From Gammaproteobacteria bacterium (GTDB lineage Bacteria; Pseudomonadota; Gammaproteobacteria; GCA-001735895), in assembly GCA_024638385.1 (NCBI GenBank), contig JAHEKJ010000029.1, positions 1-36,032 of the forward strand: a stretch of 36,032 nt of DNA, given 5' to 3'. Of this stretch, positions 1 to 36,032 are shown piece after piece. A program made the position numbers and the translations under genes. Below the pieces are notes generated by a model. It worked only from the letters and a program-made list of their open reading frames with translations. It was not told where the DNA came from and did no database searches. Numbering within the stretch: position 1 is the stretch's first letter; every line of letters starts with the position of its first letter.

Positions 1-2
1 AG

Positions 3-869
3 GAATGCCTGAACGCGGTCTCGCAGGCGTGGCTCGACGGCTCGTCGCTGCGAACCTACCGCCACGCGCCGAACACCGGCTCGCGCAAGTCCTGGGCCGC
101 CGGCGACGCGTCGGCGCGCGGACTATTCCTCGCGCTCGCCGCCGAGCGTGGCGAGATGGGCTACCCGTCGGCGATCAGCGCGCCGACCTGGGGCTTCCAG
201 GACGTGCTGTTCGACGGCAAGCCGCTGGTGCTGAACCAGCCCTACGGCACCTACGTGATGGAAAACATCCTGTTCAAGATCTCGTTCCCGGCCGAGTTTC
301 ACGCGCAGACCGCGGTCGAAGCCGCGGTCAGGCTGCATCCCGAGGTCGCCGGCAGGCTCGACGACATTGACCGCATCCTGATCAAGACCCAGGAGTCGGG
401 CGACCGCATCATCAACAAGACCGGCAAGCTCGACAACCCCGCCGACCGCGACCACTGCCTGCAGTACATGGTCGCGATCGGGCTGCTCGAGGGCGATTTG
501 CAGGCCGAGCACTACGAGGACGCCGTCGCCGCAGACCCACGGGTCGACGCGCTGCGCGACAAGATGGAAGTGGTCGAAGAGGAGCGCTTCACGCGCGAGT
601 ATCTGGAGCCGGACAAGCGCGCGATCGGCAACTCGCTACAGGTGTTCTTCGCCGACGGCAGCAGCACCGACGAGGTCGTCGTCGACTACCCGGTCGGCCA
701 TCGGCGCCGCCGCGACGAAGGGATTCCGCTGCTCGAGGCCAAGTTCGAGCGCTACCTGCGCGGACACCTGAGCGCGAAAAGAGCCGGCCGGATTCTCGAG
801 CTTTGCGCCGACCAGCAAGCCTTCGAGCAGACGCCGGTGACGCAAATGATGTCGCTGCTGCAACCTTAA
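3..869 (+). CDS. prpD: 2-methylcitrate dehydratase PrpD (3' part)
   Basis: The first 288 visible codons, open from the window edge, are the C-terminal part of an MmgE/PrpD-family protein; the family is normally about 480 residues, so roughly the first 40% lies outside. PrpD dehydrates 2-methylcitrate to 2-methyl-cis-aconitate in the cytoplasmic methylcitrate cycle for propionyl-CoA disposal. The family signature is clear at the left end: RTYRHAPNTGSRKSWAAGDA, then GEMGYPSAISAPTWGF and YVMENILFKISFPAEFHAQTA. The ATG at 156 is internal because family-conserved sequence continues upstream in frame. It ends in TAA and converges on the hybrid kinase, overlapping its stop codon by four bases. The other prp genes (prpB, prpC) are presumably to the left but cannot be seen. 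Confidence 0.93.
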   Translation, partial: ECLNAVSQAWLDGSSLRTYRHAPNTGSRKSWAAGDASARGLFLALAAERGEMGYPSAISAPTWGFQDVLFDGKPLVLNQPYGTYVMENILFKISFPAEFHAQTAVEAAVRLHPEVAGRLDDIDRILIKTQESGDRIINKTGKLDNPADRDHCLQYMVAIGLLEGDLQAEHYEDAVAADPRVDALRDKMEVVEEERFTREYLEPDKRAIGNSLQVFFADGSSTDEVVVDYPVGHRRRRDEGIPLLEAKFERYLRGHLSAKRAGRILELCADQQAFEQTPVTQMMSLLQP

Positions 870-3253
870 GTCGCGGGCTTCGGCCGGCCTTTGCCGCGCA
901 CGTGATCGATGACGACCTGGATTAGCGCGTCCGGGTCGAAGGGCTTGGCGACATGGTGATCCATGCCGGCGTCGAGACTCTTGCCGCGGTCGCTGTCGCG
1001 CGCATGGGCGGTCATCGCGATGATCGGTACCCCGGCGTGGCGGCCGCCGAGCGCGCGAATCCGGCGACAAGCCTCGTAGCCGTCCATGACCGGCATCTGG
1101 ATATCCATCAGGATCAGGTCGTAGTCGTGCGATTGCGCCATCTCGAGGGCCTCCTGGCCGTTGACGGCGACGTCGATCACGGCACCGGTTTCCTCGAGGA
1201 TTTCGAGCGCGACGACCTTGTTGATGTCGTTGTCTTCGGCGAGCAGCAGGCGGCGGTTGCGCAACGGTTCGCGGGACTCGCCGGCGCTCTCCGACCTTAC
1301 TTCGTCGAACTCCGATTCGAACGAAATACGGTAGAGTATTTCCATCAGCGCGCTGTAGAGTTTGATCTGACCGACCGGCTTGTGCAGGCAGAGATCGGCA
1401 ACGCTGGCCTCGCTGCTCGCGCCCTGCGGCAACAATTGAATGAAGCGGGTATCGCGCCATTCGGCGGAATTGCGCCGGTTCTCGATGAAGCGGGTGACAT
1501 TCTCGTTGCTGCCGCTCTGGTCGATCAGAACGAGATCGCAGGGCTTTGCGTCGGCCGGCGGCGAATCGTGATCGGCATCGAACTCGATCTCCTCGACCTG
1601 CTCGATCTGCCAGTGGCGGAGCGCCTTGGCAAAGGACTCGCGCCGCGCCGCGCTCGGGCTCAGGATGCAGATCTCGAGTTCGCGCATCGATTCGGGCGGA
1701 TTCCACGCGTAGGGCTCGGCTTCGGCCGGATCGACCGCGAGGCGGAAGCAATAGCGCGTCTCGCCGTCGCGGTCGTCGACGAAGTCGAGGCGGCTGCCCA
1801 TCGCCTCGATCCAGCGCTGGCTGATCATCATGCCCTGCCGCGGATCGGCCCCGCCGCGGCCCGCGCGCAGTTCGGGCGAGAGCGTCGGGTCGTCGTCGCT
1901 AACCGTCGGATGCACGATGCCGATCTCGATCGCGCCGTCGACCCGTTGCGCGCAAACCCGGATCTCGCCACTGCGCAGACGCGCGAGCACGCTGTTCAGC
2001 AGGTTATTCAGAACCTGGCGCAGTCGCTGCGGATCGGCGCTGATCCGGTACGGCAGGTCGGCGTCGATGTCGCAGACCACGTCGACGCCGCGGTCGCCGG
2101 CGGCGCGCGCGACGACGCCGGCCACATCCTCGATCAGCTCGCCGATTTCGACGCTGCTGAGTTCGAGCGGAAAATCGTTTCCGTCGATGCGCGAGATGTC
2201 GAGCAGATCGTTGATCACGGTCAGCAGCATGTTACCGGTAGTCGACGCGGTCTCGATGTAGCGCTGCTGGTCACGATCGAGGCTGGTGCGCCGGAGCAGG
2301 TGGATCACGCCGAGCAGCCCGGTCAGCGGCGTGCGAATCTCGTGGCTCATGCTGGCGAGGAACTCGGCGCGCTCGCTGTTGGCCGCGTCGGCGCGGTCGC
2401 GCGCCCGCTTGAGCACCTCGTTCTGCCGCAGGATGAGGAACAGCGCCGTGGCGATCAGCAACGAAAACATCACCGCCAGCAGGTGACCGCCGATCTCGAA
2501 GGCCGACGCGACGCCGCCACCGCGACTGATCGCAAGCTCCCACTCGCGGTCGGCAATCGGGATCGTCGCCCGGTAGGCCGGCTCCATCAACGGCATCTCC
2601 GAATTGACGAAAATCGACTCCTCCGCGTTCCCGGTATTCTTGTTGGTCAGTGCATAGGCGTAGCCATTGGCCTCGAGTTCGTCGAGGTCGATCGCTGCAA
2701 GCAGGTCGTCGAGCGTGATCAGAACGCTGGCGAAGCCCCAGAAGCTCTCGATCTCGCCGTTTCCCAGGAACACCGGGTGCCGACCGATCAGGCCGCGCCC
2801 GCCCTGCACCAGCTCGAAGGGTCCGGCCACCGACAGGCCGCGCCGTTCGATCGCGCGCATCGCCACGTCGCGCCGCTCGGGATGGTTGATCACGTCGACC
2901 CCGAGCGCCGGCTCGTGGCCGGCCAGCGGGTAAATGAATTCGTTCACGCCGCCGGGGGCCAGCTGGACGTTGGTGATGCCGCCGATCGATTCGATAATCT
3001 GGCGCGCCAGCGTCTCGAAGCCGGTAATATCGCCGCCGTGTCGGGCCACCTCGATCGCGAGAAAGTTGGCCGCCACCAGGGAGCTGGACAGGCGGCGCTC
3101 GATCACCAGCGCCTGGCTATTGACGATCTCGTTCAGCAGCAACCGTTGTTCGGCCTCGACTCGCGCCCGGTTACTGTTGATCCAGTTGATGCCGAGCGCG
3201 AGCAGCACGAGGAACGCGGCGAGGCAGACGGTCAGGCGAAGCGGTGCGGACAT
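866..3253 (-). CDS. CHASE-domain hybrid sensor histidine kinase with degenerate ATPase domain and two receivers
   Basis: A 795-residue inner-membrane sensor. In order: TM helix (about 8-26), periplasmic CHASE-like sensor (about 50-245, with the typical YPL...GHEP.LGVD, GPFELVQGG, PVF and FWGFASV blocks), second TM helix (about 256-276), HisKA with SMSHEIRTP (phospho-acceptor His304), a catalytic/ATP-binding region (about 405-505), a weak receiver (about 525-642; Asp578, Lys625) and a canonical receiver (about 668-785; Asp717 in LILMDIQMPVMDG, Lys770). The ATP-binding region looks broken. The N box reads NNLLNSVLARL, the DxGxG of the G1 box is replaced by IVHPTVSD, and the GxGLGL G2 box by GGADPRQGMM. 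Family knowledge says these boxes bind ATP, so autophosphorylation is doubtful and the protein may act as a phosphatase or phosphorelay acceptor. No HPt domain is present. No dedicated output gene is adjacent. Confidence 0.88.
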   Translation of the reverse strand: MSAPLRLTVCLAAFLVLLALGINWINSNRARVEAEQRLLLNEIVNSQALVIERRLSSSLVAANFLAIEVARHGGDITGFETLARQIIESIGGITNVQLAPGGVNEFIYPLAGHEPALGVDVINHPERRDVAMRAIERRGLSVAGPFELVQGGRGLIGRHPVFLGNGEIESFWGFASVLITLDDLLAAIDLDELEANGYAYALTNKNTGNAEESIFVNSEMPLMEPAYRATIPIADREWELAISRGGGVASAFEIGGHLLAVMFSLLIATALFLILRQNEVLKRARDRADAANSERAEFLASMSHEIRTPLTGLLGVIHLLRRTSLDRDQQRYIETASTTGNMLLTVINDLLDISRIDGNDFPLELSSVEIGELIEDVAGVVARAAGDRGVDVVCDIDADLPYRISADPQRLRQVLNNLLNSVLARLRSGEIRVCAQRVDGAIEIGIVHPTVSDDDPTLSPELRAGRGGADPRQGMMISQRWIEAMGSRLDFVDDRDGETRYCFRLAVDPAEAEPYAWNPPESMRELEICILSPSAARRESFAKALRHWQIEQVEEIEFDADHDSPPADAKPCDLVLIDQSGSNENVTRFIENRRNSAEWRDTRFIQLLPQGASSEASVADLCLHKPVGQIKLYSALMEILYRISFESEFDEVRSESAGESREPLRNRRLLLAEDNDINKVVALEILEETGAVIDVAVNGQEALEMAQSHDYDLILMDIQMPVMDGYEACRRIRALGGRHAGVPIIAMTAHARDSDRGKSLDAGMDHHVAKPFDPDALIQVVIDHVRGKGRPKPAT

Positions 3254-3318
3254 AGGTTCAGTGAAGCAGATGTGAAGCTAATTTTACTCTGTCCCCATTA
3301 TTCAGAACAAGCCGCGGA

Positions 3319-3876
3319 TCATTCGAATAACTCGAGGATGCCGGCGAGATCGCTCTTGCCGCGCGCGATCTCGTCCTTGTCGAGCCCGTCGAGCTCGTGC
3401 GGGAAAACGAGCCATTCCTCGCTCTCGTGAAGGAAATATTCGGGTTCGAATCCGACCGCGTTCTTGCCCGGCTTGTACCACGGACAGGCAACGCGAATGT
3501 CGCCGGGCGAGTTGCGCCGCGACTGCTTTCTAATCGCCTTGATCAGCGCGTCCACGCTGCGCCCCGAATCGAACACGTCATCGACGATCAACAGGCTGTC
3601 CTCGGCATTGGCATTCTCGATCAGGTAGTGTAGCCCGTGTACGCGAATTTTCTTCGCTTGCCGATTGATACCGAAATACGACGATGTGCGCACCGAGATA
3701 TGGTCGGTCTCGATGCCCTTGAACTGGAAGTATTCCTGCACGGCGATTCCGACCGGCGTGCCGCCGCGCCAGATGCCGACGATGAAATGCGGCTGGAATC
3801 CGTCCGTGTAGATGCGGTGCGCAAGCCGGAACGAATCTTCGAGCAGCGCCTGCGCGGTGATGTAAACCTTGTCCAA
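3319..3876 (-). CDS. Purine-type phosphoribosyltransferase (hypoxanthine/xanthine-guanine PRT-like)
   Basis: A type I phosphoribosyltransferase of about 185 residues that would join PRPP to a purine base in the cytoplasm. The PRPP loop is LLIVDDVFDSGRSVDAL and the N-terminal PPi-loop region is FIVGIWRGGTPVGIAVQEYF. C-terminal aromatic-rich sequence (ACPWYKPGKN, EEWLVFPHE) fits the hypoxanthine/xanthine-guanine PRT group rather than orotate or uracil PRTs. I chose a TTG start at 3876 because the protein there begins LDKVYITAQ, like family N-termini, and AGGGA lies about 7 bases upstream. The only ATG (3954) would add 26 mostly Arg-rich residues. It lies just downstream of the catabolic run on the same strand and would provide a salvage branch competing for the same bases. 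Exact base specificity cannot be told by eye. Confidence 0.8.
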   Translation of the reverse strand: MDKVYITAQALLEDSFRLAHRIYTDGFQPHFIVGIWRGGTPVGIAVQEYFQFKGIETDHISVRTSSYFGINRQAKKIRVHGLHYLIENANAEDSLLIVDDVFDSGRSVDALIKAIRKQSRRNSPGDIRVACPWYKPGKNAVGFEPEYFLHESEEWLVFPHELDGLDKDEIARGKSDLAGILELFE

Positions 3877-4012
3877 CCCGTATCCCTGACCCCGAAAGCG
3901 GGCTAATTCTGGCACAGTCGCGCGGCGACGACCAGCCCGGCGGCGCGGCTTCATGCATTACGGTAGGCATCGGGGTCGAGCAGCACGATACCGGCGCGCC
4001 GGGCGGAGTCGA

Positions 4013-5419
4013 TCAGCTCCGGGCGGCTGCGCATTTGCGCAGTTTCGCGGCCGCGGCGTCGTGCGCGGCGATCAGCACGGCGAGATCGAGCCCCGGGATC
4101 GCGCCGTGCTCGACGACGACCCGCCCGTCGATGACCGACAGCCAGGCCTGCGCCGGCGCGCAGGTCACGAGCGCGGCCACCGGGTCGCCACCGGCGCCGG
4201 CGTGCGCCAGGTCGTCGACGCGGAAGGCGACGCAATCGGCCGCCTTGCCGGGCTCGAGGCTGCCGATGTCGTCGCGGCCGAGCACGCGCGCGCCGCCGAG
4301 CGTCGCCAGCTCGAGCGCCTCGCGCGCGCTGACGCGGTCGGCACGGGATTCGAATCCCGGCCAGCCGACGCGCTGCAGCAACATTGCCTGGCGGGCCTCG
4401 CCGAGCAGCTGGTTGCCGTCGTTGCTGGCCGAGCCGTCGACGCCCAGGCCGACGCCGACGCCGGCGTCGAGCATTTCGCGCACCGGCGCGATGCCCGACG
4501 CGAGAATCATGTTGCTGCTCGGGCAGTGGCAAACGCCGCTGCCGCTCGCCGCCAGCCGCGCGATCTCGTCCGCGTCGGGGTGCACCATGTGGGCAAACCA
4601 GACATCGGCGCCGTGCCAGCCGAGGCTTTCGGCATAGGCGAGCGGCCGCATGCCGAAGTGCTGCTCGCAGAAGCGGTTTTCGTCGAGCGTCTCGGCGAGA
4701 TGCGTGTGCAGGCGCACGCCCGGATGGCGACGCGCGAGCGCGGCGGACTCGCGCATCAGCCCGGCCGTGACGCTGAACGGCGAGCAGGGCGCGAGGCCGA
4801 TCCGCAGCATCGAATACGGATCCGGATCGTGAAAATCGGCGATCACGCGCGCGCTGTCGGCGAGGATGTCGGCCTCGTCTTCGCAGACGCGATCGGGCGG
4901 CAGGCCGCCCTGGCTCTGGCCGAGGCTCATGCTGCCGCGGGTCGGGTGAAAGCGCACGCCGAGTTCGCGCGCGGCGCGGATCTCGTCGTCAAGCCGCGCG
5001 CCGTTGGAGAACAGGTACAGGTGATCGGCGACCGTGGTCGCGCCGGACAGCAACAGCTCGGCGAGACCGAGCCGGGCGCTGACGTAGACCGCGTCGCCGT
5101 CCAGTTCGGCCCAGATCGGATACAGCGTTTGCAGCCAGTCGAACAACGACTTGCCGGCGCCGGTCGCGACACTGCGCGTCAGTGTCTGGAAGAGGTGATG
5201 ATGGCAATTGACGAGCCCCGGCAGCACGACGCAATCGCTCGCGTCGATGCAGCGCTCGGGTTCGATTCCCCGGGTCTCGAGGTCTCGCCGTAACTCGGCG
5301 CTGGTGTCGACCCGCTCGATGACGCGGTCCCTGATCAACACCGCGCCATCCTCGATCTCGCGCCGCGCCGGATCCATCGTCACCAGCACCCGCGCCTTCT
5401 CGATCAGCGTCAATCCCAT
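4013..5419 (-). CDS. 8-oxoguanine deaminase
   Basis: A 468-residue amidohydrolase of the TRZ/ATZ type. It resembles the Pseudomonas PA0142-type 8-oxoguanine deaminases along its length, as I remember them: VLPGLVNCHHHLFQTLTR with metal ligands His73 and His75, LFDWLQTLYPIWA, RGSMSLGQSQGGLPPD, LAPCSPFSVT, LHTHLAETLDE, GVCHCPSSNM, GLGVDGSASND, and DIGSLEPGKAAD near the end. It would hydrolyse free 8-oxoguanine to urate plus ammonia, feeding the same urate pool as xanthine dehydrogenase. It is the last gene of the long minus-strand purine run, separated from guaD by a 350-bp gap with two palindromic repeats. The start ATG has AGGGAGGATATT upstream, a good ribosome site. Guanine/isoguanine or s-triazine deaminase is the alternative, but the block pattern favours 8-oxoguanine. 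Confidence 0.87.
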   Translation of the reverse strand: MGLTLIEKARVLVTMDPARREIEDGAVLIRDRVIERVDTSAELRRDLETRGIEPERCIDASDCVVLPGLVNCHHHLFQTLTRSVATGAGKSLFDWLQTLYPIWAELDGDAVYVSARLGLAELLLSGATTVADHLYLFSNGARLDDEIRAARELGVRFHPTRGSMSLGQSQGGLPPDRVCEDEADILADSARVIADFHDPDPYSMLRIGLAPCSPFSVTAGLMRESAALARRHPGVRLHTHLAETLDENRFCEQHFGMRPLAYAESLGWHGADVWFAHMVHPDADEIARLAASGSGVCHCPSSNMILASGIAPVREMLDAGVGVGLGVDGSASNDGNQLLGEARQAMLLQRVGWPGFESRADRVSAREALELATLGGARVLGRDDIGSLEPGKAADCVAFRVDDLAHAGAGGDPVAALVTCAPAQAWLSVIDGRVVVEHGAIPGLDLAVLIAAHDAAAAKLRKCAAARS

Positions 5420-5500
5420 AATATCCTCCCTGCGATGATTAAATTCAGGTCATAGCAGAATGGCACTTGTTTTAGCCTGTCATATTCATCATAACGCCGC

Positions 5501-5592
5501 GTCGTTGCGAGGAGGCGTCAGCCGACGATGCAATCTCCCGGACCCGGCCCGATCTCGGGAGATTGCTTCGCTGCTTCGCAGCTCGCAATGAC
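5501..5592. repeat. Palindromic intergenic repeat, copy 1
   Basis: An imperfect inverted repeat of 92 bp. The left arm opens GTCGTTGCGAGGAG and the right arm closes CAGCTCGCAATGAC; inner arms GCAATCTCCCG and CGGGAGATTGC pair perfectly. It shares the right 35 bases with copy 2. The outer arm of this copy has diverged (GTCGTTGCG rather than GTCATTGCG). The form resembles the dispersed GTCATTGCGAG...GCAATCT palindromes of many proteobacterial genomes. Confidence 0.8.
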
Positions 5593-5625
5593 TCAGGCTC
5601 CCGTTTGCGATCACGACGGGATATG

Positions 5626-5721
5626 AACGTCATTGCGAGGAGCGATGGCGACGAAGCAACCTCCTGAATCTTACCCAAGCTCGGGAGATTGCTTCGCTGC
5701 TTCGCAGCTCGCAATGACGTT
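5626..5721. repeat. Palindromic intergenic repeat, copy 2
   Basis: A second copy, about 96 bp. Its termini are exact inverted repeats: AACGTCATTGCGAG at 5626-5639 and CTCGCAATGACGTT at 5708-5721. The 35-base block GGGAGATTGCTTCGCTGCTT...GCAATGAC is identical to copy 1. The middle (CTCCTGAATCTTACCCAAGC) differs, so the copies share arms rather than a whole unit. No transposase is nearby, so this would be a non-autonomous or structural repeat. Confidence 0.82.
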
Positions 5722-5771
5722 GGGTTTTGGGGCCTATGTCATTCTGCTCTGGCCCGAATTCAACGGCGAGG

Positions 5772-7109
5772 TCATTCGAGGCGGTCGCGGGTGTGCCGGC
5801 GGCGGCCCATGACGTGGGTCGCCTGGATGCAGCGGTCGTCACCGAGCATCATCAGCGCGAACAGGCGTTCCTCGAGCGTCGTCGCCTGCGCCATGCGCGC
5901 CTGCATCAGCTCGGTCGGGGCCAGGTCGAGGACGACGAAATCGGCTTCCTTGCCGACCGCGAAATTGCCGATGCGGTGATCGAGGTAGAGCGAGCGCGCG
6001 CCTCCGAGCGTCGCCAGGTAGAAGGCCTTCTGCGGCGTCAGGCCGTGGCCGCCGAGCGCGCAGACCTTGTAGGCCTCGTTCAGCGTCTGCAGCTGGCTGA
6101 AGCTGGTGCCGGCGCCGACGTCGGTGGCGAGACCGACGCGAATGTCTTCGTCGCGCGCAGCGTCGAGGTCGAACAGGCCGCTGCCAAGAAACAGGTTGGA
6201 AGTCGGGCAGAACGCGATCGCCGCGCCGCTCCTGGCCATGCGCTCGCGATCCTCGGCATCGAGATGAATACAATGCGCGTAAACCGAGCGCGGGCCGAGC
6301 AGGCCGTAATGGTCGTAGACGTCGAGATAACTGCGGCGGTCGGGAAACAGTTCGGCGACCCAGCGCACCTCGTCGAGATTCTCGGCGACGTGCGATTGCA
6401 GGTAGAGGTCCGGGTGCTCGCCGAGCAGGCGCCCGCATACCTCGAGCTGCGCGTCGCTGCAGCAGGGCGCGAAGCGCGGCGTCACCGCGTAGTAGTTACG
6501 ACCTTTCAGGTGCCAGCGTTCGACGAGTTCGACGGATTGCGCGTAGCTCGATTCGGCCGTATCGAGCAAATACTCGGGCGCGTTGCGGTCCATCATGACC
6601 TTGCCGGCGACCAGGCACAGGTCGAGCCGCTCGGCCTCGGCGAAGATCGCGTCGACCGACGCCGGATGCACGGTCGCGAACACCGCGCTGGTGGTCGTGC
6701 CCTGGCGCAGCATCTCGCGGCAAAACAGCGCGGCGACCCGGTCGGCGTGCGCGCGGTCGGCGAATCTCGCCTCGGCCGGAAACGTATACTGCTCGAGCCA
6801 GTCGAGCAGCTGGTGGCCGTGGCTCGCGATCATCTCGGTCTGCGGATAATGCGTGTGCGTGTCGACGAAGCCGGGCATGACCAGCCGCCCGCGATAGTCG
6901 TAGAGGGCCGAGCCGTCGGGCAGGAAGTCGATCCACTCGGCCGCGGCGACGAGCATTTGCACCCGCCCCTGGCGCAGAATCAGCAGACCGTCCTCGACGT
7001 ACTCGTAGCTATCGCCGGCGACGTCGGGATCGCCGGTGAAGTGCAGAAAATCGGCGCGCACCGCGGTGTCGCAGGACGCATTGTCGAGCGGCGCGGGCAC
7101 GACGGTCAC
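5772..7109 (-). CDS. guaD: Guanine deaminase
   Basis: A 445-residue amidohydrolase that converts guanine to xanthine plus ammonia. Visible signatures: PGFVDTHTHYPQ with metal ligands His85 and His87, FATVHPASVDAIF, GKVMMDRNAP, the YAVTPRFAPCCS segment, the SHVAEN block, YAHCIHLD, AFCPTSNLFLGSGLF and GLATDVGAGTSFS with the last metal-binding Asp. Length is as expected for the family (430-450). It starts four bases after the puuD stop codon and is almost certainly co-transcribed with it. Its product xanthine is the substrate of the XdhABC enzyme encoded upstream in the same run. Confidence 0.95.
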   Translation of the reverse strand: MTVVPAPLDNASCDTAVRADFLHFTGDPDVAGDSYEYVEDGLLILRQGRVQMLVAAAEWIDFLPDGSALYDYRGRLVMPGFVDTHTHYPQTEMIASHGHQLLDWLEQYTFPAEARFADRAHADRVAALFCREMLRQGTTTSAVFATVHPASVDAIFAEAERLDLCLVAGKVMMDRNAPEYLLDTAESSYAQSVELVERWHLKGRNYYAVTPRFAPCCSDAQLEVCGRLLGEHPDLYLQSHVAENLDEVRWVAELFPDRRSYLDVYDHYGLLGPRSVYAHCIHLDAEDRERMARSGAAIAFCPTSNLFLGSGLFDLDAARDEDIRVGLATDVGAGTSFSQLQTLNEAYKVCALGGHGLTPQKAFYLATLGGARSLYLDHRIGNFAVGKEADFVVLDLAPTELMQARMAQATTLEERLFALMMLGDDRCIQATHVMGRRRHTRDRLE

Positions 7110-7113
7110 GGCT

Positions 7114-8301
7114 TCAGTCCGCCCGCAGCTGCGCGTACCAGGTCGCGATGGTCGCGCGCTCTTCGTCGGTCATGCCGGTCAGGTTGCCGATCGGCATGTA
7201 GCGCGTCTGCACCGACACCGCGACGCGCTCGGCGTACTGGCGCCATTGCGCGGGCGATTCGAGCACGATGCCGAGCGGCGCCTCGGCGAAGCCGGGCTGG
7301 GCCGGCTTCGCCGCATGACAGGAGATGCAGCGCGCCTGCATGATCAGCGCGATTTCGTCGTCACCGATGCGCGCGGCGCCGGATTCGACCGCCGCCGGGC
7401 GCAGGTACCAGGCCACCCCCAGCAGCAGAATTACCGCGACCGCCGGCAATGCCAGCGGCGCGCGGCCCGAGTGGCGCATGACGAAATACTGCCGGATCAG
7501 CACGCCGGCGAGCATGATCAGGATCAGCACCAGCCAGCCCCGCGGGTGGCTGTAGGTCATCGGGTAATGGTTGCTGATCATGACGAACAGCACCGGCAGC
7601 GTGAAATAGGTGTTGTGTACCGAGCGCTGCTTGCCGATGATGCCGGGCTCGGCGTCGGGCGGCTCGCCGGCACGCATTTGCGCGACCATCCGCTTCTGCC
7701 CCGGGATGATGTGAAAGAACACGTTGGCGACCATGATCGTGCCCATGATCGCGCCCACGTGCAGGTAGGCCGCGCGCGCGCCGAACAACTGGAACAGGCC
7801 CCAGGCAGCGAACGCGACGAGCACGAAGATGATCCCGGCGAGCAGGCTATCGCGACCGCGCAACAGCCGACACAAGGCGTCGTAGGCGAACCAGCCGCCG
7901 GCGAGTACCGCGACGCTGATCGCGATGCCGGCGCCGACCGACAGCTCCATGACCTGCGCATCGATCAGGTAGGTGCTCGCGCCGAACCAGTAGATCAGCG
8001 CCAGCAGGGCCATGCCCGACAGCCAGGTCGTATAGGCCTCCCACTTCGACCAGTGGAGTTTTTCCGCGAGCGGCTCGCCGACGGGTCCGACGAGGTATTT
8101 CTGGCTGTTGTAGAGGCCGCCGCCGTGCACCGCCCAGAGTTCGCCGGCGACGCCGCGCCTGACGTCGTCGGCGCGCGCCGGCTCCTGCAGCGAGCTGTCG
8201 AGCATGACGAAGTAAAACGACGCGCCGATCCAGGCTACGCCGGCGATGAAATGCAGCCAACGCAACAGCAGGTTGGCCCAGTCGAGCAGATAGGCTTCCA
8301 T
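7114..8301 (-). CDS. puuD: Membrane urate hydroxylase PuuD with C-terminal cytochrome c domain
   Basis: A 395-residue polytopic membrane protein of the PuuD family, which oxidises urate to 5-hydroxyisourate and passes electrons to a fused cytochrome c rather than to oxygen. About eight hydrophobic segments cover residues 10-300 (for example 13-33, 92-112, 122-140, 153-175, 182-202, 232-245, 256-275, 282-300). Conserved polar blocks in the family are HGGGLYNSQKY, LHWSKWEAYTTW and the SVHNTYFTLPVLFVMISNHYP loop. A single haem-c site, CISCH, lies at 325-329, with Met369 in TRYMPIGN as the likely sixth ligand. The ribosome site GGGGAG is six bases before the ATG. This replaces a cofactor-free uricase; none is present in the window. 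Confidence 0.93.
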   Translation of the reverse strand: MEAYLLDWANLLLRWLHFIAGVAWIGASFYFVMLDSSLQEPARADDVRRGVAGELWAVHGGGLYNSQKYLVGPVGEPLAEKLHWSKWEAYTTWLSGMALLALIYWFGASTYLIDAQVMELSVGAGIAISVAVLAGGWFAYDALCRLLRGRDSLLAGIIFVLVAFAAWGLFQLFGARAAYLHVGAIMGTIMVANVFFHIIPGQKRMVAQMRAGEPPDAEPGIIGKQRSVHNTYFTLPVLFVMISNHYPMTYSHPRGWLVLILIMLAGVLIRQYFVMRHSGRAPLALPAVAVILLLGVAWYLRPAAVESGAARIGDDEIALIMQARCISCHAAKPAQPGFAEAPLGIVLESPAQWRQYAERVAVSVQTRYMPIGNLTGMTDEERATIATWYAQLRAD

Positions 8302-8315
8302 CGGATCTCCCCATT

Positions 8316-8343
8316 GCGCCGGGCAGCGGCAGCCGCCCGGCGC
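8316..8343 (-). promoter_or_regulatory. Strong hairpin between binding-protein gene and puuD
   Basis: A perfect 9-bp stem, GCGCCGGGC at 8316-8324 with GCCCGGCGC at 8335-8343, encloses a 10-base loop. It lies directly after the stop codon of the ABC binding-protein gene and before the puuD ribosome site. There is no T run after it on the minus strand, so it is not a classical terminator. A 3'-stabilising hairpin that keeps binding-protein mRNA more abundant than downstream genes is the likely role. Confidence 0.55.
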
Positions 8344-8352
8344 GTTTGCCGG

Positions 8353-9420
8353 TTAATTCGGAATCTTGCTGACGACGCCCTCGAGATAGTAATTCATCGA
8401 GTTGAGCTGATCGTCGGACATGGTTTCCCCGGCGGGCACGACGGTCTCGCCGCTCTGGTTGACGACCGGGCCGTCGAAGGGATGCAGCGTGCCGTCGGTC
8501 AACTGCTTCTCCATGATGCGGATGCGACCCTGCAAATCTTTCGGGATCGCGTCGTTGAGCGGCGCGAGCTTTATCATGCCCTCCTTGTAGCCGCCCCAGA
8601 CGCTGGTCGGTTTCCAGGTTCCGGCGAGCGCCTCCTTGACGGTCCTGACGTAATAGTCGCCCCAGTGATGGGTGGTCGCGGTCAGGTGCGCGTTCGGCCC
8701 GTAGCGGGTCATGTCCGAGTGGTAACCGAAGGCGTACTTGCCGGCTTCCTCGGCGGCCTGCACGACCGCGGTCGAGTCGGTGTGGTGGGTGATCACGTCG
8801 GCGTTTTGCGACAGCAGCGTGGTCGCGGCCTGGCGCTCCTTGCCCGGGTCGTACCACGAGTTGACCCAGATCACGCGCAGCTCGGCATTCGGGTTGACGC
8901 TGCGCGCGCCCTTGATGAACGCATTGATGCCCTGCAGCACCTCGGGAATCGGAAACGCGGCGACGTAGCCGAGGATATTGGTCTTCGTCATCTTGCCGGC
9001 GATCACGCCGTTGAGATAGCGGCCTTCGTAGAAGCGCGCGTTGACGAGGCCCATGTTCTGGCCGAGCTTGTAGCCGGTCACGTGCACGAAGGCGGTCTTC
9101 GGAAAGCTCTTCGAGACCTTGAGCATGTAGTTCATGTAGCCGAAGCTGGTCGCGAAGATGACCTTGTCGCCGCGCTTGGCCATCTCGCGGATGACGCGCT
9201 CGGCGTCGGCGCCCTCGGCGACATTTTCGACGTATTTGGTCGTTGCGCCGGTCTCCTTCTCGACCTGCAGGCGGCCGAGATCGTGCTGGTAGGTCCAGCC
9301 GGCGTCGCCGATTGGGCTGACGTAGACGAAACCGACATTGTTGGCGAGACTCGCGCCGGCAAAGCTCGCGGCGAGCAGCATCAGGGCGAATCTGGTGGCA
9401 ATGGTTTTGGTGACTCTCAT
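8353..9420 (-). CDS. BMP-family ABC transporter substrate-binding protein (purine base/nucleoside)
   Basis: A 355-residue secreted periplasmic protein with a Sec signal peptide (about 1-26, MRVTK...AGASLA) followed by mature NNVGFVYVSPIGDAGWTYQH, the usual start of BMP/Med-family proteins. Further family marks: AEGADAERVIREMAKRG, KVIFATSFGYMN, the GLVNARFYEGRYLNGVIAGKMTK block, GYVAAFPIPEVLQGINAFIKGAR, and DVITHHTDSTAVVQAAEEAG. BMP proteins bind nucleosides or purine bases; the catabolic context favours guanine, xanthine or urate. It lies downstream of the two permeases and ATPase on the same strand. The ribosome site GGGAGG lies eight bases before the ATG. No lipobox Cys is present. Confidence 0.92.
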   Translation of the reverse strand: MRVTKTIATRFALMLLAASFAGASLANNVGFVYVSPIGDAGWTYQHDLGRLQVEKETGATTKYVENVAEGADAERVIREMAKRGDKVIFATSFGYMNYMLKVSKSFPKTAFVHVTGYKLGQNMGLVNARFYEGRYLNGVIAGKMTKTNILGYVAAFPIPEVLQGINAFIKGARSVNPNAELRVIWVNSWYDPGKERQAATTLLSQNADVITHHTDSTAVVQAAEEAGKYAFGYHSDMTRYGPNAHLTATTHHWGDYYVRTVKEALAGTWKPTSVWGGYKEGMIKLAPLNDAIPKDLQGRIRIMEKQLTDGTLHPFDGPVVNQSGETVVPAGETMSDDQLNSMNYYLEGVVSKIPN

Positions 9421-9539
9421 GACGTGATCCTCCCGGGATCTTATTGTTCAGGGTTAAGGCGTTGGGGTCGTACAACCCGTAGTCGTAACACGGCAAGCAT
9501 GAATCGTCGCTGAAGCGGTCGCCGAGCGCAACATTTCGC
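9421..9539 (-). other. Leader between permease and binding-protein genes
   Basis: A 119-bp gap, unusual in a run whose other upstream junctions overlap. Read on the minus strand it can form CCGT/ACGG (9477-9480 with 9490-9493) or an overlapping GGGT/ACCC hairpin (9465-9478) sharing CC/GG bases, so the two would exclude each other. I see no clear -35/-10 pair. It could hold an internal promoter or an RNA element for the abundant binding protein. Confidence 0.35.
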
Positions 9540-10472
9540 TCAGGCCTCCGGCCGGAACGGCTGGCCGAGCGACACCGGCGCGTTGAGCCGCACGGTATTG
9601 AGGTCGCGCGAGATGATCACGAGCACCACGATCGTCGCGAGATAGGGCAGCGCCGACAGGAACTGCGACGGGATATTGATCTCGAGCCCCGAGCCCTGCA
9701 CGAACAATTGCGCGACCAGCACGCCGCCGAAAAGGTAGGCGCCGACGAGCACGCGAAACGGCCGCCAGGTCGCGAACACGACCAGCGCGATCGCGATCCA
9801 GCCGCGCCCGGCAACCATGCCCTCGACCCAAAGCGGCGTATAAAACACGGATAAAAACGCGCCCCCGACGCCGGCCATCGCGCCGCCGAACACGGTCGCG
9901 AGGTAGCGGATGCGAATGACGTGGTAACCGATCGCGTGCGCCGAGGTCGGCGATTCGCCGACCGCGCGCAGCACCAGGCCCGGACGGCTGCGATAGAGAA
10001 ACCAGAAGATCGCGGCGAACAGCAACCACGAGAAGTACACCAGCGACTGTTGCGCGAACAGGGCCTGGCCGATGACCGGTATGTCGGCCAGCAGCGGGAT
10101 CCGAATTGCTGGCACCGCAGGCAGGATGTCGGCTTCGTAGGGCTTGCCGATAAAGGCCGACAGGCCGACGCCGAGGATCGACAACGCGAGCCCGCTGGCG
10201 ACCTGGTTGCCCATCAGCGTCAGCACGACGATCGCGAACAAAAAAGCCATCGCCGCGCCGGCCGCCATGCCGGCGAGCACGCCGAGGTAGGGGTTGCCGC
10301 TGTGCAGCGTCACGGCGAAACCGGCGATCGCGCCCATCGCCATCATGCCCTCGGCGCCGAGGTTCAACACGCCCGATTTTTCGGCGACCAGCTGCCCGAG
10401 TGCGACGATGATCAGCGGGGTGCCGGCGACGACGGTCGCGAACAGGATCGAGCCGAGAATCCCGCCGTCCAT
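9540..10472 (-). CDS. ABC transporter permease 2 (nucleobase/nucleoside, BMP type)
   Basis: A 310-residue inner-membrane permease of the BPD_transp_2 family (YufQ/NupQ-like), starting MDGGILGSILFATVVAGTP. The family signature GVLNLGAEGMMAMGAIAGF lies at about 35-53, and further hydrophobic segments continue to the C-terminus (ATIVVLVIISRD). The ATG overlaps the TGA of permease 1 as TGATG, implying translational coupling. Open sequence extends far upstream in this frame inside permease 1, but those residues are Arg/Ala-rich and not membrane-like, so I start at 10472. Partner of permease 1, the ATPase and the BMP binding protein. Confidence 0.93.
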   Translation of the reverse strand: MDGGILGSILFATVVAGTPLIIVALGQLVAEKSGVLNLGAEGMMAMGAIAGFAVTLHSGNPYLGVLAGMAAGAAMAFLFAIVVLTLMGNQVASGLALSILGVGLSAFIGKPYEADILPAVPAIRIPLLADIPVIGQALFAQQSLVYFSWLLFAAIFWFLYRSRPGLVLRAVGESPTSAHAIGYHVIRIRYLATVFGGAMAGVGGAFLSVFYTPLWVEGMVAGRGWIAIALVVFATWRPFRVLVGAYLFGGVLVAQLFVQGSGLEINIPSQFLSALPYLATIVVLVIISRDLNTVRLNAPVSLGQPFRPEA

Positions 10473-11531
10473 CAGGCCACCGCCTCGCGCCAGCGGATGC
10501 GGTAATTGATGAACACGTCGGAGCCGAGCAGGAACATCAACAGCATGCCCTGGAACACATTCGAGATCGAAGACGGCAGATTGAGATACTGCTGGGCCTG
10601 CTCGCCGCCGAGGTAGAGCAGCGCCATCAACAGGCTCGCGAAAAAGATGCCGACCGGATTCAACCGCGCGACGAAGGCGACGATGATCGCGGCGAAGCCG
10701 TAGTCGTTGGACACGTGCTCGGTGATCTGGCCCATCGGCCCGGCGACCTCGGACATGCCGGCGAGCCCGGCCATCCCGCCACCGCTGAGCAGGCCGATCC
10801 AGATCATGCGCCTGGCCGAAAAGCCGGCGTAGCGCGCGGCATTGGCGGCCTGGCCCGCGACCCGCATCTGGAAGCCGGCGAAGCTGCGATACATGAACAC
10901 GTAGCCGACCGCGAGCGCGCCGAGCGCGAACGTGAAGGCGAGGTTCAGCCGCGTCCCCTCGATCAGGATCGGCAACAGCGCCGGGTCCTCGAACAGGCGC
11001 GACTGCGGGAAGTTGAAGCCGTCGGGGTCCATCATCGGGCCGTGCACGAGGTAGGACACCAGCAGCTGCGCGACGTAGACCAGCATCAGCGAGACCAGGA
11101 TCTCGTTGGTGTTGAAGCGGGTTTTGAGCAGGGCCGGGATCGCCGCCCACAGCATGCCGCCGAGCGCGCCGGCGACGATCATCAGCAGCAGTACGTGCGC
11201 CCCGCCGTCGGATTCGTAGAAATACAGCGCCACCGCGCTGGCCGCGATCGCGCCGACGATCAGCTGGCCCTCGGCGCCGATGTTCCAGACGTTGGCGCGG
11301 AAGCCGACCGCGAGCCCGATCGCGCACAGCATCAGCGGCGTCGCCTTCAATAGCAGTTCGGACAGGCCGTAGAGGTCGCTGACCGGGTTGATGAAGAACA
11401 CCTTGAAACCCTCGAGCGGGTTCTTGCCGAGCGCGGCGAACAGCACCAGCCCGCCGATCAGCATCAGGCCGATCGCGATCAGCGGCGATACGTAGGACAT
11501 CGTCTGCGAGGCTTCGGCGCGCGGCTCGAGT

Positions 11532-11539
<8 letters not shown>
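10472..11539 (-). CDS. ABC transporter permease 1 (nucleobase/nucleoside, BMP type)
   Basis: A 355-residue inner-membrane permease, YufP/NupP-like. Its family signature VWNIGAEGQLIVGAIAAS is at about 85-102, followed by the cytoplasmic coupling region KTRFNTNEILVSLMLVYVAQLL. Eight or more hydrophobic helices are visible. Its ATG lies inside the last codons of the ATPase gene (8-base overlap), and its stop overlaps the start of permease 2. It forms the heterodimeric channel with permease 2. An alternative in-frame ATG at residue 14 (MSYVSPLIAIG) would give a tidier N-terminus. Confidence 0.93.
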
Positions 11540-13087
<1,548 letters not shown>

Positions 13088-13091
<4 letters not shown>

Positions 13092-13939
13092 GCGCGTTTC
13101 CCCGGCCGATCGGTTTCGGCTTCGTCGCGCGACCCCGCGGATTGCCGGCGAGCGACGACCTGCAGCAGTTCGGCGGCCACCGCGATCGCGATCTGCGCCG
13201 GTTGCTTGCCGTCGATGCCGTCGATGCCGATCGGACAGGTCAGGCGGGCGAAGCGAGCCGGGTCCATGCCGCGGCGCGCGAGCCGGGTCTCGAAGCTGCG
13301 GCGCTTGCCGCGCGAGCCGATCAGGCCGAAATAGGTGAAGTCGTTGCGCGCGAGAATCTGCGCCGTCAGCCGCAGATCGAGTCCGTGGTCGTGGGTCATG
13401 ACGAGGAATAGCGCGCCGGCCGGCGCCGCGTCGATCTCGGCCTCCGGCGTGTCGCTGCAAATCGTCTCGACGCCGGGCGGCGGTTCGTCCGGCAGGACGC
13501 CGTCGCGGGTATCGATCCAGCGGACGCGAAACGGCAGATCGGCGAGCGCGCGGACCAGCGCGCTGCCGACATGACCCGCGCCGAACAGGTAGAGGTCGAC
13601 CAGCCGTTCGTCGATCTCGGCGCGGGACCAGTCGGCGTCGGCGTCGAGGCGTTCGAACAGCAGGTTGACGAGGCCGCCGCAGCACTGGCCGAGCCCGGCG
13701 CCGAGCGGAAACCGGCGCAGGCCGCCCGCGTCGCCCGCCGCGAGCGCGTCGCGGGCGATGCGGCAAGCCTGGTACTCGAGATTGCCGCCGCCGATCGTGC
13801 CGAACTGTTCGTCGGCGGTGACGATCATCTTCGCGCCGGGTTCGCGCGGCGTCGAACCGACGATCGAGTCGACGCTGACGAGCATCGCCGGGACGCGCTC
13901 GCGCCGCAGGCGCTTGAGAATCTGTTGCCAGCTGCTCAT
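13088..13939 (-). CDS. xdhC: XdhC, molybdenum-cofactor insertion factor for xanthine dehydrogenase
   Basis: A 283-residue XdhC/CoxI-family protein. XdhC binds the molybdenum cofactor, promotes its sulfuration and hands it to XdhB. Visible: N-terminal XdhC_CoxI domain (MLVSVDSIVGSTPREPGAKM, GTIGGGNLEYQA, LGAGLGQCCGG) and a C-terminal Rossmann-like domain (LYLFGAGHVGSALVRALADL, FLVMTHDHGLDL, YFGLIGSRGKRRSF, CPIGIDGIDGKQPAQIAIAVAAEL). It lies between xdhB and the transporter ATPase with ATGA overlaps on both sides, so all are translationally coupled. Confidence 0.95.
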
Positions 13940-16257
13940 CCGGCCGCGGCCCGGGTCGCGTCGATCGCGTCGAGAATGGCTTCCGCCGTCGCCGGCGCGC
14001 GCAGCGGCGGGTTGACCCGGTTGTCGGCGACGCTCGCGATCGCGTCGCGGATCGCGAAGAACACCGAGAACGGCAGCAACAGCGGCGGCTCGCCGACCGC
14101 CTTCGAGCGCAGGATCGTTTCCTTGACGTTATGGTTCCGGTACAGCCGCGTCGTGAAATGCCGTGGGCAGTCGGTCACGGTCGGGATCTTGTAGGTCGAC
14201 GGCGCGTGCGTCGTCAGCCGGCCCTTGTCGTCCCAGCACAGCTCCTCGCTCGTCAGCCAGCCCATACCCTGGATGAAAGCGCCCTCGACCTGGCCGATAT
14301 CGATTGCCGGGTTGATCGAGTTGCCGGCGTCGTGCAGCAGGTCGGCGCGCAGCAGCTTGAATTCGCCGGTGAGCGTGTCGATCACGACCTCGGAAACCGC
14401 GGCGCCGTAGGCGAAGTAATAGAACGGGCTGCCCTGCATCGTTTCGCGGTTCCAGTTCAGTCCCGGCGTCTTGTAGAAGCCGTCCGACCAGAGCTGGACG
14501 CGATCGTGATAGGCCTCGGTGACGAGGTCGCGGAAAGTCGTGCGCTCGCGGCCGCAGGTGACGAGCCCATCGTGAAAGTCGACGCCGGCCGCATCGCCGC
14601 CCATCTTCTTCGCCGCGAACTCGGCGAGGCGGTCGCGGATCTGGCGCGCGGCGTCCTGCGCCGCCTTGCCATTCAGATCGCAGCCGGTCGATGCCGCGGT
14701 CGCCGAGGTGTTGGCGACCTTGCTGGTCTCGGTCGCGGTCGCGCGCACCTGGCTCACGTCGATGCCGAGCTCGAGCGCGACGACCTGCGCGATCTTGGTA
14801 TGCAGGCCCTGACCCATCTCGGTGCCGCCGTGGTTGACCAGCGCGCTGCCGTCGGTATAGACGTGCACCAGCGCGCCGGCCTGGTTGAAGTGCACGACGT
14901 TGAACGAGATGCCGAACTTGACCGGCGTCAGCGCGAGCCCGCGGCGCAGGATTTCGTGCTCGCGGTTGTACTGCGCGACCTGCTCGCGGCGCGCATGGTA
15001 CTGGCTGGTTTCCTCGAGCTCGGCGACCAGCTCGTGGATGACGTTGTCTTCGACGACCTGGCCGTAGGGCGTGACGTTGCGCTCGCCCTGGCCGTAAAAA
15101 TTGAGCTTGCGGATTTCGAGCGGGTCCTTGCCGAGCTCGCGCGCGATGTTGTCGATGATGTACTCGATCGCGATCGCGCCCTGCGGCCCGCCGAAGCCGC
15201 GAAACGCGGTATTCGACTGGGTATTGGTCTTGACCGAGTAGCCGTCGATCGCGACGTCCGGCAGGTAATAGGCATTATCGAAATGGCAGACCGCGCGGGT
15301 GGTCACCGGGCCGGTCAGGTCGGCCGAGAAGCCGGCGCCGGCGGCGAGGTCGATACGCGCGGCCCGGATCATGCCGCGCTCGTCGTAGCCGACCTCGTAG
15401 TCGTAATGAAAGCCGTGGCGCTTGCCGGTGATTGTCATGTCGTCGTCGCGGTCGACGCGCAGCTTGATCGGGCAGCCGAGCTTGAGTGCCGCGACCGACG
15501 CGATGCAGGCGAAGATCGCCGACTGCGATTCCTTGCCGCCGAAACCGCCGCCCATGCGCCGCATCTCGACGACGACCTGGTTGAAGTCGAGATCGAGCGC
15601 GTGCGCGACGACGTGCTGCATCTCGGTCGGGTGCTGGGTCGAGCACCACAGGTGAATGCAGCCGTCTTCTTTCGGCGCGGCGTAGGAAATCTGGCCCTCG
15701 AGATAGAACTGCTCCTGGCCGCCGACCGTAATCTCGCCGGCGAGCCGGTGCGGCGATTGCTCGAGCGCCTCGTCGGCGTCGCCGCGGCGCAGCCGCATCG
15801 GCGGCATGACCCAGGATTGCTGCGCCTTGCCGGTCTTGATGTCGAGGATCGGCGGCAGCGGTCGGTACTCGATTTTGCCGAGCTTCGCCGCCTTGCGCGC
15901 GGCGGTATGGGTTTCGGCAACGACCGCGAATACCGGCTGGCCGACGAACTGGACCAAGCCCGCGGCGAGAATCGGGTCGTCGGCGATGATCGGACCGCAA
16001 TCGTTCTTGCCCGGCACGTCGGCCGCGGTCAGCACCGCGACCACGCCGGGCGCGGCGCGCACCGCGTCGAGATCGAGTCGCTCGATCTCGGCGTGCGCCT
16101 CGCGGCTCAACCCCAGCGCGACGTAGCAGGTGCCGGCGAGCTCGGGAATGTCGTCGACATAGGTCGCCTCGCCGGCGACATGCAGCCGCGCCGATTCGTG
16201 TGGAATCGCGTCACCGGGGGCGGTTTCGCGTGCCTGTTGTCGGACTCGGTCTTCCAT
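13936..16257 (-). CDS. xdhB: Xanthine dehydrogenase molybdenum-binding subunit XdhB
   Basis: The large (about 773-residue) subunit that hydroxylates hypoxanthine and xanthine to urate at the molybdopterin centre. Motifs: MRRMGGGFGGKESQ, TAFRGFGGPQGA, GTEMGQGLHTKIAQVVALE, TAASTGCDLNGKAAQDA, and the catalytic-glutamate block RSKAVGEPPLLLPFS near the C-terminus. The N-terminus (HESARLHVAGEATYVDDIPELAG) is the usual ald_Xan_dh_C entry. The ATG at 16257 forms TGATG with the xdhA stop; a GTG one codon earlier (16260) is possible. Genes xdhA-xdhB-xdhC follow the common bacterial order and all the needed cofactor motifs are intact. Confidence 0.96.
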   Translation of the reverse strand: MEDRVRQQARETAPGDAIPHESARLHVAGEATYVDDIPELAGTCYVALGLSREAHAEIERLDLDAVRAAPGVVAVLTAADVPGKNDCGPIIADDPILAAGLVQFVGQPVFAVVAETHTAARKAAKLGKIEYRPLPPILDIKTGKAQQSWVMPPMRLRRGDADEALEQSPHRLAGEITVGGQEQFYLEGQISYAAPKEDGCIHLWCSTQHPTEMQHVVAHALDLDFNQVVVEMRRMGGGFGGKESQSAIFACIASVAALKLGCPIKLRVDRDDDMTITGKRHGFHYDYEVGYDERGMIRAARIDLAAGAGFSADLTGPVTTRAVCHFDNAYYLPDVAIDGYSVKTNTQSNTAFRGFGGPQGAIAIEYIIDNIARELGKDPLEIRKLNFYGQGERNVTPYGQVVEDNVIHELVAELEETSQYHARREQVAQYNREHEILRRGLALTPVKFGISFNVVHFNQAGALVHVYTDGSALVNHGGTEMGQGLHTKIAQVVALELGIDVSQVRATATETSKVANTSATAASTGCDLNGKAAQDAARQIRDRLAEFAAKKMGGDAAGVDFHDGLVTCGRERTTFRDLVTEAYHDRVQLWSDGFYKTPGLNWNRETMQGSPFYYFAYGAAVSEVVIDTLTGEFKLLRADLLHDAGNSINPAIDIGQVEGAFIQGMGWLTSEELCWDDKGRLTTHAPSTYKIPTVTDCPRHFTTRLYRNHNVKETILRSKAVGEPPLLLPFSVFFAIRDAIASVADNRVNPPLRAPATAEAILDAIDATRAAAG

Positions 16258-17702
16258 CACGCAGTCTCCGCGAACACGTTGATCGCGCGCACCGGGTCGG
16301 CGGCGCGGGTTTCGAGGTAGAAACGGTACAGCAGGTTGGCGGTCGCGCGGCGACGATAGTCGGCGCTCGCGCGCATGTCGGATAACGGCGCGAAGTCTTC
16401 GCCGAGTTTCGCCTGCGCCGCGCGTATCGTGTCCTCGTTCCAGGCCTTGCCGCGCAAGAACTTCTCGGTCCTGGTCGCGCGTTTCGGAATCGCGGCCATG
16501 CCGCCGAGCGCGATGCAGGCGTCGGCGACGCTGTCGCCATCGAGCCTGAGCGCGAGCGCCATGCAGACTGCCGAAATGTCCTGGTCGAAACGCTTGCTCA
16601 GCTTGTAACAGCGCAATTGCGTGTCGGCGGCGCGCGGCGGCAGCCGGATCGCCTCGATGAACTCACCCGGCCGCATCGCGTTCTTCATGTAGTCGAGGTA
16701 GAGATACTCGAGCGCGAGTTCGCGGCGCTCGTCGCCGCGGCGCAGCAGCGCGCGCGCGCCGATCGCGATCAGCGCCGGCATCGAATCGCCGATCGGCGAA
16801 CCGTTGGCGACGTTGCCGACCAGCGTGCCGGCGTTGCGCACCGGCACCGACGAAAAGCGGCGGAACATTTCGTAGAACTCGGGATAAACCGGTTCGAGCG
16901 CGGCAAAGGCGTCCTCGAGCGACACCGCAGCGCCGATCGTCATGCCGTCCTTGCCCGTCTCGATGCGACGCAGGTCCGTCGCGTTGCCGAGGTAGATGAT
17001 CGTCGGCAGCTCGCGCAGCTGCTTGGTCACCCACAGGCCGACATCGGTGCCGCCGGCGAGAATCTGCGCGTCGGGATGCGCGGCGTAGATTTCGGCGAGC
17101 TCGTCGCCGCTGGCCGGCGCGAAATAGCGCGCGTCGCCGTGCTCGAAGGCGAGACCCTGCTTGCGCGCGAGCGCGCGCAATTGCTTGATCAATTGCTTGT
17201 CGCGGTTGTCGGGCTCGGGGTAATCGCGCAGGTGCAGGCAGGCGTCGATGATCGGCCGGTAACCGGTGCAGCGGCACAGGTTGCCCGACAGCGCGTCGTC
17301 GATATCCTCGCGCGTCGGTTTCGCGTTGTGCTGGTAGAGCGCGAACATCGACATGACGAAGCCCGGCGTGCAAAAACCGCACTGCGAACCGTGATAGTCG
17401 ACCAGGCTTTGCTGCGCCGGGTGCAGGCTGCCGTCCGGAGCCTTGAGCGATTCGACCGTGAACAGCGCCTTGCCGTCGAGCGTCGGCACGAACTGGATGC
17501 AGGCATTGACCGCGCGGTAACGCAGGCACTTGCCGTCGAGCTCGGCGAGCACGACCGTGCAGGCACCGCAGTCGCCCTCGGCGCAACCCTCCTTGCTGCC
17601 GACCCGGCGCAGGTCTTCGCGCAGGTACTGCAGCACCGTGCGCGTGGGTTCGATCGATTCGATTTCGACGGTCTCGCCGTCGAGGATAAAACGGATGGCC
17701 AT
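16257..17702 (-). CDS. xdhA: Xanthine dehydrogenase small subunit XdhA ([2Fe-2S]/FAD)
   Basis: A 481-residue electron-transfer subunit. The plant-type [2Fe-2S] cluster uses Cys40, Cys45, Cys48 (GCAEGDCGACTV) and Cys68; the second cluster uses Cys108, Cys111 (CGFC), Cys143 and Cys145 (CRC). The FAD domain follows from about residue 200 (ILAGGTDVGLWV; NAGTLVGNVANGSPIGDSMP) and ends with the CO_deh_flav_C region. It moves electrons from the molybdenum site in XdhB through the clusters to FAD and NAD+. I start at ATG 17702 ([10 protein letters not shown]), which overlaps the uraH stop as TGATG. An upstream in-frame start at 17732 would add ten residues inside uraH. Confidence 0.95.
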   Translation of the reverse strand: MAIRFILDGETVEIESIEPTRTVLQYLREDLRRVGSKEGCAEGDCGACTVVLAELDGKCLRYRAVNACIQFVPTLDGKALFTVESLKAPDGSLHPAQQSLVDYHGSQCGFCTPGFVMSMFALYQHNAKPTREDIDDALSGNLCRCTGYRPIIDACLHLRDYPEPDNRDKQLIKQLRALARKQGLAFEHGDARYFAPASGDELAEIYAAHPDAQILAGGTDVGLWVTKQLRELPTIIYLGNATDLRRIETGKDGMTIGAAVSLEDAFAALEPVYPEFYEMFRRFSSVPVRNAGTLVGNVANGSPIGDSMPALIAIGARALLRRGDERRELALEYLYLDYMKNAMRPGEFIEAIRLPPRAADTQLRCYKLSKRFDQDISAVCMALALRLDGDSVADACIALGGMAAIPKRATRTEKFLRGKAWNEDTIRAAQAKLGEDFAPLSDMRASADYRRRATANLLYRFYLETRAADPVRAINVFAETA

Positions 17703-18052
17703 CAGCTGCCCCGGTAAGTCGAGTAGCTCCACGGCGACACCAGCAGCGGCACGTGGTAGTGCGCGTCGGTGTCGGCGATGCCGAAACGGATCACGACCTC
17801 GTCGACGAACGGCGGGTCCGGCAGGTCGGCTACGCGGTTGCGAAAATAGTCGCCGGCTTCGAATACCAGCTCGTAGGTGCCGGCGCGAATTTCGCCGGCG
17901 TCGAGGATCGGGGCGTCGAGGCGGCCGTCGTCATTGGTCGTCGCCGCGGCCACGTGCTTGCGCTCGGGCGTCAGCCGGTAAAGGATGACCACGACGCCGC
18001 CGGCCGGAACCCCGTGTGCGGTATCGAGCACGTGCGTGGTTAATCTCCCCAT
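17702..18052 (-). CDS. uraH: 5-hydroxyisourate hydrolase (transthyretin-like)
   Basis: A 116-residue transthyretin-like enzyme that opens 5-hydroxyisourate to OHCU. Family hallmarks are the N-terminal [14 protein letters not shown] (catalytic His7), Arg in DGRLDAP, the [19 protein letters not shown] tail with its catalytic His, and the diagnostic C-terminal YRGS. The ATG at 18052 gives the standard N-terminus [11 protein letters not shown] at 18061 and TTG at 18058 are possible but add residues without family support. It is the first gene of the long minus-strand run, downstream of the divergent promoter region shared with the GntR regulator. It acts right after PuuD and before UraD. Confidence 0.95.
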
Positions 18053-18103
18053 GACCAACACCCCCCCCGTTGTCGAGCCGCTAAAATCGCACTAAACGCA
18101 AAA

Positions 18104-18115
18104 ATTGTCAACATT
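18104..18115. promoter_or_regulatory. Probable GntR operator O1, over the uraH-side -35
   Basis: ATTGTCAACATT differs at two positions from the perfect palindrome O2, whose centre is 22 bp away. It matches the TTGT-N2-ACA style of FCD-type GntR operators. On the minus strand it includes a perfect -35 hexamer TTGACA (18111-18106); 17 bases further lies a poor -10 candidate (GATTTT). A regulator bound here would block transcription of the uraH-xdh-transporter run. Confidence 0.6.
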
Positions 18116-18125
18116 TCCGATAGAT

Positions 18126-18137
18126 ATTGTTAACAAT
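18126..18137. promoter_or_regulatory. Probable GntR operator O2, over the gntR-side -35
   Basis: ATTGTTAACAAT is a perfect 12-bp palindrome. On the plus strand TTGTTA (18127-18132) can serve as a -35 hexamer, with TAAACT (18151-18156) as -10 after an 18-bp spacer, ahead of the GntR gene at 18190. Together with O1 this would let one regulator control both divergent units and itself. Base composition here is AT-rich against a GC-rich background, as expected for a control region. Confidence 0.65.
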
Positions 18138-18189
18138 TTCGATTCCATGCTAAACTTCGCCCGTTCGTTCACGTCGAGGTCGACATCGC

Positions 18190-18894
18190 ATGCCGCAAAA
18201 TCGCGCCAGCTTCAACGAAGACGAGGTGCTGCGACAGATCGAGCAAGCCGTGCTCGACCATCGGCTGCCGCCCGGGACCAAGCTCAAGGAAGTCCAGCTC
18301 GCGAACCTGTTCGGCGTCAAGCGCGGCCTGATTCGCAAGGTCCTCACGCGGCTCGCGCATTCGCGGCTGGTCGAACAGACGCCGCATCGCGGCGCGACCG
18401 TCGCGCGGCCGTCGGTGCAGGAAGGCCGCGACCTGTTCGCGACCCGCCGCGTGCTCGAGGCCGCGATCATCGAGACTCTGATCGAAAAAACCGACGATGC
18501 GATGCTGGCCCGCCTGCGCGAGTTGCTCGACGCCGAGGAGCGGGCTTACGCACTCGGCGACTCGGAGCAGGCGCTCGCGCAATCGATCGACTTTCACCGC
18601 GAGCTCGCGAGGCTTGCCGGCAACAGTGTGCTCGAGGAATTCCTGAGCGACATCATCCGCCGCACGCCGCTCGTGATCCTGACCCATCTCGGCGACGACG
18701 CACAAAACCAGTGCCGCAACCAGGAGCACGCCGACATCGTCGACGCGATCGCGCGGCGCGATCGGCAGGCGGCGATCGACTTGATGCACCGCCACCTGCT
18801 GCATATCGAACAGCGCATCCGGCACAAGCCCGAGACACCGCAAGCCGACCTCGAGGCCCTGCTGATGCCGCAGGCCAACAAGGTTCCGGCATGA
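18190..18894 (+). CDS. GntR-family transcriptional regulator (FCD type) of purine catabolism
   Basis: A 234-residue regulator. The N-terminal winged helix (about 10-72) contains GTKLKEVQLANLFGVKRGLIRKVLTRLAHSRLVE and RGATVARPS. The C-terminal FCD ligand-binding domain (about 80-215) has the usual ATRRVLEAAIIETL, DFHRELARLAGN and HADIVDAIARRDRQAAIDLMHRHL pattern, whose His/Asp residues usually hold a metal and an organic-acid ligand. It overlaps puuE by ATGA and faces the uraH-xdh run. The two operators in the divergent gap support local autoregulation. A purine intermediate such as urate or allantoin would be a logical effector; this is inference. Confidence 0.9.
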   Translation: MPQNRASFNEDEVLRQIEQAVLDHRLPPGTKLKEVQLANLFGVKRGLIRKVLTRLAHSRLVEQTPHRGATVARPSVQEGRDLFATRRVLEAAIIETLIEKTDDAMLARLRELLDAEERAYALGDSEQALAQSIDFHRELARLAGNSVLEEFLSDIIRRTPLVILTHLGDDAQNQCRNQEHADIVDAIARRDRQAAIDLMHRHLLHIEQRIRHKPETPQADLEALLMPQANKVPA

Positions 18895-19814
18895 GCGATT
18901 ACCCGCGCGACCTGATCGGTTACGGCGGCAGTCCGCCGCACGCCGACTGGCCCGGCGATGCACGCGTCGCCGTGCAGTTCGTGCTCAACTACGAGGAAGG
19001 CGGCGAAAGCTGCGTGCTGCACGGCGATGCCGGCTCCGAGCAGTTCCTGTCCGAGATCATCGGCGCCGCGAGTTACCCGGCGCGGCACATGAGCATGGAG
19101 TCGATCTACGAGTACGGCTCGCGCGCCGGCGTCTGGCGGGTGCTGCGCGAGTTCGAGTCGCGCGGTTTGCCGCTGACGATCTTCGGCGTGTCGATGGCGC
19201 TCGAGCGCCATCCCGACCTCGCCCGCGCCTGCATCGAGCTCGGCCACGAGATCGCCTGCCACGGCTTGCGCTGGATTCATTACCAGGACGTCGACGAGGA
19301 TACCGAGCGCGCACACATGCGCGATGCGCTCGACATCATCGAGCGGCTGACCGGCAGCCGGCCGCTCGGCTGGTACACCGGCCGCGACAGTCCCAACACG
19401 CGCCGCCTGGTCGTCGAGCAGGGCGGCCTGCTCTACGATTCGGATTACTACGGCGACGACCTGCCGTTCTGGACCCGGATCGCGATCGCCGACGGCACGC
19501 ACCGCGATCATCTGGTGGTGCCCTACACGCTCGACGCCAACGACATGCGCTTCGCCACCGCGCAGGGATTCAACACCGGCGAGCAGTTCTTTCAGTACCT
19601 GCGCGACGCCTTCGACGTGCTCCATGCCGAGGGCGAGGACGCGCCGAAGATGATGTCGATCGGCCTGCATTGCCGGCTCGTCGGCCGTCCCGGCCGCTTC
19701 CGCGCGCTACAGCGCTTTCTCGACCACGTGCAGGCGCACGAGCGAGCCTGGATCTGCCGCCGCATCGACATCGCGCGCCACTGGATCGAGCGGCACCCGC
19801 CGGGCGCGAGCTGA
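18891..19814 (+). CDS. puuE: PuuE-type allantoinase (polysaccharide-deacetylase fold)
   Basis: A 307-residue cofactor-light allantoinase that hydrolyses allantoin to allantoate; it is unrelated to the amidohydrolase AllB. Marks of the family: start MSDYPRDLIGYGGSPPHADWPGDARVA, VLNYEEGGE, YGSRAGVWRVLREFESRGLPLTIFGV, the GHEIACHGLRWIHY motif, GWYTGRDSPNTRRLVVEQGG and the DSDYYGDDLPFW block. The ATG at 18891 forms ATGA with the gntR stop; upstream open sequence in this frame overlaps gntR and is Arg-rich, so it is excluded. It sits with uraD in the order gntR-puuE-uraD, common in purine clusters. Confidence 0.94.
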   Translation: MSDYPRDLIGYGGSPPHADWPGDARVAVQFVLNYEEGGESCVLHGDAGSEQFLSEIIGAASYPARHMSMESIYEYGSRAGVWRVLREFESRGLPLTIFGVSMALERHPDLARACIELGHEIACHGLRWIHYQDVDEDTERAHMRDALDIIERLTGSRPLGWYTGRDSPNTRRLVVEQGGLLYDSDYYGDDLPFWTRIAIADGTHRDHLVVPYTLDANDMRFATAQGFNTGEQFFQYLRDAFDVLHAEGEDAPKMMSIGLHCRLVGRPGRFRALQRFLDHVQAHERAWICRRIDIARHWIERHPPGAS

Positions 19815-19815
19815 A

Positions 19816-20334
19816 ATGGCCGCCCGGCTCTCGCTCGACGAACTCAACCGCGCCGACGAGGCGGACTTCGTCGCGCGGCTCGGCGCGATCTACGAGCACT
19901 CGCCGTGGGTCGCCGAACGGGTCGTTGCGGCGCGCCCGTTCGGCACGCGCGCGGCGCTCGCGGCGGCGATGGCCGACGCGGTCGCGGCCGCGTCCGACGA
20001 GCGCAAGCTCGCGTTGCTGCGCGCGCACCCCGAGCTCGCCGGCAAGGAAGCGAGCGCCGGCACCCTGACCTCGGATTCGAAGCGCGAACAGGCCGGCGCC
20101 GGGCTCGCCAGCTGCACGCGCGAAGAGCTCGCCCGGATCGGCGATCTGAACCGGGCGTACCGCGACAAGTTCGGCTTTCCGTTCATCATCGCCGTGACCG
20201 GGCTCGACAAGCACCAAATCATCGCGGCGATGCAGCGCCGGCTCGATCATACCCCCGGCGACGAGTTCGCCACCGCCCTGGCCGAGGTCGACAAGATCGC
20301 GCGTATCCGTCTCGACGCGCTGTTCGATGACTGA
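19816..20334 (+). CDS. uraD: OHCU decarboxylase UraD
   Basis: A 172-residue enzyme that decarboxylates 2-oxo-4-hydroxy-4-carboxy-5-ureidoimidazoline (OHCU) to S-allantoin. Catalytic His71 lies in the invariant HPELAGK motif; Glu91-Gln92 in the SKREQAGAGL motif and the NRAYRDKFGFPFIIAVTG segment are the other family signatures. Length matches the family. It starts one base after the puuE stop codon and overlaps the following gene by eight bases. With PuuD and UraH it completes stereospecific urate-to-allantoin conversion. Confidence 0.95.
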   Translation: MAARLSLDELNRADEADFVARLGAIYEHSPWVAERVVAARPFGTRAALAAAMADAVAAASDERKLALLRAHPELAGKEASAGTLTSDSKREQAGAGLASCTREELARIGDLNRAYRDKFGFPFIIAVTGLDKHQIIAAMQRRLDHTPGDEFATALAEVDKIARIRLDALFDD

Positions 20335-21082
20335 CGTCGACGGCCTGCTCGACGCCTCGCAGGTACATCCCGAATGGCGGCCGCTGCTGGCCGAGGCGCT
20401 CGCGCGGGTCGATCGCGACTACCTCACCGCGCTCGCCGCCGACGATGCCTGGCTGCCCGGGTGCGCCAACCTGTTCGCCGCGTTCCGCCGCGACCGCGCC
20501 GGGCTGCGCTACCTGCTGCTCGGCGAATCGCCCTACCCGCGCGCCGCATCGGCCAACGGCATCGCCTTCTTCGACGCCGCGGTCGGTCCGCTGTGGAGCG
20601 AGCGCGGCTTGAGCAAGCCGGTCAACCGCGCAACCTCGTTGCGCAACCTGCTCAAGACGGCACTGCTGGCCGAGGGCCGCGTCGGCGCCGACCGCGACGG
20701 CCGCCTGTCGCAGGCCGCGATCGCGGCCATCGACAAGCGCGACCTGGTGCAGACGCTGCCCGAGCTGTTCGCCAACCTCGAGCGCGCCGGCTTTCTGCTG
20801 TTCAATGCGACCCCGGTACTGCACCCGACGCGCAGGGTCGCGCTCGAGGCGCGCTACTGGCAGGGTTTCCTGGCCCGCCTGCTGGGAGCGATCGCGCGGG
20901 CGGCGTCGCGGTCGCCGACGCTGGTCCTGTGGGGCAGGATCGCCGAAGCGGTCGAGCGGCTGCCCGGCACGGCGGCCTACCCGCGGATCGTCTGCGAACA
21001 TCCCTACAACCTGTCGTTTATCGACAACCCCGAGATGCGGCGGCTGCTCGGCGAACTGCGCCTGCTACAAGCCACAATCTAG
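20327..21082 (+). CDS. Uracil-DNA-glycosylase-fold protein with altered catalytic motif
   Basis: A 251-residue protein that lines up with family-1 uracil-DNA glycosylases along its length. The water-activating motif GQDPYH is GESPYP (66-71), so the catalytic Asp is Ser68. The FxxLLN motif is GFLLFNATP with Asn160 kept, followed by a UDG-like VLHPTRRVALEARYWQGF. A VLWG strand and an HPSPLS-like motif reading HPYNLS (His225-Ser230) follow. The fold and the DNA-loop His are kept but the key base is lost, so uracil excision is doubtful. It overlaps uraD by eight bases (ATGACTGA), so it is translated with the purine operon. A changed specificity, a binding role, or a remnant under drift are all possible. 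I do not recognise a named gene. Confidence 0.75.
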   Translation: MTDVDGLLDASQVHPEWRPLLAEALARVDRDYLTALAADDAWLPGCANLFAAFRRDRAGLRYLLLGESPYPRAASANGIAFFDAAVGPLWSERGLSKPVNRATSLRNLLKTALLAEGRVGADRDGRLSQAAIAAIDKRDLVQTLPELFANLERAGFLLFNATPVLHPTRRVALEARYWQGFLARLLGAIARAASRSPTLVLWGRIAEAVERLPGTAAYPRIVCEHPYNLSFIDNPEMRRLLGELRLLQATI

Positions 21083-21735
21083 AATTGCCGGCTGACGCCG
21101 ATGCGCAGGCCGTAGATGTCGTAGTCGTCGATCTCGCCGGTAATGCCGTTGACCCGGTCGCGCAAGTCCCAGTCCGCGATGTGATATTCGAAGGTCAATT
21201 CATAACGCGCCGACCAGCCCGGACCGAGCCGTTGCAAAAATCCGGCGCCGGCGACCAGGATCCATTCGCTGCCCGCGTCGGTTTCGATATCGAAACGTCC
21301 GCCGTCGCCGCGCTGCCCGTCGACGTCTTCGAGGTCGACCTCGGCGATCCCGCCGCCGAGATTCCAGAAACCGATCCAGCCGGGCCGCTTAAGCGGATAG
21401 CGCCTTTCGCCGACGACCGTCAGCAGCAGCATCGTGCCCTCGGCGTCGACGATTTCGGGCGCGCGCGGAATATCGAGGATCAGGTACGGCTCCTCGAAGT
21501 CGAACGCCGGTGAATAGTCGACGTTGAAACCCAGATACCAGCCGTTGTCCAGCCGTCGTTGCAGCGCGACGCCGAAACCGAGAATATCGTTGGTCGGCCG
21601 GCCACTGCCGCCGACGATATTCAGCCGCGGCGTAATTTCGTAGCCGGCGTCGTTCTGCGCGGCGGCCGGACCGGGCAGCAGGGAAAGCGCCAGCAGTACC
21701 GGCGCGGCGAGCGTAGCTAATGACATCGACTTCAT
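21079..21735 (-). CDS. Putative outer-membrane beta-barrel protein
   Basis: A 218-residue protein with a Sec signal peptide (about 1-26, ending GPAAAQ). The mature part alternates hydrophobic and polar residues, as in small 8-strand barrels, and ends in Phe (YGLRIGVSRQF), the usual BAM signal. Likely strands include YEITPRLNIVGG, GFGVALQRRL, WYLGFNVDYSP, MLLLTVVGERRYPL, WIGFWNLGGG, WILVAGAGFLQRL, SARYELTFEYH and DIYGLRIGVS. Acidic loops (DLEDVDGQRGDGG) might face outside. It converges on the UDG-fold gene (stop codons overlap by two bases) and is divergent from the response regulator, with a PmrA-like box about 50 bp upstream of its ATG. PagP/OmpW/OmpA-like roles are possible but not identifiable. 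Confidence 0.75.
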   Translation of the reverse strand: MKSMSLATLAAPVLLALSLLPGPAAAQNDAGYEITPRLNIVGGSGRPTNDILGFGVALQRRLDNGWYLGFNVDYSPAFDFEEPYLILDIPRAPEIVDAEGTMLLLTVVGERRYPLKRPGWIGFWNLGGGIAEVDLEDVDGQRGDGGRFDIETDAGSEWILVAGAGFLQRLGPGWSARYELTFEYHIADWDLRDRVNGITGEIDDYDIYGLRIGVSRQF

Positions 21736-21784
21736 GATTCTGATCTCCGCTAACGATGAAATTCGGCCAGCCTAACCAGCCCGG

Positions 21785-21801
21785 CTTAAGATTCGTTTAA
21801 G
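21785..21801. promoter_or_regulatory. PmrA-like box 1 (CTTAAG-N5-TTTAAG), barrel-protein promoter
   Basis: CTTAAGATTCGTTTAAG: two half-sites with 11-bp periodicity, the form bound by OmpR-family regulators and an exact fit to the YTTAAK-N5-YTTAAK PmrA consensus. It ends about 50 bp before the ATG of the minus-strand barrel gene. The flanking bases also repeat (TTAAGATTCG at 21786 and again at 21797). Confidence 0.65.
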
Positions 21802-21850
21802 ATTCGGCCATGCCGCCGACGGCGGGACAGGGCGCGAGGATTCGATTAGT

Positions 21851-21867
21851 CTTAAGCCAATCTTAAG
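21851..21867. promoter_or_regulatory. PmrA-like box 2 (CTTAAG-N5-CTTAAG), response-regulator promoter
   Basis: CTTAAGCCAATCTTAAG is a perfect direct repeat of CTTAAG with a 5-base spacer. It ends 23 bp before the ATG of the response regulator, so it probably mediates autoregulation. Promoter geometry is tight: a -10 placed after it would start the mRNA close to the ATG, so the box may instead sit over the start site. Confidence 0.65.
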
Positions 21868-21890
21868 CCGGAACGGGTAAAAGGTCCGCT

Positions 21891-22556
21891 ATGAAGATCC
21901 TGGTGATCGAGGATTCGAGAAAGCTGCAAAAGTCGCTGCGGGCCGGATTGCGACGCTTCGGCTATGCCGTCGACGTGGCCGGCGACGGCGACGAAGGGCT
22001 GCGCTTCGCGCTGCACACCGATTACGACGTCATCGTGCTCGACCTGATGCTGCCGCGTAAATCCGGGCGCGAAGTGCTGCGCGCAATCCGCCGCTCCAGC
22101 CGGAGCCCCGAAATTCTGATCCTGTCGGCGCGCGACCACACCCGCGACCGGGTCGACGGCCTCGAGCAGGGCGCCGACGACTACCTGGTCAAGCCTTTTG
22201 CGTTCGACGAGCTGCACGCGCGCATCCAGGCGCTGGTGCGGCGGCGCTTCAACCAGAAATCGCCGCTGCTCGATCTCGGTGACCTTCGCATCGACACGTC
22301 GCTGCATATCGCCTATGTCGGCGCCGAATGCCTCGCCTTCACGCCGACCGAAATGAGCATCCTCGAGTACCTGGCGCTGAACCGCGCGCGCGTAATATCG
22401 CCAGACCAGTTGCTCAACCATACCTGCGACGCGAATTCGTTTGCGTCGCGCAACTCGATCGAAGTGCATATCAGCAGCCTGCGCAAGAAGCTGCGGCAAC
22501 AGGGAATCGACAACCTGGTCCGGACCAAGCGCGGGTTCGGCTATTACGTCGTCTGA
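21891..22556 (+). CDS. OmpR-family response regulator, PmrA/QseB-like
   Basis: A 221-residue regulator. Receiver: acidic pocket EDS (7-9), phospho-acceptor Asp51 in VLDLMLP, Ser79 in LSARD and Lys101 in LVKPF. C-terminal winged helix (about 125-221): AFTPTEMSILEYLALNRARVIS, SIEVHISSLRKKL, VRTKRGFGYYVV. The start has AAAGG six bases upstream. All receiver residues are intact, unlike the fusion protein further downstream. The kinase gene follows after 12 bases. The matching CTTAAG boxes at its own promoter and at two neighbours strongly suggest it is the cognate DNA-binding protein. Confidence 0.92.
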   Translation: MKILVIEDSRKLQKSLRAGLRRFGYAVDVAGDGDEGLRFALHTDYDVIVLDLMLPRKSGREVLRAIRRSSRSPEILILSARDHTRDRVDGLEQGADDYLVKPFAFDELHARIQALVRRRFNQKSPLLDLGDLRIDTSLHIAYVGAECLAFTPTEMSILEYLALNRARVISPDQLLNHTCDANSFASRNSIEVHISSLRKKLRQQGIDNLVRTKRGFGYYVV

Positions 22557-22568
22557 CGCCGCGACGCG

Positions 22569-23987
22569 ATGCGCTCGATCAAAAACAGGCTGACCCTGAC
22601 CACGATACTCTGGGTCGGGCTGATTCTGGCAGCCGGGCAACTCGTCGTCGACCAGGTGGTATCGAACTGGCTGCTGCAACAATTCGATACCGCGCTCGAA
22701 TCGAAGGCGCGCGCGCTGGTGACGCTGACCAAGAACGACGGTGTCGAGGTCGAGCTGGATTTCGCCGACGAATTCATGCCCGAATTCGAGGCGCCGGAGA
22801 ATCCCGAGTACTTCGAACTGTTTCTCGGCGACGGCCGGCTGCTCGAACGCTCGCGCAGCTTCCGCGGTCACGCGGACTCGATTTTCGAAGACCAGGCCGA
22901 CGAAGTCCGGCTGGCGGACATCGAGCTGCCCGACGGGCGCAGCGGCCGTCGCATTTCGATCAGGTTCGTGCCGCAAATCGAGGACAAGTCGCTGCGTCCG
23001 CTAATCCCGCTCGCGCAACGCCCCCGTGCACTCCTGCGCGTCGGCCGCGAGCGCGAATCGCTCGACGAAATCCGGTCGCGCTTTCACTGGCTCATTTTCG
23101 CCACCAGCCTGGTCGTACTGGCGGCGGTCGCCTTCAGCGTCGCGCGCTCTACCCGCAGCGGTCTCGCGCCGCTGATCCGGATCAAAGACGAGATCGGCCG
23201 GATTTCTCCGCGCGAGATCGACCGGCGGATTCCGACCGACGGGCAACCGGAGGAGCTCGAACCCATCGCCACGCAGTTCAACCGGGTGCTCGGCGAAATC
23301 GAGAAGGCCTTTATCCGCGAGCGCCAGTTCTCGTCCGACGTCGCGCATGAACTGCGCACGCCCGTCGCGGAGATCAGGTCGCTGGCCGAGGTCGGCAGCC
23401 GCTGGCCCGATGAAAAGGATATTCGCAGCTACTTCGCCGACATCCACGAATCGGCGCGGCACCTGGATCGCCTGATCGAAAACCTGCTGAATCTTTGTCG
23501 CAGCGACGACGGTAACGTCGAGGTCGAAAACCGACCGATCGAGCTGGCCCCGCTGCTGGCAAAAATTCGTCAGGGCGTCGCCGACGAGGCCGGTCAGCGC
23601 TCGATCGAACTGGCGTTTCCCGACCCCGGCCCGCTTAAAATTCGGACCGACCCGCAATGGTTCGAACTGATCCTGCAGAACCTGGTGCTCAACGCGGTCG
23701 CGCACAGCCCTGACGGCGCCCGTATCGAACTCCGCCTGGCAGAAGAATCCGCTGGCCTCGCGCTCGAAATCGATAACCCGATGCGCGAGCCGCTGTCGCC
23801 GCGGGATCTCGAGCGAATCTTCGACCGTTTCTGGCGCAAGGATTCGGCGCGGGAAACCGGCCGGCATGCCGGCATCGGCCTGTCTCTGGTAAAGGCCTAT
23901 GCCGGTTTGACAGGACTCGAAATCGGCGCGCAAATCCTGCCGGAGAACCGCCTGCGCCTGCGCGTCGCGGATATCCAGCCAGCCTGA
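22569..23987 (+). CDS. Sensor histidine kinase paired with the PmrA-like regulator
   Basis: A 472-residue kinase. TM1 about 10-30; periplasmic domain about 31-172, with an acidic stretch FADEFMPEFEAPENPEYFE (65-83) that could bind metal or sense envelope stress; TM2 about 174-192; HAMP linker; HisKA with SDVAHELRTPVAEIR (His260); ATPase domain with N box ILQNLVLNAVAHSPDG, D box EIDNP and G2 block HAGIGLSLVKAYA. It appears fully competent. The DHp/ATPase segment (LDRLIENLLNLC...) is visibly related to the C-terminal half of the fusion protein that follows. Lipid A-type envelope signals are typical for PmrB relatives, but the ligand here is unknown. Confidence 0.92.
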   Translation: MRSIKNRLTLTTILWVGLILAAGQLVVDQVVSNWLLQQFDTALESKARALVTLTKNDGVEVELDFADEFMPEFEAPENPEYFELFLGDGRLLERSRSFRGHADSIFEDQADEVRLADIELPDGRSGRRISIRFVPQIEDKSLRPLIPLAQRPRALLRVGRERESLDEIRSRFHWLIFATSLVVLAAVAFSVARSTRSGLAPLIRIKDEIGRISPREIDRRIPTDGQPEELEPIATQFNRVLGEIEKAFIRERQFSSDVAHELRTPVAEIRSLAEVGSRWPDEKDIRSYFADIHESARHLDRLIENLLNLCRSDDGNVEVENRPIELAPLLAKIRQGVADEAGQRSIELAFPDPGPLKIRTDPQWFELILQNLVLNAVAHSPDGARIELRLAEESAGLALEIDNPMREPLSPRDLERIFDRFWRKDSARETGRHAGIGLSLVKAYAGLTGLEIGAQILPENRLRLRVADIQPA

Positions 23988-24027
23988 GACCCCGAGTAAC
24001 CGGGCGGTGACCAAATTCCGCCCGCTT

Positions 24028-24044
24028 CTTAAGCCAATATTCAG
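24028..24044 (+). promoter_or_regulatory. PmrA-like box 3 (CTTAAG-N5-ATTCAG), receiver/pseudo-kinase promoter
   Basis: CTTAAGCCAATATTCAG has an exact first half-site and the same CCAAT spacer as box 2, with a weaker second half-site (four of six bases). TAGCTA (24051-24056) is a possible -10 six bases further, and the ATG is at 24068. The kinase gene ends at 23987, so this could give the third gene its own regulator-dependent promoter. Confidence 0.5.
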
Positions 24045-24067
24045 AAAGGTTAGCTAAAACGAGCAAT

Positions 24068-24916
24068 ATGTACCTGCTCGTCGTCGAGAGTCCGAATCCG
24101 CTTACGCCAACGCCGGCAACGGCGCTGCGGGCGCTCGGTCACATCGTGGACACGGCCGGCGACGGTCGCGAGGCCATAGCCCGGGCCTCGACCGAGCCCT
24201 ACGAGGCAATCGTTCTCGACCTCGCGCCCGTGTCGCAATCCGGGCTGCTGGTGTTGCATGAAATCCGGGAATCGAATCGCATGGTGCCGATCCTGGTCCT
24301 GTCCGCCCACGATCAGATCCACGACCGGGTAACCGCGCTGATCCAGGGCGCCGACGACTACCTCGTCAGGCCGTTCACGCCGGCCGAACTGCAGGCTCGC
24401 CTCGAAACTCTGGCGAGCCGGGGATACGAGCCGAACGGGCCGACGCCGGCCTCGCGCACGACAGCGGCACAGTCGGCGCACGTCGATCGCCTGGTCGGCA
24501 ACCTGCTCGAGCTCCGCGGCGACGGCGATCGCGAGATCGGCATCGTGATCAGCGAGGTCAAGCTGCAAGCCCTGCTCGAACGGGTCTGTGCCGTGCTGGG
24601 CCCGCGCGCGCGGCAAAAGGGCGTGCGACTGAAGCTGCCGCGCGAGCGCCTGCCGACCCTGCTGGTCGATGCCCGCTGGATGGAGTACCTGTTGTCGAGC
24701 ATGCTGTTCACCGTGATCGACGAGAGCCCTGGCGGCACCGAGATATCGATCTCGGTCGACTGCAGCGGCGAGCATTGCGCGCTCGAGGTCGATTGCAGCG
24801 ACGGCTCGAACTTCGATCTCTCACTGTTGCGCGGTTACGCCCGCTGCCTGCAGCTGCGGCTCGAACCGCCGGCGCGCGGCAACGGCATCCGCGTGTCGAA
24901 CTTGCGCCGTATCTGA
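24068..24916 (+). CDS. Degenerate receiver fused to a pseudo-histidine-kinase core
   Basis: A 282-residue protein. Residues 1-115 are a receiver close to the neighbouring regulator (shared QGADDYLV.PF...EL.AR), but the acidic pair is reduced to Glu7-Ser8 and the invariant Lys is Arg101; Asp51 and Ser79 remain. Residues 137-245 resemble the end of a kinase DHp helix plus ATPase domain (HVDRLVGNLLEL, then a region like the neighbouring kinase up to ARWMEYLLSSMLFTVIDESPGG), yet the phospho-His helix is absent, the N-box Asn is lost, and no DxGxG or GxGLGL box can be found. It has no TM segment, no DNA-binding domain and no HPt. The arrangement is regulator-like N-terminus plus kinase-like C-terminus. 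It may modulate or titrate the TCS. I do not recognise a described family. Confidence 0.7.
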   Translation: MYLLVVESPNPLTPTPATALRALGHIVDTAGDGREAIARASTEPYEAIVLDLAPVSQSGLLVLHEIRESNRMVPILVLSAHDQIHDRVTALIQGADDYLVRPFTPAELQARLETLASRGYEPNGPTPASRTTAAQSAHVDRLVGNLLELRGDGDREIGIVISEVKLQALLERVCAVLGPRARQKGVRLKLPRERLPTLLVDARWMEYLLSSMLFTVIDESPGGTEISISVDCSGEHCALEVDCSDGSNFDLSLLRGYARCLQLRLEPPARGNGIRVSNLRRI

Positions 24917-25006
24917 TCGCTCGCTGCCGTTAGCGTCAATTCACGCTGGTCAAGGGCGCGCGCTTGAGGCAACCTAGGCCGACGCCAGTATCCGGGGGCC
25001 CCGCCG

Positions 25007-25960
25007 ATGCCAGTACCCGATTTCGACGACGTGCTCGACGCCGCGCGGCGCATCGCGCCGCACGTGCATCGCACGCCGGTCATGACTTCGACCGAGTTCG
25101 ACCGGCGCGTCGGCGCAAGCCTGTTTTTCAAGTGCGAAAACCTGCAAAAGGTCGGCGCGTTCAAGGCCCGCGGCGCGTGCAACGCGATCTTCGGGCTCGA
25201 CGACGCGATCGCCGCGCGCGGCGTCGCCGCGCATTCGTCGGGCAATCACGCGGCGGCCGTCGCCTACGCCGCGGCGCGCCGCGGCGTGCCGGCGACGCTC
25301 GTGATCCCGCGCAACGCGCCGGCGGCCAAGCTGGCTGCGGTACGCGCCTACGGCGGCGAGATCATCGAATGCGAACCGACGCTGGCGGCGCGCGAGGCCC
25401 GCCTCGCCGAGTTCGTCGCCGCCAGCGGCGCCGATCTCGTCCACCCCTACAACGACGCGCGCGTCATCGCCGGGCAGGCGACCTGCGCGCTCGAACTGCT
25501 CGACGAAGTCCCCGACCTCGATGCGATCCTGACCCCGGTGGGCGGCGGCGGGCTGATCTCGGGCACCTGCCTGAGCGTCGCCGCGCGCGCGCCGGCGACC
25601 CGCGTGATCGGCGCCGAACCCGCCGGCGCCGACGACGCCTGCCGCTCGCGCGCGGCGGGCCGGTTGCTGCCGGCCGAAAATCCACAGACCGTCGCCGACG
25701 GGCTGCGTTCGAGCCTCGGCGAGCTGACCTGGCATTTCGTCTCGCGCGACGTCGACGAGATCCTGCTCGCCGGCGACGACGAGATTCTCGACGCCATGTA
25801 CCTGACCTGGCAGCGCATGAAGATTCTCATCGAGCCGTCGGCGGCGGTGCCGCTGGCGGTCCTGCTCGCGCAGCGCGAAAAGTTCGCCGGGCAGCGTATC
25901 GGCGTGATCCTCTCCGGCGGCAACGTCGATTTGAAAAACTGCCCGGGCTGCCGCGGATGA
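25007..25960 (+). CDS. beta-Hydroxyaspartate dehydratase (BhcB-like, serine-racemase/threonine-dehydratase fold)
   Basis: A 317-residue fold-type II PLP enzyme without an ACT domain. PLP Lys53 lies in KVGAFKARGACNA, and Ser78 in SSGNH corresponds to the second catalytic residue of serine racemase. The phosphate-binding GGGGLISG loop is at 179-186, with SGGNVD at the C-terminus. Such enzymes include hydroxyaspartate dehydratases, serine racemase and threonine dehydratase; adjacency to a BhcC-type aldolase (ATGA overlap) points to hydroxyaspartate. It would convert beta-hydroxyaspartate to iminosuccinate, which hydrolyses to oxaloacetate plus ammonia or is reduced to aspartate. The start is weakly supported: GGGGGCCCC precedes the ATG and a 16-base direct repeat spans it. 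Confidence 0.8.
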   Translation: MPVPDFDDVLDAARRIAPHVHRTPVMTSTEFDRRVGASLFFKCENLQKVGAFKARGACNAIFGLDDAIAARGVAAHSSGNHAAAVAYAAARRGVPATLVIPRNAPAAKLAAVRAYGGEIIECEPTLAAREARLAEFVAASGADLVHPYNDARVIAGQATCALELLDEVPDLDAILTPVGGGGLISGTCLSVAARAPATRVIGAEPAGADDACRSRAAGRLLPAENPQTVADGLRSSLGELTWHFVSRDVDEILLAGDDEILDAMYLTWQRMKILIEPSAAVPLAVLLAQREKFAGQRIGVILSGGNVDLKNCPGCRG

Positions 25961-27093
25961 GCGCGCCCGAAATCGGATTCGATGTCCCCGCCGCGATCGG
26001 CATGCGCATCGACGAGGTCGCGACGCCGGCGCTGCTCATCGATCTCGACGCCTTCGAGCTCAACGTCGCGACGCTGAAGCACCGGCTCGAGGCCGCCGGC
26101 GTCCGCCTGCGCGCGCACGCCAAGACCCACAAGTCGGTCGACATCGCGCGCTACCAGCTCGCCCACGGCGGCGCGATCGGCATCTGCTGCCAGAAAGTCT
26201 CGGAGGCCGAGGTCATGGTCGCCGGCGGCATCGGCGACGTGATGGTATCGAACCAGGTGGTCGATCCGGCCAGGATCGAGCGCCTCGCACGGCTCGCGAC
26301 GCGCGCGCGGATACTCGTTTGCGTCGACGATTCCGGTAACGTCGCCGATCTCGCGGCCGCGGCCCGACGCCACGACGTGACGCTCGAATGCCTGGTCGAA
26401 ATCGATTGCGGCGCCGGCCGCTGCGGCGTCGCCCCGGGCGCACCGGCGGTCGAGATCGCGCAGGCGATCGCGACGGCGCCCGGCCTCGCTTTCGCCGGCC
26501 TGCAGGCATACCAGGGCGCGGCGCAACATATTCGCGACCACGCGGCGCGCGCGGCGGCGATCGCGACCGCCGCCGGACACACCGCGGACACGCTGGCGCT
26601 GCTGCGCGCGGCCGGGCTCGACTGCGCCATCGTCGCCGGTGCCGGAACCGGCAGCTACGCTTTCGAGGCGGCGTCGGGGGTCTATAACGAAATGCAGTGT
26701 GGCTCGTATATCTTCATGGATGCCGACTATCAGCGGGTGCGCGACGCGCGCGGCGAGCCGATCGGCGAATTCGCCAACAGCCTTTTCATATTGACTTCGA
26801 TCATGTCCAAGCCGCGTGCCGGCGCCGCGGTCTGCGACGCCGGGCTCAAGGTCATGAGCCTCGATTCCGGGCTGCCGGTCGTTTTCGACCGCAGCGATAT
26901 CGAGTACGTCAACTGCTCGGACGAACACGGCGTGCTTGCCGACCCGGCGGACCGGCTGGCGTTGAACGACCGCCTGCGGCTCGTGCCCGGGCATTGCGAT
27001 CCGACCTGCAATCTGCACGACTGGTACGTCGGGCTGCGCGGCGAGCGCGTCGAGTGCCTGTGGCCGGTCAGCGCGCGCGGCAAGTCCTGGTAG
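25957..27093 (+). CDS. bhcC: beta-Hydroxyaspartate aldolase (BhcC-like, D-threonine-aldolase family)
   Basis: A 378-residue PLP and divalent-metal enzyme. The match to Paracoccus BhcC as I remember it is strong from end to end: GFDVPAAIGM, AHAKTHKSVD with PLP Lys56, GICCQKVSEAEV, VEIDCGAGRCGV, GLQAYQGAAQH, NEMQCGSYIFMDADYQR, FILTSIMS, DAGLKVMSLDSGLPVVF, CSDEHGV, the metal site GHCDPTC (His346, Cys347), and WPVSARGKSW at the end. BhcC condenses glycine with glyoxylate to beta-hydroxyaspartate in the cytoplasm. It overlaps the dehydratase stop by four bases and is followed by a terminator for the opposing unit. 3-hydroxy-D-aspartate aldolase is the other name for this family. Confidence 0.92.
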   Translation: MSAPEIGFDVPAAIGMRIDEVATPALLIDLDAFELNVATLKHRLEAAGVRLRAHAKTHKSVDIARYQLAHGGAIGICCQKVSEAEVMVAGGIGDVMVSNQVVDPARIERLARLATRARILVCVDDSGNVADLAAAARRHDVTLECLVEIDCGAGRCGVAPGAPAVEIAQAIATAPGLAFAGLQAYQGAAQHIRDHAARAAAIATAAGHTADTLALLRAAGLDCAIVAGAGTGSYAFEAASGVYNEMQCGSYIFMDADYQRVRDARGEPIGEFANSLFILTSIMSKPRAGAAVCDAGLKVMSLDSGLPVVFDRSDIEYVNCSDEHGVLADPADRLALNDRLRLVPGHCDPTCNLHDWYVGLRGERVECLWPVSARGKSW

Positions 27094-27095
27094 CC

Positions 27096-27123
27096 AAAAA
27101 AAACGCCGACACGAGGCCGGCGT
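27096..27123 (-). terminator. Rho-independent terminator of the aminotransferase unit
   Basis: On the minus strand ACGCCG and CGGCGT (27123-27118 with 27108-27103) form a six-base stem around a nine-base loop, directly followed by eight T residues (27103-27096). It lies after the aminotransferase stop and immediately next to the bhcC stop, so it also marks the end of the convergent pair. Confidence 0.8.
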
Positions 27124-27142
27124 ACAAACGGAGGAGCAACAA

Positions 27143-28408
27143 TCAGCGACCGTCGAGATGCGCGTTCAGGTCGTCGAGAATCTTCTGCTTGTCGACCTCG
27201 GCGCCCATCTCGATCATCGCGTCGGCGAAGCGGCCGACGATGTCGTTGATGGCAGCCGGGGTCAGCTGGTTCAGAATACCGATACGCACCTGGGTCGGCT
27301 CGGACAGCGTCGGCCAGATCGCGAAACCGCGCGCGCGGCAGTTGCCGACCAGTTCCTTTTCCTTGCCGGCAAGCTCGCCCGGCAGGTTGCAGACGACCAG
27401 GCTGGTCATGTTCGACGTGACTTCGCAGCCCATCGCCTCGACCGCGGCGCGCAGACCCTGCTCGTAGAACGCGTAGTCGGCGGCTTTTTGCTCGCGACCG
27501 TGCTGCAACAGCAGGCGCAAGGCCTCGTGGAAGGACGCGACCGAATACCCGGAATGCGTGCGGTGGTAGGCCGCGGCCTCGACATCTTCGCCGTTGTCGA
27601 TGCACCAGTGGCGTGCACCGAGGATCGGATGATGGTCGTAGCTCGGGCAACCGCGTTGCCTGACCAGATCGATCACCTTGTCGCTGAAGCTGACCGGCGC
27701 GTAGGTGCCCGGCAGGCCGAGAATGCCTTTCTGCGGGCAGGACGCCCAGGTCGTGACCGCCGGATAGTCGTCGATGTCGAAGTAAGCGATGCCGAGGCTC
27801 GAGACGCAGTCGATGATGCCCATGACGTCGTGCTTCGCGCAGGCAGCGTCGAAACCCCGCAGGTCGTTGATGCGGCCGCTGCCGGTCTCCCAGTGCGCCA
27901 TCACGGCCCACATCGGCTTGTGCTCGGCGAGCGCGGCCTCGACGATCTCGCCGGTGACCGACTGGCCATGCGGCACATTGATCGTGACGACGTTGGCCGG
28001 CTTCGGATCCAGCGAATTAGCGGCGAGGTCCTCGCGACTCGACGCTTTCAGGCGCACGTTGAGGTCGTCGATGCCGCTGAAGGTGCCGTTGACGAAGGTC
28101 ACGACGGTGTCGCCCGGCAGGATCGGCGAAAACGCGCAGTCGAGTCCGCTCCAGCCGGTGCCGACGACGGCGTAGGTGTAAACGTTTTTGGTGCCGAAAA
28201 CCTCGCGCAGCATCAGCTTGGCCTCTTTCATGCCGCGAATGACGTCGGCCTGCATGTGGTCGGCGACGCCGGCGGCGGCGAAGCGTTCGAGCACCCGCGG
28301 GTCGGTGTTGCCCGGCCCCGGGCCGGCCGCGAGGGTCTGCGGAATCTCGAGCTGGGGTGGAATCTGGAAATCGTGGTCGTGTTTCTGCACTCTGGCCTGT
28401 GATGTCAT
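27143..28408 (-). CDS. Class V aminotransferase, alanine/ureidoglycine/aspartate--glyoxylate type
   Basis: A 421-residue fold-type I aminotransferase (AGXT-like). Landmarks: AAGPGPGNTDPRVLERFA, VVGTGWSGLDCAFSPILPGD, VPHGQSVTGEIVE, MAHWETGSGRI, GIIDCVSSLG, and PLP Lys227 in CPQKGILGLPG. Enzymes of this group use glyoxylate as amino acceptor, giving glycine. The sequence does not look like Paracoccus BhcA as I remember it, so aspartate--glyoxylate activity is not assured. Ureidoglycine--glyoxylate aminotransferase (PucG type) is a good alternative given the purine context. It is downstream of, and 29 bases from, the IclR regulator, and converges on bhcB-bhcC. GGGAGACGAGACC precedes the ATG. Confidence 0.82.
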   Translation of the reverse strand: MTSQARVQKHDHDFQIPPQLEIPQTLAAGPGPGNTDPRVLERFAAAGVADHMQADVIRGMKEAKLMLREVFGTKNVYTYAVVGTGWSGLDCAFSPILPGDTVVTFVNGTFSGIDDLNVRLKASSREDLAANSLDPKPANVVTINVPHGQSVTGEIVEAALAEHKPMWAVMAHWETGSGRINDLRGFDAACAKHDVMGIIDCVSSLGIAYFDIDDYPAVTTWASCPQKGILGLPGTYAPVSFSDKVIDLVRQRGCPSYDHHPILGARHWCIDNGEDVEAAAYHRTHSGYSVASFHEALRLLLQHGREQKAADYAFYEQGLRAAVEAMGCEVTSNMTSLVVCNLPGELAGKEKELVGNCRARGFAIWPTLSEPTQVRIGILNQLTPAAINDIVGRFADAMIEMGAEVDKQKILDDLNAHLDGR

Positions 28409-28437
28409 GGTCTCGTCTCCCGTGTTCAGTATTCTGT

Positions 28438-29277
28438 TCAGGCACCGTTCGGCCGGCGGCCGCCCAGCGCCTGGGTAATCTCGTCGGCGGTCTGCCGGAT
28501 CGCGACGCCGAGCTCGCCCAGACGGTCGTCGACCATCCGCGCCTTCGGCCCCGACAGCGATATCGCCGCCAGCGCCTGTCCGTTTTCGTCGAAGATCGGC
28601 GCCGCGACGCAGCGCAGGCCGACCGCGTGCTCCTCGTCGTCGAGGGCGTAACCGCGCCCGCGGACGGTTGCGAGTTCTTCGCGCAATTGCGCCGGGTTGT
28701 CGATCGTGCGCTCGGTGTAGCGGCCCAGACCGCGGCGTTCGAGAATCGCCGCGAGCCGGTCGTCGTCGAGATGCGCGAGCAGCGCCTTGCCGACGCCGGA
28801 GGCATGCACCGGCGAACGACTGCCGAGCCGCACGATCATGCGCATGACCTCGCGCGACTCGACCTGGCTGATGAATACGACCTCGCCGTCGTCGATGACG
28901 CCGAGGTTGACGGTCTCGCCGCAGCGCTCCATCAAGGCCTGCATGTGTGGCCGCGCGCCGGCGACGAAATCGCGGCGCTGGACGAAGGCGTTACCCACCG
29001 TGAACGCCTTCAAACCGATATACCAGACGCCGAGTTGCGGATCCTGCTCGACGAAATCGTGTTCTTCGAAGGTGCTGAGCAGGCGATGCGCGGTCGCCGC
29101 CGGAATGCCGAGCTGGTGCGACAGATCGGTCAGGTTCATGCCGTCGGGCGTCTCGGCGAGCCGCTCGAGCAGCAGCAAGGCGCGACTTAACGATTGATTC
29201 TTGCCGTCATTGCCACGATTATTCGACCCCGGTGGCCGGCCGCGCTTGCGTGCGAGGTTGGTAATCGGACTGGTCAT
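28438..29277 (-). CDS. IclR-family transcriptional regulator (BhcR candidate)
   Basis: A 279-residue regulator. A basic RKRGRPPGSN tail precedes the winged HTH (about 28-95; SLSRALLLLERLAE, NLTDLSHQLGIPAATAHRLLSTFEEHDFVEQ), then the IclR effector domain (about 100-275; VQRRDFVAGARPHMQALMERCGETVNLG, HASGVGKALLAHL, GYALDDEEHAVGLRCVAAPIFDENG, AAISLSGPKARM). IclR proteins in glyoxylate gene sets (BhcR, GclR, AllR) commonly respond to glyoxylate, which fits here but is inference. It is the first gene of the iclR-aminotransferase unit; no second regulator is near bhcB-bhcC. An IclR-like half-palindromic site lies in the AT-rich region upstream. Confidence 0.92.
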   Translation of the reverse strand: MTSPITNLARKRGRPPGSNNRGNDGKNQSLSRALLLLERLAETPDGMNLTDLSHQLGIPAATAHRLLSTFEEHDFVEQDPQLGVWYIGLKAFTVGNAFVQRRDFVAGARPHMQALMERCGETVNLGVIDDGEVVFISQVESREVMRMIVRLGSRSPVHASGVGKALLAHLDDDRLAAILERRGLGRYTERTIDNPAQLREELATVRGRGYALDDEEHAVGLRCVAAPIFDENGQALAAISLSGPKARMVDDRLGELGVAIRQTADEITQALGGRRPNGA

Positions 29278-29396
29278 TGCAATACTGTAGCAGCGCGGGC
29301 GCGCCGGAACCTGTTCAAAAACGACATATTTTGTTTAAAAAAAGCTTTCAATTCTTGTATACGCCAATAAGATAATCTGTTAAATATTTGTTTTTA

Positions 29397-29423
29397 TTGA
29401 CCTAAATTGAGATATCTTTTAAT
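29397..29423 (+). promoter_or_regulatory. Possible promoter toward the reductase gene
   Basis: TTGACC (five of six -35 matches) and TTTAAT (29418-29423, five of six -10 matches) are separated by only 15 bases, shorter than the optimum of 17. The predicted start site near 29430 abuts the IclR-like palindrome. Its distance from the reductase ATG (about 190 bases) is a weakness. Confidence 0.3.
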
Positions 29424-29431
29424 TAGCTTTT

Positions 29432-29446
29432 TGGAAATACTTTTCA
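29432..29446. promoter_or_regulatory. IclR-like operator candidate
   Basis: TGGAAATACTTTTCA has five of seven symmetric base pairs about its centre and matches the TGGAAA-N-TTTCCA form of IclR-family sites. It lies 155 bp upstream of the iclR ATG and at the candidate start of the plus-strand promoter. Confidence 0.4.
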
Positions 29447-29470
29447 TTATCTGAAAAAAGTAAAATCTAA

Positions 29471-29541
29471 CACGCCCCGGAAGCGTTTGGCAAGACCGTC
29501 GTGGAAAGCCTGCGCGCGGCCGGGGCAAGCGTCGTTGCGTG
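29471..29541 (+). pseudogene. Possible C-terminal remnant of a lost gene
   Basis: A 23-codon open stretch, starting right after an in-frame TAA, reads HAPEAFGKTVVESLRAAGASVV and ends A-stop (TGA). It has the local GC-rich third-position bias and no ATG or GTG suited to a start. It abuts the AT-rich island, as if an upstream part of a gene had been deleted or replaced. It is too short to assign a family with confidence. Confidence 0.35.
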
Positions 29542-29622
29542 ACGCCGGTTCAGGAATTGTTCAGCCGAATCGACGACACTTCGCGACACATTCCGTTTCG
29601 CAACATCGAGCGTGGAGGCCGA

Positions 29623-30585
29623 ATGCGAATAGCAATCTACGGTAGCGGCGGCGTCGGCGGCTACTTCGGAGGACGACTGGCGCAGCTGGGAAAAGAGGTC
29701 GTCTTCATCGCCCGCAACGAGAACCTGGCGGCGTTACGCTCGCGCGGCCTCAAGGTCGGCAGCATTGCCGGCGATTTCATTCTCGACAAGGTCAAGGCCA
29801 GCGGCAACCCGGCCGAAGTCGGCGTCGTCGACTACGTGCTGTGCGGCGTCAAGACCTGGCAGGTGTCCGGCGCGGCCAGGGCCATGCTGCCAATGGTCGG
29901 ACCCGAAACGCTCGTCATTCCGTTGCAGAACGGGATCGAGGCACCCGATCAACTCATGACCGCGCTGAATCCGGCCAACGTGCTCGGCGGGCTCTGCGCG
30001 ATCGTCGCCTTTCTCGAGGCACCCGGACACATCAAGCATACCGGCGGCAACCCGCTGATCCGTTTCGGTCACCTCGACAATCGTCCCGATGCGCGGGTCA
30101 ACGAACTGGCCGAGGCTTTCAACCACTGCAGCGGCGTCAAGGCCAGCATCCCCGACGACATCCGGGTCGCGATGTGGCAGAAGTTCATGCTGATTACGCC
30201 GTGGAGCGGGCTCGGCTCGGTATCGCGCGCGCCGATCGGCGTGCTGCTCGAACAGCCGGAGACGCGCGCCCTGCTGACCGAGGGGATCGACGAGATTTAC
30301 CGCGTCGGTCGCGCGCGCGGCGTCGGGCTGCCGGAGGACAGCGTCGCCAGAACCCTCGAAACCCTCGACAGCATCACCCCGAATTCGACCACGTCGATGC
30401 AGCGCGACCTGATTCGCGGTCGCCCGTCGGAACTCGACGCGCAATGCGGGGCGGTCGTACGGCTGGGCCTGGAAGCCGGCGTCGACACGCCGGTCAACCG
30501 CTTCTTTCTCTACAGCCTGCGCTCGCTCGAGTTACGCGCCCGCGGGCATCTCAAGTTCAACCGCCGCTCAACGCCGCGCCAGTGA
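29623..30585 (+). CDS. Ketopantoate-reductase-family oxidoreductase (ApbA/PanE-like)
   Basis: A 320-residue NAD(P)H-dependent reductase with an N-terminal Rossmann fold ([23 protein letters not shown], residues 1-23). Further blocks are [35 protein letters not shown]-like [38 protein letters not shown], and [21 protein letters not shown] with the conserved C-terminal polar residues of the family. I start at ATG 29623, with GGAGG four bases upstream, because GTG 29539 would add 28 residues before a family N-terminus. Known members reduce 2-dehydropantoate, but paralogues take other 2-keto or imino acids. It is convergent with malate synthase and overlaps its 3' end by 18 bases. Confidence 0.83.
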
Positions 30586-32739
30586 CTTGGCCTCGCGGCG
30601 CCGCGGGTGCAGCACGAACTCGGTGTAGCCGTTGGCCAGCTCGCGGCCCTTGAAAACGAGATCGAGCGCGGCCTGAAAGGCGACGCTGGCGTCGAAATCC
30701 GGCGCCATGTCGCGGTACTCGGGATCGCCGGCGTTTTGTCGATCGACGATCTCCGCCATCTTTTCGAAGACCTTGCGTACCTGTTCCGGCGTGGTGATAC
30801 CGTGATGCAACCAGTTGGCGATGTGCTGACTCGAGATCCGCAGCGTCGCGCGATCCTCCATCAGGTTGGTATCGGAAATGTCCGGCACCTTGGAGCAACC
30901 GATGCCCTGCTCGACCCAGCGCACGACGTAGCCGAGGATGCCCTGGGCATTGTTCTCGAGTTCGCGCACGAGTTCGCCATTGGTGATCTTGCGCCCGTCG
31001 AGCAGCGGCAAGGTCAGAATGTCGTCGAGGCTCGCGCGCTGCGCCCGCGCCAGCGATTGCTGGCGCGCGGCGACGTCGACCTGGTGGTAGTGCATCGCGT
31101 GCAGCGCCGCGGCCGTCGGCGACGGTACCCAGGCCGTGTTTGCGCCGGCGCGCGGGTGCGCGATCTTCTGCTGCATCATCGCGCGCATGTTGTCCGGTGC
31201 GGCCCACATGCCCTTGCCGATCTGGGCGTGCCCCGGCAAGCCGCAGGCCAGGCCGATATCGACGTTCCAGTCCTCGTAGGCCAATAGCCAGGTCGAGTTC
31301 TTGATCTCGTTCTTCGGGATCATCGCGTCGGCTTCCATGTCGGTATGGATTTCGTCGCCGGTGCGGTCGAGAAAACCGGTGTTGATGAAAACGACGCGGT
31401 CGCTGGCCGCGCGAATGCATTCCTTCAGGTTGACCGTCGTGCGCCGCTCCTCGTCCATGATGCCGATCTTGAGCGTCTTCGGCTCGAGCCCGAGCGCGTC
31501 CTCGACCATCGCGAACAGCCGGACCGCCTCGGCGACCTCGGCCGGGCCGTGCATCTTGGGCTTGACGATGTAGACGCTGCCGCTGCGGCTATTCCGAAAC
31601 TTGCCGTTGCCGAGCAGGTCGTGCCTGGCCGCGAGCGCGGTCACCATCGCGTCGAGAAAGGTTTCCGGCACTTCCTCGCCGTCGCAGGTGACCGCGTCGG
31701 TGTACATGTGGGTGCCGACGTTGCGCACGAACATCAGGCTGCGGCCGGGCACCTCGAGCGGTTCGCCGTCGGGGCCGATGTACTCGAGGTCCGGGTTGAG
31801 ACTGCGCTCCATCGCCTCCTTGCCGCGCATGACCGTGGCGGTCAGGTCGCCGCGCATCAAACCCATCCAGTTACGGTAGACCCGTACCTTGTCCTCGGCG
31901 TCGACCGCCGCGACCGAGTCCTCGCAATCCATGATCGTCGTGATCGCCGACTCGATACGCACGTCGTAGATACTGGCGAGATCGCCCTGACCGATGTAAT
32001 AGCCTTCGCCGATCAGCAGCTCGATGTGCAGGTTGTTGTGGCGGAACAGGATCGCTTCTGGCTGCTCCGGATCTCCGCGGTAACCGGCGAAGCACTCGCG
32101 CCAGCCCAGCTCGGTCCGGCTGCCGTCGCCCATGACGACGATGAGCTTGCCCGACCTGACCTTGTAGCGCACCGCGTAGCCGTGACTGCCGACCGCCAGC
32201 GGTACCGCCTGGTCGAGGAAGTCGCGGACGTAGCGAATAACCTGATGGCCGCGCACCGGGTTGTACTTCGCGGTGCGCTTGCAGCCGTCGACCTCGAGGA
32301 TCACGTCGGTGCCATAAAGCGCGTCGTAGAGGCTGTACCAGCGCGCATTGGCGGCGTTGAGCGCGTAGCGCGCGTTGTCGACCGGCACGACCAGTTGCGG
32401 CCCGGCGATCTCGCCGACCTCGGGATCGACGTTGTCGGTGGTGACTTCGAAAGGCTCACCCTCGGGCACGAGGTAACCGATTTCCTCGAGAAAGGCCTTG
32501 TAATCGGCCAGCTCGACTCGTCCCGGCTGCTTCTTGTGCCACGCATCGATTTTCCGCTGCAGCTCGTCGCGAAACTCGAGCAGGCGCCGGTTCTCCGGGC
32601 CGAGCTCGGCATTGATTTTGGCAAAGGCCTGCCAGAAATCGGCGGCATCGACGCCGCTGCCCGGCGTTATCTCTTTTTCGATCAGATCGTAGAGGGCGCG
32701 GTCGACACTGAGACCGCTGACTTCAACTCGGTCGCTCAT
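30568..32739 (-). CDS. glcB: Malate synthase G
   Basis: A 723-residue monomeric enzyme that condenses glyoxylate with acetyl-CoA to malate; Escherichia coli GlcB has the same length. Catalytic residues can be placed by alignment to the E. coli numbering I know: Arg339 (FVRNVG), metal ligands Glu430 (GIMDEERR) and Asp458 (NTGFLDR), and base Asp629 (LMEDRATLR). The oxidisable Cys615 matches E. coli Cys617. The start [13 protein letters not shown] has AGGACAG upstream. A -10 of TATACT (32803-32798) without a good -35 may be its promoter. It is the main visible route from glyoxylate to the TCA cycle and complements the hydroxyaspartate genes nearby. Confidence 0.97.
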
Positions 32740-32828
32740 CGTTAAATCTGTCCTGTGTTCTTGTCGGAGGGGTGGTTGTGCCCCGGCTCAGCGCGCAAGT
32801 ATATCGCCACCCGACCGGAAAACCAGCC

Positions 32829-32850
32829 ACCGGGGGTCGTTTCCCCCGGT
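32829..32850 (-). terminator. Hairpin after the EamA gene
   Basis: A perfect 8-bp stem, ACCGGGGG (32829-32836) with CCCCCGGT (32843-32850), around loop TCGTTT, begins just after the EamA stop codon. On the minus strand it is followed by GGCTGGTTTT rather than a clean U tract, so termination may be inefficient or may need Rho. It would separate EamA from malate synthase. Confidence 0.6.
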
Positions 32851-32851
32851 T

Positions 32852-33742
32852 TCAGACCCGTCGCGGCAACACCGACGGACCGCGGCCTGCCGACCCCAGC
32901 GCCCAGGCGGTATTGATCGCGAGCGTCGACACGACGATCGCGCCGCCGAGAAGCGTGCGCTCGCCGGGGACCTCGTCGAGGACCAGCCAGACCCAGACCG
33001 AACCGAGCACGGTTTCGAGCAGCAGCAGCAAGCCGACCTCGGCGGCCGGAATATAGCGCGGACCGATGAACATCATCGCCGTCGCCAGCGGAATCATGTA
33101 GACCCCCATGATCAGCAGATAGCCCATGTCGGAGACCGTCACGTCGAGCGGCGCGGCCAGCGGCAACATCAGGATCGCGGTCAGCACGCCGCTGCACGAG
33201 ATCGCGGCCAGGGTCGAGCTCTCCGGGTAGCGCCGCGCGAAGGTGAGTCCGCAGGCGAGAAAGAACGCGCCGAGCAGCGCGACCGCGTCGCCGAGCAGGC
33301 TGCTGGTGGCGTCGCCGGTGCCCGACGCGATGACGCCGACGCCGAACGCGACCAGCGCGATCGCGAGCAGCGCGCGCGCCTCGATTTTCTCGCCGAGCAG
33401 GAAGCGGCTGACGATCGCGGCGAACAGCGGCGTGGTCGCGAGGATCACGAGCGCGTTGGCGATGCTGGTATGCGTGATCGCGAACATGAACGAGATGGTG
33501 CCCGCCGAGTAGGCGGCGACCTTGAGCAGCCCCGTGCCCCTCACGCTGCGATACTGCCGCCAGACCCGGTTGGGGTGCATGAAGCTGACGACCAGCCACA
33601 TGCCGAAGGCGAGAAAGAGCGCGCGATAGAAGATGATCGTCCAGTGATCGGCCGCGATCAGGCGCGTCAACAGGCCGTCGGGCGAGATGATGAGCACGCC
33701 CGCCGCGGTAATCGACAGGCCTTTGGCATGGTTCGAAAGCAT
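32852..33742 (-). CDS. EamA/DMT-family transporter
   Basis: A 296-residue inner-membrane protein with about ten hydrophobic helices in two repeats, as in EamA (drug/metabolite) transporters. Repeat 1 covers residues 8-140 (IIFYRALFLAFGMWLVVSFM; AITHTSIANALVILATTPLFAAIVSRFLLGEKI). Repeat 2 covers 148-275 (DAVALLGAFFLACGLTFARRYPES; YIPAAEVGLLLLLETVLGSVWVWLVLDEVPGERTLLGGAIV). The paired Glu/Leu-rich ends of each repeat are the usual EamA marks. Substrate is unknown; an amino acid or metabolite exporter is the usual guess. Divergent from the ThDP enzyme with a 91-base gap. Confidence 0.9.
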   Translation of the reverse strand: MLSNHAKGLSITAAGVLIISPDGLLTRLIAADHWTIIFYRALFLAFGMWLVVSFMHPNRVWRQYRSVRGTGLLKVAAYSAGTISFMFAITHTSIANALVILATTPLFAAIVSRFLLGEKIEARALLAIALVAFGVGVIASGTGDATSSLLGDAVALLGAFFLACGLTFARRYPESSTLAAISCSGVLTAILMLPLAAPLDVTVSDMGYLLIMGVYMIPLATAMMFIGPRYIPAAEVGLLLLLETVLGSVWVWLVLDEVPGERTLLGGAIVVSTLAINTAWALGSAGRGPSVLPRRV

Positions 33743-33833
33743 CGCCGCATTCTAGAGCAAACGCGGCCTCGAATGACAGCCGCCGCGGACGTCCCGCGCG
33801 AGCCTGTCGCGGTGCGAACGAAACGGGTAAACT

Positions 33834-35531
33834 GTGCCGGGTCCACGCAATCGATCCGCGAACTTGAACACACAGCCTGCCACCCGCAGCGGCGCCGAGG
33901 CGCTGATCGCGGGACTCCGCGACAACGGCATCGACCGAATCTTCTGCATTCCCGGCGAAAGCTACCTCGCGGCGCTCGACGCGCTCTACGATTGCCCCGA
34001 GATCGAGTTGATCGTTTGCCGCAACGAGGGCGGCGCCGCCTACATGGCGGAGGCCGACGGCAAGCTGACCGGCCGTCCCGGCGTCTGCTTCGTCACCCGT
34101 GGGCCCGGCGCGATGAACGCCAGCGGCGGCCTGCACGTCGCGCTGCAGGATTCGACGCCGATGATCCTGCTCGTCGGCCAGGTCGCGCGCCGCGATCTCG
34201 ACCGCGAAGCCTTCCAGGAGATCGATTACCGCCGCGCGTTTTCGCAAGTTGCCAAGTGGGTCGCGCAGGTCGACGACGCCGATCGGATACCCGAGTACCT
34301 GAACCGCGCGTTCAGCGTCGCCACCGGCGGCCGCCCGGGCCCGGTGGTGCTGGCGCTGCCCGAGGACATGCTCGCGGACCGGACCACCGCCGGCGACGCC
34401 GGCCCGTGGCGGCCGGTCGAGATCAGCCCCGCGGCGGAAGACGTCGCCGGCGTCGGCGAAATCCTCGCCGCCAGCGAGCGCCCGTTCGTCATCGTCGGCG
34501 GCAGCGGCTGGAGCGACGCGACTCGCGTCACGCTCGAGAACTTCGCCGCCGAAAACAACCTGCCGATTGCCAACTCGTTTCGCTGCCAGGATTATTTCGA
34601 CAACCAGCACGCCTGTTACGCCGGCGATCTCGGCCTCGGCGTCAACCCGGACCTGGTGCGGCGAATTCGCGAGGCCGACTGCCTGCTCGTGATCGGCGCA
34701 CGGCTCGGCGAGATGACGACCGGTGGCTTCACGCTGCTCGACATTCCGCGCCCGCGCCAGCGCCTGATCCACGTCCACGCCGGCATCGAGGAGCTCGGCC
34801 ACGTCTACCAGCCGGAGCTCGCGATCAACGCAACCCCGGCGCGCTTCGTCGCGGCGCTTGCCAATTGCCGGATCGATACCGGCGCCGCCTGGCGCGAGCG
34901 GGTCGAGGCCGCGCACGCCGACTACCTTGCCTGGAACGCGCCGCTCGCCAACGACGGCGAGGTGCAACTCGCCGAGATCGTCCATGCGCTGCGCCGCCTG
35001 GTTCCTGAAGATGCGCTGGTCTGCAACGGCGCCGGCAACAACACCTGCTGGCTGCATCGATTCTTCCGCTATCGCCGCTACCGTACGCAGCTCGCGCCGA
35101 CCAGCGGCACGATGGGTTACGGTCTGCCGGCGGCGATCGCGGCCAGGCTGCGCCATCGCGAACGGACCGTCGTCGCCTTTGTTGGCGACGGCGACCTGAT
35201 GATGAACCTGCAGGAATTCGCGACCGCGGCACAGTATCGCCTTGGGCTCGTGCTGATCGTCGTCAACAACGGCATCTACGCGACGATTCGCATGCACCAG
35301 GAGCGGGATTATCCGGCGCGGGTGATCGGCACCGACATGGTCAATCCGGACTTCGTCGCGCTGGCCGAGGCGCACGGCGCGCACGCCGAGCGGGTGTCGC
35401 GGACCGACCAGTTCGAGGCGGCCTTTGGCCGCGCGCTGGACAGCAGGCGGCTGGCGCTGATCGAAGTCCGGATCGAGCCCGGGGTGCTGACGCCGACGGC
35501 GACCGTGGCGAGTCTGCGTGCGCGAGGCTGA
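33834..35531 (+). CDS. ThDP-dependent acetolactate-synthase-like enzyme
   Basis: A 565-residue enzyme with PYR, central and PP domains. The activating Glu65 is in VCRNEGGAAYMAEADGK, followed by GRPGVCFVTRGPGAMNASGG; the ThDP/Mg motif VGDGDLMMN...VVNNGIYATI lies near the C-terminus. Glyoxylate carboligase uses Val at the Glu position, so this looks like a normal Glu-type enzyme rather than Gcl, despite the glyoxylate neighbourhood. Possible activities include acetolactate synthase, sulfoacetaldehyde acetyltransferase, or a 2-keto acid decarboxylase. The start is uncertain: GTG 33834 gives ten extra residues; TTG 33864 (LNTQPATRSGAEALIAGL) matches family starts but has no ribosome site. No small subunit is nearby. 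Confidence 0.85.
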   Translation: MPGPRNRSANLNTQPATRSGAEALIAGLRDNGIDRIFCIPGESYLAALDALYDCPEIELIVCRNEGGAAYMAEADGKLTGRPGVCFVTRGPGAMNASGGLHVALQDSTPMILLVGQVARRDLDREAFQEIDYRRAFSQVAKWVAQVDDADRIPEYLNRAFSVATGGRPGPVVLALPEDMLADRTTAGDAGPWRPVEISPAAEDVAGVGEILAASERPFVIVGGSGWSDATRVTLENFAAENNLPIANSFRCQDYFDNQHACYAGDLGLGVNPDLVRRIREADCLLVIGARLGEMTTGGFTLLDIPRPRQRLIHVHAGIEELGHVYQPELAINATPARFVAALANCRIDTGAAWRERVEAAHADYLAWNAPLANDGEVQLAEIVHALRRLVPEDALVCNGAGNNTCWLHRFFRYRRYRTQLAPTSGTMGYGLPAAIAARLRHRERTVVAFVGDGDLMMNLQEFATAAQYRLGLVLIVVNNGIYATIRMHQERDYPARVIGTDMVNPDFVALAEAHGAHAERVSRTDQFEAAFGRALDSRRLALIEVRIEPGVLTPTATVASLRARG

Positions 35532-35605
35532 CGCCGCGGCGGTAGGCTATTTCGCGAATTGCCTGTAGTATTGCTGGCGCTCCTTTTCGATCGGCATCAT
35601 TCCGG

Positions 35606-35842
35606 ATGGACATAGAATCTCTAATGATCCAGAGTCTGCAGCTGCTCGGCCTCGGCATGGGCGCCGTGTTCATCATCCTGACGGCGTTGATCGGCCTGAT
35701 CACGCTGGTCGCGAAGCTGGTACCCGAAGAGAGCCGCCCGGCGGCCGCCAAACCGCAAGCCGGGGTGCCGCCGTCCGCGGTACCGGCCGACCACGTCGCG
35801 GCGATCACCGCGGCGCTTCATCTGCATCGAAGAAAAAGGTAA
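35606..35842 (+). CDS. OadG-family subunit of oxaloacetate decarboxylase
   Basis: A 78-residue protein with one TM helix (about 12-37, [27 protein letters not shown]) and a polar, Ala/Pro-rich tail ([12 protein letters not shown]), the layout of the gamma (OadG) subunit of sodium-pumping decarboxylases. OadG anchors the complex and binds zinc for assembly of the alpha and beta subunits. The biotin-carboxyl alpha chain follows five bases after the stop codon. The start could be ATG 35606 or the in-frame ATG at 35624; neither has a strong ribosome site. The basic end HLHRRKR may hold the metal or contact the alpha chain. Confidence 0.85.
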
Positions 35843-35847
35843 CGCCC

Positions 35848-36032
35848 ATGGCGAATCCCCTGCTGATCACCGACCTCGTGCTGCGTGACGCGTCACAGTC
35901 GCTGCTCGCGACGCGCGTGCGCATCGAGGACATGCTGCCGATCTGCGACCAGCTCGACCGGGTCGGCTACTGGTCGCTCGAAACCTGGGGTGGCGCGACC
36001 TTCGACGCGTGCATTCGCTACCTCGGCGAGGA
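35848..36032 (+). CDS. oadA: Oxaloacetate decarboxylase alpha subunit (5' end only)
   Basis: The first 61 complete codons read [61 protein letters not shown], the start of the carboxyltransferase TIM barrel of OadA/PycB enzymes. The [12 protein letters not shown] motif holds the metal-binding Asp and the biotin-enzyme Gln. In a complex with OadG and OadB it would split oxaloacetate to pyruvate and CO2, pumping sodium. The rest, including any biotin domain, lies beyond the window. Pyruvate carboxylase subunit B is the alternative, but the adjacent OadG favours a decarboxylase. Confidence 0.9.

What the first reader, a model, noticed from the sequence alone, without database searches (positions are those of the whole stretch)
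25007..29277. BhcD-less hydroxyaspartate glyoxylate module next to a purine catabolic island
A BhcC-type aldolase (strong signature match from memory) overlaps a serine-racemase-type dehydratase by four bases, and a glyoxylate-type aminotransferase with an IclR regulator is convergent with them. These are three of the four activities of the beta-hydroxyaspartate cycle, but no ornithine-cyclodeaminase-like iminosuccinate reductase is visible within the window. Without it the dehydratase product would hydrolyse to oxaloacetate plus ammonia: glyoxylate + glycine in, oxaloacetate + ammonia out, with glycine remade from glyoxylate by the aminotransferase. The left half of the window makes allantoate, whose degradation gives glyoxylate, so the two gene sets could form one route from purines to the TCA cycle.
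Basis: partly seen in the sequence, partly recalled or inferred. Interest (0 to 1): 0.8.

Follow-up and report, generated by a model that had tools for sequence, protein, structure and literature searches.

The report
Hydroxyaspartate genes lacking their reductase
In a group of uncultured bacteria, two enzymes of a known pathway for using the two-carbon compound glyoxylate sit beside purine-breakdown genes without the enzyme that normally saves the nitrogen, so they probably turn glyoxylate and glycine into oxaloacetate while letting ammonia go.

Summary
25007-25960 is BhcB-like, 25957-27093 BhcC-like (ATGA overlap), and 28438-29277 passes the BhcR model. 27143-28408 is a class-V aminotransferase, clearly not BhcA (57 bits; cut-off 650). 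No BhcD was found in the 91%-complete draft genome; its two ornithine-cyclodeaminase-family genes lie in an ectoine cluster. In the same genus, 7 genomes have BhcC beside BhcD, while 14 (this one included) have the window type and none has BhcD over cut-off. Window-type BhcC lies outside the BhcD-linked group. Aspartate dehydrogenase (PF01958) was found in 0 of 57 genomes. The genome can run purine to glyoxylate: six enzymes are in the window, allantoicase and ureidoglycolate lyase on another contig; in two relatives all lie on one contig with bhcBC. A linear, ammonia-releasing hydroxyaspartate route is the best explanation, but the purine link is loose: two relatives keep bhcBC where the purine enzymes are gone from the island, three keep BhcB but lack BhcC, and two have the purine island without bhcBC. 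All functions are inferred from sequence.

The parts
25007..25960 (+). bhcB-like: PALP-family beta-hydroxyaspartate dehydratase (317 aa)
   Evidence: NF045641 501.6 bits, cut-off 550; PF00291; keeps 115 of 137 positions invariant in 22 BhcD-linked BhcBs
25957..27093 (+). bhcC-like: 3-hydroxyaspartate aldolase (378 aa)
   Evidence: NF045642 605.4 bits, cut-off 690; 6qkb best solved relative; keeps 143 of 156 positions invariant in 23 BhcD-linked BhcCs, against 107-123 in four D-threonine-aldolase-like outgroups
27143..28408 (-). class-V aminotransferase of the alanine:glyoxylate / ureidoglycine:glyoxylate kind; not BhcA
   Evidence: BhcA model 56.8 bits, cut-off 650; solved relatives AGT, 3-hydroxykynurenine transaminase, PucG
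28438..29277 (-). BhcR-type IclR regulator, same strand as and just before the aminotransferase
   Evidence: NF045644 356 bits, cut-off 350
29539..30585 (+). ketopantoate-reductase-family oxidoreductase (PanE/ApbA), divergent from bhcR
   Evidence: PF02558/PF08546, TIGR00745
30568..32739 (-). malate synthase G
   Evidence: TIGR01345 1056.9 bits, cut-off 989
33834..35531 (+). thiamine-diphosphate enzyme, NF006052 subfamily
   Evidence: 834 bits, cut-off 539; not among the genome's glyoxylate-carboligase-model matches at E 1e-100
35848..36030 (+). start of an oxaloacetate decarboxylase alpha subunit gene, cut by the contig end
   Evidence: 90% identity to the G020 gene over 61 aa; the G015 relative passes TIGR01108
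18903..19814 (+). allantoinase PuuE (C-terminal part of the ORF 18105-19814)
   Evidence: TIGR03212 529 bits, cut-off 425
18163..18894 (+). GntR-family regulator, another frame, just upstream of puuE
   Evidence: PF00392 and PF07729
19816..20334 (+). OHCU decarboxylase
   Evidence: PF09349
17702..18061 (-). 5-hydroxyisourate hydrolase (transthyretin family)
   Evidence: PF00576 123.5 bits
13936..17732 (-). xanthine dehydrogenase large (13936-16260) and small (16257-17732) subunits
   Evidence: PF20256, PF02738, PF01315, PF00941, PF03450, PF01799
7114..8301 (-). urate oxidase of the PuuD kind
   Evidence: PF06181 428 bits
5772..7109 (-). guanine deaminase
   Evidence: TIGR02967 593.5 bits, cut-off 375

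Best explanation
The window holds a glyoxylate-handling island with a BhcD-less hydroxyaspartate branch. BhcC joins glyoxylate and glycine to beta-hydroxyaspartate, BhcB dehydrates it to iminosuccinate, and with no iminosuccinate reductase the imine hydrolyses to oxaloacetate and ammonia. Glycine is remade from glyoxylate by the neighbouring non-BhcA aminotransferase (perhaps with alanine as donor), and the BhcR-type regulator senses glyoxylate. Malate synthase G takes glyoxylate in parallel, and a neighbouring oxaloacetate decarboxylase may take the product on to pyruvate. Glyoxylate from purines is a likely supply but not the only one. Shown here: genes, order, conservation, and the lack of a recognisable BhcD. 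Inferred: all catalytic steps, the amino donor, the effector and the direction of flow.
For: BhcB/BhcC/BhcR family scores. No BhcD over cut-off in 14 of 14 window-type genomes, while 7 of 7 same-genus genomes with the BhcD-linked type of BhcC have it adjacent (Fisher p 9e-6, treating genomes as independent, which they are not). If an unlinked bhcD existed in all 14, missing it every time has a chance of about 3e-15 from stated completeness (same caveat). Aspartate dehydrogenase in 0 of 57. Window-type BhcC lies outside the BhcD-linked group, 98/90 support. dN/dS 0.08-0.15 for BhcC in 5 close pairs and 0.06-0.12 for BhcB in 7. Purine route complete in the own genome and on one contig with bhcBC in G020 and G017. 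Published: iminosuccinate hydrolyses unless the reductase is in excess (PMC9889269, passages); DNA binding by Paracoccus BhcR is weakened by glyoxylate (PMC11323563, passages).
Against: BhcB and BhcC fall below their curated equivalog cut-offs. BhcB persists without BhcC in G002, G029 and G030, with no remnant found, and in the pairs tested (G030 with G007 and G009) it is under purifying selection, so BhcB may have a use of its own. bhcBC persist in G003 and G019 although the purine enzymes are missing from their islands. Allantoicase was found in 10 of the 14 window-type genomes, not in G003, G015, G019 or G026. G021 has BhcD next to the same aminotransferase. The 14 window-type genomes are drafts, 62-97% complete. 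No enzyme has been tested.
Confidence: 0.52

Rival explanations
1. A full, nitrogen-saving beta-hydroxyaspartate cycle runs after all, with an unrelated or unlinked enzyme (for example the PanE-family reductase, or EutC) replacing BhcD and an unlinked BhcA-like aminotransferase (contig C171) completing it.
For: A PanE-family gene is adjacent; a BhcA-like aminotransferase scores 460 bits against BhcA on C171; EutC and the other OCD gene belong to BhcD's superfamily.
Against: PanE is also present in G021, which has BhcD, and in G024, G027 and G030, which lack BhcC, so it does not track the lack of BhcD. The OCD genes score 196 and 115 bits against BhcD's cut-off of 500, and one passes the EutC models and sits with DoeA and DoeB. 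The C171 gene is below BhcA's cut-off (650) and, by eye, sits with a dehydrogenase and a transporter. No aspartate dehydrogenase. None of these enzymes was tested for iminosuccinate reduction, so this stays open.
Confidence: 0.18
2. BhcB and BhcC work in the catabolic direction on 3-hydroxyaspartate taken from outside: BhcB to oxaloacetate and ammonia, BhcC to glycine and glyoxylate, with the island consuming the glyoxylate.
For: BhcB alone is kept in G002, G029 and G030, which suits a hydroxyaspartate dehydratase; no BhcD is needed in this direction.
Against: The BhcR-type regulator, malate synthase and purine genes point to glyoxylate as the input. A hydroxyaspartate transporter was not searched for.
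Confidence: 0.17
3. The pair has shifted to other substrates, such as D-threonine or related hydroxy amino acids for BhcC and serine or threonine for BhcB.
For: Both are below the curated equivalog cut-offs, and the window BhcB sits on a long branch (1.12 changes per column).
Against: BhcC keeps 143 of 156 and BhcB 115 of 137 reference-invariant positions; D-threonine-aldolase-like outgroups keep 107-123 of 156. Synteny with glyoxylate genes.
Confidence: 0.1

Closest known systems
Beta-hydroxyaspartate cycle (bhcABCD with bhcR) of Paracoccus denitrificans
   Same: BhcB, BhcC and BhcR homologues; bhcB-bhcC order; glyoxylate theme
   Different: No BhcD found; aminotransferase is not BhcA; regulator stands with the aminotransferase, convergent with bhcBC; embedded beside purine genes
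Beta-hydroxyaspartate pathway of Kornberg and Morris (1963, 1965; seen only as reference-list entries, product recalled)
   Same: Aldolase plus dehydratase giving oxaloacetate and ammonia, with no reductase step, is what this gene set predicts
   Different: It was described in the organism in which the four-enzyme cycle was later worked out; here the gene set itself lacks the reductase
Alanine:glyoxylate and ureidoglycine:glyoxylate aminotransferases (class V)
   Same: Among the nearest solved relatives of the window aminotransferase, about 72-101 bits; 3-hydroxykynurenine transaminase is a little nearer (90 and 109). Its invariant Tyr281 aligns with human AGT Tyr260
   Different: Low similarity, no Pfam family match at E 0.001; donor unknown; PucG has Asn at the aligned position

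Membership tests
Beta-hydroxyaspartate cycle (BHAC) | BhcC aldolase over curated cut-off (690 bits) | tested here: not met
   605.4 bits, near full-length match, the only NCBIfam hit at E 1e-5. Three same-genus BhcCs that do sit in BhcD operons also score below 690 (638-653), so the cut-off alone does not decide
Beta-hydroxyaspartate cycle (BHAC) | BhcB dehydratase over curated cut-off (550 bits) | tested here: not met
   501.6 bits, near full-length, best of 32 families
Beta-hydroxyaspartate cycle (BHAC) | BhcA aspartate-glyoxylate aminotransferase | tested here: not met
   window gene 56.8 bits; unlinked C171 gene 460 bits; cut-off 650
Beta-hydroxyaspartate cycle (BHAC) | BhcD iminosuccinate reductase | tested here: not met
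   best own-genome score 195-196 bits (EutC) against cut-off 500; draft genome, 91% complete
Beta-hydroxyaspartate cycle (BHAC) | BhcR regulator | tested here: met
   356 bits, cut-off 350. Not specific to the module: a homologue also stands beside the aminotransferase in G014, G024 and G027, whose loci have no bhcBC
Linear beta-hydroxyaspartate pathway (no reductase) | aldolase and dehydratase encoded together | tested here: met
   adjacent in 14 of 14 window-type genomes
Linear beta-hydroxyaspartate pathway (no reductase) | release of oxaloacetate and ammonia | not testable with these tools
   needs enzyme assays
D-threonine aldolase | closer to D-threonine aldolases than to BhcC | tested here: not met
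   6qkb (hydroxyaspartate aldolase) 464 bits; D-threonine aldolases 284-370 bits
Ureidoglycine:glyoxylate aminotransferase (PucG) | Asn264-type active-site residue (role recalled, not from a call) | tested here: not met
   aligned residue is Tyr281, invariant in 26 aligned sequences
Alanine:glyoxylate aminotransferase | use of alanine as amino donor | not testable with these tools
   Tyr at the AGT Tyr260 position, which PMC6797613 links to alanine preference (passages)

The most novel reading that the evidence does not exclude
A separate lineage of the hydroxyaspartate enzymes works as a linear, ammonia-releasing route for glyoxylate from nitrogen-rich purines, where saving nitrogen is pointless; it coexists in one genus with the nitrogen-saving BhcD cycle and may even predate the recruitment of BhcD, since its BhcC branches outside the BhcD-linked BhcCs compared.
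Probability: 0.33. Interest if true: 0.72.

Novelty: new variant of a known kind. Interest (0 to 1): 0.55.

Why it matters
PMC11323563 (passages) names the beta-hydroxyaspartate cycle as one of two known net glyoxylate-assimilation routes and says it has been engineered into bacteria and plants; BhcD is the step that keeps the amino group. A natural set of genomes with the aldolase and dehydratase but no recognisable BhcD, inside a genus where seven others have BhcC beside BhcD, makes it testable when nitrogen saving is dispensable. It also points to purines, not only glycolate, as a source of glyoxylate for this chemistry: some bhc loci of other families lie next to ureidoglycolate, ureidoglycine or 5-hydroxyisourate genes too.

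Tried and rejected
BhcD replaced by aspartate dehydrogenase: rejected, PF01958 in 0 of 57 genomes; 3 of 14 control genomes ring. BhcD present but unlinked: rejected for the 14 window-type genomes within draft completeness. The EutC-type gene as BhcD: rejected as a family member, since it passes EutC models and sits with DoeA and DoeB; its activity is untested. A glyoxylate carboligase (glycerate route): TIGR01504 passes its cut-off (711 bits) in 0 of 57 genomes, while 38 of 57 have weaker matches at E 1e-100 (338-362 bits); 1 of 14 control genomes passes, not named in the answer. Window aminotransferase as BhcA: rejected. Purine adjacency as a mark of BhcD-less BhcC across the phylum: not shown. 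Purine genes lie within about 1.5 kb in 3 of 5 BhcD-less and 4 of 19 BhcD-type loci examined; Fisher p 0.13. One of the 19 (L108) is cut by a contig end, and for genomes with two copies only one was looked at. One origin of the window-type BhcC: not shown, support 66/43, where five long or odd rows (G307, G063, G435, G309, G121) and one duplicate were left out; with all 46 rows the group needs two changes. G019 is in neither BhcC tree because its BhcC is split between contigs. The branch joining window-type BhcBs is weak (80/23). The paper search for BhcC as a word gave unrelated abbreviations in the 10 listed of 50. Structure prediction and fold search were not used.
Full report
What is in the window. 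The window is the whole of contig C93 (36,032 bases) of a draft genome of 4.25 Mb in 232 contigs, 91% complete with 5.4% contamination. The four genes of the finding are at the stated places. The dehydratase and aldolase overlap as ATGA. Family scores: BhcB 501.6 bits against a cut-off of 550; BhcC 605.4 against 690; the IclR regulator passes BhcR with 356 against 350; the aminotransferase has 56.8 against 650 for BhcA. So the module has close BhcB and BhcC relatives just under their curated cut-offs, a BhcR, and a different aminotransferase.

BhcD. A search of the own genome with the whole ornithine cyclodeaminase family gave two genes, both on contig C20. One passes both EutC models (524 and 522 bits) and has 196 bits for BhcD; the other is nearest to pyrroline-2-carboxylate reductases and has 115. 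DoeA and DoeB lie beside the first, so this is an ectoine-degradation cluster. Aspartate dehydrogenase, which could do the same reaction, was found in 0 of 57 genomes.

Two architectures in one genus. Of 57 genomes searched for BhcC, 28 had a match at E 0.001 and 5 passed the cut-off. BhcD passed its cut-off in 8 of 57. Reading the loci shows two types. Seven same-genus genomes (G004, G010, G011, G012, G013, G016, G018) have BhcC adjacent to BhcD, in a bhcA-bhcB-bhcC-bhcD order where the contig allows; all seven have BhcD over cut-off. Fourteen genomes (G000, G003, G005, G006, G007, G009, G015, G017, G019, G020, G023, G025, G026, G028) have the window type; none has BhcD over cut-off (best scores 124-210 bits). 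In these, bhcB and bhcC are adjacent in 14 of 14, and the aminotransferase is the next recognised gene, convergent, in 13 of 14. In G003 about 5.5 kb with efflux-pump-like genes lies between (identified by eye). G019's BhcC is split between two contigs. G032, of another genus, has the BhcD type with BhcD cut by the contig end. G021 has BhcD (575 bits) directly beside the same aminotransferase, its contig ending inside BhcC; it is counted in neither group. G013 also has a window-type BhcB, without BhcC, on a second contig.

Evolution. With D-threonine-aldolase-like outgroups, the BhcD-linked BhcCs and a few others form one group against the window type with 98/90 support (five rows and a duplicate left out; 92/100 with all 46 rows). 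One origin of the window type is not shown. In the BhcB tree the window type and the BhcB-only genomes share a weak branch (80/23). Both genes are under purifying selection: dN/dS 0.08-0.15 for BhcC in 5 close pairs and 0.06-0.12 for BhcB in 7; the wider pair of this window with G017 gives 0.26 for each. The window's own BhcB is on a long branch.

Purines. The window encodes guanine deaminase, xanthine dehydrogenase, PuuD-type urate oxidase, 5-hydroxyisourate hydrolase, OHCU decarboxylase and PuuE allantoinase. Allantoicase and ureidoglycolate lyase are next to each other on contig C4. So the genome can make glyoxylate from purines. In G020 and G017 all of these genes lie on the same contig as bhcBC, allantoicase about 20 kb from it. 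Of the 14 window-type genomes, 9 have PuuE and OHCU decarboxylase upstream of bhcB on the same contig; in G015, G026 and G028 the contig ends first; in G003 and G019 these genes are missing from the stretches read. Allantoicase was found in 10 of the 14, not in G003, G015, G019 or G026. It is also present in all seven same-genus BhcD-type genomes, so purine breakdown as such does not mark the window type.

Against an obligate link. G003 and G019 keep bhcBC although XDH, PuuE and OHCU decarboxylase are gone from their islands; whether those genes stand elsewhere was not searched. G024 and G027 have purine genes beside the aminotransferase with no bhcBC between. G002, G029 and G030 have BhcB and the aminotransferase but no BhcC anywhere at E 0.001 and no remnant at E 1 in the locus. 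G029 and G030 have the purine genes alongside; in G002 the contig ends inside the gene next to OHCU decarboxylase, so only its allantoicase match and that partial neighbour stand for them. The tree places G002 and G030 next to G009, which has BhcC, so this looks like loss. BhcB therefore may have value without BhcC.

How it most likely works. BhcC makes hydroxyaspartate from glyoxylate and glycine; BhcB makes iminosuccinate; this hydrolyses. [quoted passage not shown] With purines as the source, nitrogen is plentiful, so its loss would cost little (inference). Glycine would come from the aminotransferase. Its nearest solved relatives are 3-hydroxykynurenine transaminase and alanine:glyoxylate and ureidoglycine:glyoxylate aminotransferases. 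Its Tyr281, invariant in 26 aligned sequences, aligns with human AGT Tyr260, linked to alanine preference in PMC6797613 (passages); PucG has Asn there (the meaning of that Asn is recalled). The family also occurs without bhc genes nearby, in Methylobrevis and Hyphomicrobium among others. BhcR of Paracoccus activates the bhc cluster and its DNA binding is weakened by glyoxylate (PMC11323563, passages); whether this one does the same is untested. Downstream lie PanE, malate synthase G, a thiamine-diphosphate enzyme and the start of an oxaloacetate decarboxylase gene. No glyoxylate carboligase passes its cut-off in any of 57 genomes, though 38 have weaker matches. So malate synthase and the hydroxyaspartate branch are the evident routes for glyoxylate.

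Beyond the genus. In 397 genomes drawn from the phylum, BhcC passed its cut-off in 21 and BhcD in 19, all 19 among the 21 (at most the 4-5 best candidates per genome were scored, matches at E 1e-100). In 18 of the 19 the two lie within about 300 bases; in G341 they are on different contigs, with BhcC 70 bases from a contig end. Besides this genome, five with BhcC over 500 bits have no BhcD match: G253, G353, G121, G309, G307. In G353, G121 and G307 BhcC stands next to ureidoglycolate lyase or ureidoglycine aminohydrolase, and none of these three has a BhcB-like gene at E 1e-60. Some BhcD-type loci have purine neighbours too (4 of 19), so a purine link is not special to loci without BhcD.

Literature. 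Library searches found no paper describing a BhcD-less cluster or its purine linkage in the listings and passages seen. No paper held both hydroxyaspartate and ureidoglycolate; five held hydroxyaspartate and allantoin, of which I saw passages of two. PMC11323563 notes that glyoxylate can come from purines and allantoin. The 2019 Nature paper on the cycle was not in any listing and was not seen. PMC8307300, PMC12214560 and PMC11166783 were seen as passages.

Verdict. A real, conserved variant of a known system: confident on gene content, moderately confident on the ammonia-releasing route, and doubtful on an exclusive purine-to-TCA pathway.

Noticed in passing
window 20327-21082 (+): A uracil-DNA-glycosylase relative (5x3g, 161 bits; no Pfam match) overlaps the end of the OHCU decarboxylase gene and stays beside it, or beside bhcB, in many relatives. 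Why a glycosylase sits in a purine operon is unclear.
   Followed up: partly
window 24068-24916 (+): A receiver-domain protein whose C-terminal part matched no Pfam family lies just upstream of bhcB, after a response regulator and histidine kinase. It is 39-51% identical in relatives and in many of them directly precedes bhcB.
   Followed up: partly
L131, L132, L134 (G353, G121, G307): BhcC homologues without BhcB or BhcD matches in the genome stand beside ureidoglycolate lyase, ureidoglycine aminohydrolase or PuuD in another family of the phylum.
   Followed up: partly
L105, L110, L112, L106: BhcD-type loci with ureidoglycolate lyase (three) or a 5-hydroxyisourate hydrolase-like gene (one, 48% over 94 aa) immediately beside BhcD.
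   Followed up: no
L138 (G008): An incomplete BhcD-type cluster: BhcR, BhcA and BhcB remain, BhcC is not found, and only the last 33 residues of BhcD match.
   Followed up: no
window 35848-36030; L143, L144, L064, L150: Oxaloacetate decarboxylase alpha and beta-like subunit genes follow the thiamine-diphosphate enzyme in the island, so oxaloacetate may be passed on to pyruvate. The beta piece scanned (139 aa) is below its model's cut-off.
   Followed up: partly
L047-L051: The aminotransferase family is 70-76% identical in genomes without bhcBC nearby, including Methylobrevis pamukkalensis and Hyphomicrobium sulfonivorans, yet the window member matches no Pfam family at E 0.001.
   Followed up: partly
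L090 (G029) 16125-17098: The PanE-family gene matches in two overlapping frames, so it is frameshifted or misassembled in this genome.
   Followed up: no
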